Positions 1 through 64,000 of a stretch of DNA of 64,000 nt are shown here, piece by piece (position 1 is the first letter of the stretch; every line of letters starts with the position of its first letter). This stretch comes from Nesterenkonia populi (GTDB taxonomy: Bacteria > Actinomycetota > Actinomycetes > Actinomycetales > Micrococcaceae). The notes below the pieces were generated by a model, which ran no database searches, was not told the origin of the DNA, and saw only the letters and a list, made by a program, of their open reading frames with translations. The position numbers were made by a program, and so were the translations under genes. The DNA lies in assembly GCF_007994735.1 (NCBI RefSeq), contig NZ_VOIL01000001.1:1054001-1118000 (forward strand), in the 5' to 3' direction.

Positions 1-584
1 ACCGGTATAGGCCAGTGCGGCACATCGATTCCGACTGCCATATAGTCTCCACCGAGGAAAGCATCGCGTTCCTCAGGGTCTAGCCCGCGGTCCATCCCCA
101 GTAAGCCCAGATTCCAGTTCAGGTAGAGGAACGCTGCTGAATTGATCAGTCCGGTGAGCAACCCACCAGCGAGGAGCACTCCGGTCAGCGCACGCCACCT
201 GCTGACCACCTGCGTGCTAAACGCCTCCCGCGCCGCCACCCTGCTCAGCACCCGCAACAGTAACCATGCCGCGACCACCACGGTGAGCGCCTCAAGGAAA
301 AGCGGAACGATGTTCAAGAGCCTGAGGACCAAGTCAGAATCTTCCACGGTGCCCGTTGCGCCTTCACGCAGCTCAGCCTGTAAGAGAATGGGCAGACGGT
401 CCAAGGGCAAGCCAGGCAGCGGTTCAGTGCCCAGATTTATCGGAGGCCGACCCAGCGAGAGAGCCACACCCCGACTGATATTCCCTGCTATTCCGAAAAG
501 CGCCGCCAGAACGATAGCGGCACGGATGACCCAGGCTCCCATCCGTCGCGCCCCCGTGGTTCTGATCTCTGTTTCCTGACTCAT
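1..584 (-). CDS. DUF2975-like membrane protein, cut by left window edge
   Basis: An open minus-strand frame runs from an ATG at 584 to the window edge (about 194 residues visible), so the C-terminus is missing. An AAGGGG ribosome binding site lies about 7 bases before the ATG. Hydrophobic segments are visible near residues 17-35 (AAIVLAALFGIAG), 92-115 (LLNIVPLFLEALTVVVAAW) and 135-150 (LTGVLLAGGLLTGLI). Between the last two sits a REAFSTQVVSRWR-like stretch, which is typical of DUF2975 membrane proteins. These are usually encoded beside a small Xre-type regulator, which may lie beyond the edge. Its function is unknown. Codon use is less GC-biased than in the core genes, fitting the accessory character of this end of the window. 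The family call is from the overall pattern only. Confidence 0.7.
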   Translation of the reverse strand, partial: MSQETEIRTTGARRMGAWVIRAAIVLAALFGIAGNISRGVALSLGRPPINLGTEPLPGLPLDRLPILLQAELREGATGTVEDSDLVLRLLNIVPLFLEALTVVVAAWLLLRVLSRVAAREAFSTQVVSRWRALTGVLLAGGLLTGLINSAAFLYLNWNLGLLGMDRGLDPEERDAFLGGDYMAVGIDVPHWPIP

Positions 585-594
585 ACCGACCCCT

Positions 595-630
595 TATCGA
601 ATATCAATATATCGATAATCGATGTTATAG
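595..630. promoter_or_regulatory. AT-rich ATCGAT-repeat region upstream of the DUF2975-like gene
   Basis: Just upstream of the ATG at 584 is a strikingly AT-rich stretch containing TATCGA, ATATCGATA and ATCGAT, i.e. overlapping palindromic TATCGATA-type half sites. It lies where the promoter of the minus-strand gene should be. It could be the promoter with an operator for a local repressor. No regulator gene is visible in the window, so this is inference from position and symmetry. Confidence 0.4.
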
Positions 631-1035
631 GCAGGAATGACTGCTGTCCAGCTTTAGCCTCGGTCCGCCGACGCGGTTGTGATTTGGTGGTGGGGCCTGC
701 CGTCCAGGGTGCGGGGCTATCGGACAGTGAGAGGGGTCCCAGTTTCTTGTACCGCTCGTGTTCTACTCCGGAGGTCCGCAGCCCAACCTTGATCCTCGTC
801 CTGATGCCCGAAGCTGGGCAGGCACTTATGGGTGGGAAACTGGTGGTGGTGCTCTAGAGGGAGCTGACGTCTTGGGCCCATTTCCATGCGCGGGCACGAA
901 ACGAGCCGGGCCCGCGCGGCCGAAGTCCAAGCGTGGCTGTCGTGGAAGACAAGGCCGTGGTGGGCGGGACTCAATTGCAGGTTTGACTGTTCGCGTTTTT
1001 CTGTCTGTCCGGAAGATGGGCGAGGAGTTCAAGTG
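631..1035. other. Unassigned stretch, no convincing gene
   Basis: About 400 bases without a frame I would trust. Short open frames exist on both strands, but none has a ribosome binding site plus a recognisable protein. One plus-strand frame from about 690 reads fairly protein-like before a stop at about 862. It may be an eroded gene or insertion sequence remnant. Confidence 0.4.
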
Positions 1036-1291
1036 CTACCCATAAAAACCAGCTTTGCTGATGTTTCTAATCTCACGGACCACGTCGTCAAAGGACCCTT
1101 TGCCGTTCCTGGACCTTTCTAGGGCTCGCTCTAGAGAGGAACCATGAATCAACTCTTCGCGGTCCCTCATGCGCACATCTTCTGTAGAGAATTCCTCCGC
1201 GATCTTGGCGAGTTTCCGCAGCTTTTCGCGGCCTTCGGGGCTCCTCGTGTCGTATGTCCCGTGCCAGACGAACGAAACCGAGAGCCGATTT
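1036..1291 (-). pseudogene. 3' remnant of an unidentified gene, truncated by the IS3 element
   Basis: Reading on the minus strand from the IS3 end at 1291 to a TAG at 1036-1038 gives 84 uninterrupted codons of ordinary charged, helical protein sequence, including SVSFVWHGTYDTRSPEGREK and ending RNISKAGFYG. There is no start codon context, because the 5' part would lie where the IS3-family inverted repeat now begins. The upstream part is not found on the far side of the element, where an ISL3 fragment sits instead. The gene was therefore cut during insertion or by later rearrangement. I do not recognise the family. Confidence 0.5.
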
Positions 1292-1320
1292 TGAACCGCC
1301 CTGGGTTTGATGGAGACTCC
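1292..1320 (+). repeat. IS3-family terminal inverted repeat, orfB end
   Basis: It begins TGAACCGCCCTGGGTTTGA and ends TGGAGACTCC. It matches the reverse complement of 4006-4034 at 27 of 29 positions. It marks the outer boundary of the disrupted IS3 element. Confidence 0.85.
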
Positions 1321-1322
1321 GG

Positions 1323-1565
1323 CTATAGGGATTCCACCAGCTCGTTGGCTCTGGTGTTGTCATCGTAGAACAGGGCCTCGAACTCAGCTGGCGGCCTGTC
1401 ACCGAGGTACCCATGGAGCCGCTCAGTGTTGTGCCAGTGGACCCACCCCAGAGTCGCCAGCTCCACATCCTCGACCGTCTTCCATGGACCGCGCTGCGCG
1501 CGCACCGGCCCTCGGATGAGCTCAGCCTTGTAGTAGCCGTTGACGGTCTCAGCCAGAGCATTGAC
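1323..1565 (-). pseudogene. IS3-family transposase orfB, C-terminal fragment
   Basis: This minus-strand frame encodes NALAETVNGYYKAELI, then VHWHNTERLHGYLG and PPAEFEALFY, ending at a TAG at 1323-1325. These are the last conserved blocks of the IS3 DDE integrase core, with the catalytic glutamate in the NALAE(T) block and the W-H-W-x-N block after it. The sequence stops being transposase-like at about 1565, exactly where the IS110-family element begins. The missing middle of the protein is not present elsewhere in the window. Non-functional. Confidence 0.85.
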
Positions 1566-2769
1566 GCTCCTATATCTGTCAAATAGCTACTTGGGCTACC
1601 TCTGCGGTCCCGGGGCGGGCCTTGATGAGGTGGTAGACCTCACGGATGACGTAGCGTTTCAGGCAACGGATGATGTCGCGTTTGGACTTGCCTTCAGCGA
1701 TGCGGCGGGCCACATAGGCCTTGGTGGGCTCGTGGTGCTGCATCCGGACGATCACGGTCCGATAGATCGCGGAGTTCAGCTGTCGGTGGCCTCCGTGATT
1801 GATCCTGTGCTTACCGCTGGTCATCCCTGATCCGGTGGGCACTGGGCTGATACCAGCCAGTTTCGCGAAGGCAGCCTCGGAACGGATTCGTTCCGGGTTG
1901 TCTCCAGCGACGATGAGGATCTCGGCGGCGGTGTCGATGCCGATACCGAAACGCTCCAGCAGCTCTGGGCACTGAGCCGTGACCAGCTGGGCGATCATCT
2001 CTGCGACTTCTTTAACCTCGGAGTCCATTACCAGCCACCGCTTGGCCAGGGTGCGCAGGCAGTGCCGCAGAGCATCTTCCGGGGTGGATAGGCTCCGGGG
2101 ACGCAGTGCAGCCAGGTGTCGGGCAAGTTTGATCCGTGTCATCCGGTTGGTGGTGGCCCGCAGTTCGTCGTCGCCGTGGACGAGCATGCCTTTGAGGATC
2201 ACCATAGCTGCTGAGCGGTCACGCACCGCGGTGTCGTGGACGACCTTCAGTTGCCGGATTATCTCCACGGCGCCATCAGCGGTCTTCGGGGTCGCTGTGG
2301 CCAGCCCTGAGAGTGCCGCTCGTGCGGCATTCTCAGCGTCGAGGGTGTCGGATTTGCCGTTCATCCGGCGCATCCGCCGATCTGGCCTTCCGGCTTCGAT
2401 CACCTTGTGCCCGTTCCGGCGCAGGAATGAAGTCAGGGTGGCCCCGTAAGAGCCGGTGCCTTCGATGCCGAAGACCAGGACCTTCCCGAAGGATTCTGCC
2501 CAGGTCAACAGCTGCTTGAAACCGCCGGTGTCGGTGCTGATCGTCAACGTGGCCAGGATTCCGGCGACGGAATCCATGACCGCGGCGACGTGGATGTGTT
2601 TGTGGGTATCGACGCCGATAACGACGTATCCCGATCTGATCTCTGGCGCTGTGGCCATAGTCCCTGCGCTCCTTGCCGGCGTAGTGTGAACGTTGCACAC
2701 TGTCGTCGGCCAGGTGGACAGGACTGTCACGAGGACGCTTCGTTGACTTGCTTGGCTCCAGGCTCCTAT
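1566..2769 (-). mobile_element. IS110-family insertion sequence inside the IS3 element
   Basis: The sequence GCTCCTAT occurs at 1566-1573 and again at 2762-2769, bracketing a complete IS110-type transposase gene. IS110-family elements lack long terminal inverted repeats and often sit between short direct repeats of a core target, which fits. Its left edge coincides with the loss of IS3 orfB similarity. The right edge is placed only by the repeat and could be off by some bases. Confidence 0.65.
1579..2658 (-). CDS. IS110-family transposase (DEDD type)
   Basis: This 359-residue protein has the RuvC-like DEDD catalytic domain at the N-terminus: IGVDTHK near residue 15 (first D), GIEGTGSYG near 63 (E) and KSDTLDAENAARA near 97-100 (two D). 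The C-terminal transposase-20 domain has GISPVPTGSG and a GGHRQLNSAIY motif carrying the conserved serine. The start is the ATG at 2658, giving MATAPEIRSG. A longer frame upstream has no family similarity. The gene looks intact, so this may be the only active element of the nest. IS110 transposases act with a noncoding bridge RNA made from the element ends. The upstream 2659-2769 stretch is the natural place to look for it. Confidence 0.92.
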   Translation of the reverse strand: MATAPEIRSGYVVIGVDTHKHIHVAAVMDSVAGILATLTISTDTGGFKQLLTWAESFGKVLVFGIEGTGSYGATLTSFLRRNGHKVIEAGRPDRRMRRMNGKSDTLDAENAARAALSGLATATPKTADGAVEIIRQLKVVHDTAVRDRSAAMVILKGMLVHGDDELRATTNRMTRIKLARHLAALRPRSLSTPEDALRHCLRTLAKRWLVMDSEVKEVAEMIAQLVTAQCPELLERFGIGIDTAAEILIVAGDNPERIRSEAAFAKLAGISPVPTGSGMTSGKHRINHGGHRQLNSAIYRTVIVRMQHHEPTKAYVARRIAEGKSKRDIIRCLKRYVIREVYHLIKARPGTAEVAQVAI

Positions 2770-3025
2770 TAGGTCACTCCTGGTCGGCGGCAGCGTGTTC
2801 TTGCCTGCCCGGCCGGAAGCTCGACAGTACAACGCCAAGGCACCATCAGGGTCCAGTCATAAGCAAGGGTCAGAGCACTCCGGTCGGGACTACCCGATTC
2901 TTGCGGAACCCGGTAGAAACAGACTGACAGTCGTAGCTATCCCCAACAGTGCCGATCGAAGCAGTGGCCCCGATTTCGGCCAGTCTCTCGCCGTAGCGAA
3001 TGGATGTGAATTGGCCGTATTCAAC
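2770..3025. other. Unassigned DNA between IS110 and the IS30 fragment
   Basis: These 256 bases match neither the IS3 element around them nor a gene I recognise. A plus-strand frame crosses them and ends at 3026-3028 (...QSLAVANGCELAVFN). It could be the 3' end of a host gene carried in with the IS30 fragment, but that is speculation. Confidence 0.35.
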
Positions 3026-3172
3026 TGATCCTCGCAACACCTACTTGAAAGAGGTGTTCGATGGGGATCGGGGCGAAGCAGAAACGCGTTCGTGAGTATC
3101 GGGGTCAGATCGTTTCACCAGGGCGACCGACTGTGGCATGGCGAGAAGATCGAGTGCGGTTCTGGGAAGGCA
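3026..3172 (+). pseudogene. IS30-family element, 5' fragment
   Basis: The fragment begins TGATCCTCGCAACACC, which looks like an IS30-type left end. A frame then starts at ATG 3061 after a GAAAGAGG ribosome binding site. It encodes MGIGAKQKRV..., then SPGRPTVAWREDRVRFWE, the N-terminal block of actinobacterial IS30 transposases. Similarity stops after RFWE-G-I at about 3166-3172, where the sequence becomes IS3 orfB on the opposite strand. Only about 35 of the roughly 400 residues remain. Confidence 0.65.
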
Positions 3173-3665
3173 TCGATGATGAAGCAGACATAGGCCACAC
3201 CGGCCCAGGTCGGCACGTAGGTCAGATCGGTGACCCAGAGCCGATTCGGCGCGATCGCGGTGAACTCGCGGTTGACCAGATCCGGATGCCGTGGGGCTTC
3301 AGGGTCAGGTGTGGTGGTGCGGATCTTCTTGCGCCGAAGAACACCTTCGAGGCCAGTGTGGCGCATCAGTCGCGCCGTCTGATCTCTACCGATCTGCAGG
3401 CCGGCCCGGTTCGCGGTTTTCCAGAGTTTCCTGGCTCCATAGACTCCGTAGTTCTGGGCATGGAGTTTCACCAGCTGCGGGATCAGCTCAGAATCTCTCA
3501 CGCTCCGAGCTGAGGGGGCGCGGTGTTTCGCGGCGTAGTAGGTGCTCGGAGCCACCTGCAGCATCGTGCAGATGGGCTCGACTCCGAGTCGACGGCCTTC
3601 AACAACGTCGTCCTTGTTAGCTTCGATGAAGGCGACTATCTCGGTGACTGGCGGTCGAGTTCCGC
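3167..3665 (-). pseudogene. IS3-family transposase orfB, N-terminal fragment
   Basis: The frame lies in the -1 register relative to orfA, as expected for an OrfAB fusion made by programmed -1 frameshifting near CTTTCTTCG. It reads PVTEIVAFIEANKD, MLQVAPSTYYAAKHR, YGVYGARKLWKTANR (the HTH_21 domain), then PNRLWVTDLTYV with the first catalytic D, and ends at CFIIDAF. It is cut at about 3167-3172 by the IS30 fragment. The remaining integrase core resumes only as the fragment at 1323-1565. Non-functional. Confidence 0.88.
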
Positions 3666-3980
3666 CCCGAAGAAAGTCGCGGCCCGTTTCAGAATCTCGT
3701 TGGCGCGCCGCAGTTCTCGGTTCTCTTGTTCCAGGGCTTTCTCCCGCGCGGACTGCTCGGTGCTCTGGCCCGGAGCGCGGCCCTCATCGATGTCAGCTCG
3801 GCGGACCCAGGACCGGACTGACTCGGGGCCGTAGCCCAGCTGGGTCGCAACCCTCTTCACGGTGCCGCGGTCGGTGCCCAGCTCCTTGCGCAGCTGGCGG
3901 ACCATCCGCACCGCCGCGGCCTTCTCCTGCTCGGAGTATCGGCGCGTGGTCGCATTGCCCGGGTTGACCTCTCTTGGCAT
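3636..3980 (-). CDS. IS3-family OrfA, helix-turn-helix protein
   Basis: A 114-residue protein from ATG 3980 (MPREVNPGNATTRRYSEQEK). It has the transposase_8 type helix-turn-helix (RVATQLGYGPESVRSWVRRA near residues 43-62) and a C-terminal leucine-rich coiled coil (ALEQENRELRRANEILKRA). This matches the DNA-binding half of IS3 transposases in length and layout. The frame starts about 55 bases inside the inverted repeat end at 4034. OrfA is intact, but the orfB it should fuse with is broken. Confidence 0.88.
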   Translation of the reverse strand: MPREVNPGNATTRRYSEQEKAAAVRMVRQLRKELGTDRGTVKRVATQLGYGPESVRSWVRRADIDEGRAPGQSTEQSAREKALEQENRELRRANEILKRAATFFGAELDRQSPR

Positions 3981-4005
3981 GTCTCCATCATCCTTTCCAA
4001 ACGAT

Positions 4006-4034
4006 GGAGTCTCCAAGAAACCCAGGGCGGTTCA
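4006..4034 (-). repeat. IS3-family terminal inverted repeat, orfA end
   Basis: Read on the minus strand it begins TGAACCGCCCTGGGTTTCT and ends TGGAGACTCC. It is the partner of 1292-1320. The next base outward belongs to the ISL3-family fragment. Confidence 0.85.
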
Positions 4035-4744
4035 CCGCCCGGTTGCTGGATCTGGTGCCTGGGCGCACCGGCACTGTCTACGCTGACTGGCTCAACCAAC
4101 GCGGCAAGGACTTCCGCGACGGTATCCAGGTCGCCCCGCTGGACCCTTTCGCCGGGTACAAGAACGCCATCGATTCCAAGCTCGATGAGGCCACCGCCGT
4201 GTTGGATGCCTTCCACGTGGTCAAACTCGGCACCCAGGCCGTGGATGAGGTCCGCCGTAGGGTTCAGCAAGAGACCCTGGGCCACCGGGGACGTAAGGGT
4301 GACCCGCTCTACCGGATCCGGCGGCTGCTGCAGACAGGCATCGAGAACCTCACCGAGGCCCAGTGCCGGAAGATCGAGGAGGTGATCACCGCTGACCCCC
4401 GGCATGAGGAATTCTTCCTGGCCTTCCAATGCGCCCAAGAACTCCGGGTTGCCTACCAGCACAAGGACCTACGCGCCGGACGGCGGATCGCGGTCAAGGT
4501 GCTGGAGTCTTTCCGGTCCTGCCCGGTCCCGGAGATCGCCAGGCTCAGGCGGACCCTCAGGCGGTGGCGGACCGAGTTCCTGGGCTACTTCACCACCGGA
4601 CGGGCCAACAACGGCGGGACTGAGGCCATCAACGGGCTCATCGAACTGGCCCGCCGCATCGCCCGAGGCTTCCGCAACAGACACAACTACCGGCTACGTA
4701 TGCTGCTGATCGGCGGAGGCCTCGACGGGCACATCCCCACCTGA
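4034..4744 (+). pseudogene. ISL3-family transposase, C-terminal part
   Basis: About 236 codons of a DDE transposase of the ISL3 family, which is normally 400 residues or more. Visible blocks are TARLLDLVPGRTG, then LDPFAGYKNAI, VLDAFHVVKLG (catalytic D region), and near the end GGTEAINGLIELARRIA with the catalytic E, followed by GFRNRHNYRLRML. The zinc-finger and helix-turn-helix N-terminus is missing, because the IS3 inverted repeat ends directly upstream. An IS3 insertion into this gene followed by loss of the other half explains the junction. Non-functional. Confidence 0.88.
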
Positions 4745-4757
4745 AATCCGAAGAGCC
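4741..4757 (-). repeat. ISL3-family right inverted repeat
   Basis: The reverse complement reads GGCTCTTCGGATTTCAG, the GGCTCTTCG-type terminus usual for ISL3 elements. It overlaps the transposase stop codon. No left partner was found in the window. Confidence 0.65.
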
Positions 4758-4780
4758 CCTTTTCCTGCGTCCTGACGGGC

Positions 4781-6568
4781 TCAGCGCACTACTTCGCGCA
4801 GCGAGGCGTCAAGGCGGCGAGTCCACCCCAAGGAGTCAAGATGCTCCAGCAGAGGAACAGCCACTCGCCGGGTGGTGCCCAGCGCCTGCCGTGCGGCACT
4901 CATGGTGAAGGGCTGCTCCAGTGCGGCCAGCTCTCGCATCGCTCGGGCCGGTGAGCTGGGCAGCAGGACCACGCCGTCAGCGAGCCGCAGCAGTCGTGCG
5001 TGACGTTCGGCCGCGGCCAGCTCCCGTTCGCCCAGCCCCAGCTCAGACAGCCTCTGCGCCTCCGGCGCGCGGAACGGGTACTCGTTCAGTTCGCGCTCCA
5101 GGAGAGCCGTCGACTTCTCCGCCGGGCCCAGGGTGCGCCGCCCAGACCCGGTCGTGATGCGGCCTGCCGCCTGGTGGAGCCCGGCCTCAAGGATCAGCGG
5201 TGTCAGCAATGCGCTGTCCGGCAGTGCGAGAAGATCGACCGCAGCACCTTTGGAGAGCCCCGCGGACAGAGCGTCCCGCTGGGTGTGATTCTCCACAGCG
5301 TCCCGCAGCTGCTGCCCCCACCGGGTGACCTGCTCTGCGTCCAGGAGCCAGTCGTCGATCCGCCGCACCTGAGGGGGCAGCGCATCGGGCACCTGGATGC
5401 CCATGCGGCGCAGCGAGTCGGCGGTGACGGCTGTCCGCCGGAGAACCTCGTCCCGGAGGTCTCCTGCGGCGGGCATGCTTGCCAGCCTTGTGGCGCGCCG
5501 TCGACCGTCCCCGCGGCGGCTCAGCGAAGGCGGGACGACGTCGAGCACCTGTGCACCCGCCAGGACTGTGCGGCTGCCGGAGGTCCGCAGAAGCAGACGG
5601 TCTCCGATCTGCGCCGGAACCGGCCGGGTGAGCGTGAGACGGGCGTGGTGGTCGTCGAACCGGCGGCATCTGGCGGCCACGGCGGCGGTGCCTATATGGA
5701 CGGTGACGCTCTGCGGCGCGTTGGAGAAGTCCTCTCCCGTGGTGTGCCGAACGTCGATCGTGCGGGTGAGGTGCCAGTCCCCGGGACTGAGCAGAACATC
5801 GCCGCGCCCGATCTGCTCGGCGACTGTCCCGCGCAGGTTGATTGCGGCCCGGTGGGCGGCCTCCAGGATCTCCACGTCAGCACCCTGTGCCTGAAGTCCT
5901 CGGATCACCACCGTCTCGTCGACCTGCTCGCCGAACAGGTGCAGCCGCTGTTCACGGTGGAGCCGCCCCGCAGCGAGCGTGCCGGTGACCACGGTGCCGG
6001 CACCGCGGAGACTGAACGCCCGGTCGACCCACGTCCGTACCGGAGCATCGACCTGGGGTCGTGGAGCTGCGGCGAGCACCGAGTCGAGGGTCCTGCGCAG
6101 CTGATCCATGCCGGCGCCCGTGGCGGCGGAGACCGCTGCAGCAGGTGCGGCGCCCAGGCCGGTGCGGGAAAGCTCGTGACGCGCCTGCTCCAGGACCTCG
6201 GGAACCTGGTCGCTGGCACGATCCGTGCGGGTGATGACGATCAGCCCCGTCTCGATGCCCAGGGCAGCAATCGCGTCCCTGTGGTCGCTGGACTGGGGCT
6301 GCCATCCTTCATCGGCGGCGACGACGAAGCAGACCATGGGCGCTGGGCCGAGGCCGGAGAGCATGTTCCCCAGGAAGCGCTCATGCCCAGGGACGTCCAC
6401 GAAGGAGACGACCCGCCCCGAGGGCAGTGCGGTGGCGGCGAAGCCCAGGTCGATCGTCAGTCCGCGGCGATGCTCTTCATCCCAACGGTCCGGCTCGGTG
6501 CCGGTCAGTGCTCGGACCAGTGTGGACTTGCCATGATCGACATGACCGGCGGTGGCCATGACAAACAT
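4781..6568 (-). CDS. selB: Selenocysteine-specific elongation factor SelB
   Basis: A 595-residue GTPase that carries selenocysteinyl-tRNA to ribosomes stalled at a UGA followed by a SECIS hairpin. The EF-Tu-like half comes first: P-loop GHVDHGKST at residues 8-16, DVPGHE (G3) and ITRTDRA in the G4 position. The beta-barrel domains and C-terminal winged-helix repeats that read the SECIS RNA follow. The start is ATG 6568 (MFVMATAGHVDHGK). The longer upstream frame lies inside selA and has no similarity. The ATG is 2 bases after the selA stop, so the two genes are translationally linked. The C-terminal part is poorly conserved in this family, so I infer winged helices from length and position only. 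Confidence 0.96.
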   Translation of the reverse strand: MFVMATAGHVDHGKSTLVRALTGTEPDRWDEEHRRGLTIDLGFAATALPSGRVVSFVDVPGHERFLGNMLSGLGPAPMVCFVVAADEGWQPQSSDHRDAIAALGIETGLIVITRTDRASDQVPEVLEQARHELSRTGLGAAPAAAVSAATGAGMDQLRRTLDSVLAAAPRPQVDAPVRTWVDRAFSLRGAGTVVTGTLAAGRLHREQRLHLFGEQVDETVVIRGLQAQGADVEILEAAHRAAINLRGTVAEQIGRGDVLLSPGDWHLTRTIDVRHTTGEDFSNAPQSVTVHIGTAAVAARCRRFDDHHARLTLTRPVPAQIGDRLLLRTSGSRTVLAGAQVLDVVPPSLSRRGDGRRRATRLASMPAAGDLRDEVLRRTAVTADSLRRMGIQVPDALPPQVRRIDDWLLDAEQVTRWGQQLRDAVENHTQRDALSAGLSKGAAVDLLALPDSALLTPLILEAGLHQAAGRITTGSGRRTLGPAEKSTALLERELNEYPFRAPEAQRLSELGLGERELAAAERHARLLRLADGVVLLPSSPARAMRELAALEQPFTMSAARQALGTTRRVAVPLLEHLDSLGWTRRLDASLREVVR

Positions 6569-6570
6569 CG

Positions 6571-7911
6571 TCAGCCGACCCCTCGGGTGGGGGGAGGGAG
6601 GTCTTCCAGGGCCGTGCGGACGGCCTGCAGGACGGTCTCGTCCTCGCTCTCCGGCACGCAGCGCAGATCCAGCAGACACCATGCGCCGTGGGTGCGGGTG
6701 ACAACAGGCGGCTCGCCGCTTCTGAGGAGCGCGGCGGCCGGCTCGGGAAGCTGGACCGCCGAGCCGGGCAGCGGCACTCCAGGTCCCCCTCCGCCGCCTG
6801 CACGACCGTCATGAGGAACCACCTCGGCTCCCAGCGAGTCAGCCATGCGCTGGGTGCGCTGGCGCAGCTTCTCGCCGTCCGGGCTCAGTGCCGTGCTCAC
6901 CGGGGTCTCGCCGCCGTTCAGCGTCGCCTCCAGTCCGGCAAGGGTGAGCTTGTCGGTGCGCATCGCTCGGGCCAGCGGGTGTGCGGAGAGCTGTGAGATG
7001 ACAGCCGAGGTGCCCAGCAGCAAGCCTGCCTGGGGCCCTCCCAGCAGCTTGTCCCCACTGGCGATGACCAAGTCCGCCCCATCGCTCAGGGTGGTGGCGA
7101 GATCAGGCTCATCAGGCAGCGCCGCCTCCGGCGCGAGGAGACCGCTGCCGATGTCTGCCACCAGGGGCAGCTGGTGCTGCCGGCTCAAGGCGGCCAGCTC
7201 TGCGACTGTCGCGGAGGACGTGAACCCGCTGATGCGGTAGTTGCTGGGGTGGACTTTCAGCACGCAGGCCGGGGTGCCTTCGGGTATCTGAGCCAGGGCG
7301 GCGGCATAGTCGGAGCGGTGGGTGCGGTTGGTGGTGCCGACTTCGAGCAGCTGGGCGCCTGTGGATTCGATGAGTTCCGGCAAGCGGAAGCCGGCACCAA
7401 TCTCGACCAGCTCTCCGCGGCTGATGACGATCGTGCCGGTGCCCACAAGCGCGGCGGCCGCAAGAGCCAGTGCGGCGGCACCGTTGTTGACGACCAGCGC
7501 ATCCTCGGCCGGTGGGCAGGCGGCGAGCAGGGCGCGGCGGGCTGATGCCCCGCGCCGGGAGCGGCGGCCCGTCTCAAGATTCATCTCCACATCGACGTAT
7601 CCGGCCGCGTCGGCGACGGCGCTGCGGGCCGCGGGGGAGAGGGGCGCGCGACCGAGATTCGTGTGGACGACCACGCCGGTGGCGTTGATGACAGGCCGCA
7701 TGGACGATGGTCGGTAGGCATCCAGCTGGGCGAGCACTTCCCCCTCTACACGGTCCGGGGGCAGCTCACCGTGGCGGGCGCGCTCCTGAGCCTGGTGGAT
7801 CAGCTGTTCGATCACATGGCGGCTGAGGGTGTTCGAGGCCCTGCGCACGCGAGGGTGGGACAGCAGGGTGTCAGTCCCCGGAATGAGGCGGCGAGGATCG
7901 TCTTCGACCAC
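6571..7911 (-). CDS. selA: L-seryl-tRNA(Sec) selenium transferase SelA
   Basis: A PLP enzyme that converts Ser-tRNA(Sec) to Sec-tRNA(Sec) using selenophosphate. Conserved blocks are RPVINATGVVVHTNLGRAPL near residues 70-90, a glycine-rich cofactor region, and ASGDKLLGGPQAG with the Schiff-base lysine. At 446 residues it is close to the usual 450-465. The start is GTG 7911 with GGAGGGAG about 7 bases upstream. The open frame continues further upstream but runs through the selenocysteine tRNA gene, so those starts are excluded. It lies 71 bases downstream of selC and 2 bases upstream of selB, forming a selC-selA-selB unit. Confidence 0.96.
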   Translation of the reverse strand: MVEDDPRRLIPGTDTLLSHPRVRRASNTLSRHVIEQLIHQAQERARHGELPPDRVEGEVLAQLDAYRPSSMRPVINATGVVVHTNLGRAPLSPAARSAVADAAGYVDVEMNLETGRRSRRGASARRALLAACPPAEDALVVNNGAAALALAAAALVGTGTIVISRGELVEIGAGFRLPELIESTGAQLLEVGTTNRTHRSDYAAALAQIPEGTPACVLKVHPSNYRISGFTSSATVAELAALSRQHQLPLVADIGSGLLAPEAALPDEPDLATTLSDGADLVIASGDKLLGGPQAGLLLGTSAVISQLSAHPLARAMRTDKLTLAGLEATLNGGETPVSTALSPDGEKLRQRTQRMADSLGAEVVPHDGRAGGGGGPGVPLPGSAVQLPEPAAALLRSGEPPVVTRTHGAWCLLDLRCVPESEDETVLQAVRTALEDLPPPTRGVG

Positions 7912-7982
7912 GTCTGGTCTCCCTCCGACCGGTGGTGGCGTCGCCGCGGAGCGTTCTCGGCAAGGCGGCGCCTGTGCGCGTG

Positions 7983-8077
7983 TGGCGGAGGCGGACGGGA
8001 ATCGAACCCGCCAGACCGAGATGCTCGGTCTCAACGGTTTTGAAGACCGCGGAGCCCACCAGGACTCATACGCCTCC
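7983..8077 (-). tRNA. selC: Selenocysteine tRNA, anticodon TCA
   Basis: A 95-base tRNA with encoded CCA. The acceptor GGAGGCG pairs with CGCCTCC. The anticodon arm is CGGTCTTCAAAACCG with anticodon TCA, which reads UGA. A long variable arm GAGACCGAGCATCTCGGTCT follows. The T arm is GCGGGTTCGATTCCCGT. The long extra arm, the overall length well above a normal tRNA and the TCA anticodon identify tRNA(Sec). It sits between selA and the divergent selD. Confidence 0.97.
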
Positions 8078-8141
8078 TCCCTCAAAGTACCACGGAGGCT
8101 CCCGGCCGCAGGCCCCTGAGAAGGGGAGATGCAGCCTGAGG

Positions 8142-8170
8142 GTGACCTTCTCCTCCTGCGCTCCTATACT
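8142..8170 (+). promoter_or_regulatory. Probable selD promoter (leaderless transcript)
   Basis: GTGACC at 8142-8147 and TATACT at 8165-8170 are separated by 17 bases, a good housekeeping sigma spacing. The selD ATG begins 7 bases after the -10 box, so the transcript would start at or next to the ATG. No Shine-Dalgarno sequence is present, consistent with leaderless translation. Confidence 0.6.
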
Positions 8171-8177
8171 CGGCCCC

Positions 8178-9185
8178 ATGCCCGCTCATGCTGCTGCACC
8201 GCGACTGACGACCTACGCTCACGGCGGAGGATGTGCGTGCAAGATCCCGCCGGGCGAGCTGGAGGAGGTGCTGGGCGGCCTGCCGTCTCCGCAGCACGAC
8301 GAGGTCCTCGTGGGCCTGAACAACGGCGACGACGCCGCAGCGGTTCGCCTCGACGGCCGCACCGCCGTTCTCTCCACCGCTGACTTCTTCACCCCGGTGG
8401 TCGATGACGCCTATGACTGGGGCCGGATCGCCGCGGCCAACGCGCTCTCCGACATCTACGCGATGGGCGGCACGCCGATGGTGGCCATCAACCTGGTCGG
8501 ATGGCCCCGGGAGACTCTGCCGATGGAGCTGCTGGCTGAGGTGCTGCGCGGCGGTCTGGCGGTCGCCGAACAGGCAGGGTGCCCCCTGATCGGCGGCCAC
8601 ACGGTGGACGATCCGGAGCCGAAGTACGGCTTGTCTGTGACAGGCACCGCGCCGATCCAGGATCTGCTGCGCAACGACGCAGCCGAGCCGGGTCTGCCCC
8701 TGACGCTGACCAAGCCGATCGGCCTGGGGCTGCTCAACAACCGCCACAAGACCACCGGCGAGGTCTTCGCCGAAGCAGTTGAGACAATGGTCACGCTGAA
8801 CCGCGACGCCGCTCAGGCTGCTGTCGCAGCGGGCGCGCGAGCGGCCACCGACGTGACGGGCTTCGGGCTGCTGGGCCACCTGTACAAAATGTGCCGAGGA
8901 TCCGGCGTCGGCGCCCGTCTCGAAGCCGCAGCGGTCCCGCTGATCGATGGAGCAGCCGAGGCGCTGCGTGAGGGGTATGTCTCCGGGGGCACCCGGCGGA
9001 ACCTCGACTGGGTGCGTGAGCATCTCAGCGCCGGCGGCGGCATCGGTGAGGAAGAGCTGCTGACGCTGGCAGACGCTCAGACATCCGGCGGTCTGCTGGT
9101 GGTCGGGGAAGTGCCCGGCTACCCGGTCATCGGGCACACCACGCCGGCTCCGGAGACCGGGGGCCCGGTCCTCGAGATCCGCTGA
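8178..9185 (+). CDS. selD: Selenide, water dikinase SelD (cysteine form)
   Basis: Makes selenophosphate from selenide and ATP, the selenium donor for SelA. A 335-residue AIR synthase-fold protein. The N-terminal active-site segment reads HGGGCACKIPP, with Cys19 and Lys22 corresponding to catalytic Cys17 and Lys20 of E. coli SelD. Many SelDs have selenocysteine at the first position, but this one has cysteine. Later motifs include NNGDDAAAVRLD, TADFFTPVVDD and ATDVTGFGLLGH. The start ATG 8178 gives MPAHAAAPRL. An upstream frame overlaps the tRNA(Sec) gene and is ignored. Transcribed divergently from selC-selA-selB and convergent with the formate dehydrogenase operon. Confidence 0.96.
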   Translation: MPAHAAAPRLTTYAHGGGCACKIPPGELEEVLGGLPSPQHDEVLVGLNNGDDAAAVRLDGRTAVLSTADFFTPVVDDAYDWGRIAAANALSDIYAMGGTPMVAINLVGWPRETLPMELLAEVLRGGLAVAEQAGCPLIGGHTVDDPEPKYGLSVTGTAPIQDLLRNDAAEPGLPLTLTKPIGLGLLNNRHKTTGEVFAEAVETMVTLNRDAAQAAVAAGARAATDVTGFGLLGHLYKMCRGSGVGARLEAAAVPLIDGAAEALREGYVSGGTRRNLDWVREHLSAGGGIGEEELLTLADAQTSGGLLVVGEVPGYPVIGHTTPAPETGGPVLEIR

Positions 9186-9213
9186 GCCTGAGCGTCATCA
9201 TCGCCGCTCAGGC
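9186..9213. terminator. Hairpin between convergent selD and nrfD-like gene
   Basis: GCCTGAGCG at 9186-9194 and CGCTCAGGC at 9205-9213 form a perfect 9-base-pair stem with a 10-base loop. It sits immediately after the selD stop and overlaps the stop of the opposite gene. It can act in both directions. No clear T-run follows. Confidence 0.6.
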
Positions 9214-10272
9214 GAGGGTGGTGATGGAGTCGTCCACCACCCCATCGGCCTGCCTTGCCTGCAGCCGGGCCTTCTGCGGCTCCACCGTGTGCCGGGGATC
9301 TTCAGCTGAGGCGATGCCTGCGCGCAGGATCCCCAGTCGGGTGAGGGCGGATCCTCCGAGCATCAGCAGCCCGCTGGCCGCCGCCGGCGCGCGCCGACCG
9401 CCCAGGAGCACAGATCCGACCGCGCCGGCGACGGTGAGCCGTTCAGCCCACTTCAGCATGGTGCCGGCAGCGCCCTTCTCCAGCGGCTCAGCCTCGGCAG
9501 GGTGCATCCGCTTCTTCATCACCTTCATCGAGATCACCTCGCCCACGCCCGCGACCGCCGAGAGCGCCCTGGCCGGCTGCGTCTGGGCCGTCGGCGTTGA
9601 GACCAGCGCCGCGCCGGAAGCCGCCAGGGACGCAGAGGAGGCGAACAGGAACGGGAGCTCGTCGCGGCCTGCGTTCCAAGTGGGCACCGCGGTGTCGGCC
9701 AGAAGGGCGCCGGTGTAGCTGGCCAGGGGAGCAGCCAGCAGGGCCGTCCCCGCCTCGGCAGGCCCTTCCATCCCGTGCAGCAGACGGCGGCCTGGGCCCA
9801 GGGGCAGCCGGTATCGGGACAGACGGTCCACCTCCACGGCGGCGGTGACACCTGCCGCGGTGCTGAAGGAGCTCAGCAGCCAGCTGCCCATGCTCATCGG
9901 CGAGGTGGGCTTGAACGTGCGCAGCATGTATAGGAACCGTTCGGGCCGGCCCAGGTCATGGATGAGCGCCGCAGTGCCCAGCCCGGCCGCGCCCAGGGAG
10001 ATGATCCGTGCATTGCGCTGCAGGATCGGTTTGCCGGTCAGCTGGGCCCCGGCGGAGAGCAGAGAGGAGCCGCCGGCCAGCCCGCCGAGGAAGAGGTAGC
10101 CTGCGATCTCGTCGCCCCAGGGCGGGGCTTTGACGACCGGCCGGCCGTAGTAGGAGGAGAAGTTCGGCTTCTCGACCACCGGCACTTCGCGCGCGCCTTC
10201 GTCGGCCTTCCGCTTTCTGCCCTCCGCACGAGGCTCCGGGTGTCGGTAGGCGTCGTGCTGCGACGTCGTCAC
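9208..10272 (-). CDS. NrfD-family membrane subunit of formate dehydrogenase
   Basis: A 354-residue protein of the NrfD/PsrC polysulfide-reductase membrane subunit family. It probably anchors the dehydrogenase and passes electrons to the quinone pool. A 50-residue hydrophilic N-terminus (ending VEKPNFSSYYGRP) leads into several hydrophobic helices, the first being AGYLFLGGLAGGSSLL near 57-72. Later blocks include FLYMLRTFKPTSPMSMGSW. The start is GTG 10272, whose GTGA overlaps the stop of the iron-sulfur subunit by 4 bases, so the genes are translationally coupled. It is last in the three-gene operon. Sequence alone does not show whether it binds heme. Confidence 0.85.
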   Translation of the reverse strand: MTTSQHDAYRHPEPRAEGRKRKADEGAREVPVVEKPNFSSYYGRPVVKAPPWGDEIAGYLFLGGLAGGSSLLSAGAQLTGKPILQRNARIISLGAAGLGTAALIHDLGRPERFLYMLRTFKPTSPMSMGSWLLSSFSTAAGVTAAVEVDRLSRYRLPLGPGRRLLHGMEGPAEAGTALLAAPLASYTGALLADTAVPTWNAGRDELPFLFASSASLAASGAALVSTPTAQTQPARALSAVAGVGEVISMKVMKKRMHPAEAEPLEKGAAGTMLKWAERLTVAGAVGSVLLGGRRAPAAASGLLMLGGSALTRLGILRAGIASAEDPRHTVEPQKARLQARQADGVVDDSITTLA

Positions 10273-11276
10273 CGGCGGCCTCCCCAGACGAAGGAAGCCC
10301 CTACTGCGGCGAGCATGCCGGCCGCGGCCATCGCGGTGTGCTTGTACATCCGCGGCAGATCCTTCGTGGGAACACGGGGGTCGGGCGGAAGGCCGTAGAC
10401 CTCCGGCTCATCCAGAAGGAGGAACACGGAGCCGGTTCCTCCGACGCCGTCATTGGGGTTGGCCCCATAGAGGCGGGCCTCAGTCATGCCCTGGCTGTGC
10501 AGCTCGGCGACGCGCTCGCGGGCCTGGGCGACCATATCGGTGTGCTCGCCGAATTTGATCGAGGTGGTGGGGCAGGTCTGGGCGCAGGCCGGAGTCTGGC
10601 CGTCCACGAGCCTGTCGTGGCAGAACGTGCACTTATTGGCAGTGCCCTCATTGGGCACCTCCTGGGCAAATTTGGACTGGTTCCGCTCCACCTTGGCCCG
10701 AATGATCCCCTCATCACGGCGCTCGATCACCCCGAACGGGCATCCGCCCACGCAGGTGCCGCAGCCGTTGCAGATGTCTTCCTGGACTTTGACCGTGCCG
10801 AATTCGGTGCGGAACAGTGCCCCGGTGGGGCACACGTCCAGGCAGCCGGCGTGGGTGCAGTGCTTGCACACGTCCGATGACATCAGCCAACGGAACTCGT
10901 CGGTGTCCGGGGGAGCGGTGTCGGATCCTGCCGCGGAGGCCGAACCGGACGACGGGGGCGGCCCCACGCTCGGCATTCCCAGCTCGACCAGCTGCCTGCC
11001 GGACTCTCGCGCGGTCTCGATACGGTCCTTGTCCTGCTCCACGAAGGCGACGTGGCGCCAGGTATTCGCGCCCAGCCCGCCGGTGTTGTCATAGGAGGAC
11101 TCCAGCAGCTCCAGGTCACCGTCCTGCGGATTGCGGTTCCACTCCTTGCAGGCGACCTCACAAGCTTTGCACCCGATGCAGATCGAGGTGTCAGTGAAGA
11201 ACGACTTGCGGGCCTCGGCGCGGTCCCCGTGGGCTTCGGCGCTGCGATGGAGATCTTCGGTGAGCGAACCCATCAT
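10269..11276 (-). CDS. Formate dehydrogenase iron-sulfur subunit
   Basis: A 335-residue ferredoxin-like subunit wiring the catalytic subunit to the membrane subunit. Four cysteine groups for [4Fe-4S] clusters are visible: CIGCKACEVACKEW near residues 33-46, CKHCTHAGCLDVCPTGA near 136-152, CNGCGTCVGGCPFGV near 169-183, and CTFCHDRL with CAQTCPTTS near 217-240. A glycine/serine/proline-rich insert (about 100-125) separates the first two. A single hydrophobic segment at the C-terminus (HTAMAAAGMLAAVGASFVWG) probably anchors it in the membrane. It overlaps both neighbours by 4 bases. No Tat signal is seen, suggesting a cytoplasmic-facing complex. Confidence 0.93.
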   Translation of the reverse strand: MMGSLTEDLHRSAEAHGDRAEARKSFFTDTSICIGCKACEVACKEWNRNPQDGDLELLESSYDNTGGLGANTWRHVAFVEQDKDRIETARESGRQLVELGMPSVGPPPSSGSASAAGSDTAPPDTDEFRWLMSSDVCKHCTHAGCLDVCPTGALFRTEFGTVKVQEDICNGCGTCVGGCPFGVIERRDEGIIRAKVERNQSKFAQEVPNEGTANKCTFCHDRLVDGQTPACAQTCPTTSIKFGEHTDMVAQARERVAELHSQGMTEARLYGANPNDGVGGTGSVFLLLDEPEVYGLPPDPRVPTKDLPRMYKHTAMAAAGMLAAVGASFVWGGRR

Positions 11277-14200
11277 TCCTCCTCACTGGTGGTGTCGTCC
11301 GACTCGCCGTAGGGCACGGTGAGCCGTTCGTTGCCTGTCTGCGCGGTGACGCCTGCCCGCCGCCGGTGATCCTCGACCAGGTCGAGCAGCTCCCGGCCGC
11401 GCGGGCGCCGGCCCGGCTGAACGGCGCACTGGGCGGCTTTGGACCCCTGGATATGGACGTTGGGGTCCAGCGTGATTCCCAGCAGGTCGTTGGCCGCATC
11501 GCCCTCCACCACTGCGTCTGTGCCGGTTCCCCAGTGGTAAGGAAGCCCCACCTGGTGGATGCGTCGGCCGCCGGCGGTCAGGGGGCGGACCCGATCGGTG
11601 ACGAGCACCTTGGCCTCGATGGCCGAGCGCGGCGAAATGATGGTCGCCCACCCATAGTTCTCCAGGCCGATCAGCTCTGCGAACTCCGGGGAGACCTCGC
11701 AGAACATCTCCGGCTGCAGCTCGGCGAGGTACGGCAGGAACCGGCTCATGCCTCCGGCCGTGTGGTGCTCGGTCAGGCGATAGGTGGTGAAGACGTGGGG
11801 GTAGACCTCGGATCCCGGATCCACCGCCGAGGGCGCGAGCAGGTTGTCACTGCGGGGGAAGACGATGCGCGCAGGGTTGCTCTGCTGCCCGTAGAGAGGG
11901 TTCGAGATCGGCGACTCCGGGGGCTCATAGTGGGTGGGCATCGGTCCGTCCGCCATGCCGCTGGGCGCAAACAGCCACCCCTTGCCGTCGGCCTGCATGA
12001 TGAAGGGGTCGTCGCCGGCGAGCGCCTCGGGGCCGCCCGCCTCCGGATCTGACTTCGCTCCCGGCGGCAGGCCTTTGGGGAAGTCCGGGACGTCTTTGCC
12101 TGTCCAATGCTCGTGGTCGGCGTCCCACCAGATGTACTTCTTGCGCTCGCTCCACGGACGCCCTTGGGGGTCGGCCGAAGCCCGGTTGTACAGCACACGG
12201 CGGTTGGCCGGCCAGGCCCAGGCCCACTCGGCGGCGGTCTCGTCCTGCTCCTGGCCGGGTCTGCGGCGCGCCGCCTGGTTGACCCCGTCGGCGTAGATCC
12301 CGGTGTAGATCCAGCAGCCTCCGGCGGTGGAACCGTCGCCGCGCATCTCGGTGAAGGCCGAAAGCGGCTTTCCTGCCTCGGTTCCCGAGACATGATAGCC
12401 GTTGATCTCCTTCAGGATGGCCTCGGCATCGGGCTCTCCGTGCTGGTCAGTGGGATAGTCCCAGGTCAGGTCCAGCAGCGGCTTGTCCCGCGGGTCATCG
12501 GAGTCCGCAAGGCGTTCCCGGAGGCGCCTGCCCAGCTCGTAGAAGAACTGCAGCTCGCTCTGGGCGTCCCCGGGCGGATGCACGGCTTGGTGACGCCATT
12601 GGACGAGTCGCTGGGTCTGTGTGAAGGACCCGGCCTTCTCTGTGTGATTGGCCGCCGGCATGAAGAAGACCTCGGTGTCGATGTCCTCAGTGCGCAGCTC
12701 GCCGCTTTCGATCTCGGGGCCGTCCTTCCACCAGGTGGCGGATTCGATGAGGTTGAAGTCGCGGACCACCAGCCACTTCAGATGGGACATGCCCATTCTC
12801 TGCATCTTGCCGTTGGCGGAGCCCACAGCGGGGTTCTGTCCCACCAGGAAGTAGCCGTCGAGCTCGTCGCGGAGCATACGCTCCACTGTCTGGTAGGTTC
12901 CGTGGGCTCCGGTCAGCCGCGGCAGGTACTCGTAGGCATAGTCGTTGTCCTGGTGCGCGGCATCGCCCCACCAGGCCTTGAGCAGGTTGACGGTGTAGAT
13001 GTCGGCGTTGGCCCAGAAGCCCTTCTGATGCTTTGAGCCGATCGCTTCGGTGAACTCATCCAAGGTGTTGTGCTGTCCGGCCTCGGGCATCGGCAGGTAG
13101 CCGGGCAGGAGGTTGAACAGTGTGGGGATGTCGGTGGAGCCCTGGATGGTGGCGTGGCCGCGCAGGGCGATGATGCCGCCGCCGGGCCGTCCCATGTTCC
13201 CCAAGAGAAGCTGCAGCACAGCTGCTGTGCGGATGAACTGTGCGCCCTGGGCGTGCTGGGTCCAGCCCACCGCATAGCAGAAGGCTGTGGTGCGGTCGCG
13301 GCCCGAGTTCTTGGCCACCGACTCGGCCAGGTACCGGAAGTCCTCGGCGGAGATGCCGCAGGCCTCTTCCACCATCTCTGGGGTGTACCGGAGGTAGTGA
13401 CGCTTCAGCACTTGGAAGACGCAGCGCGGATCCTGCAGGGTGTCGTCGTGAGCCAGGTCGGCGTGGCTCAGGGGCGGACCGCCCTCTCCGTACTCCTGCG
13501 GCTCCGCCTCATCGCCATCCTCTTGAGGGCCGGGCTGCTCAACCTTCTCGTCACGACCAGAAGTTTGGTAGGACCAGGAGGTCTCGTCGTAGGTGCCCTT
13601 CTCCTGGCTGTAGCCGGAGAAGAGGCCGTCCAGGTCTTCGGCGCCCTGGTAGTCCTCAGAGACGATGGTGGCCGCATTGGTGTAGTGGCGGACGTACTCC
13701 TCGAAGTGCAGGTCGTTGCTCAGCACATAGTTGATCAGCGCGCCGAGGAGCACGATGTCGCTGCCGGCGCGCAGAGCGATGTGCTTGTCGGCCACTGCGC
13801 TGGTGCGCGTGAATCGAGGGTCGACGTGAATGATGCGTGCCCCGCGCTTCTTCGCCTCAGTCACCCACTGGAATCCGACAGGGTGGCACTCGGCCATATT
13901 GGATCCCTGAATGACGATGCAGTCAGCGTTGGCCAGATCCTGCTGGGGCTGTGTGGCGCCGCCTCGCCCGAACGAGGTTCCCAGACCGGGAACCGTGGAG
14001 GAGTGTCAAATGCGCGCTTGGTTCTCGATCTGCACCGCACCGGCGGCGGAGAAGAGCTTCTTGATCAGGTAGTTCTCTTCGTTATCGATGGTCGCCCCGC
14101 CGAGGCTGGCGACGCCTAGGGTGCGGTTGACCGGATTGCCGTGCTGGTCGTGGTCCTCCCAGTGGCGGCGGCGAGCGTCGATGAACCGGTCGGCGATCAT

Positions 14201-14572
14201 GTCCATCGCCCGGTCCTGGTCCAGCGCCTCCCACTCGTGCGAGCGCGGAGCGCGGTAGAGGATCTTGGTCTGGCGTCCCGCAGAGTTGACGAGCTGCTCG
14301 CTGGCTGCGCCTTTGGGGCAGAGCCGTCCGCGGGAGATGGGGGAGTCGGGGTCTCCCTCAATGTGGATCACGCGGTCGTCTTTGGCATAGACCTTCTGGC
14401 CGCATCCGACCGCGCAGTAGGGGCAGATGCTCTGCACCACGGTGTCAGCGTCGTCAGTGCGGGGGGTGGTCTCACGCGTCTGCTTGGACGTCACCGCGGC
14501 GCCGCGGCCGGTGGAGTCCCGGGAGCGCAGCTGGCGAATGACGGGCCATTCTAGAGGCGTGAGCCGTTCCAT
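11273..14572 (-). CDS. Selenocysteine-containing formate dehydrogenase catalytic subunit
   Basis: Molybdopterin/tungstopterin oxidoreductase that oxidises formate. It is a single 1099-residue frame if the TGA at 14006-14008 is read as selenocysteine (residue 189). The context is ENQARI-Sec-HSSTVPGLG, the exact active-site block where Cys homologues have ENQARICHSS. The protein continues in frame through ADCIVIQGSNMAECHPVGFQ. The N-terminal [4Fe-4S] site has Cys50, Cys53, Cys57 (CPYCAVGCGQ) and Cys85 (GRLCPKG). The ATG at 14572 gives MERLTPLEWPVIRQLRSRD, matching the conserved start of actinobacterial homologues. No Tat signal. A gene finder would split this into a 188-residue protein and an 874-residue protein. 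First gene of the operon, overlapping the next by 4 bases. Confidence 0.95.
13976..14008 (-). promoter_or_regulatory. UGA-Sec codon with SECIS hairpin
   Basis: On the minus strand, TGA at 14008-14006 is followed after 11 bases by GGTTCCC (13994-13988), the loop GGTCT and GGGAACC (13982-13976), a perfect 7-base-pair stem. The GGTCT loop and the 11-base spacing match the E. coli fdhF SECIS, where SelB reads the loop G and U. The hairpin also encodes the conserved protein sequence after Sec. Confidence 0.92.
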
Positions 14573-14676
14573 AGTTCGTACGATAGTGGAAAGTCCTCGT
14601 CGGGTGAAGAGGCAATATTCCTTCGGCGAGGTTCATGGGGCAGCCCGCGCGCGTCAGCGGACCCGAGGCGAGGCGC

Positions 14677-15621
14677 TCAGCCGAGGCCGAGCAGCGGCTG
14701 CTGGCTGGCGACCGCGTCCGCCGCCGTCGTCGTGAGGATGTCGAGGGCCGCCGAGATCAGCCGGCGCTGCTCGGAGCCGCGGCGCACCGCTGTCAGTATC
14801 GTGCGGACCGGGGCGGTGGGCCCGGAGAGGCTGACGCGAACCACCCCGGGATGGGTGGGTGCCATCCGCGGCATCAGGGAGACTCCCAGCCCGGAGGCGA
14901 CCAGGGTGGAGACGGCCGTCCAGTCCTGGGCATGGTGGTCCTCCGGCGGGGTGAAGCCTGCCTTTGAGCACTGCTCCAGAATCTCCTGCCGAGACCCCTG
15001 CCCGGCAGATCCCAGGATCCACGGCTCCTGGGAGGCCTCAGCCAGCTTCACCTCATCCTCCCGGACCGCGAGCGGGTGCCCGCGCGGCACAATCAGGTCC
15101 GCGGGCTCTGTGACCAGTCGCCGCACCGCAAAGCGAGGGTGGTCATCAGCCGGGGCATGCGGGCCCGCAGGCATGATCACGATGTCGGCCTCCCGCGCTG
15201 TGAGCAGACGCTGCCCCAGCGCCGGCTCGGCCTCCCGCACGCGCCAGACGCTGTGCTCCCACACTGTCCCCCAACGGTGGAGGGCCGGCAGGACGATCGA
15301 GGAGATCGCAAAGACGTGCGAGGCGATCCGCAGCTCGCCCACGCTCGGATCCGCCGCGTCGGAGACTGCCATCCGTGCGGCCTCATCCGCGGCGTGCAGC
15401 TGCGGGGCCGCCCGCACCAGAGCCTCAGCGGCCGCGGTCAGCTCGACGGTGCGGCCCTGACGCTCCAGCAGCGGGGTGCCCAGCTCGGCTGAGAGCCGTT
15501 GGATCTGCCGGGATATGCCCGACGCGTTGCGGCCCAAAACGTCAGCGGCGGCGTTGACCCCGCCGTACTGCGCCACCGCCTCCAGCAGCGGCAGCGCCTC
15601 ATCAATCAGCCGAACACCCAT
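14677..15621 (-). CDS. LysR-family transcriptional regulator
   Basis: A 314-residue regulator with an N-terminal winged helix-turn-helix (LLEAVAQYGGVNAAADVLGR, then ASGISRQIQRLSAELGTPL, near residues 10-50) and a C-terminal periplasmic-binding-like effector domain (VGELRIASHVFAISSIVLPA; LGVSLMPRMAP). The start is ATG 15621 (MGVRLIDEALP). An earlier TTG at 15651 lies inside a palindrome that is better explained as an operator. It is divergent from the EamA transporter gene, the usual LysR arrangement, so that gene is its likeliest target. Formate dehydrogenase starts 104 bases downstream on the same strand and may be co-transcribed or regulated. The ligand is unknown. Confidence 0.9.
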   Translation of the reverse strand: MGVRLIDEALPLLEAVAQYGGVNAAADVLGRNASGISRQIQRLSAELGTPLLERQGRTVELTAAAEALVRAAPQLHAADEAARMAVSDAADPSVGELRIASHVFAISSIVLPALHRWGTVWEHSVWRVREAEPALGQRLLTAREADIVIMPAGPHAPADDHPRFAVRRLVTEPADLIVPRGHPLAVREDEVKLAEASQEPWILGSAGQGSRQEILEQCSKAGFTPPEDHHAQDWTAVSTLVASGLGVSLMPRMAPTHPGVVRVSLSGPTAPVRTILTAVRRGSEQRRLISAALDILTTTAADAVASQQPLLGLG

Positions 15622-15633
15622 CCCACCAGTCAA

Positions 15634-15654
15634 CCATTGCTGTGTGAGCAATGG
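15634..15654. promoter_or_regulatory. LysR-type operator palindrome
   Basis: CCATTGCT and AGCAATGG are perfect inverted repeats separated by 5 bases (GTGTG). They contain the T-N11-A LysR box pattern. The palindrome lies 12 bases upstream of the regulator ATG and 57 bases upstream of the divergent transporter ATG, fitting autoregulation plus control of the transporter. Confidence 0.7.
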
Positions 15655-15711
15655 AAATGCCGATCACTGTGCCGTGGACGTACAAGGTCATCACGCCGGA
15701 CAGTAGTCGTC

Positions 15712-16656
15712 ATGGAGATCTGCTACGCCGTCTGCGCGGCCGTGATGTTCGGCGCCGGCCATTACCTGAGCGGGACGGTGAGCCGTCGGTCGGGACCGCT
15801 GGCCGTGGCCTATTGGACTCAGTACGGCGTGGTGCTTGTGGCCGCGGCTCTGCTGCTGCAGCAGCCGCTGCCGCAGACATGGAGCATCCCCGCGCTCGTG
15901 TGGGGCGTCGTCGCCGCGTTGGGCGGGGTGGCCGGCTCACTGTGCCTGTACGCCGCCCTCTCCCGGGCCACCTTCACCCTGGCGGTGGGCGCCTCCACGG
16001 TGACCGCCACTGTGACCCCCGGCCTGGTGGCCATGAGCTTCCTCGGCGAGGCCATCACGCCGGTGAGGCTGGTGCTGATCGGGATGGCGATGCTGACCGT
16101 CTGGCTGCTCGTCTCACAGAAGCGCGGAGACGGGACGGCCGCGGTCGTGACCTCCCCGCTGCCGGTGGTCACCTCCTCCATCCCCACCGTCGCCGCCCAC
16201 GGCAGCCTGCCGGAGCCGAGGACGCAGTCCCGTCGCGGCTCCGCGCCCCTGGCTCTCTGCGCGGGGCTGGGCTACGCGGTGGAGCTGGTGGGTGTGGCGC
16301 AGATCCCGGGCGAGACCTTCACCCAGGGCCTGCTCGCGTGGGCGGCGGCCTCATTCGTGGTGATGCTGGTGCTGGTTCTTGCCCGCCGCAAAGGTCAGCT
16401 GATGCCCCGCGGGCGCGGCGGGGCTCTGGTGCTGGTGGCCGGCGGGCTCAGCGCCACGGGCATGCTGCTGTTCCACCTCAGCGCCTCCGGGGTGGGGCTG
16501 GCGACCACCTCGGCGATCGTTGCCGTCTACCCGGCGGTGCCCATCCTTCTGGCGGTGGCCATTCTGCGGGAGCGGCCCGCCCGCCGCGGGTGGGCCGGTC
16601 TGGCGTGCGCCGCGTCCGTCGTTGCCCTCGGAGCGGCCAGCACCACTCTCAGCTGA
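15712..16656 (+). CDS. EamA/DMT-superfamily transporter
   Basis: A 314-residue integral membrane protein with about ten hydrophobic helices in two EamA repeats, starting MEICYAVCAAVMFGAGHYLSG. The first repeat ends with VRLVLIGMAMLTVWLLVSQ. A hydrophilic linker rich in T, P and S follows (about residues 140-180), then the second repeat, ending in ALGAASTTLS. Helix ends carry the typical EamA pattern of a cytoplasmic repeat boundary (ILRERPARRGWAGL). Drug/metabolite transporters of this kind export amino acids, metabolites or drugs, and the substrate cannot be read here. The start ATG 15712 was chosen because the frame upstream is hydrophilic and overlaps the LysR gene. Probably controlled by the divergent regulator. 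Confidence 0.85.
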   Translation: MEICYAVCAAVMFGAGHYLSGTVSRRSGPLAVAYWTQYGVVLVAAALLLQQPLPQTWSIPALVWGVVAALGGVAGSLCLYAALSRATFTLAVGASTVTATVTPGLVAMSFLGEAITPVRLVLIGMAMLTVWLLVSQKRGDGTAAVVTSPLPVVTSSIPTVAAHGSLPEPRTQSRRGSAPLALCAGLGYAVELVGVAQIPGETFTQGLLAWAAASFVVMLVLVLARRKGQLMPRGRGGALVLVAGGLSATGMLLFHLSASGVGLATTSAIVAVYPAVPILLAVAILRERPARRGWAGLACAASVVALGAASTTLS

Positions 16657-16681
16657 GCAGCACCGGCCCGGGCCGGAAGGG

Positions 16682-18433
16682 TCAGTCCTCGACGGGAAAT
16701 TCGAGAATGACCGGCTCGTCGGTCTCGATGGTGTCGCTGCCCCCGCCGTAGTCGATGTCCAGCTCGGCGGTCAGCTCCACGGCGCTCGCGCTGATGGGGA
16801 TCTGCAGGGCCGCGCCGTAGTCGCCGTAGGGCCACTGATTGATGCCGGAGGCCTGGGAGGTGTACTCGTGCTGGGTGCTCTGCCCGTCCTCATCGGTGGC
16901 GGTGATGGTCCAGGTGCCGCCGTCGAAGTCGAGGGTGCCGTCGGGCCCCTGCATCTCGATGCGCATGTCCAGGATCAGCCAGATGCTGCCGGCCTCAGCC
17001 GGCCCGGTGCCTTCGAGGCCGTAGAGCATCCAGTTGTCGCTGGTGCCCTCGTTGTAGCCGTCGTTGTACTCATCGAGGTCCCACTCGAGCTCTTCGTGCT
17101 CGTAGGTGAGCATGGCTCGGCTGATGGTGAGCTCGGTCTCGTGCTCGGCGGAGTCATCGCCGTCGCTGAGTGACTGCTCCGGGAAGCTGAAGGTCGCGCC
17201 GATCTCATCGGTGTGAGGGACCTCCGGCAGACGGAAGAGCGCTGCGTCGGCGTCGTCGAGGTCCCCCTGGCTGAGGCTGACCTCCTGCTCGACGCCGTGG
17301 GCGGTGAGCACGAGGGCGTCCTCGTCTGCGACGGAGGCGATGAAGCTTCCGCTGACGTCTTCGTCTGAGAGGGGGCCGGACTGGTCCTCGCCGCCGATGC
17401 GCACAGTCAGCTCGCCGTCCTCGGGCCATTCCTCCTCAGCAGGGACGTAGCTCCAGGCGACGTAGCGCAGCTCCTCACCCTCGGGGGCGACGGCGGGCTC
17501 GCCGTCCACCTCCACGCTCTCCACCTCGGCGAACTCGTCGAAGGCCACGCTGCCCACCGGGGAGGAGAGGGTCGGCAGCTCGGCGAAGTCCTCGCCGCGC
17601 TCGAAACCGGCCTCGTCCGGCTCCTGGAGGAAGAACCCGGGCTCGACGACGCTGGCCTCGTCATCCGCCTCCTGCTCCTCGTCACCATGCTCGTCGAGGC
17701 GCTCCTCATCCCGCTCCTCAGCGTTCTCCCCATCGTCGCCGAAGAGATCCCATTGGCGGGTGTCCTCGTTGATGAGCAGCAGCCAGGCGGCCGCCGCCAG
17801 AATGGCTGCGGTGACGAGGCTGAGGATCGCCAGGACGAGGCACATCCCTCGGCTGCCGCTGCCCTTCTTCTCGGGCTCATTCTGGTGAGCCGCCGGCTGC
17901 TGGTAGGGCTGCTGCTCCTGGTGCTGAGCCGGCGCCTGCTCATGAGCGGCCGCGGCGGGGTCCGCGGGGGTGCTGGCGCTCAGCGGGGGCAGGGCCGTGG
18001 TCGCCTGCAGCTGCTCGGAGGAGTCTCCGGGGACGTCACCCCCGGCCTCGGAGGGGGACTCCGCCGGCAGCACCTCGGTGGGCTGCTCGTCGGCGGGCTC
18101 GGCCTGCTCCGGTGCGTCGGCGGCGTGGGTCGCCTGCTGCTCAGCGGGGGCGGCGTCGTCAGCCTGCTCCTCCGGATCCTCCTGCTGAGGGGAAGTCTGT
18201 GCGGCCCGGCTGATGTCTGTCCAGGTGCCGTCGGGAGCGCGGAAGCCTGGGTGCCAGGTGCCCTGCTGGTCGTGGAAGCCGGCGTGCCAGGTGCCCTGCT
18301 GGTCGTAGAAGCCGGGCTGCCACTGGCCATGGGCGTCGTAGAAGCCGCCGTACCAGGTCCCCTGGGGGTCATGGAAGCCGGGCTGCCACTGGCCATTGCC
18401 GTCGACCGCGCCCTGCGGCTGATTGTCACTCAC
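16682..18433 (-). CDS. Membrane-anchored acidic protein with N-terminal WxxGF repeats
   Basis: A 583-residue protein with no family that I recognise. Residues 14-68 are five tandem 11-residue repeats of the form G-Q/T-W-x-x-G-F-H/Y-D-x-Q (e.g. GQWQPGFYDQQ). A P/Q/E/A-rich linker runs to about 190, then one membrane helix (MCLVLAILSLVTAAILAAAAWLL near 200-222). The rest is a strongly acidic extracytoplasmic region without cysteines of note. The start is GTG 18433 with GAGGGG 9 bases upstream. This cytoplasm-in, C-terminus-out layout is shared with the gene at 20436-21683, so the two may belong to one envelope function. Single gene, convergent with the transporter. Confidence 0.8.
   Translation of the reverse strand: MSDNQPQGAVDGNGQWQPGFHDPQGTWYGGFYDAHGQWQPGFYDQQGTWHAGFHDQQGTWHPGFRAPDGTWTDISRAAQTSPQQEDPEEQADDAAPAEQQATHAADAPEQAEPADEQPTEVLPAESPSEAGGDVPGDSSEQLQATTALPPLSASTPADPAAAAHEQAPAQHQEQQPYQQPAAHQNEPEKKGSGSRGMCLVLAILSLVTAAILAAAAWLLLINEDTRQWDLFGDDGENAEERDEERLDEHGDEEQEADDEASVVEPGFFLQEPDEAGFERGEDFAELPTLSSPVGSVAFDEFAEVESVEVDGEPAVAPEGEELRYVAWSYVPAEEEWPEDGELTVRIGGEDQSGPLSDEDVSGSFIASVADEDALVLTAHGVEQEVSLSQGDLDDADAALFRLPEVPHTDEIGATFSFPEQSLSDGDDSAEHETELTISRAMLTYEHEELEWDLDEYNDGYNEGTSDNWMLYGLEGTGPAEAGSIWLILDMRIEMQGPDGTLDFDGGTWTITATDEDGQSTQHEYTSQASGINQWPYGDYGAALQIPISASAVELTAELDIDYGGGSDTIETDEPVILEFPVED
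18230..18394 (-). repeat. Five 33-base coding repeats (WxxGF motif)
   Basis: The DNA encodes five consecutive 11-residue units followed by a partial sixth (GTWTDI). Units 1 and 3 (GQWQPGF) and units 4 and 5 (GTWH-GF) are nearly identical at the DNA level, indicating recent tandem duplication. Confidence 0.8.
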
Positions 18434-18613
18434 GCGAACCCCTCGTCAAGAACCTGATCGTTGCCTTCTCACAGCCTATGGGGTCGGGGCTCACACGCGG
18501 CGAGTGTTGCGTGAGATTCGTCATGCTAAGCGACGCGCGTCACCGTCCGGCTAAGCTGAGTGTCGTGTCAGCGGGGGCACGAGGCCGCCCGCGGTCCGTC
18601 TCATGAGGGGAAC

Positions 18614-20422
18614 ATGATGAGAGACTCCGGCAGCCCGCCCGTCCCGCCGACGCCGCCGAGCGGAGCCCCTCAGCCGCCTGCCCCGCCCCAGCCTCCCAAG
18701 CCGCCGCCGGGGGCGGGCCGGAAGCCTCCGCGCAGCACGCCGGGGATATTCGGCCGGCTGAACGCGCTGACTTTGGCGGTGATCGGCGTCGCCGCCGTGC
18801 TGGTCATCACGCTCGTGGTGACCGGGGCGCTGCTGGTGCCGCGCCTGATCGGCGGCGGGGGCGGGGGCGGAGAGAGCCCCTTCCGCATCGCAGACATCGA
18901 TGAGCGTCCAGGAACCGCTTGGCGGGCCCCCTATGATCTCGGCGACAGCCGGCTCGACTGGTCGAGCCCGCAGGTCAGCGCTCTGGACGACAGCACCGTC
19001 CTGGTCCACCAGATTCCCTCCAGCTGGGGTGAGCTCTCCGAGGAGCTGGAGTCCGGCGACTGGTACGAGGGCGTCGAGGGCGACTACGAGGCTGGGTGGG
19101 AGACCTGGGAGGAATGGGACGACGACGGCCGGCCCAGCACCTGGGGCACGATCCCCTCCGAGTACCAGTGGTACAGCCAGGACGCAGTGAGCAGCGATCA
19201 GGGCTTTGAGCTGGGCTGGGACGACCATCACAACGGCGCCGGCTTCGGCTCCTCGCTGCCGAGTGAGCCCAGCGCTCCGGACGCGGGCTTTCCGGTGATG
19301 GCGCTGGACATCGACTCCGGCGAGCCCAAGTGGGAGATCGACCTCACCGAGGTCCTGGCGGACTTCGAGGTCTCCGCTGACCCGCACTCCTACTATCCCT
19401 TCCCCTTCCTGCATGTGCGGACCGTCGGCGGCTCGGCTGTCCTCTCTTGGCAGGAGGAGGGGGCCGATGAGGACGACGCCGGGCTTGTCACCCACCTGGC
19501 CGTGGTGGACGGCTCCGACGGCGCACTACAGGAGCAGACCAGCCTGGACGGACACCGCAGCGTCCACGCCTTCGAGGACGGCATCCTGCTCGCCCAGGCC
19601 GCCGACGGCACGGAGTCCCTCTCCGCCATGGAGCACCGCAGCCTCGGCAGCATTGATGAGGTCCAGTGGGAGTCCGACCTGCGCCTGAGCAGAACGAGCC
19701 CGAACGCCGCTGCCCTCACCATCGAGCCCGACGGCGGCCGCTTGGGCCCCTACGCAGTGGTCAACGGCACTGAGCGTGAGGGTGATGGGGCCGAGGGCCA
19801 CTTCATCAGTCTGAGGGACGGCTCCGGCATCGAAGGCCTCGCCAACCGCGGCGACCGGGAGCGCTACGTGGTGGCTGACGGCGAGCTGCTCGAGATTCGT
19901 GCGCGCGGCGACGGCTACGAGATCCAAGGACTGGACGAGGACCTGAGGCCCGCCTGGGACCGTCCGGTCGAGGTCGCTGCTGTCCTGCAGGCCAGCGACC
20001 GTCTGCTGGTGGCCGGAGGCTCCCGCTCGGACGACCAGCACACCGACGTGATGCTGCTCGACGCCTCTACCGGTGAGGAGCAGTGGGACCAGCCCGCCCG
20101 GGCCGAGGTCACCCATATCCACGCCGCCTCCGAGGATGACCGGATCATCGGCCTGAACTCATCCACCGACGAGGTGACCCTGTTGGACTCCGACGGCGAG
20201 GTCATCTTCAGCGAGCGCCTGGAGGGAAGCCCCCACGGTGTGTGGGTCGGCGAGGAGTTCCTCTACGTCGACGTCTACGGGGAGCTGGCCGCCTACGGCT
20301 GGGAGGACGGGCGCAGCGAGTGGTGGTACGACTACCGCACCGACTCCGAGTCCATCCATCAGGTCGGCGATCGTCTGCTGCTGGTGGACGATGAGGCCGG
20401 GGACATCAGCCTGCTCCAGTAG
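18614..20422 (+). CDS. Membrane-anchored beta-propeller (PQQ-like) protein
   Basis: A 602-residue protein. A proline-rich cytoplasmic tail of about 45 residues is followed by one membrane helix (ALTLAVIGVAAVLVITLVVTGALLV, near 50-75) and a glycine run. The remainder is an acidic extracytoplasmic domain with repeated WD/PQQ-like strands: ALDIDSGEPKWEIDL, VVDGSDGALQEQTSLDGH and VMLLDASTGEEQWDQP. The D-x-x-T/S-G-x-x-x-W pattern is that of PQQ-like beta-propeller repeats. No calcium- or PQQ-ligand set can be assigned, so a scaffold or sensor role is as likely as catalysis. The start ATG 18614 has GAGGGGA just upstream. The function is unknown. Confidence 0.8.
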   Translation: MMRDSGSPPVPPTPPSGAPQPPAPPQPPKPPPGAGRKPPRSTPGIFGRLNALTLAVIGVAAVLVITLVVTGALLVPRLIGGGGGGGESPFRIADIDERPGTAWRAPYDLGDSRLDWSSPQVSALDDSTVLVHQIPSSWGELSEELESGDWYEGVEGDYEAGWETWEEWDDDGRPSTWGTIPSEYQWYSQDAVSSDQGFELGWDDHHNGAGFGSSLPSEPSAPDAGFPVMALDIDSGEPKWEIDLTEVLADFEVSADPHSYYPFPFLHVRTVGGSAVLSWQEEGADEDDAGLVTHLAVVDGSDGALQEQTSLDGHRSVHAFEDGILLAQAADGTESLSAMEHRSLGSIDEVQWESDLRLSRTSPNAAALTIEPDGGRLGPYAVVNGTEREGDGAEGHFISLRDGSGIEGLANRGDRERYVVADGELLEIRARGDGYEIQGLDEDLRPAWDRPVEVAAVLQASDRLLVAGGSRSDDQHTDVMLLDASTGEEQWDQPARAEVTHIHAASEDDRIIGLNSSTDEVTLLDSDGEVIFSERLEGSPHGVWVGEEFLYVDVYGELAAYGWEDGRSEWWYDYRTDSESIHQVGDRLLLVDDEAGDISLLQ

Positions 20423-20435
20423 GCAGGCTTCCGCC

Positions 20436-21683
20436 TCACCAGTCGTAGAGGTCCAGGGTCTCCCGGGCGAGGGTGAAGCCGTTGCCGGTCTCGACGGACC
20501 AGCACTCGACGCCGGACTCATCGGAGGTGCACGCGAAGTCACCGTTGGTCATGGAGAGGCCGTAGTCGAGGCTCGCGGGCTGTGAGCTCACGCTGGTGCC
20601 GCAGTCGGGCTCTGAGCTGCCGGTGGTGCCCACGCTGACGGTGGTGCCGTCCTCGCACCCGGAGGGGGCGCTGAAGTCGTGCTCGTCGATCGTGCAGGTG
20701 ACGTCGTCGCTGCCCAGCTCGCAGTGGATGTTTCCGCTGGGCGCTGAGAATGCGTCCCCGGTGGCTGCGTTCCCCGGTGCTGGCCGCTCCTCGCCGTCGT
20801 CCTCAGCGGTGAAGCCCCATTCGGCGGTGGCGTCGTCGAGGAACTCGTATCCGTCCTCAGGCTCGGCGGTCACGGTGACGCTCTCCCCGGGCTCCAGGCC
20901 GACCTCGCCGCTGGCGGCGCTGCCCTCGACCGAGTACTGAACCCCCTCGATGTCAGGGATGGTGAGGACGCCGTCCTCCTCGTCGAACTCCGGGGACTGC
21001 GGCGTGACCGGCTGGGCCTGCTCCTCCTCGGCCTCGTCGTCGCCGTTCTGGTCATCAGGCTCCTGCTGCTCCTCGGCAGGAGGCTCCTGGACCGGCTCGT
21101 CGTCATCGTCGCCGGAGAGGAACAGCGCCCAGACGGCGACGAGCGCACCGACGAGCATGAGGACCAGCAGGGCGAGCAGCGCGCACATGCCGGCCGGGCT
21201 GCGGCGCTCCTCCTCCTGGGCCTCCGGCTGCTGCCACTGCCCGTAGCCGCCCTGGGGCGGATACGGGCCTGGGTGGCCGCTGGCGGGGGCAGCAGGGTAA
21301 TAGCCCTGCTGCTGATGCTGCCCCCACGCCTGCTGCTGCGGGTAGGCGGCGGTCTGGTCCTCCCAGGGAGGGACACCGTGCTGAGCCGGCTGCTCGTGGT
21401 GGACGGCCCCGAACTCCTGCGTCTGCTGCGGGTCCTGCCGGCCGCTGTCAGGCAGCACTTGGGTGGCCTGGGGGTCTGCTTCGCGGACGCGCCGCGCCAG
21501 TGCCGCGTCGACGTCAGGGTCTCCGAGGGTGCCCAGCCAGTCGAGCAGCCCTTGATAGGCGTTGGGGTGCTCGGCGATCTGGGCGCGCAGCTCCGGGCGG
21601 GCGGCGGCCAGCTCGTAGAGCTCCTGGGCGGAGGTGCTGGGGTCTGCGGCCTGCGACGCGGCGTCCTGGGGTCCGTCCGTCAT
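20436..21683 (-). CDS. LRV-type repeat protein with one membrane span and a secreted tail
   Basis: A 415-residue protein. Residues 10-70 (ADPSTSAQELYELAAARPEL, then HPNAYQGLLDWLGTLGDPDV) match the variant leucine-rich-type domain found at the start of many actinobacterial membrane proteins. A Q/P/Y-rich linker, one helix (MCALLALLVLMLVGALVAVWAL near 168-189) and an acidic stretch follow. The C-terminal secreted domain has PSGNIHCELG, DDVTCTI and FACTSDESGVECW with six cysteines, probably paired as disulfides; it resembles DUF6636-type domains. The start ATG 21683 gives MTDGPQDAAS. The gene ends 13 bases from its convergent neighbour. Confidence 0.8.
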   Translation of the reverse strand: MTDGPQDAASQAADPSTSAQELYELAAARPELRAQIAEHPNAYQGLLDWLGTLGDPDVDAALARRVREADPQATQVLPDSGRQDPQQTQEFGAVHHEQPAQHGVPPWEDQTAAYPQQQAWGQHQQQGYYPAAPASGHPGPYPPQGGYGQWQQPEAQEEERRSPAGMCALLALLVLMLVGALVAVWALFLSGDDDDEPVQEPPAEEQQEPDDQNGDDEAEEEQAQPVTPQSPEFDEEDGVLTIPDIEGVQYSVEGSAASGEVGLEPGESVTVTAEPEDGYEFLDDATAEWGFTAEDDGEERPAPGNAATGDAFSAPSGNIHCELGSDDVTCTIDEHDFSAPSGCEDGTTVSVGTTGSSEPDCGTSVSSQPASLDYGLSMTNGDFACTSDESGVECWSVETGNGFTLARETLDLYDW

Positions 21684-21956
21684 GTCGTGCTTGCTCCTTG
21701 TCGGTGGAGAGGTCTGCTGAGCAACCTATCGCGATTCAGGGACCCCCGTCCTCACCGGTGGGCTCGTCATCCGCGAATTGCCAGTCCTCGACGCGGCCGC
21801 CTCCCGAGTTCGCGGCGGCCAGGGGAGCGCCGCGCAGAGAGGGTCGGCTGAACTCTTGCGGACAACAGGGCGCGACGGCGGCACACACCTTGCGTCCACC
21901 GGGCTCCCAGGAATCGGCCAGGGATCAGCAAGTGATGGCTGTCACCGTGGGGCACT

Positions 21957-23543
21957 ATGCCTGACTTCGACCTCGGCGCCCTGGACCTCGCCGTCATCGC
22001 GCTCTTCATCGTCGGAACGATCTTCATCGGCTGGTGGTCCGGCCGGAAGACCAAGGACTCGGACGACTTCTTCCTCGCCGGGCGCGGGATGGTGTGGCCG
22101 CTGGTCGGCTTCTCGCTGATCGTCACGAACTTCTCCGGCACCCAGTTCCTGGGTCTGGCGGGCGCCGGCTATGAGACGGGCATCGCAGTCTGGAACTACG
22201 AGTGGATGGCCACCCTCGTCCTGGTCGTCTTCGCGATGTTCATCCTGCCGATCTACCTGCAGTCGAAGATCACCACCGTCCCCGAGTTCCTCGAGAAGCG
22301 CTACGACAGACGTTCCCGGCACGCGTTCTCCGGGTTCACCGTGGTCACAGGCATGCTCATCGACTCGGCCGGCGGCATGTTCGCCGGCGCTCTCGTGCTC
22401 AGCCTCCTCTTCCCGGATGTGCCGCTGATGGTGCACATCATCACGATCGCGATCCTCGGCGGCGTCTACGTGATCCTGGGCGGTCTGCGCGCAGTCATGA
22501 TCACCGACACGATCCAGGGGGTGCTGCTGTTCGTCGCCGCAGGCGTGATCTTCGTGTTCCTGTTCCAGGACTTCGACTGGGATTGGATGGCATTCCCGGA
22601 GATCGCCGGGGACGAGGACTTCTCGATCGCGCGCCCTGCCGACGACGACTTCCTGCCCTGGCCGGGCATCTTCACCGGCGCGATCTGGCTGGGCTTCTAC
22701 GTGTGGGTCTCCAACCACATCGTGGTTCAGCGCGTGCTGGCGGCGAAGAACCTGGACCACGGCCGCTGGGGCGTGCTGTTCGCCGGCCTGATGCAGCTGC
22801 CGCTGCTTGTGCTGCTGATCTTCCCCGGCATCCTCGCCCGGGATGTCTTCCCCGATCTGGAGGACGCGGACATGGCCTGGCCCTCCCTCGTCTTCGAGTA
22901 CCTCCCGGAGGGCCTGCGGGGCCTGGTCGTCGCGGCGCTGATCGCAGCCCTGATGTCCACCCTGGACTCGGTCCTCAACGGCGCCTCCTCCCTGGTGGTC
23001 AACGACTTCGTGAAGACCCGCAAGAAGCAGTACACGGAGAAGCAGCTGCTGCGGCTCTCCCGGATCCTGGTGGGCGTCTTCATGGTGATCGCCGTGCTGT
23101 GGGCACCGGTCATCCTCACCTTCGACACGATCGTCGAGTACTTCCAGAGCTTCTTGGGCTACGTGACCATGCCGTTCGTGGTGGTGCTGCTGGGCGGCAT
23201 CTTCTTCAAGCGGGCGACGGCGGGAGCCGCCTTCTGGACGCTGATCATCATCGCGCCGCTGGGCCTGGTCGGCTTCATCACTGGTGAGCTGCTGGACCTG
23301 CACGGGGTGCAGTTCCTGTACGCCACAGGCATCATGTTCGTACTTTCGGCAGTGATGTTCACCGTCATCACTCTGGCGCAGGAGGCCCCGGACCCGGAGA
23401 AGATCCGTGAGGTGACGTTCAGCCGCGAGGTCTGGGACCGGGAGACCGCCGAGCAGGCCGAAAAGCCCTGGTACAAGCGGTACCGGTACGCCGCCATCGG
23501 CATGGTGGGGCTGACGGTGGCCGTCGTGGTGCCCTTCATCTAG
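21957..23543 (+). CDS. Sodium:solute symporter (SSS family)
   Basis: A 528-residue transporter with about 13-14 membrane helices. The N-terminus DLAVIALFIVGTIFIGWW is followed by SGRKTKDSDDFFLAGRGM, the signature loop between helices 1 and 2 of the SSS family, then SLIVTNFSGTQFLGLAGAGYE, the conserved helix that lines the Na+ and substrate sites. Later there is LIAALMSTLDSVLNGASSLV, the helix with the Na2-site serines. It resembles the SglT/sugar branch, but the substrate cannot be read from sequence. The start ATG 21957 was chosen because the family N-terminus begins here. It appears to be a single gene, and its intergenic region (21684-21956) shows nothing else. Confidence 0.9.
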   Translation: MPDFDLGALDLAVIALFIVGTIFIGWWSGRKTKDSDDFFLAGRGMVWPLVGFSLIVTNFSGTQFLGLAGAGYETGIAVWNYEWMATLVLVVFAMFILPIYLQSKITTVPEFLEKRYDRRSRHAFSGFTVVTGMLIDSAGGMFAGALVLSLLFPDVPLMVHIITIAILGGVYVILGGLRAVMITDTIQGVLLFVAAGVIFVFLFQDFDWDWMAFPEIAGDEDFSIARPADDDFLPWPGIFTGAIWLGFYVWVSNHIVVQRVLAAKNLDHGRWGVLFAGLMQLPLLVLLIFPGILARDVFPDLEDADMAWPSLVFEYLPEGLRGLVVAALIAALMSTLDSVLNGASSLVVNDFVKTRKKQYTEKQLLRLSRILVGVFMVIAVLWAPVILTFDTIVEYFQSFLGYVTMPFVVVLLGGIFFKRATAGAAFWTLIIIAPLGLVGFITGELLDLHGVQFLYATGIMFVLSAVMFTVITLAQEAPDPEKIREVTFSREVWDRETAEQAEKPWYKRYRYAAIGMVGLTVAVVVPFI

Positions 23544-23600
23544 CAGCCTGCGCGCCAGTGCTCCGTTCCGGCTCCGGACGTGTAGGTGGAAACGGTCCTT

Positions 23601-24218
23601 CTACGCCTGGGCGACGGCGACGAAGAGCTCGTGGAGGCGGTGGTCCGGGGTCAGCTCCGGATGGAAGCTCGCCGCCAGCCGGTTGCCCTGGCGGACCGCC
23701 ACGGGGCGGGTCTCGCCGTCGCCGATCCCCGTCTCGGCGAGGACCTCCACGTCCTTGCCGGAGACGTCCTCAATGATGGGTGCGCGGATGAAGACCGCCG
23801 GCAGGCGGCGCTGAGACTCCGGGATCTGCTGGGTGTCCAGCTCCGTCTCGAAGGAGTCCAGCTGGCTGCCGTAGGCGTTGCGGCGCACCACCACGTCCAG
23901 TCCACGGATCCGGTCGAAGCCCTTCAGCGCCTCCGCGTCCAGCACCTGGTCCGCCATGAGGATCAGGCCGGCGCAGGTGCCGAACAGGGCCATGCCCTCG
24001 TCATGCCGGGCGCGGACCGCCGGCATCAGCCCCGCCGGCGCCGCGAGACGGGCCATCGCGGTGGACTCGCCGCCGGGAACCACCAGGCCGTCCAGGCCGG
24101 CCAGCTCGGCGGGGCGGCGGACCTTCACCGTGCGGGCGCCGGCCGCCTGCAGGGCGCGCTCATGCTCAGCGACGGCGCCCTGCAGGGACAGGACACCAAT
24201 GGTGGGGGTCCTGCTCAC
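23601..24218 (-). CDS. pdxT: Pyridoxal 5'-phosphate synthase glutaminase subunit PdxT
   Basis: Releases ammonia from glutamine and passes it to PdxS in the DXP-independent vitamin B6 pathway. A 205-residue class I glutamine amidotransferase. Visible are [22 protein letters not shown], the nucleophile elbow FGTCAGLIL with the catalytic Cys near residue 81, and SFHPELT with the catalytic His near 187. The start ATG 24218 overlaps the pdxS stop by 4 bases, so the two subunits are translationally coupled. The length is normal for PdxT. Confidence 0.96.
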
Positions 24219-25123
24219 CAGCCGCGCTCGGCCAGACGGTGGTGCTCGGGGATGTTGCCGGCGCTGATGCCGACCATCGCCTCGCCCAGGCCCTTGGAGA
24301 CCTCAGTGACCACAGACGGGTCGTCGTAGTAGGTGGTGGCCTTCACAATCGCCTGAGCGCGGGCGGCAGGGTTGCCGGACTTGAAGATGCCGGAGCCCAC
24401 GAACACGCCCTCGGCGCCCAGCTGCATCATCATGGCGGCGTCTGCCGGGGTGGCCACACCGCCGGCGACGAACAGCACCACGGGCAGCCTGCCCTCGGCG
24501 GCGACCTGCTTGACCAGCGGGTAGGGGGCTGCGAGCTCCTTCGCCGCGGCGAACAGCTCCACCTCGTCCAGGGCGGAGAGGCGGGCGATCTCACCCCTGA
24601 TGGTGCGCAGGTGGCGGACGGCTTCGATGACGTCGCCGGTCCCGGCCTCTCCTTTGGAGCGGATCATGGAGGCGCCCTCGGCGATGCGGCGCAGCGCCTC
24701 GCCCAGGTTCGTCGCGCCGCAGACGAACGGCACGTTGAACTGGGTCTTGTCGATGTGGTGGGCCTCGTCGGCGGGGGAGAGGACCTCGGACTCGTCGATG
24801 TAGTCCACCTTCAGGTGCTCGAGCACCTGAGCCTCCACGAAATGCCCGATGCGCGCCTTGGCCATCACCGGGATGGACACGGCGTCGACGATGGAGCTGA
24901 TCAGCTCCGGGTCGCTCATCCGGGCCAGGCCGCCCTCGGCGCGGATGTCGGCGGGGACGCGCTCCAGGGCCATGACGGCCACCGCGCCCGCCTCCTCAGC
25001 GATCCGGGCCTGCTCGGGGGTGACCACGTCCATGATCACACCGCCCTTGAGCATCTGGGCCAGTCCCTTGTTCACGGTGCCGGTGCTGGAAGCCGCACCG
25101 TTGTCAGAGCCGTTGACGGTCAC
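24215..25123 (-). CDS. pdxS: Pyridoxal 5'-phosphate synthase lyase subunit PdxS
   Basis: Builds PLP from ribose 5-phosphate, glyceraldehyde 3-phosphate and ammonia. A 302-residue TIM barrel that forms a dodecamer with PdxT. Motifs are [16 protein letters not shown] with the active-site Asp, [16 protein letters not shown] with the Schiff-base Lys, and [14 protein letters not shown] (phosphate binding). The start is GTG 25123 ([10 protein letters not shown]) with AGGAGA 5 bases upstream. A long hairpin lies in the leader. The operon is pdxS-pdxT. Confidence 0.97.
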
Positions 25124-25144
25124 AAAAATCTCCTAGAGAAGGTG

Positions 25145-25180
25145 AATGGAGGGTGCACTGCAAAGAGTCCACCCTCCATT
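25145..25180. terminator. Intergenic hairpin between pspA and pdxS
   Basis: AATGGAGGGTG (25145-25155) and CACCCTCCATT (25170-25180) form a perfect 11-base-pair stem with a 14-base loop. It lies between the minus-strand pspA stop and the pdxS start. It may end pspA transcription or sit in the pdxST leader. A T-run is not directly adjacent, so either role is inference. Confidence 0.55.
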
Positions 25181-25219
25181 ACACCAAACACGGCAGGTTT
25201 ATGCCCGCCCTCAGCCGGG

Positions 25220-26026
25220 TCAGGCCTTGTCCTTCTCAGCCTCCAGGGCAGCGAAGTCCGACTCGTCCACGGCGGACTCGTCGCCGCCGGCCTCCAGGGA
25301 GCGGGGCTCCGAGGAGCCGCCGGAGCGCAGGGCCGCCAGGCGGGCCTCCACCTCGGCCTGCTCGCCGAGGTCCTCAAGCTGCTCGAACTGGGAGTCCAGG
25401 GAGGAGGCGGCCAGCTCGTTCTGGCCGCGGACCATGGCCTCGTCGCGGCGGATCTTCTCCTCGAAGCGGCCGAGCTCGGAGGTGGGGTCCATGATGTCGA
25501 TGGACTTCACGGCGTCGTGCACCTGCGACTGGGCCTGGGCGGCCTTGGAGCGGGCGACCAGCTCGTCTCGCTTGCTGATCAGCTGCTGGCGCTTGGTCTT
25601 CATCTGCTCCAGGCCGCTGCGCAGCTGCTCGACCGTCTCGCGCTGGGACTGGATGGTGGGCTCCACGGCCTTCGCGGAGTTCTCCGAGTCGATCTGGCGC
25701 TGGATGGCGACCTTGGCGAGGTTGTCGAACTTCGCCGCCGACTGCTCATCGCCGTCCTTGCCGAAGTCATCAGACTTGCGTGAGGCGGCCAGGGCCTTCT
25801 GGCCCCATTCGCGGGCGGTGTCGAGGTCCTCCTTGTAGTCGTCCTCCATCATCCGCAGGTTGCCGATGGTCTGGGCGACGGCCTCCTCGGCCTCCCTGAT
25901 GTTGTTGGTGAAGTCCCGGACCATCTGGTCCAGCATCTTCTCCGGGTCCTCCGCCCGGTCGAGCATCGCGTTGACGTTGGCTCGCATCAGCTGGGACATC
26001 CGGCCGAAAATGGACTGCTTGCTCAC
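25220..26026 (-). CDS. PspA/IM30-family protein
   Basis: A 268-residue, almost entirely helical ESCRT-III-like protein that binds the inner face of the membrane and protects it under stress. It begins MSKQSIFGRMSQLMRANVNA, then LDRAEDPEKMLDQMVRDF, the classic PspA helix 0-1 signature. Long coiled coils follow, and an acidic C-terminal tail (AALEAEKDKA). The start is GTG 26026; AAGGAG lies about 12 bases upstream. The frame continues upstream to an ATG-less region (MQPDKEKVIT is a possible but less likely start). It is followed upstream by a coiled-coil membrane protein on the same strand, and the two are commonly paired in Actinomycetota. Confidence 0.9.
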   Translation of the reverse strand: MSKQSIFGRMSQLMRANVNAMLDRAEDPEKMLDQMVRDFTNNIREAEEAVAQTIGNLRMMEDDYKEDLDTAREWGQKALAASRKSDDFGKDGDEQSAAKFDNLAKVAIQRQIDSENSAKAVEPTIQSQRETVEQLRSGLEQMKTKRQQLISKRDELVARSKAAQAQSQVHDAVKSIDIMDPTSELGRFEEKIRRDEAMVRGQNELAASSLDSQFEQLEDLGEQAEVEARLAALRSGGSSEPRSLEAGGDESAVDESDFAALEAEKDKA

Positions 26027-26147
26027 GGTGATCACCTTCTCCTTATCGGGCTGCATCGCGGTGGCACGATCACACCTTCGATCCTAGTAGCAGGGGCGGA
26101 CACAGCGTCAGCCTCTGGGATGAGATTGCGGAGCTCCGCGGGCTTCC

Positions 26148-27731
26148 TCAGAAGAGCCCGCGCCGCCGCCGGCCGCCGGACATGCGGTTCGCCATCCGTG
26201 CGGTGCGCATCGCACTGCCCATGGGGGAGCGGCGGCCGTAGCCCATGCCCATGCCGAACCCGCCGCCGAACCCTCCCCCGGTGCCGTAGCGGGGGCGGCC
26301 CATCCCGGCTCCGGGGGTCTGGTAGCCGGGGCCGAAGTTCCCAGAGCCTCCGAGGTTGGCCTCGGCCTGCTCCCGCTGGGCGATCTGCGCGGCCTGGACT
26401 GCCAGCTGCTTGGCCTGCTGCGCGGCCTCCACCGCCCGGGCCGGCTCACCGGCGCCGCGGCTCTCCGCCTCGGCGAGGCGCCGCTCGGCCTCAGCCATGC
26501 GGGTGCGGCTGGTCGCGGAGATCCCATACCTGCGCGAGCGCAGGTAGTCCACGGAGGACTGCACCTGGTTGCGGGCGGTGAGCAGCTCGTGGTCGAGCAC
26601 CTCGCGGGCCCTGCGGTCCTTGGCCTGCTGGTCCCGGACGGCGTTGAGCGGCTCGTCAAGCTCCCGGTGGGCGATCTCCAGGGCCTCCAGCAGCTCCAGC
26701 GGGTCGATGCGCCCCCCGGAGGCCAGGGCATCCTTGGCGCGGCGGACGGCGGTCTCCGCGGCGGCGACCGGACCGGCGAGATCATGGCCCTGCCCCGCCT
26801 CGTAGACGGCTTTGGCCTGGGCGATGTCCGTCTCGGTCTGGGCGATGCCGATCTCGAGGTTCTTCCGGGCGGTGCGCAGCCGCTCCTCGGTGTGCTCCAG
26901 GGAGTCCACCAGCTCCCCGGCGTCGGCGGCGGCCTGCTCCCCGGAGTGCAGGGTGAGGACCGCTTCGGAGGTCTCGCCGCGCTCGACGGCCGAGGCTGCC
27001 TCCGCTCGGGCGTCCTCGGCGGCCTTCAGCGCCTCGGCGGACTGTGCGAGGTTGTCACGGTACTGGCGCAGGGCCTCGTCGTCGTAGGCCCGGGCCAGCT
27101 CCTCCAGCGCGCGCTCGGAGGCCTCCCGGCGGGGAGCCAGCTCGGAGATCCTCTCGGCCAGCTTCTCGATGGCCGGGTCCGGGTTGCGCTCGAGGCTGCG
27201 CAGCTCATTGAACTGGTCCTGGTGGGAGTCCAGCGTCTCGCTGATCTGCTCGCAGTGCCGGATGATCTGCTTGAGCCGCTCCCTGACGGTCTGCTCGTCC
27301 AGCTCCTCACGACCGGCGCGAGCAGAGTCCACCTGGTGCTGCAGGTGGAAGGACTCCCGCAGGTGCTCCTTGGCCTGGTCGATATCCTCCTGGAAGGGCT
27401 CGACCTTCTCCTGCCCGTAGGCGGCGGAGGCGAACAGCAGCTCCTGCTCCGACTCCTGCACCGCGTTGTCCGCGCTGACCAGCAGGGAGCCGGCCTGCTT
27501 GCGCAGCTCATCCGTGGGATGCTCATCCAGCGGGTCCTGCTCACCCGCCGGCAGCTGCTGGGCGCGGTCCCCCGCGGCCAGCCGCCCGGAGGATCGGCCG
27601 GAGCCGGAGACCCACACTGCTCCGAGCCCGATGAGCGCCAGGACCGCTGCTCCGATCAGCAGCGGGCCCACCAGCGTTCCCAGCGGCATCGGGGGGACGA
27701 CCGGGAAATATGCAGAAGCTTCTGGCACCAT
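26148..27731 (-). CDS. Coiled-coil membrane protein related to TPM-domain proteins, TPM domain absent
   Basis: A 527-residue protein. One membrane helix (LVGPLLIGAAVLALIGLGAVWV near residues 18-39) is followed by about 380 residues of charged helical coiled coil (e.g. QESEQELLFASAAYGQEKVE), ending in a G/M/R-rich tail with GGGFGGGFGMGMGYGRR and RMSGGRRRRGLF. Actinobacterial proteins with this coiled coil and tail next to pspA normally carry a TPM phosphatase-like domain before the helix. Here only about 17 residues precede it. The start is uncertain: ATG 27731 (MVPEASAYF) lies 9 bases after a TATAGA box and could be leaderless; ATG 27689 is possible. The role is probably membrane-stress related, inferred from the neighbour. 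Confidence 0.75.
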   Translation of the reverse strand: MVPEASAYFPVVPPMPLGTLVGPLLIGAAVLALIGLGAVWVSGSGRSSGRLAAGDRAQQLPAGEQDPLDEHPTDELRKQAGSLLVSADNAVQESEQELLFASAAYGQEKVEPFQEDIDQAKEHLRESFHLQHQVDSARAGREELDEQTVRERLKQIIRHCEQISETLDSHQDQFNELRSLERNPDPAIEKLAERISELAPRREASERALEELARAYDDEALRQYRDNLAQSAEALKAAEDARAEAASAVERGETSEAVLTLHSGEQAAADAGELVDSLEHTEERLRTARKNLEIGIAQTETDIAQAKAVYEAGQGHDLAGPVAAAETAVRRAKDALASGGRIDPLELLEALEIAHRELDEPLNAVRDQQAKDRRAREVLDHELLTARNQVQSSVDYLRSRRYGISATSRTRMAEAERRLAEAESRGAGEPARAVEAAQQAKQLAVQAAQIAQREQAEANLGGSGNFGPGYQTPGAGMGRPRYGTGGGFGGGFGMGMGYGRRSPMGSAMRTARMANRMSGGRRRRGLF

Positions 27732-27796
27732 GTCCCAGAGTCTATAGAACGAACAGGACACACCGACTGTCCATCCACAGGAGCGAGGACACCCTC

Positions 27797-29317
27797 ATGA
27801 CCGAGGACCCCAACGGCCAGCGCGGCGACCAGCGGGACGACGACGGTGACTACCACTACGGCCACATGGAGCCTGCCCGCCCCACCCCGGGCTGGGGCAC
27901 GCCCAGCGGCGGCTACGCGAATGCCGCCCACCAGGAGCACGACCAGCAGTCTGCAGCGCCCCCGCTTGAGCAGCCGGCCCCGGCCCAGCATCCCGTCCCG
28001 GCCCAGACGCCCGCGAAGGAGAGGCGCGGCGTCGGGCTGTTCGCGCTGCTGGCCTGCACCCTGGTCGCAGCCCTGATCGGAGGCGGCCTGGTCGCCGGCC
28101 TGCTGGCGTTCGCGGATCGTGACGCAGGCGACGAGGCCGCGGACGGCGATGAGGCTGTCGGGGAGCAGACGGACGACGAGTCCGCCATCGAGGTCAACGA
28201 CCCTGAGGACGCCACCATCGTGACCGCGGCCGCCTCCGAGGCGTCCCCGTCCGTGGTGACTCTCGCAGTGGCTGAGGAGGGCGGCGCCGGCTCCGGCTCC
28301 GGGATCGTCCTCGACGAGGAGGGCCACGTGCTCACCAACACCCACGTGGTGACCCTCGGCGGCGCCAGCGCGGATCCCAACATCCAGGTGCAGCTCTACG
28401 ACGGCACCTCCGTGGATGCCGAGATCGTCGGCACCGACCCCGTCTCCGACCTTGCCGTGGTTCAGCTGGAGGGGGCTGAGAATCTTGACCTGACTCCCGC
28501 GGAGCTCGGCAGCTCCGGGGAGCTCAACGTGGGCGACCGGGCTATCGCCATCGGTGCGCCCCTGGGCCTCTCCGGCACGGTCACCGACGGCATCGTCTCC
28601 ACGCTGGACCGCACCATCACCGTCGCCTCCGCCGAGGCGGAGGACCCAGGAGCCGACGCTCCCGCCGAGGAGGGAGAGGACGGCGAAGGCTTCGAGTTCT
28701 TCTTCCCGGACGGCGAGGGCGACGAGGAGGGCGAGCAGGCTCCGCCCAGCACCGGCGGCTCCATCTTCCTCAACGTCATTCAGACCGACGCCGCCATCAA
28801 CCAGGGCAACTCCGGGGGCGCCCTGGTGGACTCGGAGGGCCGGGTCATCGGCGTCAACGTCGCGATCGCATCCTCCGGCGCCATGTTCGGCGAGACCGGC
28901 GGCAACATCGGCGTCGGGTTCGCCATTCCGATCGACTATGCGCAGCGGGTCGCTGAGGACCTTATCGAGCACGGCAGCGCCTCCCACGGGCAGATCGGCC
29001 TGATGGGCACCGACGCCTCGCACGACCCGGAGATCAACCAGCAGATCCTCGAGGCTGACGGCAGCGAGCCGATCATGGGCGGCGGCGCATTCACAGCGGG
29101 CGCCCTGGTCACAGAGGTGATGGACGGCTTGCCGGCCGATGAGGCCGGCCTGCAGGCCGGCGACGTGATCACAGAGGTCGAGGATCGCCGCATCGACGGG
29201 CAGCTCGCGCTCTCCGCCACCATCCGCGAGTTCCGGGGAGGGGAGACCATCAGCCTCACCGTCCTCCGCGACGGCGAGGAGCACGAGGCGGAAGCCACCC
29301 TGGCTGAGATGGAATGA
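27797..29317 (+). CDS. HtrA/DegP-like serine protease with PDZ domain
   Basis: A 506-residue membrane-anchored protease of envelope quality control. The cytoplasmic N-terminus is P/Q-rich, with one helix (LFALLACTLVAALIGGGLVA near 77-98). The trypsin-like domain follows: catalytic His in LTNTHVV near 183, Asp in DPVSDLAVVQL near 219 and Ser in NQGNSGGALVDSEG near 337. An acidic insert (EDPGADAPAEEGEDGEGFEF region) sits before the Ser segment and is longer than in most homologues. The PDZ domain is at about 400-495 (GLQAGDVITEVEDRRIDGQ). The start ATG 27797 has AGGAGCGAGG upstream. It overlaps the next gene by 4 bases. Confidence 0.93.
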   Translation: MTEDPNGQRGDQRDDDGDYHYGHMEPARPTPGWGTPSGGYANAAHQEHDQQSAAPPLEQPAPAQHPVPAQTPAKERRGVGLFALLACTLVAALIGGGLVAGLLAFADRDAGDEAADGDEAVGEQTDDESAIEVNDPEDATIVTAAASEASPSVVTLAVAEEGGAGSGSGIVLDEEGHVLTNTHVVTLGGASADPNIQVQLYDGTSVDAEIVGTDPVSDLAVVQLEGAENLDLTPAELGSSGELNVGDRAIAIGAPLGLSGTVTDGIVSTLDRTITVASAEAEDPGADAPAEEGEDGEGFEFFFPDGEGDEEGEQAPPSTGGSIFLNVIQTDAAINQGNSGGALVDSEGRVIGVNVAIASSGAMFGETGGNIGVGFAIPIDYAQRVAEDLIEHGSASHGQIGLMGTDASHDPEINQQILEADGSEPIMGGGAFTAGALVTEVMDGLPADEAGLQAGDVITEVEDRRIDGQLALSATIREFRGGETISLTVLRDGEEHEAEATLAEME

Positions 29318-30081
29318 CCTCCGCCGCAGAGATCCTGACCCCGGCCCAGCTGGGGCAGCAGCTCGGCGCCAGGAGGGCTCTGGCCTTCGGCGCGCACCCC
29401 GACGACGTGGACTTCGGGGCCTCCGCCACGCTCGCCGCCCTGGCTGAGGAGGGGACGGAGGTCACCCTGGTGCTGCTCACGGCGGGTGACGCCGGCGGTT
29501 TCGACACCGGCCGCAGCGCCGAGGAGACCGCCCGCATCCGTCTCGCCGAGCAGCAGGCCGCCGCCGAGGTCCTCGGCATCAGAGAGGTCATTCTGCTGGG
29601 GGAGCGGGACGGGTTCGTGGAGCCCTCCTACGAGCTCATCGGCGAAGTGGTCCGCCTGATGCGGACCCATCGGCCCGATGCTGTCCTCTCCTTCCACCCG
29701 GAGCGGAACTGGGACCGGATGCAGGCCGCGCACCCTGACCACCTCGCCTGCGGGGAGGCAGTCGTCCGGGCCGCCTACCCGGCTGTGGAGAACCCCTTCG
29801 CCTATCCGGAGCTGGCCGAGCAGGGGCTGGAGGCATTCAGGATCAAGCACCTGCTGCTCATGGGAGCCCCCGCAGAGCGCGTGAACCTGCGGGTGGACGT
29901 CACCGGCTTCCAGGACCGCAAGATCGAGGCGCTCAGCCGCCACTTCACCCAGCACCGCGACGCCGAACGCATGGTCGGGTTCGTCACGGACCAGATGCTC
30001 CGCATCCACGGCGGAGACGGGTACGCCGAGGAGTTCCACCACGTGGTGGTCAACGCCCCTGACACTATTTCGGGGTTCTAG
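29314..30081 (+). CDS. PIG-L (LmbE-like) family deacetylase
   Basis: A 255-residue zinc-dependent N-acetylglucosaminyl deacetylase-fold protein. The metal-binding motif AHPDDVDFGA is near residues 28-37, with the second ligand region AAHPDHLACGE near 138. Relatives act on GlcNAc-inositol (MshB), mycothiol conjugates (Mca) or other acetylated sugars. The substrate here is not assignable. The N-terminus MTSAAEILTPAQL comes directly from an ATG overlapping the protease stop (ATGA), so the two are co-translated. The stop overlaps the convergent gene by 4 bases. Confidence 0.88.
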   Translation: MTSAAEILTPAQLGQQLGARRALAFGAHPDDVDFGASATLAALAEEGTEVTLVLLTAGDAGGFDTGRSAEETARIRLAEQQAAAEVLGIREVILLGERDGFVEPSYELIGEVVRLMRTHRPDAVLSFHPERNWDRMQAAHPDHLACGEAVVRAAYPAVENPFAYPELAEQGLEAFRIKHLLLMGAPAERVNLRVDVTGFQDRKIEALSRHFTQHRDAERMVGFVTDQMLRIHGGDGYAEEFHHVVVNAPDTISGF

Positions 30082-31724
30082 CCCTCCTCAGGCACCTGCA
30101 GCGACACCTCGGCGACAGTGTCGCCCTGCGGGGTCTCTTCGTTGCGGACCTGCTCCACTGTGATCTGCAGCATCTGGTATTGGGCCAGGCCGCTGATGTC
30201 GATCCCGTCGTCCTCGAGCTCATCGGCGGTGTAGTTGCCCATGGAAGAGATGGGGCTCTCGTCCACCGGAAGCAGCCACATCTGATAGGTGGCGTCGCCC
30301 TCCAGCTCCGGGACGTCCTCAAACTCGAGGAAGCCGACGTCCTCCTGCTCGGAGAGCACGGCCCGGAGCTGCCCCTCCTCGTTCATCTCCTGCTCCACCG
30401 TGTAGGCGTCCTCGTCGGCTTCCACGGCGCTGCGGGTGTCGCCGGCGGCGATGATGATCAGCCATACGAGGATCCCGACGAGCACCACGCCCAGGAACCC
30501 GGCCACCAGCATCCACCGTTTGGCCTTGGGCACCTGCCGCTCGGTCTCCTCGGAGTCGAACCCGGCGGTCTCCACCATGCCCATGCCGACTTCCTTGTGC
30601 CCCACAGAGCCGAGCACCGCATCCAGCAGGCCCGACGGCGGGGCCACCGGGTGGGATGCGAAGATCTCAGCGAGGGTGCGGCGGGCGGCGAGCACGCGGG
30701 TGTCCCACTGCTGGGCGATGGAGGCCTCAGCGGTCAGCGCGGCCTCGTCCAGGAGCGCCCGCTCGGCGTCGTCGACGGCATCCAGCGCGTAGGGCTCCGC
30801 CAGCTCGGTGAGCAGCCCCTTGTCGAGGTCTGCGGCGATCTCGCTGCTGAAGTTGCGGTTGACCGCGGTGCCGCGGGCGATGTCGTCAGCGGTGACTGCG
30901 GCCCGCAGGATCGGATCGCCCTCGCCCGGTCGGTCCCGGCTCTCATCCTCCAGCCGGGCGCTGTGCAGCCGTGTCATCGCATCCCGCAGGCGCGACTTCA
31001 CCGACGGGACGGCGGCGCCCACCTCCTGGGCGACCTGCTGGTGGCTGCGGCCGGCCAGGTAGGTCAGGGCCAGGGACTGCACCTGCGAGTCGGAGAGGGG
31101 CAGCAGATCCTCGAGGACCTCCTCGGGCAGGCCTGCGACCCCGCCGCCCTCGGACTGGGGAACCGGGGCCAGCGGCAGCGGCTCAGCCAGACCTTCCCGG
31201 AACCGTTCAGCGAAGATCCGGTGGGCCAGCGGCACCAGCCACTCCAGCACCAGCTCGTACTCGTTGGGCCGCCAGGCGGCATCGCCCGCGGCGGGGTCGG
31301 CGTCCGCCTCCGGCTCGAACCCCGCGTACTCGTCGGTGAGGGTCTGTGAGGCCTGCGTCTGCAGGCGGAGATCCTGGGCGCGCGGCTCGGCCTGGTCCCA
31401 GAGGTGCTGGTAGACCGCCTGGGCGGAGGCGGCGGCGCTGTCCGTGTCGGCGTGCATCAGCAGAGCCAGGCCGTACACCACGTCCGAGGTGGACTCGTAG
31501 AACATGGAGAACGCGGCCTGGTCGCCGCGGGCGGTGCCGGTCAGCAGCTCAGCCAGGGTGGGGTTCTCCGAGAGGGCGGGGGCGCTCTCCTCGGGATCAG
31601 CGGCGTCCGGCTCGATGCCCTTCTCGCTGCGCCCGGGTGCGGCAGCGTCCTCGTAGGCCCCCTCAGGCGCGACGTCGTGCTGCGGGTCCTGGTCGGGCTC
31701 GTCCGTTCCGTTCGGAGTGCTCAT
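30078..31724 (-). CDS. Fused ECF sigma factor and RskA-type membrane anti-sigma factor
   Basis: A 548-residue protein with two normally separate proteins in one frame. Residues about 55-285 resemble an ECF sigma factor of the SigK type: region 2 (LLTGTARGDQAAFSMFYEST, DVVYGLALLMHAD) and region 4 (LSDSQVQSLALTYLAGRSHQ, GAAVPSVKSRLRDAMTRLHS). Residues about 310-380 resemble the cytosolic RskA domain (EPYALDAVDDAERALLDE; HPVAPPSGLLDAVLGSV). A helix (WMLVAGFLGVVLVGILVWLIII near 398-420) and the extracellular RskA domain follow (FEDVPELEGDATYQMWLLP). Region 2 is diverged in its -10 recognition helix, so activity as a sigma factor is uncertain. The ATG start at 31724 is preceded by a weak ribosome binding site. 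No separate sigma gene is nearby. Confidence 0.8.
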   Translation of the reverse strand: MSTPNGTDEPDQDPQHDVAPEGAYEDAAAPGRSEKGIEPDAADPEESAPALSENPTLAELLTGTARGDQAAFSMFYESTSDVVYGLALLMHADTDSAAASAQAVYQHLWDQAEPRAQDLRLQTQASQTLTDEYAGFEPEADADPAAGDAAWRPNEYELVLEWLVPLAHRIFAERFREGLAEPLPLAPVPQSEGGGVAGLPEEVLEDLLPLSDSQVQSLALTYLAGRSHQQVAQEVGAAVPSVKSRLRDAMTRLHSARLEDESRDRPGEGDPILRAAVTADDIARGTAVNRNFSSEIAADLDKGLLTELAEPYALDAVDDAERALLDEAALTAEASIAQQWDTRVLAARRTLAEIFASHPVAPPSGLLDAVLGSVGHKEVGMGMVETAGFDSEETERQVPKAKRWMLVAGFLGVVLVGILVWLIIIAAGDTRSAVEADEDAYTVEQEMNEEGQLRAVLSEQEDVGFLEFEDVPELEGDATYQMWLLPVDESPISSMGNYTADELEDDGIDISGLAQYQMLQITVEQVRNEETPQGDTVAEVSLQVPEEG

Positions 31725-31807
31725 GGTGCGAGTCTAATGAGACGGGCCGAACAGACCATGTGCGACGCCCCGCAGGGCCGCAGATGTGATGGCTCAGGCC
31801 CTGGTCC

Positions 31808-32275
31808 TCACGCCGCGCCGTCGAACCCGTGCTGCCGCCAGGCCTCGTAGACGGCGATGCTCACCGAGTTCGCGAGGTTCAGGCTGCGCACTCCGGGACG
31901 CATGGGGATCCGCACCAGGTCGGTGACCCGCGGGTCGGCTTTGACGCGGGCGTCCAGGCCTGTGGACTCCCGGCCGAACAGCAGCGTGTCCCCTTCCCGG
32001 TACTCCACCTCAGTGTGCGGGACCGTGCCTTCGCCGGTGAACGCGAACACCCGCTGCGGGAGGAGGGCGGCATAGGCGGCGTCGAGGTCCTGGTGCTCTG
32101 TCATGGCCGCGAGGTCGTGATAGTCCAGCCCGGCGCGTCTGAGCCGGGCGTCGGTGAACTCGAACAGGGTGGGCCCGGCGATGTGCAGGTCGAATCCGAC
32201 CACGGCGGCCAGGCGGATCAGGCTGCCGGTGTTCCCCGGGATCTCGGGCTGGTCCAGGATGACGTTCAGGCGCAC
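31808..32275 (-). CDS. trmL: tRNA (cytidine(34)-2'-O)-methyltransferase TrmL
   Basis: A 155-residue SPOUT methyltransferase that modifies the wobble base of certain leucine tRNAs. It has NVILDQPEIPGNTGSLIRLA at the start, LLFGRESTGLD, and IPMRPGVRSLNLANSVSIA, the deep trefoil-knot SAM-binding segment. The length is typical of the minimal TrmL/YibK group. The start is GTG 32275. The next gene upstream on the strand ends 9 bases away, so the pair is probably co-transcribed. Confidence 0.93.
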   Translation of the reverse strand: MRLNVILDQPEIPGNTGSLIRLAAVVGFDLHIAGPTLFEFTDARLRRAGLDYHDLAAMTEHQDLDAAYAALLPQRVFAFTGEGTVPHTEVEYREGDTLLFGRESTGLDARVKADPRVTDLVRIPMRPGVRSLNLANSVSIAVYEAWRQHGFDGAA

Positions 32276-32284
32276 GGAGCCGGC

Positions 32285-33349
32285 TCAGGCTTCGGTCGGG
32301 TGGACCAGCTGCCTGCGCAGGGCGGCCATCAGGTGACGGTCCACCAGGCTCGGCTGCTCCTGGTCGGTCAGAAGGTGGGTGATCTGGCTGAACGCCCGTC
32401 CGGCGGGCAGCGGTGCGTCCAGGCCGGAGGCGCCCCCTATGGTCTGCACCACCGGTGTGAACAGGTCATCGCTGGCTGAGAGCAGGATCACCTGGTAGTC
32501 CACCCTGAGGGCGGGGACCCGCGGGGCGGTGGCGCGCATGGCCTCCTGCACCGCGCCGCGCAGCCGGCGAGCCTCAGCCTGCAGGTTGGGCAGCTCGTGT
32601 TTGCGGCCGTCGGCGTGGACCCGGTGGCCGTCCCACGCGGCGGTGTCCGCGCGGACCTCCAGGGCCTCGACCACCACCAGCCGGTGCCCGCAGATCAGCA
32701 CGTGGGGGATCCGGTCGCTGCTGGTGGGCTTGGCCCGGCCTCTGCGGTCGACCTGCACGGCAGCCTCGTAGACGTCGTTGAACAGCCGGGCGGCGGGGAC
32801 CTGCGGGAAGATGTGGGTCTCCAGCAGTGCTGCCAGCCGGTTGCCGCGCTTGGCCGCGCCGCCGCCGAACAGCGTGGCGCGCTTGAAGGTGCCGTGCATG
32901 CGCTGGCTGGTGTGCTGCAGCGGCAGCGGCTGGGACTCCTCCAGGGGCGGGTAGTATTCCACCGGCTGATCGGCGATGTCGGCGCCGCCGCGGCGCGCGG
33001 GCTCATCCCGGGGCGGCGGGTCCTGCTTGCCGGCGGACCCGCGGGCTGCGAAGGACTGGGGGGTATAGAGGCCCTGGTCCGGCGGCGGCGGGGGCTGGTG
33101 GCTGCCGCGGGACTGCTCGTAGGCGGGTTCGGGCTCCTGCGGCGCAGAGAGCATATAGGCGTCGTAGTCGGCGCGGGCCTCCTCATTGCCCAGAACCTCC
33201 CAGGCCATCTGCACCTCGTGGAACGCGTCGGCCGTTCCTCCGGCATCCGGGTGCGTCTGACGCAGGCGGCGGTGGTACGCGGCGCGCAGGGTCTTGAAAT
33301 CGGCGCCGGGCTCAGCCCCCAGCACGGCGTAGTGATCAGGCTCGTTCAT
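32285..33349 (-). CDS. J-domain protein with a NERD-like C-terminal region
   Basis: A 354-residue protein. Residues 1-70 form a J domain: DHYAVLGAEPGADFKTLRAAY, the HPD tripeptide in RRLRQTHPDAGG, and AWEVLGNEEARADYD. A proline-rich, disordered linker (about 75-150) follows. The C-terminal part (about 180-350) has RIPHVLICGHRLVVVEALEV, which resembles the core strands of NERD/nuclease-related domains, though without clear catalytic residues. DnaK-type J proteins with glycine/cysteine-rich regions differ, so this is not DnaJ itself. The start ATG 33349 (MNEPDHYAVLG) was chosen by the domain boundary. Function unknown. Confidence 0.8.
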   Translation of the reverse strand: MNEPDHYAVLGAEPGADFKTLRAAYHRRLRQTHPDAGGTADAFHEVQMAWEVLGNEEARADYDAYMLSAPQEPEPAYEQSRGSHQPPPPPDQGLYTPQSFAARGSAGKQDPPPRDEPARRGGADIADQPVEYYPPLEESQPLPLQHTSQRMHGTFKRATLFGGGAAKRGNRLAALLETHIFPQVPAARLFNDVYEAAVQVDRRGRAKPTSSDRIPHVLICGHRLVVVEALEVRADTAAWDGHRVHADGRKHELPNLQAEARRLRGAVQEAMRATAPRVPALRVDYQVILLSASDDLFTPVVQTIGGASGLDAPLPAGRAFSQITHLLTDQEQPSLVDRHLMAALRRQLVHPTEA

Positions 33350-33425
33350 CAGAGAGTCAGCATAGCTGTCCGGAGATGCCGCTTCGGCTCGTGTGACTTT
33401 CGGTCTCCGGGCGGGCTGCCCCACG

Positions 33426-33431
33426 TAGAAT
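33426..33431 (+). promoter_or_regulatory. -10 box of the cysteine desulfurase gene (leaderless)
   Basis: TAGAAT lies 7 bases before the ATG at 33439 (4 bases before the GTG at 33436). Transcription starting 6-8 bases after a -10 box would begin at the start codon. No Shine-Dalgarno is present. No good -35 is visible. Confidence 0.5.
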
Positions 33432-33438
33432 CGCGGTG

Positions 33439-34629
33439 ATGCCGCCCTACTTCGACCACGCCGCGACCACCCCGCTGAAACCCTCTGCAGGGCAGGCCAT
33501 CACTGGGCACAGCGGCCTGGCGAACCCCTCCTCGCTGCACGGCTCAGGCCGTCGCGCCAGGCTGGCGGCCGACTCCGCCCGAGCCCGTCTGGCAGCGGCC
33601 GCGGGGGCGGACCCCAGTGAGGTGATCATCACATCCGGAGGCACCGAGGCGGACAATCTAGCGGTCAAAGGGCTCTACTGGCAGCGTCGCGGCGAGGATG
33701 CCCGACGCCGCCGCATCCTCCTGCCCGGCATCGAGCATCATGCGGTCCTCGACACCGCCGAGTGGCTCGAAACCCACGAGGAGGCTGAGCTTGTCATGAT
33801 CCCCGTGGACCGTGACGGAGTGGTGGAGCTCGAGGCGCTCGCCGGTCTGCTCGCCGAGGATCCGGAGGCCATCGCCCTGGTGGCAGTGATGTGGGCGAAC
33901 AATGAGACGGGAGCGATTCAGCCGGTGGAGGAGATCGGCCGGATGTGCGCAGAGGCGGGGGTGCCGCTCCACACGGATGCTGTGCAGGCATTCGGCTCGG
34001 TGCCGGTGAGCTTCGCCGAGTCAGGCGCCTCCGCCATGGCCATCAGCGGGCACAAGATCGGCGCTCCGGTGGGGATCGGGGCCCTGCTGGTGCGGCGAGA
34101 CGTGAAGCTGACCCCTGTGCAGCACGGGGGAGGCCAGGAGCGCGACATCCGGTCCGGGACGCTCGACGTCGCGGGGCTGGCCGCGTTCGCCGCCGTCGCG
34201 GAGGAGGCGGTGGATTCGCTGAGCGGTGAGGCTGCCCGGCTGAGCAGACTGCGGAACCGGCTGGCTGACGTCGTCGGACCTTTGGAGGGGGCGACCCTGC
34301 GCGGCCCGGACCCGAGGGCGCGCCCGGAGAAGCGGCTGCCGAACAACCTGCACTTCACGGTGGACGGCGCGGAGGGCGATTCGATGCTGTTCATGCTGGA
34401 CATGGCCGGGTTCGACACCGCAACGGGTTCTGCCTGTACGGCGGGGGTGCCGCGCCCTTCGCATGTCCTGCTGGCCATGGGGCTGTCTGAGGAGGAGGCT
34501 CGCGGCGCCCAGCGCCTCACCCTCGGCTGGACCACCGCCGAGGAGGATGTCGAGGCGCTCGCCGCGGCTCTCCCCGGCATCATCGACCAGGCCAAACAGG
34601 CCGGCCTCGCCGCTTCGCGGCGCCAATAG
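33439..34629 (+). CDS. Cysteine desulfurase (NifS/IscS family)
   Basis: A 396-residue class V PLP aminotransferase-fold enzyme taking sulfur from cysteine to a persulfide. It has YFDHAATTPLK at the start, ITSGGTEADNLAVKG, ISGHKIGAPVG with the Schiff-base lysine near residue 204, GGGQERDIRSGT, and the catalytic cysteine loop TGSACTAGVPRPSHVL near 332. In Actinomycetota this gene commonly neighbours mnmA, which is 460 bases away on the opposite strand. Supplying sulfur for tRNA 2-thiouridine is thus a likely role, besides Fe-S clusters such as those of the formate dehydrogenase. Start ATG 33439; GTG 33436 is an alternative. Confidence 0.93.
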   Translation: MPPYFDHAATTPLKPSAGQAITGHSGLANPSSLHGSGRRARLAADSARARLAAAAGADPSEVIITSGGTEADNLAVKGLYWQRRGEDARRRRILLPGIEHHAVLDTAEWLETHEEAELVMIPVDRDGVVELEALAGLLAEDPEAIALVAVMWANNETGAIQPVEEIGRMCAEAGVPLHTDAVQAFGSVPVSFAESGASAMAISGHKIGAPVGIGALLVRRDVKLTPVQHGGGQERDIRSGTLDVAGLAAFAAVAEEAVDSLSGEAARLSRLRNRLADVVGPLEGATLRGPDPRARPEKRLPNNLHFTVDGAEGDSMLFMLDMAGFDTATGSACTAGVPRPSHVLLAMGLSEEEARGAQRLTLGWTTAEEDVEALAAALPGIIDQAKQAGLAASRRQ

Positions 34630-34646
34630 GGTAGTAAGTAGGGCGG

Positions 34647-35066
34647 TCAGCTGTCGGCGGCCCAGTCGAAGGGGGCGTGGGGGTCCTGCTGGGCGGTCGT
34701 CTCGCGGGGGGCCGGGGTGCCGTCCTCGGAGGCGGAGATCGCCTGGTGGTGTCGGATGACCTCTTCGATGATGAAGTTCAGGAACTTCTCGGCGAAGTCC
34801 GGGTCCAGCTCCGCGTTCGCAGCCAGCTGCTTGAGCCGGGCGATCTGGTTCTTCTCCCGCTGAGGGTCCGACGGCGGCAGCCTGTGCCGGGCCTTGAGCA
34901 TCCCCACCCGCTGGGTCGCCTTGAACCGCTCCGCGAGCAGGTGGATGAGCGCGGCGTCGATGTTGTCGATCGAGGAGCGCATCGACAGCAGCTCCTGCAT
35001 GATCTCAGGGTCCACGTACTTCCCGGCTTCGCCGGCCCGGTCATAGGAGGGCTGCTGGGTGCTCAT
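34647..35066 (-). CDS. Chorismate mutase (AroQ type)
   Basis: A 139-residue all-helical AroQ domain converting chorismate to prephenate for phenylalanine and tyrosine synthesis. It reads LLSMRSSIDNIDAALIHLLA with the conserved Arg and Asp, ERFKATQRVGMLKARH with the catalytic Lys, and REKNQIARLKQLA. The last 30 residues are a non-conserved acidic tail. The start is ATG 35066 (MSTQQPSYD), with TAGGG 7 bases upstream. ATG 35072 is too close to that site. It follows mnmA on the same strand. Confidence 0.9.
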   Translation of the reverse strand: MSTQQPSYDRAGEAGKYVDPEIMQELLSMRSSIDNIDAALIHLLAERFKATQRVGMLKARHRLPPSDPQREKNQIARLKQLAANAELDPDFAEKFLNFIIEEVIRHHQAISASEDGTPAPRETTAQQDPHAPFDWAADS

Positions 35067-35089
35067 GAACATACCCTAGCGAAGAGGCC

Positions 35090-36217
35090 TCAGGCGGGCT
35101 GGTAGTGCCGGCTGCGGGCGGTGTCGATGGTCGCCTGCCCCAGCACACGGGTGCCCTGGTACATGACGGCGGTCTGGCCGGGAGCCACGCCCTTGAGGGA
35201 CTCCACCAGCTCCACGTGCAGCCGGGAGGTTCCGTCCTCGTCGTCCTCGACCCTGGCCCGGGCCGGGACCGGGTCGGCGTGGGCGCGGATCTGCAGCTCG
35301 ATGTCGAACTGCTCACCGGTGGCGGCCTCGGCGACGGGGCGCCCGGCCCAGGAGAGCCGGATGCCGGTGATGAAGTCCACCTCCAGCAGCTCCTTGGGGC
35401 CTGCCACCACGGTGTTCTCCTTGGGGCGGACCTCAAGGACGAACCGGGGCTTGCCGTCCGGGGCGGGGCGGCCCAGCTTCATGCCGCGGCGCTGGCCCAC
35501 GGTGAAGGACTGGGCGCCGTCGTGCTCGCCGAGCTGCTCACCCTCGGGGTCCACGATGGGGCCCTGCTCCATCTCGATCTGCTCGGCCAGCCAGCCCCGG
35601 GTGTCGCCGTCGGGGATGAAGCAGATGTCGTGCGAGTCCGGCTTCTTCGCCACGGAGAGCCCCCGCTCCTCGGCCTCGGCCCGGACGAGGTCCTTGGAGG
35701 GGGTGTCGCCGAGCGGGAAGTAGCAGTGCGCGAGCTGCTGCTCGTTGAGGACGCCGAGCACGTAGGACTGGTCCTTGGTCCAGGTCGCGGCCCGGTGCAG
35801 CTGCCGGGCGCCGTCCTCCTGCTCGATGATGTGGGCGTAGTGGCCGGTGGCCACGGCGTCGAATCCCAGGGCGATGGCCTTGTCCAGCAGGGCCTCGAAC
35901 TTGATCTTCTCGTTGCATCGCATGCACGGGTTGGGGGTGCGGCCGGCCGCGTACTCGGCGATGAAGTCGTCGACGACGTCGGCTTTGAACCGTTCGGAGA
36001 AGTCCCACACGTAGAAGGGGATGCCGAGCCTCTCGCAGGCTCGCCAGGCATCGGAGGAGTCCTCGATGGTGCAGCAGCCGCGGGAGCCGGTGCGCAGGGT
36101 TCCGGGCATGCGGGAGAGCGCCAGGTGCACGCCGACCACCTCGTGGCCGGCGTCGACGGCGCGGGCTGCGGCGACGGCGGAGTCCACCCCGCCGGACATT
36201 GCTGCTAGAACCTTCAT
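35090..36217 (-). CDS. mnmA: tRNA-specific 2-thiouridylase MnmA
   Basis: A 375-residue enzyme that thiolates U34 of Lys, Glu and Gln tRNAs, using ATP and a persulfide. It has the PP-loop [16 protein letters not shown] near residues 5-20, the catalytic Cys in [16 protein letters not shown] near 103, the second Cys in [15 protein letters not shown] near 200, and the C-terminal beta-barrel ([12 protein letters not shown]). The length and order are normal. The start is ATG 36217 ([10 protein letters not shown]). Likely partnered by the nearby cysteine desulfurase. Confidence 0.96.
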
Positions 36218-36257
36218 CGCGGTATCCAGCGTAGGCCCTCGCCCGGATATTCCGAAG

Positions 36258-37568
36258 CTACAGGCGGCCTTCGGCTTTGAGGCGGATGTAGATGTCGGCG
36301 AGCGCTGCCGGGAGCTCGTGGGGCCCGGCCTCCACCACCTCGGCGCCGAGGGCGGTGAGCTCGTCGCGGACCGCGGCGGTCTCAGCGAGGTGCCGCTCGG
36401 CTGCGGCGGCCGAGTAGACGTCCGAGACCGTCTCCTGGGCGCGCAGCCGTGCGGTGAGCTCCGGGTCCTGCGGGGAGGCGATCACTACTGTGTGCTTCTC
36501 CGTCAGCGCCGGGAGCACCGGCAGGAGGCCCTCCAGCACCGCTCCGGCATCCAGGGCGGTGAGCACGACGACGAGTGCGTGCCGGCCGCTGACCTGCGCG
36601 ACCTGCCCGGGAAGACGCGAGAAGTCCGCCTCCACCAGCGTCGGCTCCACGGATGCCAGCTGTTCGGCCATCAGGTTCGTGAAGCTGCCGGACGCGGACG
36701 AGGACGCCCGGGCGACCGGTTCCCGGTGGAAGGCCAGAAGGTCGGTCCGGTCGCCTGCTGAGACGGCCAGGGTGCCCAGCAGCAGGGCCGCCTCCATGGA
36801 GGTCTCGATCCGTGGCTCATCGCCCAGCCGCACCGCGGAAGTGCGGGAGGCGTCCAGGCAGAGGATCACTCGCCGGTCGCGCTCCGGGCGCCAGGTCCGC
36901 ACCACCAGGTGCTCACCCCGGTCGGCCCCACCGGCACGGCGCCGGGCCGTGGCCCGCCAGTCGATGGAGCGCACATCATCGCCGCGGACGTAGTCCCGCA
37001 GCGAGTCGAACTCGGTGCCGGCCCCCAGGCTGCGGGCCGCGGAGGATCCGTCCAGCTCCCGGACGCGCTGCAGCTTGGACGGCAGGTGCTTCCGGGAGCG
37101 GAACGGGGGCATGATCCGCACCGTCTGCGGGACACGATGGGTGACCTGCCTGCCGGCCAGGCCCAGGGGGCCGAGGCTGCGGACCGTCACATGCTCGCTG
37201 CGCAGCTCGCCTCGCCGGGCGGGGGAGAGCCGGGTCTGCAGTCGGGCCGTGCCCGCGGGCGCCATGTCCACCGGGTGCAGGGCCTGCTCGGCCTGGGCGC
37301 TGGGCTGCCAGCCGTCTCGGACGGAACCGCGCAGCCGCCGTCGTCCTCGGCTGTGCAGCACGGTGGCCGCCTGCACCTGTTCGCCGAGGCGGGCCGGGAG
37401 GACAGGCTCCCGCTCCACGGTCACGCGCCGCGGGGAGGCGCAGGCGAGAATGTCCGCAAGCAGCAGGGCGGCCAGCAGCCCCAGCCACCACCAGAAAGCG
37501 GTCGGAAGCAGGACGACGCCCAGGCACAGGGCCAGGGCCGCCCACAGTGCGCGCCAGGTCAGGACCAT
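36258..37568 (-). CDS. DUF58 domain protein
   Basis: A 436-residue protein with two N-terminal membrane helices ([40 protein letters not shown], residues 3-45), a beta-rich region, then the DUF58 block [20 protein letters not shown] and WRATARR near 205-230. A VWA-like domain with [13 protein letters not shown] follows. DUF58 proteins are encoded with MoxR ATPases, and here moxR lies immediately upstream (13 bases). The operon is membrane protein-DUF4129-DUF4350-moxR-DUF58. The function is not established. A chaperone-like role in assembling envelope or metal-dependent proteins is the usual proposal. Confidence 0.9.
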
Positions 37569-37581
37569 CGGATGCTGAGCC

Positions 37582-38583
37582 TCATACCTGCGGGTGGCCC
37601 TGCTGGCCGGGGTGCTGGGCAGGCTGCTGCATGCCCGGCACCGGCACGGAGGCGAGCACCCCGTGGAGCACGTCGTCAGCGTCGACGCCGTCCATCTGGG
37701 CCTCAGCCGAGAGCATCACCCGGTGGCGCAGGGCCGGAAGAGCCAGGGCCTTGACGTCGTCGGGGGTCAGAAAGTCCCGGCCGGAGAGCCAGGCCCAGGC
37801 CTTCGAGGCGTTGAGCAGGGCAGCGGCGCCGCGCGGGGAGGCGCCCAGATGGAAGCTCGGGGCGTCCCGGGTGGCCCGGGCGATGTCCACGATGTAGGCG
37901 GCCGCCTCCGGGGAGGTGGTCACCTGGGCCACGGCCCGGCGGGCAGCCAGCACATCCTCCACGCCGGCTACGGGCCGGACGCCGGCGGCGTCGAGGTCGG
38001 AGGGGCTGAAGCCGTCGGCGTGCCGGCGGATCACCTCGATCTCCTCGTCGCGGGCGGGCATCTGCAGATTCACCTTCAGCAGGAACCGGTCCAGCTGCGC
38101 CTCCGGCAGCGGATAGGTTCCCTCGTACTCCAGGGGGTTCTGCGTGGCGGCCACCAGGAACGGCTCCGGCAGCGGCCGGCTGACGCCGTCCACAGAGACC
38201 TGCCGCTCCTCCATGGCCTCCAGCAGGGCGGCCTGGGTCTTCGGCGGGGTCCGGTTGACCTCGTCGGCCAGCAGCAGGTTGGTGAACAGGGGGCCCTCGC
38301 GGAAGGAGAAGTCACCGCCCTCGGCGTCGAACACCAGGGACCCGGTGATGTCGGAGGGCATGAGGTCCGGGGTGAACTGCATCCGCTTGGAGTCCAGGCT
38401 CAGCGCCGCGGAGACCGCTCGCACCAGCAGGGTCTTCGCCACGCCCGGCACCCCTTGGAGCAGCACGTGGCCGCGCACCAGCAGGGCAATGGTCACCGAG
38501 GTGACCGCCGCATCCTGGCCGACCACCGCCTTGGCCACCTCGTCGCGGACTGCGACCAGCTTCTGGCGGGCCTCATCACTCAT
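37582..38583 (-). CDS. MoxR-family AAA+ ATPase
   Basis: A 333-residue AAA+ ATPase. It has a Walker A variant GVPGVAKTLLVRAVSA near 52-67, VQFTPDLMPSDITGS-type block (here MQFTPDLMPSDITGSLVF), Walker B NLLLADEVNRTPPKTQ near 107, sensor 1 VAATQNPLEYEGTYPLPEAQ, and LDRFLLKV. This is the typical MoxR layout. The ATG at 38583 overlaps the stop of the DUF4350 gene by 4 bases. It works with the VWA/DUF58 partner encoded downstream. The C-terminus carries a P/Q/G-rich tail. Confidence 0.95.
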   Translation of the reverse strand: MSDEARQKLVAVRDEVAKAVVGQDAAVTSVTIALLVRGHVLLQGVPGVAKTLLVRAVSAALSLDSKRMQFTPDLMPSDITGSLVFDAEGGDFSFREGPLFTNLLLADEVNRTPPKTQAALLEAMEERQVSVDGVSRPLPEPFLVAATQNPLEYEGTYPLPEAQLDRFLLKVNLQMPARDEEIEVIRRHADGFSPSDLDAAGVRPVAGVEDVLAARRAVAQVTTSPEAAAYIVDIARATRDAPSFHLGASPRGAAALLNASKAWAWLSGRDFLTPDDVKALALPALRHRVMLSAEAQMDGVDADDVLHGVLASVPVPGMQQPAQHPGQQGHPQV

Positions 38584-39815
38584 CTGTTCTCCTCCGTTGC
38601 GGTCTCGACGACGGCAGTCTGCTGCTCGAGCTGGTGCAGGGCCTGAGCATAGGCCACCAGCTCGGGGCTGCTCCCCGCACGGGGGTGCTGCAGCAGGGCC
38701 GCCAGTTCATGCTGGTCGCGTCCGGTGCGGCGGGCGGCCGCGGTGACGACGTTCTCCGGGGCGGGGCGGGCGCCCAGCCGCAGGGTCCGGCCCAGCCGGC
38801 GCAGGGTTCCGGTCCGCAGCGCTTCGGCTGCCTCGGCGCGGGCGTCGGCGCGCTGGTAGAGGCGTGCCCGGCCTTCTGCGAGCTCTCCGGCGTGCACTTC
38901 GGCGGGCAGGGGCTCGACGACGACGGGCCCGTCCCTGCGTCCGGCCGCGACGGCGCCGATCAGCCCGGCGACGATCAGCCAGGCCAGCACCGGCAGCATC
39001 CAGTCATCGAGCACCTCGCCGGGGGTCAGCTGCTCCTGCTGCCCGGCGGCGTCCTCCGCCGAGGGCGTGTACCAGATCAGGTCCCCGTCCTCCGAGGCGA
39101 GCGTCTCAGCGAGGCCCAGTGCGAGGGCGGCGTTGCCGGCTGCGGTGATGTGCTGGTTGGTGAGCGCCTCGGGGACTCCGAGCACCATGCCGCGCTCAGT
39201 CTCGGCCAGCAGGTGCCCCTCCGGGTCCAGGGGGAAGCAGCCGTCGTCGGTGAGGAGCCCCACCCCGGGGGCCTGGATGGTCTCTGCGGCCTGGGCGGGG
39301 CCGAGTCCGCACTGCTCCCCGGCGGGAATCTCGGGGGCGGTGCCGGCCGGGCCGGTCTCCAGGTCCAGGACGTCCTGGGGGAGCCCGGAGGGCAGCTGCT
39401 GGACCGTCCACGCGTCCCCGACGATCCACAGCGCCTCGCGCTCGCCGGCGGCGGCTTGGTCCATGAGCTGATCGGCGAGCTGGTCTTCGGGGCTGCGCGC
39501 GCTGTTGGGCGGGAGCATGACGACGACGCCGGCGTCGCCCGTCTGGTCCATCAGCTCCCGTGCTTCCTGGCCCGAGCGGGCCTGCTGGAGGGTGATGCCC
39601 TCATCCTCCAGGACAGCGGCGAGCGCGCCGTAGCCGTTGAGCTCGGTGCTGGAGAGCCCGTAGGGAGCCGCCTCGTCCTCGGCGAGGAGCTGCACGGCTG
39701 CGGCGACGGCGGCGCCGATGAGCAGCAGGATGATCCAGAACTGCCAGCGGGCGATGAGGCCGCGGGCTGCGGTGCCCAGTCCTGCTGCGGTGGCGGCGGA
39801 TGCGGCAGCGGTCAT
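38580..39815 (-). CDS. DUF4350-containing membrane protein
   Basis: A 411-residue protein with an N-terminal membrane helix (FWIILLLIGAAVAAAVQLLA near 27-46). The DUF4350 domain follows (GLSSTELNGYGALAAVLEDE; AGVVVMLPPNSARS). A second helix lies near 277-297 (WMLPVLAWLIVAGLIGAVAA), then a charged cytoplasmic part (LYQRADARAEAAEALRTGTL). It is usual in actinobacterial moxR operons, and its biochemical role is unknown. It overlaps moxR by 4 bases downstream and the DUF4129 gene by 4 bases upstream. Confidence 0.88.
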   Translation of the reverse strand: MTAAASAATAAGLGTAARGLIARWQFWIILLLIGAAVAAAVQLLAEDEAAPYGLSSTELNGYGALAAVLEDEGITLQQARSGQEARELMDQTGDAGVVVMLPPNSARSPEDQLADQLMDQAAAGEREALWIVGDAWTVQQLPSGLPQDVLDLETGPAGTAPEIPAGEQCGLGPAQAAETIQAPGVGLLTDDGCFPLDPEGHLLAETERGMVLGVPEALTNQHITAAGNAALALGLAETLASEDGDLIWYTPSAEDAAGQQEQLTPGEVLDDWMLPVLAWLIVAGLIGAVAAGRRDGPVVVEPLPAEVHAGELAEGRARLYQRADARAEAAEALRTGTLRRLGRTLRLGARPAPENVVTAAARRTGRDQHELAALLQHPRAGSSPELVAYAQALHQLEQQTAVVETATEENR

Positions 39816-40453
39816 TGGGGCGCCACCGGCCTCCGCTCCGCGCTGCTCCCGGTGGGGGCGGCTGCGGTGAGCTGCTGGTCGAGCTGCTGCAGCTGCTCAT
39901 AATCGCCGCGGGTGAGCTCTCCGCGGCCGTAGACGGAGCGGCTGAAGTTCTCGGCGGCCTCCCTCAGGCGGCTCTCCTGGTCTCCGAAGAGGTCTCCGAG
40001 CGCCAGGGCGATCTCGGTGGCGGTGCGGCCGGTCTGGGCGTCGAGCAGCTGCCGCTCCTCGGCGGACCGGGCCATGGCCCGGTAGGTGTCTCGGAACGCT
40101 TCGGCGTGGCTTCCCCGGGCATCATGCTCGGCGGCTTGGGCGCGCAGCTGCTCGGCGCTCATCCCAGCCCTGATCCTCACCTCGGCCCCAGTGGAGGGGG
40201 CGCGCTGCAGCCGAGGCCGGACCAGCAGGATCACCGCAATGACGGCGGCGGCCACCAGCAGCAGGACCACCACGGCTCCGAAGGGGATGTTCAGCCCGGT
40301 GGCCTCGCTGAACCGGGCGTCCAGCCAGCGGAGGAAGCCGTCGATCGCCTCACGCACCGGCCCGGTGAGCTGCCGCTGGTACTGGGGGTCGGAGAGCTCG
40401 CTCTCAAGCAGCTGCCTGGCCTCATCGGGTGTGTAGGAGCTCGGCACGGTCAT
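39812..40453 (-). CDS. DUF4129 domain protein
   Basis: A 213-residue protein. The N-terminus SYTPDEARQLLESELSDPQY is followed by one helix (FGAVVVLLLVAAAVIAVILLV near 57-78). The C-terminal DUF4129 segment has RDTYRAMARSAEERQLLDAQ, GRTATEIALAL and AENFSRSVYGRGELT. The length and place in the operon match actinobacterial homologues. The start is ATG 40453. A much longer frame in the same register extends upstream but is a shadow of the next gene. It overlaps the genes on both sides by 4 bases. Confidence 0.9.
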   Translation of the reverse strand: MTVPSSYTPDEARQLLESELSDPQYQRQLTGPVREAIDGFLRWLDARFSEATGLNIPFGAVVVLLLVAAAVIAVILLVRPRLQRAPSTGAEVRIRAGMSAEQLRAQAAEHDARGSHAEAFRDTYRAMARSAEERQLLDAQTGRTATEIALALGDLFGDQESRLREAAENFSRSVYGRGELTRGDYEQLQQLDQQLTAAAPTGSSAERRPVAPQ

Positions 40454-41508
40454 GGGGCCCTCCATGCGTGGGCGAGCTCTGCGGGGCTGGGTGCGGCTTC
40501 GCCGTGGTGAGTGCGGGCGGCTGCGCGGCTGAGCCGGACGTCGAGGGCTTCCTGGCGGATGCGGCTGCTGATGTGGATCATCGCCGCCCCGGCTCCGGCC
40601 AGGGCCATTCCGACGGCGCTGACCGCGTTCTCCACCACGTGCATCCCGATCATCATCCAGGGGGCGATCCCTTCGTCCGGGCCCTCCGCCCCAGGCTCGG
40701 CGCCGGCGAACCCGGTGAGGAGGCCCACGGGGAACGCGGCGGCGGTGACGATCACGAGCACCATGAACATCAGCAGGGAGACGGCCCCCATGTTCCGCCA
40801 CCACAGGCCCCGGTTCAGCTGGAGGGAGCGGCTGATGGCGGAGAAGGCGCCGCGCCGCTCGGAGATGATCACCAGAGGCGCGTGGATCAGCGCTGTGATG
40901 CCCCAGGCCGTGCCCAGCAGTGCGGCGGGGACCACGAACAGCGCCCCGATGAACATGGTGATGGCGATGATGAGGACGGCCACGAACGTCCCTATGAGCG
41001 CGACCAGGAAGAGGAGGATGGTCAGCAGCCCCAGGTGCAGGGCGAGGCGTCCCCAGACCGCGGGCGGCTGCCGCAGGGTCTGGCCGAAGCTTGTCCTCAG
41101 CCCCAGTCCGGAGCGCAGGGCGGGGGTGATCAGCAGGGCGGCGGCCGCCAGCCACAGCAGGCTGGCGAAGAACCCGATGATCATCGAGACCGCCAGGAAC
41201 GCGCCGTCTGCCATGACGGCCAGGGCGAGCTCCTGGTCGTCGTATGCGGCGGGGTCGGCCAGCAGCCGGTTCATCGGGGAGGGCAGGACCAGCGAGGTCA
41301 GCAGAGTGATCAGCAGGGTGGCCGCCCCGGCGGCGAAGGGAACTCCGAGCGCGGCCTTCGGCGAGTGCCGGATGACTGCCATGGCCGCGGAGAACGTTTC
41401 GTTGAGCCCCAGGGGCCGCAGCGGGTACACGCTGCCGGGCTGGGGGGCTTCCTCGCTGACAGGTGCGCGGGTGGGGGCACGGCTGTCCCTCGTGTGCGTG
41501 CCCACCAT
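40450..41508 (-). CDS. Multi-span membrane protein, first gene of the moxR operon
   Basis: A 352-residue integral membrane protein with about six helices, e.g. FLAVSMIIGFFASLLWLAAA, LGLLTILLFLVALIGTFVAV and ISLLMFMVLVIVTAAAF-like segments. The N-terminal cytoplasmic part has PLRPLGLNETFSAAMAVIRH, which resembles the glycerophosphodiester phosphodiesterase-membrane-domain (YciC/DUF7847-like) group. No catalytic phosphodiesterase domain is present. The start codon at 41508 (ATG) gives MVGTHTRDSR. It is divergent from mtrA, with 57 bases between the start codons. Confidence 0.82.
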   Translation of the reverse strand: MVGTHTRDSRAPTRAPVSEEAPQPGSVYPLRPLGLNETFSAAMAVIRHSPKAALGVPFAAGAATLLITLLTSLVLPSPMNRLLADPAAYDDQELALAVMADGAFLAVSMIIGFFASLLWLAAAALLITPALRSGLGLRTSFGQTLRQPPAVWGRLALHLGLLTILLFLVALIGTFVAVLIIAITMFIGALFVVPAALLGTAWGITALIHAPLVIISERRGAFSAISRSLQLNRGLWWRNMGAVSLLMFMVLVIVTAAAFPVGLLTGFAGAEPGAEGPDEGIAPWMMIGMHVVENAVSAVGMALAGAGAAMIHISSRIRQEALDVRLSRAAARTHHGEAAPSPAELAHAWRAP

Positions 41509-41565
41509 GCCCCCACCATATATCCTGGGCGTTCAAGGGACCTGAGGAAGGACGCATAAGGCGGC

Positions 41566-42252
41566 ATGAAAGCCAATATTCTAGTGGTCGATGACGACGA
41601 GGCACTGGCCGAGATGATCGGCATCGTTCTGCGCAACGACGGGTTCGAGCCCACCTTCTGCGACAACGGCGGCGGCGCCCTGGAGGCATTCCGCGCCAGC
41701 GACCCTGACCTGGTGCTGCTGGACCTGATGCTGCCGGGCAAGGACGGCATTGAGGTCTGCCGGGAGATCCGGGACGAGGCGGACACCCCGGTCATCATGC
41801 TCACTGCCAAGTCGGACACCGCCGATGTCGTCCGCGGCCTGGAGGCCGGCGCCGACGACTACGTGCCCAAGCCGTTCAAGCCTGCCGAGCTGGTGGCCCG
41901 GGTCCGTGCCCGGCTGCGCCCCTCGGACATCGCCCCCAAGCCGGATGCGGACACTCTGACCGTCGGGGACCTGACCATCGACGTCGCCGGTCACGAGGTC
42001 CGCCGCGGTGACGAGCGCATTCCGCTGACGCCGCTGGAGTTCGACCTGCTGACCACCATGGCCAAGCGGCCCGCCCAAGTCTGGGCTCGTGAGCAGCTGC
42101 TGGAAGAGGTCTGGGGCTACCGGCACCAGGCTGATACCCGCCTGGTCAACGTGCACGTGCAGCGGCTGCGCTCCAAGATCGAGCGCGACCCGGAGAGCCC
42201 CGAGATCATCCAGACGGTCCGGGGAGTCGGGTACAAGGCCAAGGCGTCCTAG
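41566..42252 (+). CDS. mtrA: Response regulator MtrA
   Basis: A 228-residue OmpR-family response regulator that controls cell-wall and division genes. The receiver domain has VDDDEAL at 8-14, the phospho-acceptor Asp53 (LVLLDLMLPG) and Lys in VPKPFKPAEL near 104. The winged-helix effector is at 130-225 (LTPLEFDLLTTMAKRPAQVW; RLVNVHVQRLRSKIE). Near-identical motifs occur in mycobacterial MtrA. Followed after 3 bases by mtrB. Confidence 0.97.
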   Translation: MKANILVVDDDEALAEMIGIVLRNDGFEPTFCDNGGGALEAFRASDPDLVLLDLMLPGKDGIEVCREIRDEADTPVIMLTAKSDTADVVRGLEAGADDYVPKPFKPAELVARVRARLRPSDIAPKPDADTLTVGDLTIDVAGHEVRRGDERIPLTPLEFDLLTTMAKRPAQVWAREQLLEEVWGYRHQADTRLVNVHVQRLRSKIERDPESPEIIQTVRGVGYKAKAS

Positions 42253-42255
42253 CGG

Positions 42256-43962
42256 GTGCTGAACCTCCACCGTCTGTGGGCCCGCTCGCTGCGTCTGCGC
42301 GCAGTGCTGCTGACCGGTCTCTTCACTCTGCTGGGGACCGGGGTCGTCGCCTATTTCCTGATCGCTCAGGTCACGGACGGGTTCTTCCAGGAGCGCCTGG
42401 ACCAGGTGGAGGCGGAGGCCACCAACGGGCTGGGGCAGGTCCGCACCTCCCTGGACAGCCTGCCCTCGACCGAGCAGGCGGCGGTCAACGAGCATGTGGA
42501 CACCACTCTGGCGAATGTCTCCGGCGCGGCGAACCTCTACCGGGAGACTCTGCTGGTGCCGCTGGAGGACGCGGAGAACCTCTACGTCCAGCAGCGCACC
42601 ACCGGCGGACTGGAGCCTGAGGACGTCATCAGCCCGGAGATGCGAGAGGCGGTCCTGGCCGGGGACCAGCAGTACTGGCAGTCGATCAGCTACACCAACG
42701 ACGACGGGGAGACCGTCCCGGGCGTGATCATCGGGGTGCGGATCACGTCTCTGCCGCCGGGCCCCCCGTACGGGATCTTCTTCGTCTATGACTTCTCCTC
42801 CGTGCAGGAGAACGTGGACTACGTCTTCGGGATCTTCATGATTGCGGTGCTGGTCCTGCTGGTGATGAACATCGCGATCGCCCTGTGGCTCTCCCGCACG
42901 GTGGTCCGGCCGGTCTCGCAGGCCGCGGAGGTCTCGGAGCGGATCGCCGACGGTCAGCTGGACCAGCGTCTGGCGGTGGTGGGCGAGGATGAGATTGCCC
43001 GTCTGGGGCAGTCCTTCAACCGGATGGCCTCGAACCTGCAGGATCAGATCACCCAGCTGGCGAACCTGTCGAAGATGCAGCAGCGCTTCGTCTCGGACGT
43101 CTCGCACGAGCTGCGCACCCCGCTGACCACCATCGGCATGGCGGCGAGCATGCTGCATGAGTCCCGGGAGGACTTCGACCCGATGACTCAGCGCACCTCG
43201 GAGCTGCTGCATCACCAGGTGGAGCGGTTCGAGGCGCTGCTGGCGGACCTGCTGGAGATGTCCAGGTTCGATGCTGGTGCGGCCGAGCTGGCGGTCAACG
43301 ATGTGGACCTGCTGGGGCTGACCAAGGAGGTTCTGCTGACCGCCAAGCCGCTGGCGGATCAGTCCGGCACCCCGGTGCATCTGGTGGTCCGGGGAGAGGA
43401 CTTCCACGCGGAGGCGGACCACCGGCGGATCGACCGGATCCTGCGGAATCTCATCAACAACGCGATCGAGCACTCGGAGGGCCGGCCGGTGGACATCGTG
43501 GCGGCCTCCTCGCCCACCGCGGTGGGCATCGCGGTGCGCGACTACGGGGTGGGAATGACACCGGAGGAGGTCAGCCGGGTCTTCGACCGGTTCTGGCGCG
43601 CGGACCCTGCCCGGGCGCGGACCACCGGCGGCTCCGGGCTGGGCCTGGCGATCGCCACCGAGGACACCCGTCTGCACTCCGGGTCCCTGGACGCCTGGGG
43701 ACAGGAGGGGCAGGGTTCCTGCTTCCGCCTGGTGCTGCCGCGCCGGCAGTCCGAGCCCTACCGGGCCGCCCCGCTGGCCCTGCCGCCCAGCTACGATACC
43801 TCCGCCCGGCAGAACGTCGAGGACCGTGACCTGATCAGCGCGGCCTCGGGCTCCTACGATCGGGTGCATGAGCAGGCGCTGAACGAGCAGGCCGGCGCTG
43901 AGCTGGTGCAGGAGGCCGACGATGACGCTGCGCAGCCTGAGGACGAGGAGGGAGCACGATGA
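42256..43962 (+). CDS. mtrB: Sensor histidine kinase MtrB
   Basis: A 568-residue kinase that phosphorylates MtrA. Two membrane helices (LLTGLFTLLGTGVVAYFLIA near 16-36 and GIFMIAVLVLLVMNIAIALW near 193-212) flank an extracytoplasmic sensor. HAMP is at 215-265, HisKA has FVSDVSHELRTPLTTI with the phospho-His near 286, and the ATPase domain has RNLINNAIEHSEG and GSGLGLAIA. The start is GTG 42256. The C-terminal tail is acidic and overlaps lpqB by 4 bases. Confidence 0.96.
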   Translation: MLNLHRLWARSLRLRAVLLTGLFTLLGTGVVAYFLIAQVTDGFFQERLDQVEAEATNGLGQVRTSLDSLPSTEQAAVNEHVDTTLANVSGAANLYRETLLVPLEDAENLYVQQRTTGGLEPEDVISPEMREAVLAGDQQYWQSISYTNDDGETVPGVIIGVRITSLPPGPPYGIFFVYDFSSVQENVDYVFGIFMIAVLVLLVMNIAIALWLSRTVVRPVSQAAEVSERIADGQLDQRLAVVGEDEIARLGQSFNRMASNLQDQITQLANLSKMQQRFVSDVSHELRTPLTTIGMAASMLHESREDFDPMTQRTSELLHHQVERFEALLADLLEMSRFDAGAAELAVNDVDLLGLTKEVLLTAKPLADQSGTPVHLVVRGEDFHAEADHRRIDRILRNLINNAIEHSEGRPVDIVAASSPTAVGIAVRDYGVGMTPEEVSRVFDRFWRADPARARTTGGSGLGLAIATEDTRLHSGSLDAWGQEGQGSCFRLVLPRRQSEPYRAAPLALPPSYDTSARQNVEDRDLISAASGSYDRVHEQALNEQAGAELVQEADDDAAQPEDEEGAR

Positions 43963-45719
43963 CGGCACGCACACGTCTGGCCGCCGCTGCTGCTGCCGCG
44001 CTGCTCGCTGCGACCGCCTGCACTCCCACGGTCCCCACCGAGGGGCCGGTGAACACCTCCGACATCGCCCCGGAGCCCGACTACACGCTGAACATCGACC
44101 CGGAGCCGCCGGCTGAGGGAGCGGAGCCCGACGACATCGTCGCCGGGTTCCTGCAGGCGGGCGCGGGCCCCCAGGACGACTACGCCGTCGCCCGTGAGTA
44201 CCTCACGCCGGAGGCCGCCCAGGAGTGGTCCCCGGAGCAGGGCACCCGGGTGTACTCGGAGGACTATGAGCTGATCCCCGACGGCGACTCCGCCTACAGC
44301 CTGCAGGTGCCGGTGGACTCCGCCCTGGACTCGGCGGGCACCATGAGCCACCCGCGCAGCGCGGAGTCCTTCCCCCTGGAGATGGAGCAGGTCGAGGGCG
44401 AGTGGCGCATTGCGACCCCGCCGGATCTCACGATTCTGGAGGAGGGCCAGTTCCAGGCGATCTTCACCGACGTGACGATCTACTTCTTCGACCCGCAGCA
44501 TCGCTTCGCGATCCCGGACACCCGCTGGTTCCTCAACCGGGCCGGGATGCCTGCCCAGATCGCCGGGCGCATCCAGGACGGTCCGGCCGAGTGGCTCAGC
44601 GGCGCGGTGGTCTCCGCGCTGGACGGCACCGATGACGCCTCCGCGCCGACTGTCTCGCTGGACAGGGACAGCCAGGTGGCCACTGTGGGCCTCGACCCGT
44701 CCCTGGTGGGCGGGGCGAGCCCGTTCGAGCTGCTGCTGATGCAGACCCAGCTTGAGATGGCGCTGACCCAGCTCAACACGGTCTCCAGCGTGGAGATCAG
44801 CACCGGTGCGGCTGAGGTGGAGATCCCGGACGAGACCAGCGTCCCGGCGGACCAGCGGCCCGATATCGAGGAGATGCCGTACACCACCTCCACCATGGTG
44901 GGGATCCTGGATGATCAGATCGCGCTGCAGGAGGGCACCACCAGCCTGGAGGTCAGCGGCCTGCCGGACCTCTCCGCCTATGAGCCGCAGGGCCCGGCCC
45001 ACCCGCGGGACGAGGAGGCTGAGGTCTTCGCGTTCCTCGACGGGGATGCCGAGACTATGTACCACATCCGCCCCGGGGAGGATGAGCCCGCCGTCGCGGC
45101 GGAGGGCGAGGACCTGACCCGCCCGTCGATGGACAACTACGGGTGGTCGTGGACGGTCGACAACGAGGACGAGGAGGCCTCCGTGCAGGTCGCCGCATAC
45201 AACGGCGAGCCCGGGTCCGCGCCCCAGCCGGTCTCCGCGGACTGGCTGGAGGGCCGCACAGTGACCTCGCTGCGCCTGGCCCAGGACGGCACCCGGGCAG
45301 CGCTGGTGGTCGAGGACGGCGGGGTGCACACCCTGTACGTGGCCGCCGTCGGCCGCAACTCCGCCGGCACTCCGCGCAGCCTCGGGTCCGGGCAGATGCT
45401 CGAGACCGATCTGGACATCAGTGAGGTCCGCTGGGCCACCAACGACAGCCTGCTCGCCTGGGACCCGGTGGACGGCGACCCGGAGTCGGACGACCCGCCC
45501 ACCACCGTCGGTGAGATCGAACGGATCTGGCTCAGCGGCGACCAGGAGGTGCTGCCCTCCGGTGTGGCCGGCCTGCAGAACGTCGCCTCGGGCGAGGGCC
45601 CCAGCGGGGGCCAGAGGGTCTACGTGGAGGGCAGCGTCAACCCGTTCCTCAACGAGCTCGGCGACGAGTGGGAGCCCAACGATGAGGTCGAGGTCCGGGA
45701 CTTCGCCTACCCCGGCTGA
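43959..45719 (+). CDS. lpqB: Lipoprotein LpqB
   Basis: A 586-residue lipoprotein that interacts with the MtrB sensor domain in studied Actinomycetota. The signal peptide RTRLAAAAAAALLAATAC ends in a lipobox with the modified Cys at residue 21. A GerMN-like domain follows (about 100-260: VTIYFFDPQHRFAIPDTRWF), then a C-terminal beta-propeller-like LpqB domain (LRLAQDGTRAALVVEDGGVH). The start ATG overlaps the mtrB stop by 4 bases. It completes the mtrA-mtrB-lpqB operon. Confidence 0.94.
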   Translation: MTARTRLAAAAAAALLAATACTPTVPTEGPVNTSDIAPEPDYTLNIDPEPPAEGAEPDDIVAGFLQAGAGPQDDYAVAREYLTPEAAQEWSPEQGTRVYSEDYELIPDGDSAYSLQVPVDSALDSAGTMSHPRSAESFPLEMEQVEGEWRIATPPDLTILEEGQFQAIFTDVTIYFFDPQHRFAIPDTRWFLNRAGMPAQIAGRIQDGPAEWLSGAVVSALDGTDDASAPTVSLDRDSQVATVGLDPSLVGGASPFELLLMQTQLEMALTQLNTVSSVEISTGAAEVEIPDETSVPADQRPDIEEMPYTTSTMVGILDDQIALQEGTTSLEVSGLPDLSAYEPQGPAHPRDEEAEVFAFLDGDAETMYHIRPGEDEPAVAAEGEDLTRPSMDNYGWSWTVDNEDEEASVQVAAYNGEPGSAPQPVSADWLEGRTVTSLRLAQDGTRAALVVEDGGVHTLYVAAVGRNSAGTPRSLGSGQMLETDLDISEVRWATNDSLLAWDPVDGDPESDDPPTTVGEIERIWLSGDQEVLPSGVAGLQNVASGEGPSGGQRVYVEGSVNPFLNELGDEWEPNDEVEVRDFAYPG

Positions 45720-46471
45720 TGAGACGGGCCCTGGAAGAGGCATGGCAGCAGGCCGTCGACCTGGTCCTGCCGCAGCAGTGCGTGGGCTGCGCCGCCCCGG
45801 CCGCCGCCCTCTGCCGGGACTGCGCGGAGGACCTGCGGGTTCTCTGCCGGCGGCCCTTCTGGGCCCACCACGCTGCTGAGGCCCTGCCGGTCATCGGAAC
45901 GGCCGGCGCACACGGCGACGGGATCGAGGTGCTTCCGGTGCTCAGCGCTGCGCGGTATGACGGGCTGGTCGCGGAGGCGATGGTCGCGTTCAAGGACCAC
46001 GAACGGGTGAAGCTCGCCTCGGCCCTGGGGCCCGCTCTCGGCCGCGCCGTGCACCAGGCCGCGGCCGCCCTGCTGGCGCCGGAGGAGAGGTGCCTTCTGG
46101 TGTGCCCGCCGGACTCGCTCTCGGCCAGGCTGCGCAGGGGGCGCGTCCCGCTGCGCGAGCTGCTCAGCGCGGCGGACCTGCCGGAGAGGGTCGAGCCGGC
46201 GTTCGGCGTCGTCGGCAGGCCGGCCCGCGCCCAGGCCGCCTCCTTGAAGCCGGGCTCCGCGCAGAAGGCCCGCAGCGCCAGGAGCCGCCGCACCGAGGCC
46301 GCGCAGCTGTCCCTCGCCCCCGCCGGCCGGCGGATGCTGCCCGGAGCGCAGGTGCTGCTGGTCGATGACGTGCTCACCACCGGCTCCACCCTCAAACACC
46401 TCTACGAGACGGTCACCGAGGCGGGCGCGGAGGTCCGCGGCGGCATCGTCCTCGCCGCCGCGCCCCGCTGA
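45719..46471 (+). CDS. ComF-family phosphoribosyltransferase-like protein
   Basis: A 250-residue protein. The N-terminal zinc-ribbon-type cysteines are CVGCAAPAAALCRDC (residues 21-35). The phosphoribosyltransferase fold has the PRPP motif VLLVDDVLTTGSTLKH near 218-233 and AALLAPEERCLLVCPPDSLS. ComF homologues help natural transformation by handling incoming single-stranded DNA, but many non-competent bacteria carry the gene. The start ATG 45719 overlaps the lpqB stop by one base (TGATG). Confidence 0.88.
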   Translation: MRRALEEAWQQAVDLVLPQQCVGCAAPAAALCRDCAEDLRVLCRRPFWAHHAAEALPVIGTAGAHGDGIEVLPVLSAARYDGLVAEAMVAFKDHERVKLASALGPALGRAVHQAAAALLAPEERCLLVCPPDSLSARLRRGRVPLRELLSAADLPERVEPAFGVVGRPARAQAASLKPGSAQKARSARSRRTEAAQLSLAPAGRRMLPGAQVLLVDDVLTTGSTLKHLYETVTEAGAEVRGGIVLAAAPR

Positions 46472-46574
46472 GAGCCGCTCGCCCCTGGTCAGCGGCAGAT
46501 CGCCGTCACCCCCTTCACACCGGGCGCCTGCCCGGCATAGGCTCAAGTATGGGTATCGACTAGACGAGGCCCAT

Positions 46575-46622
46575 CGCACCGGCGGTGGCCTCGGAACCTG
46601 TAAAGGGACCCCCGCCGGTGCG
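46575..46622 (+). promoter_or_regulatory. Long hairpin in the hpf leader
   Basis: CGCACCGGCGG (46575-46585) pairs perfectly with CCGCCGGTGCG (46612-46622), an 11-base-pair GC-rich stem with a 26-base loop, ending 30 bases before the hpf ATG. A possible promoter (TTCACA, 18 bases, TAGGCT) lies upstream at about 46518-46547, so the hairpin would be in the 5' untranslated region. Confidence 0.5.
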
Positions 46623-46652
46623 CGAAACGCGCGAGAGCGAGGAGGACCAGAT

Positions 46653-47396
46653 ATGACCCTGCAGGTGACCTACACCGGACGCGGCATCAGCATCCCCCAG
46701 GCATTCAAAGACCACGTGGAGGCCAAGAGCGACAAGGCCGAGTCCCTGGCGGACAAGGGACAGCGGCTGGAGGTCAAGCTCTCCTCCCAGACCGGCCACC
46801 GCACCGCAGAGACCACCATGGTGGTGGAGCTCACCGTCGTCGGCCGTGGCCCCATCATCCGTTCCGAAGCGCAGGCCGCCGAGAAGTTCGCCGCCTTCGA
46901 GACCGCCTGGGACAAACTCTGCGAACGGCTCCGCAGGGCCCGCGACAAGAAGAAGTCCAAGGCTCACGGCAACGGCAGCGGCCGCGCCAACGGCGGCAGC
47001 CACACCCCGCCCGGGCTGGGCGCGGCGCTCGCCGGCCTCACCCCGGTGGACCCGGACAGGCCGATCTATGAGCAGGTCACGGACGCCGAGCAGGCCGATG
47101 ACGCCCCGCCGGAGGAGGACGCACCCGAGGAGCCGATCCGGATTCGGCGGAAGATCTTCGCCGCTGAGCCGATGAGCGTGGACGCGGCTGTGGACGCGAT
47201 GGAGCTGCTCGGCCACGACTTCTACCTCTACGCGGACGCGGAGACGGGCCAGCCCTCGGCGGTCTACCGCCGCCGCGGATGGACCTACGGAGTCATCTCC
47301 CTCGACACCGCCGCTCATGAGGCAGAAGGAGTGGAGGAGCGTCCCTACCGCCCAGAGAACGGTGCGACGCTCCAGACCCTCCGTCCCGCCGCCTGA
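46653..47396 (+). CDS. hpf: Ribosome hibernation promoting factor (long form)
   Basis: A 247-residue long HPF. The N-terminal domain (about 1-110: LQVTYTGRGISIPQAFKDHV) binds the 30S decoding region. A flexible G/S/P/E-rich linker follows, and the C-terminal dimerisation domain is at 165-225 (IRRKIFAAEPMSVDAAVDAM; LGHDFYLYADAETGQPSAVY; RRRGWTYGVI). Long HPF makes 100S ribosome dimers in stationary phase. The start ATG 46653 has GAGGAGG 8 bases upstream. Confidence 0.95.
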   Translation: MTLQVTYTGRGISIPQAFKDHVEAKSDKAESLADKGQRLEVKLSSQTGHRTAETTMVVELTVVGRGPIIRSEAQAAEKFAAFETAWDKLCERLRRARDKKKSKAHGNGSGRANGGSHTPPGLGAALAGLTPVDPDRPIYEQVTDAEQADDAPPEEDAPEEPIRIRRKIFAAEPMSVDAAVDAMELLGHDFYLYADAETGQPSAVYRRRGWTYGVISLDTAAHEAEGVEERPYRPENGATLQTLRPAA

Positions 47397-47526
47397 GCCC
47401 CTCCCGGCCCGCTGCGGTCACGGGCAGCCGCTGAGGACGAGAGGACAGGGATCTGCGAGTCCGCCGGGCGCACCACCGGTAGACTCCCCTCAGATTTCCT
47501 GACCGCACCGTCTGAAGAGGCTGCCC

Positions 47527-49425
47527 GTGACCGTTCGCCTGTCCCATCTGTTCCTGCGCACCCTGCGTGAGGCTCCCGCCGAGGCTGAGGTGGCCAGCCA
47601 CCGCCTGCTGGTCCGGGCGGGGTACATCCGCCGTGCGGGTGCGGGAATCTACACGTGGCTGCCGCTGGGCCTGAGCGTGCTGCGGAAGATCGAGGGGATC
47701 ATCCGGGAGGAGATGCACGCGATCGGCGCCCAGGAGGTGCACTTTCCGGCGCTGCTGCCCAAGGAGCCGTATGAGGCCACAGGCCGATGGGAGGAGTATG
47801 GGGACGGTATTTTCCGTGTGCCGGACCGTAAGGCGGAGCAGATCGAGTACACGGATGAGAACGGTGAGGCGCAGCACGTTCGCGTTCCGAATCATCTGCT
47901 GGCGCCGACGCACGAAGAGGTCTTCACGCAGCTGGTGAAGGACGTCGCGGGCAGCTACAAGGACCTGCCGCTGAACCTCTACCAGATCCAGACGAAGTAC
48001 CGGGATGAGGCGCGTCCGCGGGCGGGGCTGCTGCGGGGCCGTGAGTTCATCATGAAGGACTCCTACAGCTTCTGCCTCACTGAGGAGGACCAGCAGGCGG
48101 CGTATGACGCGCACCGGGCGGCCTATGTGCGGATCTTTGAGCGGCTCGGTCTGCCGGCGGTGCCGGTGAGCGCGCAGTCGGGCGCAATGGGCGGCTCGGC
48201 CTCGGAGGAGTTTCTGCATCCGAACCCGGTGGGGGAGGACACATTCGTGGAGTCCCCGGGCGGGTACCGCGCGAACGTCGAGGCCGTCACCACGCCCGCG
48301 CCGCAGCCGGTCGACTCCGCCGATGCCCCGGCGGCGGAGGTGCATCTGACCCCGGGCACGGACACGATTGAGACCCTCGTGGCGGCGGCGAATGCCGACC
48401 ATCCCCGCGAGGACCGCGCATGGACCGCGGCGGACACCCTGAAGAATGTCGTCGTCGCGATCATCACCCCGGAGGGCGAGCGGCGTATCGCTGTCATCGC
48501 GGTGCCGGGCGACCGTGAGGTGGACCTGAAGCGCGCCGAGGCGACGATCGGGCCCAAGCTGGGGATCGACGGCGAAGTGCAGCTGGAGGCCGCGGACGAG
48601 GCTGACCTGAGGGCGAACCCGGCGCTGGTGCGGGGCTACATCGGCCCGGGCCTGACGCTGGACGCCCCGCAGCTGGGCGCGGGCCTCGATGCCGAGTCGG
48701 TCACCGGCATCCCATACCTGGTGGACCCCCGCATCGTTGCCGGCACCCGCTGGATCACCGGGGCCAACGAGCAGGACAAGCACGTCTTCGGGCTGGTCGC
48801 CGGCCGAGACTTCTCCTGGGACGGGACCATCGAGTCCGTCGTCGTGCGCGATGGGGATCCCGCCCCGGACGGCTCCGGCCCGCTGTCGGCCCGCCGGGGC
48901 ATTGAGATGGGGCACATCTTCATGCTCGGCAAGCGGTACGCGGAGGCGCTGGGCCTGCAGCTGCTCAACGCCGAGGGCAGGCTGCAGACTGTCACCATGG
49001 GCTCCTACGGCTTCGGCGTGACCCGCGCGCTGGCGGCCCTGGCGGAGTCCTCACACGACGACAAGGGCCTGATCTGGCCGCTCGCCGTGGCTCCCGCGCA
49101 CGTGCATCTGGTGGCGACCGGCAAGGGCGAGGAGATCTTCGAGTACGCGGACCAGCTGGCCGGCCAGCTGGAGGCTGCCGGCATCGAGGTCATCTACGAC
49201 GACCGGCCCAAGGTCTCCCCGGGCGTGAAGTTCGGGGACGCGGAGCTGCTGGGCGTGCCGAACATCGTGATCGTCGGGCGGGGCCTGAAGGACGGCACCG
49301 TGGAGCTGAAGGACCGCCGCACCGGCGAGGTCACCGAGCTGGACGCCGAAGCCGCCGCGGCCAGCGTCGCGGCACACGTGCAGGCGCAGCTCCAGATGGG
49401 TCTGGGGCGGGTGAGTCCCAGATAA
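47527..49425 (+). CDS. proS: Prolyl-tRNA synthetase
   Basis: A 632-residue class II aminoacyl-tRNA synthetase. The N-terminus [20 protein letters not shown] is followed by [20 protein letters not shown] (motif 1 region) and [20 protein letters not shown] (motif 2). A YbaK-like editing insert of about 190 residues (about 240-430) comes next, then motif 3 [16 protein letters not shown]. The C-terminal anticodon domain has [13 protein letters not shown]. The bacterial type with editing insert is 570-630 residues, so it is complete. The start is GTG 47527. A TAGACT box at about 47481 may be its -10. Confidence 0.96.
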
Positions 49426-49434
49426 ACTGGGCCT

Positions 49435-49986
49435 ATGGCTGTAGCACCGCGCGCTGGATCTGACCGCCGCTTCCCGGATGACCGCACCCGGCGGATCGCT
49501 GAGCTCATCGAGCCGACGGTGGAGGCTCATGGCCTCTACCTGGAGGAGCTGCGTCTGAAGCCGGGCGCCACCGCGCATCTTCAGGTGGTGGTGGACTACT
49601 TCTCGGGCACGGACAGCGTGGACCTGGACACCCTGGCGGGGCTCTCCCAGGCGCTGGATGTGGTGCTGGACAAGCACGCGGAGTCTGGTCCGCTGGGGGA
49701 GCTGGACGCCTATGAGCTGGAGGTCACCACCCCGGGCGCGACCCGTCCGCTGACGGAGCCGCGGCACTACCGCCGCAGCCTGGGGCGGACCGTGGAGGTC
49801 GAGCGGCAGGGCGAGGCCCCCGTCGTCGGGCGTCTGAAGGACGTGGATGACGAGGCGGTCACCGTCCAGGAGATCAAGGAGCCGCCCAAGAAGGGAATGC
49901 GGCCGAAGGCGGGCCCGGAAACACGCGTGCCGTTCGCGTCGATCGCCCGTGTCCGCGTACAGGTAGAGTTTTCCCACCAGGAGTAA
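49435..49986 (+). CDS. rimP: Ribosome maturation factor RimP
   Basis: A 183-residue factor for 30S assembly. The N-terminal domain has IAELIEPTVEAHGLYLEELR and the strand HLQVVVDYFSGTDSVDLDTL. The LDAYELEVTTPGATRPLTEP motif is the family hallmark (commonly Y-x-L-E-V-S-S-P-G). The SH3-like C-terminal domain follows. First gene of the rimP-nusA-ylxR-infB group. Confidence 0.95.
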   Translation: MAVAPRAGSDRRFPDDRTRRIAELIEPTVEAHGLYLEELRLKPGATAHLQVVVDYFSGTDSVDLDTLAGLSQALDVVLDKHAESGPLGELDAYELEVTTPGATRPLTEPRHYRRSLGRTVEVERQGEAPVVGRLKDVDDEAVTVQEIKEPPKKGMRPKAGPETRVPFASIARVRVQVEFSHQE

Positions 49987-50037
49987 CGACGTCGGGCGTG
50001 CCGCGGATCGGATCAGCGGCAAGCTGGGAGGCAATAA

Positions 50038-51009
50038 GTGGATATCGATATGAGCGCGCTGCGCATGCTCGTCGCCGAGCGTGACATTCCTCTGGAGCGG
50101 CTGATGCCGGCCATCGAGCAGGCGCTGCTGCTGGCGTACCAGAAGTCCCCGGGGGCGCTCCAGCAGGCGCGGGCGGAGATCGATGAGAAGAGCGGCCACG
50201 TCACTATCTGGGCCAAGGAGCTCGATGAGGACGGCAGCGCCGTCGGGGAGTTCGACGACACTCCAAAGAACTTCGGCCGGGTGGCGGCCTCCACGGCCCG
50301 ACAGGTCATCATGCAGCGCATCCGCGATGCTGAGGACGATCAGGTCCTGGGTGAGTTCAAGGGCCGTGAGGGCGAGCTGATCTCCGGGATCGTCCAGCAG
50401 GGCCGGCACCCGGAGATGGTGCAGGTGGACATCGGCGGAACCGAGGCGGTGCTGCCCCCCCAGGAGCAGGCACCGGGGGAGGCCTATTCGCACGGTGCCC
50501 GGCTGCGCGCCTATGTGGTGGAGGCCCGCCGCGGGTTCAAGGGTCCCTCGATCACCCTGTCGCGCTCCCACCCGGGACTGGTCAAGAAGCTGTTCGCCCA
50601 CGAGGTGCCGGAGATCGCCGACGGCACGGTGGAGATCACCTCGATCGCCCGCGAGGCGGGCCACCGCACCAAGATCTCGGTGCGCCCCACCCAGCCCGGC
50701 ATCAACGCGAAGGGCGCCTGCATCGGCGCGATGGGCTCCCGCGTGCGTGCGGTGATGACGGAGCTCAACGACGAGAAGATCGACATCATCGACTACGACG
50801 AGGACCCGGCCACGTTCATCGCGAACGCGCTCTCGCCGTCCAAGGTGAGCTCGGTCACCGTCCTGGACGAGGCGCAGCGCTCGGCCCGTGCCGTCGTCCC
50901 GGAGTACCAGCTGTCCCTGGCGATCGGCAAGGAGGGGCAGAACGCCCGCCTGGCCGCGAAGCTCACAGGCTGGCGGATCGACATCGTCTCTGACTCCTCC
51001 GCGAACTGA
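50038..51009 (+). CDS. nusA: Transcription termination/antitermination protein NusA
   Basis: A 323-residue NusA of the short actinobacterial kind. The N-terminal RNA polymerase-binding domain spans about 1-105. The S1 domain follows ([20 protein letters not shown]), then two KH domains: [20 protein letters not shown] with [18 protein letters not shown], and [20 protein letters not shown]. No C-terminal acidic repeats as in E. coli are present, which is normal here. The start is GTG 50038 with GGGAGG 8 bases upstream. Confidence 0.96.
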
Positions 51010-51033
51010 GAAAAGGGCGGGGTGTAGACTAGT

Positions 51034-51312
51034 TTGGTCCCAGTTCGGACCTGCATCGGCTGCCGCCGGCGGTCTGAGCAGGATGATGTCGTCCGATTCG
51101 CCCTTCAGGGCGGTCAGGTGAGACCTGATCCCGCACGCCGGATGCCCGGCCGCGGGGCGTGGCTTCACCCTGACCGTAAGTGCTTCGAGGCAGCGCTGAA
51201 GCGGAGAGCCTTCAACCGGGCTTTCCGCACGGCTGTCAGCACCGAGGGGCTGGAGTACGACGACGTCGCAGTACATGTGTCCACCGACAAGAGAACGGGT
51301 TTGAAGGAATGA
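51034..51312 (+). CDS. ylxR: YlxR-family RNA-binding protein
   Basis: A 92-residue protein between nusA and infB. The conserved start [20 protein letters not shown] is followed by [20 protein letters not shown]. The GRGA(Y/W) motif and lysine/arginine surface are typical, and the fold is an RNA-binding or nucleoid-associated one. The start is a rare TTG at 51034, chosen because homologues begin at this residue and no ATG or GTG is available. A TAGACT box 3 bases upstream of it might drive leaderless transcription. Confidence 0.88.
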
Positions 51313-51472
51313 ACACCCGATGAAAGCGGCAGGATGAGCGCCCGATGACGCCCACACCTTTCCTGCCAGGGAAGCTCAAGAACGTTCAACGGCCCAGGTC
51401 GGTGAGCCGCTGAGAGCCACAGCCCCGCTGTGACTTCCAGCGGGGCATCGCGCGGGCCAGACAAGGAGAAAT

Positions 51473-54244
51473 GTGGCCAAGGCCCGCGTACACGAGATCG
51501 CCAAAGAACTCGGTGTCACATCGAAGGAAGCGCTCGCCAAGCTCGAAGAGCTGGGCGAGTTTGTGAAGTCGCCGTCCTCCACGGTTGAGCCGCCGGTAGC
51601 TAAGAAGCTCCGCAGCGCGTTCCCCAAGCCGGAGGCTGACGGCGCCTCGGAGAAGTCCGAGTCCAAGCCTGCAGCGCCCGCCGCTGCCAAGCCCGCCCCT
51701 AAGCCCGGTTCGGCTGCGCCGAAGCCCGGCGCGCCCAAGCCTGCCCCGGCCAAGGCTGCTGAGAAGCCTGCTCAGCCGGCTGCCGGTGAGGCCGCCCAGC
51801 CCGCCGCGCAGAAGGACGAGTCCGGTGCGGAGTCCAAGCCCGAGCCGAAGGCCCAGGGCGGATCCCCGTCTGAGGCCCCGGCTGCTGACGCTCCCAAGCC
51901 GGGTCAGGGCAAGCCTGCTCCGAAGCCGGGCGGCCCCAAGCCGGCCCCGCGCTCCGGCGGCAACAACCCGTTCGGGGTCTCCGGCGGCCAGCCGGCTCCC
52001 CGTCCTCGCGGGGGCACGCCCCGTCCGGGCAACAACCCGTTCGCCTCCCAGCAGGGGATGCGCGGCACCGGCGGCCCGCGTCCGCGCGGCGGCCAGGGCG
52101 GCACCGGCGGCGCACCGCGTCCCGGCCAGCGTCCCGGCGCCCCGGCGGCACCCGGTCGTCCCGCTCCGAAGCCGGGCGCTCCCAAGCCGTCCATGATGCC
52201 CGGCCAGGCCCCGGCTCCCTCGGGCCCGGGCCGCGGCGGTCCTGGTGGCCCTCCGGGCCGTCCGGGCGGCGGACCTCCCCGCGGCCGCGGCGGCGGCCCT
52301 CGTCGCGGCGGTGCCGCGGGTGCTTTCGGCCGCGGCGGCGGCAAGTCCAAGGCACGCAAGTCGAAGCGGGCCAAGCGTCAGGAGCTGGAGGAGAAGCAGA
52401 CTCGCGAGATCGGCGGTGTGCGTGTCCCCAAGGGCGACGGCAGCACCGTGCTGCGTCTGCGCCGCGGCTCATCCCTGGCGGACTTCGCGGAGAAGATCGG
52501 CGCCGAGCCGGCAGCCCTGATCACGGTGCTGATGAGGCTGGGCGAGATGGCGACCGCCAACCAGTCCCTGGACGAGGAGACCTTCCAGCTGCTCGGCGAG
52601 GAGCTGGGCTACCAGGTCCAGATCGTCTCCCCGGAGGACGAGGACCGTGAGCTGCTCGAGTCCTTCGACATCAACCTGGAGGACGAGGCCGCCAACGAGG
52701 CCCAGGAGGACCTGCAGGCCCGTGGCCCGGTGGTGACCGTGATGGGTCACGTCGACCACGGCAAGACCCGCCTGCTGGACGCCATCCGCTCCTCCAAGGT
52801 CACGGAGGGCGAGGCCGGCGGCATCACCCAGCACATCGGCGCCTACCAGGTGCCGGTGCCGCACGAGGGTGAGGAGCGTCAGCTGACCTTCATCGACACC
52901 CCGGGCCACGAGGCGTTCACCGCGATGCGTGCCCGTGGTGCCAAGGTCACCGACATCGCCGTGCTGGTGGTCGCCGCAGACGACGGCGTCATGCCGCAGA
53001 CGGTGGAGGCCCTGAACCACGCGAAGGCCGCCGGTGTGCCGGTGGTGGTCGCGGTCAACAAGATCGACAAGGACGGCGCCCAGCCGGACAAGATCCGCGG
53101 CCAGCTCACCGAGTACGAGCTGGTGCCCGAGGAGTACGGCGGCGACACGATGTTCGTGGACGTCTCCGCGCGGAACAACCAGAACATCGAGGAGCTGCTC
53201 GAAGCAGTCCTGCTGACCTCCGACGCGGCCCTGGAGCTGCGGGCCAACCCGGAGAAGGAGGCCCGCGGTGTGGCCATCGAGGCTCACCTGGACCGCGGTC
53301 GCGGCCCGGTCGCCACGGTGCTGGTGCAGTCCGGCACGCTGAAGGTCGGCGACAACATGGTGGCCGGCAACGGCTTCGGCCGTGTGCGCGCCATGTTCGA
53401 CGAGCACGGCGAGGCCGTGGTGGAGGCTGGCCCGTCCCGTCCCGTCCAGGTGCTGGGCCTGTCCACGGTGCCGCGCGCCGGTGACAGCTTCCTGGTCACC
53501 CATGATGACCGCACCGCCCGTCAGATCGCTGAGAAGCGTGAGGCGGCCGAGCGCAACGCGCTGCTGGCCAAGCGTCGCAAGCGCGTCTCCCTGGAGAACT
53601 TCGACCAGGTGGTCGCAGAGGGCAAGATCGACACGCTCAACCTCATCCTCAAGGGCGATGTCTCTGGTGCCGTGGAGGCCCTGGAGGACGCCCTGCTGCA
53701 GATCGATGTGGGCGACGAGGTCCAGCTGCGGGTCATCCACCGCGGCGTGGGCGCCATCACCCAGAACGACGTCAACCTGGCCACCGTGGACAACGCGGTG
53801 ATCGTCGGGTTCAACGTCCGCCCGGCTGAGCGCGTCACCCAGCTGGCCGAGGAGGAGGGCGTTGACATGCGCTTCTACTCGGTCATCTACGCGGCCATCG
53901 ATGACATCGAGGCTGCGCTGAAGGGCATGCTGAAGCCGGAGTACGAGGAGGTGTCGCTGGGCTCCGCCGAGGTCCGTGAGGTCTTCCGCTCCTCCAAGTT
54001 CGGCAACATCGCCGGTTCGATCGTCCGCTCCGGCGTGATCCGCCGCAACGCCAAGGCCCGCCTGGTCCGCGACGGCAGCGTGGTGGGCGATAACCTCACC
54101 ATCGATTCGCTGAAGCGGTTCAAGGACGATGCCACCGAGGTCCGCGACGGATTCGAGTGCGGCATCGGCCTGGGCTCCTTCAACAACATCCAGGAAGGCG
54201 ACACCATCGAGACCTGGGAGATGCGCGAGATCCCGCGCACCTGA
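51473..54244 (+). CDS. infB: Translation initiation factor IF-2
   Basis: A 923-residue GTPase placing initiator tRNA on the 30S subunit. The N-terminal IF2_N domain ([20 protein letters not shown]) is followed by about 270 residues of A/K/P, then R/G/P-rich low-complexity sequence with repeats such as KPGAPKPAP and [16 protein letters not shown] second IF2_N domain lies at about 320-375. The G domain has [12 protein letters not shown] near 425, DTPGHEAF near 471 and NKID near 527. Domains II, III and C2 follow ([12 protein letters not shown] at the end). The start GTG 51473 has AAGGAG 6 bases upstream. Confidence 0.97.
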
Positions 54245-54313
54245 GTCGGCTCCGCGGGCGGGCACAGGCTCCCCTCCGCGCGCGGCCGCGCTGCCGCGGC
54301 CTTCACGCCTCGG

Positions 54314-54352
54314 CACGTTCGGGGGATCGCGATAAGCGGTCCCCCGAACGTG
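54314..54352. terminator. Strong hairpin between infB and rbfA
   Basis: CACGTTCGGGGGA (54314-54326) and TCCCCCGAACGTG (54340-54352) form a perfect 13-base-pair stem with a 13-base loop. It is 70 bases after infB and 40 bases before rbfA. The tail TTCTAGG is not a strong T-run, so it may be a partial terminator or an RNA-processing site. Confidence 0.6.
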
Positions 54353-54391
54353 TTCTAGGCTGGCTACAAACCCTCTGAGAGGAGACACACC

Positions 54392-54865
54392 ATGGCAGAT
54401 CCCGCACGCGCATCCCGGCTGGCGTCCCGCATCAAGGTGATCATCGCTGAGGCTCTGCGGTCCCGCGTCAAGGATGACCGCGCTGAGCTGATCACCGTCA
54501 CTGACACACGGGTCACCAATGACCTGCAGAGCGCCACGGTCTACTACACCGTCATGACCGCCGATGAGCATGAGAAGCAGGCCGCGGAGGAGCTGCTGCG
54601 GGCGAACCAAGGGGTGCTGCGCAGCGAGATGGGCCGGCAGCTGAGCATTCGGCTGACCCCCACCTTGGACTTCGTCGCCGATGAGATCCCCGAGTCGGCT
54701 GCTCATCTGGAGGACCTGCTGGCGAAGGCCCGCGAGCAGGACGAGAAGGTCCGCGCCCTGCGTGAGAACGCTGAGCCGGCCTCCTCGGAGTCCCCGTACC
54801 GCTCCGACGCGGACGCAGGGGAAGCGAACGCCGAAGGCGACCGTCCTTCCCCCGAGGACCGCTGA
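54392..54865 (+). CDS. rbfA: Ribosome-binding factor A
   Basis: A 157-residue KH-fold protein for 16S rRNA 5'-end maturation. It has ARASRLASRIKVIIAEALRS at the start, LITVTDTRVTNDLQSATVYY in the middle and LRSEMGRQLSIRLTPTLDFV near 75-95. The C-terminal tail (about 120-157) is acidic and non-conserved. The start ATG 54392 has GAGAGGAG upstream. The stop is directly followed by the truB start. Confidence 0.96.
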   Translation: MADPARASRLASRIKVIIAEALRSRVKDDRAELITVTDTRVTNDLQSATVYYTVMTADEHEKQAAEELLRANQGVLRSEMGRQLSIRLTPTLDFVADEIPESAAHLEDLLAKAREQDEKVRALRENAEPASSESPYRSDADAGEANAEGDRPSPEDR

Positions 54866-55831
54866 TTGGGCAAGAAGCAGCGTCCTGAGGAGCTGGAGGT
54901 CGGCTCCGGGCTGGTCCTGGTGGACAAGCCCGCGGGCTGGACCAGCCACGACGTCGTCGGAAAGATCCGTAAGCTCGCCGGCACCCGCAAGGTCGGCCAC
55001 GCCGGGACGCTGGACCCGATGGCCACCGGGGTGCTGGTGGTCGGGATCAACAAGGCGACCCGCCTGCTCACCCACATCGTCGGGGTGGACAAGACCTATG
55101 CGGCCACCGTGCGCCTGGGGCACTCCACCACCACGGACGACGCCGAGGGGGAGTCCCTTGAGACTCCCTACGCCAACGGGGTCACCGCTGATCAGGTGAG
55201 CGCCGCCGTCGCGCGCCTCACCGGGGACATCATGCAGGTGCCCTCCACGGTCTCGGCGATCAAGGTGGCTGGCCGGCGTGCCTATGACCGCGCCCGTGCC
55301 GGTGAGGACGTGGAGCTGGATGCCCGGCCGGTCACTGTCCGCCGGTTCGACGTCTCGGAGCTGCGCCACGTCGACGGCGGCCGGTTCATCGACCTGGACG
55401 TGGAGGTCCGCGTCTCCTCCGGCACCTACGTGCGCGCCCTGGCGAGGGACCTGGGGGAGATCCTGGAGACCGGCGGGCACCTGACGGCGCTGCGGCGCAC
55501 CGCCGTGGGCCCCTATGACGAGGACCAGTGCCTGACGGTTGAGCAGCTCTCCGAGGACTTCGGCTACATCGGGCTCGCCGAGGCCGCCGGGCAGATCTTC
55601 CCCCGCCGCGAGCTGACAGCGGAGGAGGCCGAGCACCTGGGCCACGGCCGTCGGATCACCGCCTCCGGCGGCGAGGAGCTGACTGCGGCGTACAGCCCCG
55701 ACGGGGAGCTCGTCGCGCTGCTGAAGGACATCCCCGCCAAGCCGGGAGCATCGTCGTCGCCGGACGCCGCCCAGGCCGCCACCAGCAGTCCGCACGCCAT
55801 GCACGCCAAGCCGGAGCTGGTGTTCGCCTAG
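54866..55831 (+). CDS. truB: tRNA pseudouridine(55) synthase TruB
   Basis: A 321-residue enzyme making pseudouridine 55 in the T loop of tRNAs. It has GLVLVDKPAGWTSHDVVGKI, then KVGHAGTLDPMATGVLVVGI with the catalytic Asp near residue 49, and the RNA-binding block VPSTVSAIKVAGRRAYDRAR. The length is at the long end of the family because of a P/A/S-rich tail after residue 290. The start is TTG at 54866, immediately after the rbfA stop. Confidence 0.95.
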   Translation: MGKKQRPEELEVGSGLVLVDKPAGWTSHDVVGKIRKLAGTRKVGHAGTLDPMATGVLVVGINKATRLLTHIVGVDKTYAATVRLGHSTTTDDAEGESLETPYANGVTADQVSAAVARLTGDIMQVPSTVSAIKVAGRRAYDRARAGEDVELDARPVTVRRFDVSELRHVDGGRFIDLDVEVRVSSGTYVRALARDLGEILETGGHLTALRRTAVGPYDEDQCLTVEQLSEDFGYIGLAEAAGQIFPRRELTAEEAEHLGHGRRITASGGEELTAAYSPDGELVALLKDIPAKPGASSSPDAAQAATSSPHAMHAKPELVFA

Positions 55832-55892
55832 GCCTTCGGCACTGCTGACGGAGGGGTAGAATTCTGGCGGTTCAGCGGAAGGAGGCCGGCCT

Positions 55893-56267
55893 GTGGGTCC
55901 CACGGCGATGTTCGTCATCGGCACGGTGATCTGTGCCCTCTCTTCCCTGACCTGCTGGGCAATGACCGCTCTGCGCACCGGGCCCGCGGACAGCAGCATC
56001 GTCTCTGTGGCCGTGATCGAGCTCTACCTGATCGTCTACGGGATCTACGCCGGGGTCCGTCAGCTCACCGCCGGCCCTGAGATCGCCGGGGAGGCGTGGG
56101 AGTTCTGGGGCTATGTGCTGACTGCGCTGCTGCTGCCGGTGGGCGTGCTCGTGTGGGCGGTGCTGGACCGGACCCGCTGGTCCAACCTGGTGATGAGCTT
56201 TGTGGGCCTGGTGGTCTTCGTGATGATCTACCGCTTGGAGGAGATATGGTTCGGCACCGCGTTCTGA
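55893..56267 (+). CDS. Small membrane protein of unknown function
   Basis: A 124-residue protein with four hydrophobic segments: MFVIGTVICALSSLTCWAM, VAVIELYLIVYGIYAGV, GYVLTALLLPVGVLVWAVL and NLVMSFVGLVVFVMIYRL. The last ends at EEIWFGTAF. I do not recognise a named family. The start is GTG 55893 with GGAAGGAGG upstream. Its last 22 bases overlap the next membrane-protein gene, and both lie between truB and ribF, where actinobacteria often carry such small integral proteins. Probably a two-protein unit. Confidence 0.75.
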   Translation: MGPTAMFVIGTVICALSSLTCWAMTALRTGPADSSIVSVAVIELYLIVYGIYAGVRQLTAGPEIAGEAWEFWGYVLTALLLPVGVLVWAVLDRTRWSNLVMSFVGLVVFVMIYRLEEIWFGTAF

Positions 56268-56716
56268 GCGAGGAGCCGGCGCATGACGGCGCCCCGGCCG
56301 TGGACCCCGGGTTCGAGGGCCAGGTGCCCCGCAACCGCGGCGTCGGGATGCTGATCATTGCCGCCTACGGGGTGTTCGCCGTCTCAAGCTTCGCCCGGGC
56401 GCTCTATCAGATCTCCACGGACTTCGGCACCTCGCCGGTGGCGTACCTGCTCAGCGCGTTCGCCGCCGCCGTATACATTCTGGCCACCTATGCTCTGGCT
56501 CATACGAGCGTCCGCTGGTGGACGGTGGCGCTGGCGGCTGTGCTGATCGAGCTGATCGGCGTGGTCGGCGTCGGGCTGTGGACGGTGCTGGACCCGGAGC
56601 TGTTCAACCGCAGCACGGTGTGGAGCCACTTCGGGGCCGGCTACGGCTACATCCCGCTGATTCTGCCGTTCATCGGCCTGCTGTGGCTTCTGAAGCACCG
56701 GCCGCGGAGCGCGTAG
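56246..56716 (+). CDS. Small membrane protein of unknown function
   Basis: A 156-residue protein. A hydrophilic head (about 30 residues) is followed by four helices: GVGMLIIAAYGVFAVSSFAR, VAYLLSAFAAAVYILATYAL, WWTVALAAVLIELIGVVGVG and YIPLILPFIGLLWLL. The pattern resembles integral membrane proteins found between truB and ribF in other actinobacteria. The start is ATG 56246 (MVRHRVLSEEPAHD) with GGAGGAG 3 bases upstream. A longer frame upstream is a shadow of the previous gene, which it overlaps by 22 bases. Confidence 0.8.
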   Translation: MVRHRVLSEEPAHDGAPAVDPGFEGQVPRNRGVGMLIIAAYGVFAVSSFARALYQISTDFGTSPVAYLLSAFAAAVYILATYALAHTSVRWWTVALAAVLIELIGVVGVGLWTVLDPELFNRSTVWSHFGAGYGYIPLILPFIGLLWLLKHRPRSA

Positions 56717-56725
56717 GGTAGGCCC

Positions 56726-57703
56726 GTGCAGATTTACCGCGGCCTGGAGGAGCTTCCTGCTCAGCCGGCCCCCTCCGCCATCACGATCGGCAATTTCGAC
56801 GGCGTGCATCTGGGGCATCAGAGGGTCCTCGGCACCCTCGCGGAGCAGGCGGCGCGGTATCAGGCGCGCTCGGTGGCGGTCACCTTTGACCCGCATCCTG
56901 CGTTCGTCCACCGCCCGGAGTCCACGCCGCAGCTGCTGACGGGCCTGGGGGAGAAGCTGGCCCGGATCGAGGCTGCTGGTGCGCACACGGTCCTGGTGCT
57001 GCCGTACAACGAGGAGCTCTACATGCTGAGCGCGGAGGAGTTCGTCTCCCGATACTTCGTGGATGCGCTGAACGCCGCCGTAGTGGTGGTGGGCCATGAC
57101 ATCCATTTCGGCCGCGCGAGGGACGGCGACTTCACCACGATGGTGGACCTGGGAGGACGCTTCGGGTTCGACGTGGTGGGTGTGGATGACCTGGAGATCA
57201 TGGGCCCTGACGGCCAGCAGCTGCACGCCCGCTGCTCCTCCACGGCGATCCGCACCGCACTGGCCGACGGCGACGTCGCCTCGGCCGCCCGGATGCTGGG
57301 CCAGCCGCATTCGATGACCGGCGAGGTGGTCCATGGGCAGGCCCGCGGCCGTGAGCTGGGCTTCCCGACGGCGAACCTTGCGCAGGATGCCGAGGGGCTG
57401 ATCCCTGCGGACGGCATCTACGCGGGCTGGCTCTTCGATGAGAATCATATGCGCTGGCCGGCGGCGATCAGCGTGGGCTCCAACCCGACGTTCCAGGGCG
57501 TGGAGCGCGTGGTCGAGGCCCATGTCATCGACCGGACGGATGCGAGCATCGAGGATTTTGACCTCTACGGCCAGCAGGCGCGCGTGGAGTTCGTGGAGCG
57601 TCTGCGCGGGATGGTCGCCTTTGAGGGGATCGAGAAGCTGTGCGCCCAGATGGCTGAGGACGTGGACCAGACCCGCCGTGTCCTGGCCCAGTGCCGGGTG
57701 TGA
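56726..57703 (+). CDS. ribF: Bifunctional riboflavin kinase/FAD synthetase
   Basis: A 325-residue enzyme making FMN and then FAD. The N-terminal adenylyltransferase domain has ITIGNFDGVHLGHQRVLGTL with the nucleotide-binding G-x-H-x-G-H, VTFDPHPAFVH and CSSTAIRTALADGDVASAAR. The C-terminal kinase domain has GEVVHGQARGRELGFPTANL and SVGSNPTFQG. The length is typical. The start is GTG 56726. Confidence 0.96.
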   Translation: MQIYRGLEELPAQPAPSAITIGNFDGVHLGHQRVLGTLAEQAARYQARSVAVTFDPHPAFVHRPESTPQLLTGLGEKLARIEAAGAHTVLVLPYNEELYMLSAEEFVSRYFVDALNAAVVVVGHDIHFGRARDGDFTTMVDLGGRFGFDVVGVDDLEIMGPDGQQLHARCSSTAIRTALADGDVASAARMLGQPHSMTGEVVHGQARGRELGFPTANLAQDAEGLIPADGIYAGWLFDENHMRWPAAISVGSNPTFQGVERVVEAHVIDRTDASIEDFDLYGQQARVEFVERLRGMVAFEGIEKLCAQMAEDVDQTRRVLAQCRV

Positions 57704-58536
57704 GCGGTCCCGGGAGGGCGGCGCCCCGGCGGCCCAAGCGACGCACCGACGCTGACCCGCAGATCACCAGTGAGCAGCGGCGTCGTGCGCTGGGGGGCTC
57801 CTTCTCCGTCCAGGGCAGATCCGAGGCTGAGGCCTACGATGCGCTGCGTCCCCGCTATCCGGAGGCCGCGGTCGCCGAGATCCTCCGGGGAGCGCGGCGA
57901 CCGCTGGCGGCTGACCTGGGGGCGGGCACCGGCATCCTTGCTCGTCAGATGCTCGCGGCCGGCGCCAGCGTCACCGCGGTGGAGCCCAGCGCCTCGATGA
58001 CCTCGGTCCTGGCGGAGAGCGCCGCCCCCGTGACCGTCGTGAATGCTCCCGCGGAGGAGACGGGGCTGCCGTCGGGGGAGTATGACGTGGTGACGGCGGC
58101 TCAGGCCTGGCACTGGTTCGATCCGCAGCGCGCGCAGGCGGAGGCTCAGCGGCTGCTGAAGCCGGGCGGCCGGCTGGCGCTGATCTGGAACTACATCGAC
58201 ACCTCGGACGATGTCGCGCACCGGCTCACCCGGATCATGCGGGCCGGCGATGTCTTCCGTCCGGGGTGGAGGCCGGCCCTCGACCCCGGCCGGTTCGGCC
58301 CGCCGGCGACCACGGAGTGGCGCTGGTCCCGCAGCCTGACCGTCAGCCAGGTCTTCGGCTATGCGACCACGCTGAGCTCCTGGCTGAGCGCGGAGGAGGG
58401 GGAGCGTGCGCGGCGCCGGCGGAATCTCTGCGACTATCTCGGCGGGGAGCTGGGGCTCACCGATGAGGATGCCGTGGAGATCCCGATGATCACGGGCCTC
58501 CACGTTGCTCAGGGCAGACCGGTCCAGTACAGTTGA
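57700..58536 (+). CDS. Class I SAM-dependent methyltransferase
   Basis: A 278-residue protein. The methyltransferase core has ADLGAGTGILARQMLAAGAS (motif I), VTAVEPSASM, DVVTAAQAWHWFDPQRA and RLLKPGGRLALIWNYID. The AQAWHWFD motif is that of the methyltransferase-11 type 'Q-A-W/F-H-W' group. The substrate is unknown. The basic N-terminal 40 residues are not conserved. The start is GTG 57700, whose GTGA overlaps the ribF stop. An earlier GTG at 57691 is possible. Confidence 0.87.
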   Translation: MSGPGRAAPRRPKRRTDADPQITSEQRRRALGGSFSVQGRSEAEAYDALRPRYPEAAVAEILRGARRPLAADLGAGTGILARQMLAAGASVTAVEPSASMTSVLAESAAPVTVVNAPAEETGLPSGEYDVVTAAQAWHWFDPQRAQAEAQRLLKPGGRLALIWNYIDTSDDVAHRLTRIMRAGDVFRPGWRPALDPGRFGPPATTEWRWSRSLTVSQVFGYATTLSSWLSAEEGERARRRRNLCDYLGGELGLTDEDAVEIPMITGLHVAQGRPVQYS

Positions 58537-58623
58537 AAAGTTGCCTGCTGCAGTCCGCGGTGGCTGGCAGCCGGCCCTGTGGGGCCGCTCTATGATCGCG
58601 GTACAACGTCTGAGGAGACACCT

Positions 58624-58893
58624 ATGGCTCTGGATTCCGCTGTGAAGCAGGAGATCATCAAGGAGTACGCCACCCACGAGGGTGACACCGGCTCCCCCGA
58701 GGTTCAGGTCGCTGTGCTGACCAAGCGCATCTCTGACCTGACCGAGCACCTCAAGGAGCACAAGCACGACCACCACACCCGTCGCGGCCTGATGCTGCTG
58801 GTGGGTCGCCGTCGTCGCCTGCTGAACTACCTGGAGCGCAAGGACATCGAGCGCTACCGTGCGCTGATCAAGCGCCTCGGCATTCGCCGCTGA
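58624..58893 (+). CDS. rpsO: 30S ribosomal protein S15
   Basis: An 89-residue ribosomal protein binding the 16S central domain. It contains [40 protein letters not shown] and [20 protein letters not shown], all highly conserved. The start ATG 58624 has TGAGGAG 7 bases upstream. Followed by a strong terminator, with pnp downstream. Confidence 0.98.
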
Positions 58894-58914
58894 GCGAATC
58901 ACCAAAACCAAGTG

Positions 58915-58951
58915 CAAAGTGGGCGGCTCCTCTTAGGGGTCGCCCACTTTG
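58915..58951 (+). terminator. rpsO terminator
   Basis: CAAAGTGGGCG (58915-58925) pairs with CGCCCACTTTG (58941-58951). An inner CTCC/GGGG stem and a TCTTA loop are also present. It starts 22 bases after the rpsO stop. The stem ends in the T-run, and GTGTG follows. Confidence 0.85.
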
Positions 58952-59012
58952 TGTGTCAGACTGAAGGCGCACACCGAGAGCAACGATGCCGTATGTCTGG
59001 TCCTCGGTAGTG

Positions 59013-59037
59013 GTTCAAGGAATCTGAGTCCTTGAAC
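59013..59037 (+). promoter_or_regulatory. pnp leader hairpin, possible RNase III site
   Basis: GTTCAAGGA (59013-59021) and TCCTTGAAC (59029-59037) form a perfect 9-base-pair stem with a 7-base loop, 84 bases before pnp. In several bacteria pnp leaders carry a processed hairpin for autoregulation, so this is a candidate by position. Confidence 0.5.
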
Positions 59038-59120
59038 TTCGATCGAAGACCGTCATACATCCAAAAAGCAGAACCGCTCTCGTGTGCGTTGCAATGCAAT
59101 CGAACATGAGAGGAAACCCT

Positions 59121-61394
59121 ATGACTGCACAGGTTGCAGCCCCTGAGGTTCACACTGCCGAGGCCGTGATCGACAACGGCCGCCACGGCAAGTCCACTAT
59201 TCACTTTGAGACCGGCCGCATGGCCAAGCAGGCCGCCGGCTCTGTACTGGTCACCTTCGATGAGGAGACCACTCTGCTGTCCGCCACCACAGTGGGCAAG
59301 CACCCCCGTGAGGGCTTCGACTTCTTCCCCCTGACGGTGGACGTTGAGGAGCGCATGTACGCCGCGGGCCGTATCCCCGGCAGCTTCTTCCGCCGTGAGG
59401 GCCGCCCCACCACGGACGCGATCCTGGCCTGCCGCCTGATCGACCGTCCGCTGCGCCCCGCGTTCAAGAAGGGCATCCGCAATGAGGTTCAGGTGGTGGA
59501 GACCATCCTGTCCATCAACCCGGATGACCTGTACGACGTCGTGGCGATCAACGCCGCGTCCATGTCCACCCAGCTGTCGGGCCTGCCGTTCTCCGGCCCC
59601 ATCGGCGGTGTGCGCATCGCGCTCATCGACGACGGCAGCGGCGCCCAGTGGGTGGCCTTCCCCAAGCACTCCCAGCTGAAGACCGCGATCTTCGACATGG
59701 TCGTGGCCGGCCGCGTGGTGGGCGACGACGTCGCCGTCATGATGGTTGAGGCTGAGGCCACCGATGACTCCTGGGACATGGTGAAGAACCAGGGCAAGCA
59801 GGCTCCCACTGAGGAGATCGTCGCTGAGGGCCTGGAGGCTGCCAAGCCGTTCATCAAGGTTCTGTGCGAGGCTCAGGCTTCCCTGGCCGAGCGTGCCGGC
59901 AAGGACGCCATCGACGTCCCGATCTTCAAGGATTACGAGGAGGACGTCCTCGAGGCAGTGAAGGCTGAGGCTGAGGCCAAGCTCACTGAGATCTACCAGA
60001 TCGCTGACAAGCAGCAGCGTGAGTCCGCCGATGGTGAGCTGAAGGCTGAGCTGACCGAGGAGCTCGCGGGTGAGGGCAAGCAGTTCGAGGGTCGCGGCGG
60101 CGAGGTCGCCAAGGCTCTGGGTGCTGTCACCAAGCAGGTCATCCGCCAGCGGATCCTGCGTGACCAGTTCCGCATCGACGGCCGCGGCCTGACTGACATC
60201 CGTCAGCTGACCGCTGAGGTTGAGGTGCTGCCGCGGGTGCACGGTTCGGCGATCTTCGAGCGCGGGGAGACCCAGATCATGGGTGTCACCACGCTGAACA
60301 TGCTGAAGATGGAGCAGTCCATCGACAGCCTGTCGCCGGAGACCAAGAAGCGCTACATGCACAACTACAACTTCCCGCCCTACTCCACCGGTGAGACCGG
60401 TCGTGTGGGCTCCCCGAAGCGCCGTGAGATCGGCCACGGCGCCCTGGCCGAGCGGGCCCTGGTGCCCGTGCTGCCGTCCCGCGAGGAGTTCCCCTACGCG
60501 ATCCGTCAGGTCTCCGAGGCGCTGGGCTCCAACGGCTCCACCTCGATGGGCTCTGTCTGCGCCTCCACCCTGTCGCTGCTGAACGCCGGTGTGCCGCTGA
60601 AGGCGCCGGTGGCCGGCATCGCGATGGGCCTGGTCTCGGACGAGGTGGACGGGGAGACCCGCTACGCCGCCCTGACTGACATCCTGGGCGCTGAGGACGC
60701 GTTCGGCGACATGGACTTCAAGGTGGCAGGCACCTCCGAGTTCGTCACCGCGATCCAGCTGGACACCAAGCTCGACGGCATCCCCGCCTCCGTGCTGTCC
60801 GCCGCGCTGAAGCAGGCCCGTGAGGCCCGGCTGCACATCCTGAGCGTGCTGAACGCTGCGATCGACGCCCCGGACGAGATGGCGCCGACCGCGCCCCGGA
60901 TCATCTCCGTGAACGTCCCGGTGGACAAGATCGGCGAGGTCATCGGCCCCAAGGGCAAGATGATCAACCAGATCCAGGAGGACACCGGCGCCGACATCTC
61001 CATCGAGGATGACGGCACCGTGCTGATCGGCGCCACCGACGGTGAGTCCGCTGCTGCTGCCCGTTCGGCGATCAACGCGATCGCCAACCCGACCGTCCCT
61101 GAGGTGGGCGAGCGGTACCTGGGCACCGTGGTGAAGCTGACCACCTTCGGCGCGTTCATCTCCCTGACCCCCGGCAAGGACGGCCTGCTGCACATCAGCG
61201 AGCTGAAGAAGCTCAACGGCGGCAAGCGCGTCGAGGACGTCGAGGACATTCTCGGCGTGGGCCAGAAGATCCAGGTCGAGCTGGCTAAGATCGATGACCG
61301 CGGCAAGCTCTCCCTGGCCCCCGTGGTCGATGAGGATGCTGACTCCCGGGAGAAGGAGTCGGTCAACCAGGTCAACGAAGAGCCTGCCGAGTAG
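59121..61394 (+). CDS. pnp: Polyribonucleotide nucleotidyltransferase (PNPase)
   Basis: A 757-residue phosphorolytic 3'-5' exoribonuclease. The first RNase PH domain has [20 protein letters not shown] and [20 protein letters not shown]. An all-helical linker follows (about 240-330). The second PH domain has [20 protein letters not shown], the [11 protein letters not shown] motif, and [13 protein letters not shown]. The C-terminal KH ([15 protein letters not shown]) and S1 ([16 protein letters not shown]) domains complete it. The start ATG 59121 has GAGAGGAAA upstream. An earlier in-frame start is not supported by conservation. Confidence 0.97.
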
Positions 61395-61416
61395 TCTCAG
61401 GCTCATAGTTCGGATG

Positions 61417-61448
61417 AGGCCGGGATCCCGTCAGGGGTCCCGGCCTTT
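61417..61448 (+). terminator. pnp terminator
   Basis: AGGCCGGGATCCC (61417-61429), loop GTCA, then GGGGTCCCGGCCTT (61434-61447), followed by TCC. A long GC-rich stem 22 bases after the pnp stop, with a short T-run. Confidence 0.85.
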
Positions 61449-61471
61449 CCATGGGATGAAAGGTCTCGCTC

Positions 61472-62116
61472 ATGCCTTTGGCTGAGGTTCTGCTGGTGCT
61501 GGAGCTCATCGGCACCTTCGCCTTTGCGGTGTCCGGGGCGCTGCTGGCGGCGAAGAAGGGGGTCGACATCGTCGGCTCGCTGCTGCTGGCCAGCCTTGCC
61601 GGCCTGGGCGGCGGCGTCATCCGTGACCTGGTGCTCAGCGATGCGGTGCCGACGGCGTTCGCGCACCCCTACTACCTGATTCCTGTGGTGGTCGCGGTGA
61701 CGGCGGTCTACGTCCGGGCGATCCGGGAGGACCGCCTGCGGCGCACGCTGCTGGTGTTCGACGCCGTCGGGCTCTCGGTGTTCTGCGTGATGGGCACATC
61801 GATCGCGCATGCGGCGGGCCTGAATCCGGTCGCCGCGGCCCTGCTGGGCCTAACCACTGCGGTGGGCGGGGGCACTCTGCGTGACGTGGTGGCCAATGAG
61901 GTGCCGGAGATCTTCAACCCGAAGGGCGTCTACGCGGTGCCGGCCATGGTGGGCTCAGCCGCCGCGGTCATCGCCTTGGAGCTCGGGGTCTTCAACAGCT
62001 TCGCCGCGGTCGGTGTGGCCGCCGCGGTGTTCCTCTTCCGGCTGGTGGCGCTGAGGCGCGGCTGGACTGTGCCGCTGGCCGCCCACGGCACGCTGCCGGG
62101 CGGGCGGTCCGACTGA
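61472..62116 (+). CDS. TRIC-family (UPF0126) membrane protein
   Basis: A 214-residue protein with seven hydrophobic helices in two repeats. The repeat signature GALLAAKKGVDIVGSLLLAS with GLGGGVIRDLVLSDAVPTAF is followed by the second copy LLGLTTAVGGGTLRDVVANE. Prokaryotic TRIC proteins are trimeric cation channels; some relatives are linked to glycine transport. The ion is not assignable here. The start ATG 61472 gives MPLAEVLLVLELIGTFAFA. It lies just after the pnp terminator and is probably transcribed alone. Confidence 0.93.
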   Translation: MPLAEVLLVLELIGTFAFAVSGALLAAKKGVDIVGSLLLASLAGLGGGVIRDLVLSDAVPTAFAHPYYLIPVVVAVTAVYVRAIREDRLRRTLLVFDAVGLSVFCVMGTSIAHAAGLNPVAAALLGLTTAVGGGTLRDVVANEVPEIFNPKGVYAVPAMVGSAAAVIALELGVFNSFAAVGVAAAVFLFRLVALRRGWTVPLAAHGTLPGGRSD

Positions 62117-62150
62117 CCCGCGGCTGATTCTGGCGGCCGCCCTGCGCGGC

Positions 62151-62627
62151 TCAGAGGGAGACTTCGCCCTGGTCGCCCATCTCGGGGCTGCGGCTGCGCA
62201 CGGCTGCGGCAGCGAGCTTCACCAGGGCCACGGCCTTGCCCGGCCCCTCCCAGTAGTGGGCGGTCTCGGGGGTGACGCACAGCAGGGCGGCCTGGGGGTC
62301 CTCAGCGGCGTCGCTGAAGTAGGCCTCTGCGCCGATGTCCTTCAGCTGCTCCCGCTTCTCCTCGTCCCGGACGACTTCCGCGGTCCCGGTCACGGAGACC
62401 CAGGTCTTGTCCTGGCTGAAGGCGAGGTTGACCTGGCCTTCTCCGAGCACGTCGTCGACCTTCTCGGAGTCCACTGGGGTGAAGAACCAGATGCGGTGGT
62501 CCTCATCGATGGTGGAGACGGCCATGGGGCGGGAGACCAGGCGCTGGGCGGCGTCCACGGTGGTGAGCATGCAGGTTCCGATGTCATTCATGCGGTCGAT
62601 GAGGTCGGATGCGGTGAGGTGGCTCAT
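62151..62627 (-). CDS. Pyridoxamine 5'-phosphate oxidase-like general stress protein
   Basis: A 158-residue split-barrel flavin-binding protein. It has MAVSTIDEDHRIWFFTPVDS, VNLAFSQDKTWVSVTGTAEV and AHYWEGPGKAVALVKL. The layout matches the general stress protein 26-like group, which binds FMN or F420, with no known substrate in most species. The start is ATG 62627 (MSHLTASDL) with AGGAGAA upstream. It lies directly downstream of the FAD/Rieske oxidoreductase on the same strand (22 bases apart), so it is probably co-transcribed. Confidence 0.87.
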   Translation of the reverse strand: MSHLTASDLIDRMNDIGTCMLTTVDAAQRLVSRPMAVSTIDEDHRIWFFTPVDSEKVDDVLGEGQVNLAFSQDKTWVSVTGTAEVVRDEEKREQLKDIGAEAYFSDAAEDPQAALLCVTPETAHYWEGPGKAVALVKLAAAAVRSRSPEMGDQGEVSL

Positions 62628-62649
62628 GGTTCTCCTAGGTGGTGGGTGC

Positions 62650-64000
62650 TCAGCTGTTCGGGGTCCTGAGGCCTTGGAGGGCGGGGCCCTCGAGGATGTT
62701 TCCCTCGGTGTCGAAGCGTGAGGCGTGCAGCGGGCAGTCCCAGGTGCATTCGGCGTCGTTCCAGCTCAGGATTCCGCCCATATGCGGGCAGACGGCAGAG
62801 ACTTTCCGGGTGGTGCCGTCCACGGTGGAGACGCCTACCGGCTTGCCGTTCTCACGGCCGACCGTGCCCTGGCCTTCCGCGGGCGCCTGCTGGGGCAGGG
62901 AGCTGAGCTCGGAGGCGACCCAGTCTTTGCCCATTCGGGCGCCGATCTCGAGGTTGTCCTTCATTCCGGTCGCCAGGCCTTGGGCGGTGACGGACCGGTC
63001 GGCGAGCACATAGGCCCAGGGTGTCTGTCCTTCGAGGATCTCTGAGGAGATGGCCAGTGCGGCGGCGACTCCGTTGGTCATGCCCCATTTGTTGTAGCCG
63101 GTGGCCAGGTAGATGCTGTCTCCGCCGAGGGGGAGCCTGCCGAAGAACGGGACGTAGTCGGCGGGCCGGTAGTCCTGGGCGGACCATGCGTGGGTGCGCT
63201 CGGCGCCGGGGAAATGGTGCTTGGTCCAGGCGTCGATCTCCTCGACCGCCTCCTGGTGGGATTCCGCCCGGCCTACGATGTGTCCGTTGCCGCCGACCAG
63301 CAGCAGCTCTTGGCCGTCGATGGTGGAGGTGCGGGTGCTGCGGCTGGGGGAGTCCACGGACAGGTGCATGCCCTGGGGGGTGTGTGCGCCCTCAGGGAGG
63401 CGGTATGCCAGCGAGTAGGAGCGATGGCCCTTCATCTTGGCGAAGTAGCCGCCGCGGTCCAGCACGGGCGCTCCGGTGGCCAGCACCAGGTGGTCGGCGC
63501 TGAGGCTGCCGTCGGTGGTCTCGATCTGCACGGGGGTCTCGGAGCTGGCGTCGGTGACCCGGACCCCTTCGACGATGGTGCCGCCGCGTCTGCGCAGCTC
63601 TGCGGCCAGGGCGTCGAGCACTTCGGTGGGGTGGATCTGTGCCTGGTCGTCCAGGGCGACGGCGCCGGAGACCGGGTGGGGGAGCTCTGTGTCCGCGGTC
63701 CAGTAGGCATCGAGGCCGACGGTGCGGGCAGCGTCGAACTCCCGCTCCAGGGAGGGAACCCCCTCGTCAGTGTTGGCGTAGATGAGGGAGGTGCGGCGCT
63801 GGTATTCGACGCCGTGGTCCTCCAGGTAGCGCAGCAGCCAGGCTTGGCCTTCATGGTTGGCGTCCGTGTAGGCCTGCAGGACCTCGTCGGAATGGTGGCT
63901 GCGGATGCTGGCGAGGTTGGTGCCCTGCAGCAGGGAGACTTTGGCGGTGGTGTTGCCGGTGGCGGCGGCGCCTACGCTCCGGGCTTCGAGGACTGCGACC
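62650..64000 (-). CDS. FAD-dependent oxidoreductase with C-terminal Rieske domain, cut by right edge
   Basis: The minus-strand frame is open to the window edge (450 residues visible; the N-terminus with the FAD GxGxxG motif lies beyond). Visible are the DAO-type segments VAVLEARSVGAAATGNTTAK, ALDDQAQIHPTEVLDALAAE, ADHLVLATGAPVLDRG and DSIYLATGYNKWGMTNG. The C-terminal Rieske [2Fe-2S] domain has CPHMGGILSWN and CTWDCPLHASRFD, with the two Cys and two His ligands (C-x-H...C-x2-H). Proteins of this layout are found in many Actinomycetota, with substrate unknown. A shorter start at GTG 63621 is an artefact, since the conserved frame continues upstream. Confidence 0.9.
   Translation of the reverse strand, partial: VAVLEARSVGAAATGNTTAKVSLLQGTNLASIRSHHSDEVLQAYTDANHEGQAWLLRYLEDHGVEYQRRTSLIYANTDEGVPSLEREFDAARTVGLDAYWTADTELPHPVSGAVALDDQAQIHPTEVLDALAAELRRRGGTIVEGVRVTDASSETPVQIETTDGSLSADHLVLATGAPVLDRGGYFAKMKGHRSYSLAYRLPEGAHTPQGMHLSVDSPSRSTRTSTIDGQELLLVGGNGHIVGRAESHQEAVEEIDAWTKHHFPGAERTHAWSAQDYRPADYVPFFGRLPLGGDSIYLATGYNKWGMTNGVAAALAISSEILEGQTPWAYVLADRSVTAQGLATGMKDNLEIGARMGKDWVASELSSLPQQAPAEGQGTVGRENGKPVGVSTVDGTTRKVSAVCPHMGGILSWNDAECTWDCPLHASRFDTEGNILEGPALQGLRTPNS

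Follow-up and report, generated by a model that had tools for sequence, protein, structure and literature searches.

A predicted selenocysteine-decoding module clustered with a formate dehydrogenase operon in Nesterenkonia populi

The window (the whole 64,000-nucleotide stretch of Nesterenkonia populi DNA that was analysed, from a genome of 2.55 Mb in two contigs) almost certainly carries a self-sufficient selenocysteine (Sec) decoding module. Judged from its genes, this module would serve a membrane-associated Mo/W formate dehydrogenase, its one visible client. On the minus strand, the order in the direction of transcription is fdhA (with the Sec codon), fdhB and nrfD, followed by the genes for tRNA-Sec, SelA and SelB; between nrfD and the tRNA-Sec gene lies selD, on the plus strand. 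The start of fdhB overlaps the stop of fdhA, and the start of nrfD overlaps the stop of fdhB. Genes, gene order, codon, codon position and conserved hairpin were established from the DNA as follows:

14677..15651, minus strand: LysR-family regulator, upstream of fdhA, only possibly part of the module (PF00126, PF03466)
11273..14572, minus strand: fdhA, Sec formate dehydrogenase catalytic subunit, 1099 aa with the TGA read through (NF041513)
14006..14008, minus strand: in-frame TGA as Sec codon, residue 189, ENQARI-Sec-HSS (translation; alignment to 1kqf and 1h0h)
13976..13994, minus strand: SECIS hairpin, 7-bp stem and GGUCU loop (comparative pairing and covariation)
10269..11276, minus strand: fdhB, 4Fe-4S electron-transfer subunit (Fer4 families; 1kqf_B)
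9208..10272, minus strand: nrfD-type membrane subunit (PF03916)
8178..9185, plus strand: selD, selenophosphate synthetase, Cys form with GGGCACK (TIGR00476)
7983..8077, minus strand: selC, tRNA-Sec, anticodon UCA (ARAGORN; RF01852)
6571..7911, minus strand: selA, L-seryl-tRNA(Sec) selenium transferase (TIGR00474; GTG start likely)
4781..6568, minus strand: selB, Sec-specific elongation factor with C-terminal winged helix (TIGR00475; PF09107 SelB-wing_3)
1579..4744, no strand assigned: insertion-sequence remains on the selB side, outside the module (IS110 transposase, IS3 fragment, ISL3 C-terminal fragment)

A preliminary description of this DNA had called the cluster of selB, selA, tRNA-Sec and selD complete and had read a TCA anticodon in the tRNA gene; both statements are borne out by curated profiles, ARAGORN and Rfam. 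The full decoding set was found, each member above its curated cut-off: SelA with 391 bits against TIGR00474 (cut-off 268), SelB with 285.5 bits against TIGR00475 (cut-off 242) and SelD with 389 bits against TIGR00476 (cut-off 125). The tRNA-Sec(UCA), called by ARAGORN, reaches 82.7 bits against RF01852 (cut-off 47) and is the sole match above this cut-off in the 2.55 Mb genome, where 150 of 535 candidates were scored. The Cys in the SelD motif presumably occupies the Sec/Cys site of this enzyme. Gene starts required some care: the selB ORF reaches 6682, with the GTPase beginning near 6568 at an internal ATG, and the long selA ORF overlaps the tRNA-Sec gene, selA itself likely starting at the GTG at 7911, behind GGAGGG. 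A minus-strand reading of selD was discarded, as the frame over the same DNA matches no family and the true gene lies on the plus strand.

With the TGA read through, FdhA scores 1915 bits against NF041513, an actinobacterial formate dehydrogenase family that also has Cys members (cut-off 1400), the match extending over positions 4-1067 of the 1067 in the profile and residues 7-1072 of the protein. It also exceeds the cut-off of the FDH-N alpha family TIGR01553 (945 bits, cut-off 814), and its best solved match by sequence is 1kqf_A (E 6.5e-209). The translation together with the NF041513 score confirms that the frame continues past the TGA as ENQARI-Sec-HSS, as originally noted. The TGA (14008-14006) aligns with a residue printed as X in both 1kqf and 1h0h, which we take to be Sec, and this supports the earlier placement of Sec at the active-site position of formate dehydrogenases. 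In the ORF listing, fdhA is split at the TGA into 14006-14572 and 11273-13897, a reminder to annotators of what ordinary gene calling does to such genes.

For comparison, 80 loci were taken from 432 related stretches that had been found, and all counts out of 80 refer to these. That fdhA is a decaying pseudogene or carries a premature stop by sequencing error, with the sel genes merely incidental, is hardly credible: such a stop, seen in a single sequence, would give the same picture, but this explanation is strongly disfavoured because all 80 loci have TGA at the Sec site and show no further stop in their aligned stretches, and it is also opposed by the covariation of the hairpin and by an fdhA that is otherwise open across 1099 codons. 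A second Sec, or a recoded TAG or TAA, was considered for distant fdhA genes with two stops and was upheld in none of the six loci checked (L170-L175). Four of these (L171, L172, L173 and L175) have the extra stop at query positions 1055-1057, near the C-terminus, where it is read as the normal end, and the aligned part of L170 and L174 contains no extra stop.

The putative SECIS hairpin, with its 7-bp stem and GGUCU loop, starts 11 bases past the TGA and is supported by comparison of related sequences, which reveals both pairing and compensatory changes. All six inner pairs form in 79 of the 81 distinct 46-base TGA sequences; of the other two, one forms five pairs and one forms two. Covariation was assessed on 41 of the 81 sequences, hand-picked for variety, against 500 shuffles and with relatedness uncorrected. 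In this set 94.4% of cells are paired, compared with 84.9% for shuffles, and covariation scores 0.355, compared with 0.171; none of the 500 shuffles reaches either value. Four of seven pairs are altered on both sides (shuffled: 2.1; reached by 8 of 500), and there are 9 further pair types (shuffled: 6.6; reached by 16 of 500). When the pairing partner is slid by 1-3 bases, at most 64% remain paired. Stem pairs 18-30 and 21-27 show third-position changes on both sides. The protein does not account for the changes at these two pairs. Third-base swaps in the hairpin leave it unchanged (a V codon ending in T, C or G with a G codon ending in A, G or C; CCC..CTG with CCG..CTC). Folding of the single sequence was dropped as a line of evidence, its fold being no better than that of shuffles (z -0.03, 92 of 200 shuffles as good), and the match to the Rfam SECIS_3 model (28.8 bits) lies far under the cut-off of 63. 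This hairpin did not figure in the preliminary description.

Enzymes with another residue at this site serve as natural controls favouring the Sec reading. Among the listed fdhA matches that cover the site, six have no stop, four coding for Cys (G067, G390, G059 and G269) and two for Gly; the two Gly enzymes are about 30% identical to the window FdhA and probably differ in function. No tRNA-Sec was detected in any of these six genomes. The close Cys relatives G067 and G390 have a broken hairpin with a changed loop and keep the fdh genes, with no sel match in the 20 kb read. A phylum sample of 396 genomes was searched for fdhA (E <= 1e-100) and tRNA-Sec (E <= 1e-10), which were found in 125 and 203 genomes, respectively. 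Both occur in 101 genomes, fdhA only in 24, tRNA-Sec only in 102 and neither in 169, an association with a Fisher p of 3e-16, relatedness being uncorrected. The remaining 18 genomes with fdhA only count against this simple picture, since 17 have the TGA and the last one is represented by a piece lacking the site; the assemblies of 16 of these genomes comprise at least 100 contigs, and the tRNA-Sec search used stricter filters.

A covariance model was built from the 41 hairpins and used to scan the source genome, with 150 of 2944 candidates scored. The fdhA hairpin obtains 73.7 bits, followed by matches of 17.5 and 15.6 bits (E 1.8 and 4.4), so among the scored candidates there is no convincing second hairpin of the FdhA type. 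For hairpins of this type the scan thus agrees with the earlier statement that fdhA is the only visible client. A selenouridine synthase model gave no match in the genome.

The other two subunits would carry electrons to the membrane. FdhB has 1kqf_B as its best solved relative (E 3.5e-42) and matches Fer4 families, and with 166 bits it stays under the cut-off of 335 for TIGR01582. The third subunit reaches 69.7 bits against PF03916 (cut-off 25.8) and matches NrfD families alone, with no match to a cytochrome b gamma subunit. We applied a hydropathy scan as well, which is insensitive as a membrane test, reporting one segment only even in NrfD. The membrane subunit of FDH-N is a cytochrome b. 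E. coli FDH-N (FdnGHI, 1kqf) thus resembles the window in being the best solved match for the catalytic and beta subunits and in the X at the same aligned position, whereas the window differs in its NrfD-type membrane subunit and in FdhA. Translated from the first ATG, GTG or TTG of the ORF, the N-terminal stretch of FdhA has no twin-arginine pair, and because of this FdhA may, unlike FDH-N, face the cytoplasm. Formate dehydrogenases require fdhD for maturation, and an fdhD match is present elsewhere in the genome.

The bacterial route outlined in PMC5029168 leads from SelD, which provides selenophosphate, via SelA, which forms selenocysteyl-tRNA, to SelB, which delivers it at a UGA with a hairpin. 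In the window, SelD would make selenophosphate and SelA would turn seryl-tRNA(Sec) into selenocysteyl-tRNA(Sec). SelB with GTP would bind both this tRNA and the fdhA mRNA hairpin just past the UGA, and the ribosome would insert Sec at residue 189 of FdhA. The predicted enzyme would then oxidise formate, with FdhB moving the electrons via its Fe-S clusters and the NrfD-type subunit handing them to the membrane.

We consider the module an ordinary case of an arrangement already known in related bacteria. In Corynebacterium aurimucosum, selABD and selC lie in one cluster with genes for a Sec formate dehydrogenase, and the gene order is termed highly conserved (PMC2830990). This fdnG/fdxH-selABD-selC cluster is like the window in belonging to an actinobacterium, in the clustered sel genes and in the in-frame UGA of the alpha subunit; it differs in genus, and its gene order is inferred from the locus numbers in that source. 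Selenium-dependent removal of formic acid is reported for Actinomycetospora in PMC7176365, with FdhA1, SelA, SelB and SelD detected at low abundance in the proteome. The FDH1 system of A. chiangmaiensis described there is a membrane-bound Sec enzyme with alpha, beta and gamma subunits clustered with SelA and SelB, as in the window, but selD is listed outside the FDH1 cluster and there are three Sec FDH systems. Further papers deal with gain and loss: transfer of Sec decoding has been argued to need clustered selA, selB and selC together with a client, mostly fdhA (PMC1794560), Sec transfers into two Arthrobacter are listed (PMC5029168), and Mycobacterium ulcerans is reported to have lost selA along with the Sec formate dehydrogenase linked to it (PMC3434033). 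No description of an fdh-sel module in Nesterenkonia was found in the literature searched.

Relatives in Micrococcales and Mycobacteriaceae share the TGA and the hairpin of the window. In the 80 loci, tRNA-Sec is in reach in 72 and selA in 71. The sel arrangement of the window is shared by 48 of these 71: selA is encoded on the same strand as fdh, and each of the 48 has selD opposite and between. In the other 23, all from Mycobacteriaceae, the sel genes are encoded on the opposite strand, at the other flank of fdhA; in the 17 of these with SelB in reach, it is 43-50% identical to that of the window.

Among 30 Nesterenkonia genomes, fdhA was found in 8 and tRNA-Sec in 9 (both in 8, tRNA-Sec only in 1, neither in 21). 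In G028, a draft that is 82% complete, tRNA-Sec, selA and selB lie on a 4.6 kb contig together with a selD that is cut, and the assembly of G015 is 62% complete, with fdhA in pieces. The joint presence and absence in the genus and in the phylum sample agrees with the co-occurrence of sel and fdh genes for which the preliminary description had suggested a search. Its view of Sec decoding as patchy in the phylum holds within the genus and does not extend to the phylum sample, where tRNA-Sec is common. A compact and complete Sec system with a single client in a high-GC actinobacterium, in a genus where bearers and non-bearers occur together, is well suited for tests of how decoder and client are jointly gained or lost.

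The history of the module was studied on a marker tree of rpoB, gyrA and alaS with 27 of the 30 genus rows, including 8 bearers. Three rows are missing from it: G008 and G010, for which alaS or rpoB is lacking, and G015, whose assembly is broken and gave no rpoB row. G028 is included without gyrA. On this tree the presence of the module requires 6 changes, and 101 of 500 shuffles are as low; gain and loss are not separable because presence is no more clustered than in shuffles. Module order is constant among the Nesterenkonia bearers read.

Descent of the module from a Nesterenkonia ancestor, followed by many losses and shuffling of the flanks, is quite possible, if short of probable. In the 83-row tree, six FdhA from Nesterenkonia share a single starred clade. 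The eight SelB of the genus likewise fall into a single starred clade, which takes in G013, and seven concatenated modules, again including G013, are split off by an unstarred branch at 83/83; the unclustered presence is compatible with losses and gains. The module trees nevertheless disagree with the markers on certain groups, all of which were named after the trees had been inspected. With outgroups, the clade {G025, G020, G027} is rejected by fdh (p-AU 0.00096) and by sel (p-AU 0.00015) separately, whereas the markers support it at 98/99 among seven bearers and reject {G020, G005, G011, G028} (p 0.00018). Without an outgroup, on six rows, fdh does not reject the clade (p 0.344) and sel rejects it weakly (p 0.040). 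Among the markers themselves, gyrA alone conflicts with rpoB and alaS. G013 is nested within the genus on the markers, its FdhA shares only 72% identity with that of the window, and constraining its module to group with those of G005 and G011 lowers the log-likelihood by 510 units.

Of the eight bearers placed on the marker trees, G020 and G013 therefore look discordant, if not conclusively, which hints at transfer or hidden divergence inside the genus. Tentatively, fdhA-fdhB-nrfD-selD-selC-selA-selB may be a complete portable cassette, client and decoder travelling as one, that moved repeatedly from one Nesterenkonia lineage to another and came to rest at different landing sites, with G020 and G013 as candidates. 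The odds of such a cassette are lowered by the SelB tree, in which G013 stays among the other Nesterenkonia. The preliminary description had supposed that the cluster travels as a unit and had proposed a comparison with marker trees. This comparison, made on rpoB, gyrA and alaS, suggests movement for parts of the genus through the disagreement of G020 and G013, under the reservations given above, and does not show it for the window copy.

That the whole fdh-sel block is a recent mobile cassette in this genome, having arrived beside the insertion sequences, is unlikely. The adjacent insertion-sequence scar had been thought to fit a transfer, but the remains at 1579-4744 are no evidence that the cluster moved: they lie on the selB side only, a scan of ORFs on the fdhA side, out to 21.7 kb, gave no transposase, and G015, which keeps the lysR-side neighbours, has no match to the IS elements of the window in about 6.7 kb past selB. 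These neighbours bear on the question in both directions, being shared with G015 only (a lysR match beside the module is confined to its locus L109 among the Nesterenkonia loci compared) and yet occurring in a second genome. On the selB side, G011 has an IS3 match (50%) 4.7 kb past selB, as well as a piece that matches the ORFs at 21942-23543 of the window by up to 70%; the stretches read, several being short contigs, yielded no other neighbour match to the scanned window ORFs. A patchy presence in the genus, with 8 bearers in 27 rows, would suit a recent arrival, and a mild hint at a foreign origin of the window copy comes from the third-position GC of selB, selA and selD, which at 0.78-0.82 is under the 0.85-0.93 of 7 of 8 sampled predicted ORFs, the eighth having 0.66. 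In contrast, the overall GC of selB, selA, selD and nrfD (0.70-0.71) is like that of the surroundings (0.69-0.70), with fdhA and fdhB slightly lower (0.66), and the window FdhA groups with other Nesterenkonia copies, to which it is 83-88% identical.

The arrangement of the sel genes relative to fdhA differs in a subset of the relatives. Among the 80 loci kept of 432 relatives found, 71 have selA in reach, and in 23 of these the sel genes occur beyond the other side of fdhA and on the opposite strand. All 23 are from Mycobacteriaceae:

L028, L032, L033, L037-L040, L044, L046, L047, L049-L051
L057, L059, L065, L066, L068, L069, L074, L079, L080, L086

Where SelB is in reach (17 loci), it shares 43-50% sequence identity with SelB from the window, and in the SelB tree the 16 rows from the opposite-strand loci form a single clade. 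FdhA from such loci (18 rows) is found at two placements among mycobacteria that carry the ordinary sel set, and a single FdhA clade is disfavoured (p-AU 0.018). As SelB forms one clade but FdhA occurs in two places, it seems that the decoder (the sel genes) and its client (the selenocysteine formate dehydrogenase) have been exchanged separately in Mycobacteriaceae.

Two phylum-sample genomes that share a genus, G067 (locus L176) and G390 (locus L177), have retained fdhA-fdhB-nrfD with cysteine replacing selenocysteine. The SECIS hairpin is broken in both fdhA genes, and a tRNA-Sec search of these two genomes from the 396-genome sample found none. This is an apparent change from selenocysteine to cysteine accompanied by loss of the machinery, with the direction being putative.

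Furthermore, 18 phylum-sample genomes (e.g. G046, G071, G308, G410) have fdhA matches without a detected tRNA-Sec, and the TGA is present in 17 of them. The missing tRNA-Sec probably reflects draft gaps or search filters. In Brevibacterium, the 10-kb flanks of three loci with a TGA-containing fdhA (L067, L087, L088) gave no match to tRNA-Sec or selA, whereas both are linked to fdhA in the congeneric locus L078.

In G015 (locus L109), which has the lysR-side flank in common with the window, the module genes match piecewise, in the manner of a noisy, 62%-complete assembly. The window region adjoining the module (16682-21683) carries large ORFs:

583-aa frame, N-terminus with repeated QPGF-like segments
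PQQ-repeat protein
LRV_2 protein

An Actino-pnp regulatory RNA is located at 58996-59054 on the plus strand (54.9 bits).
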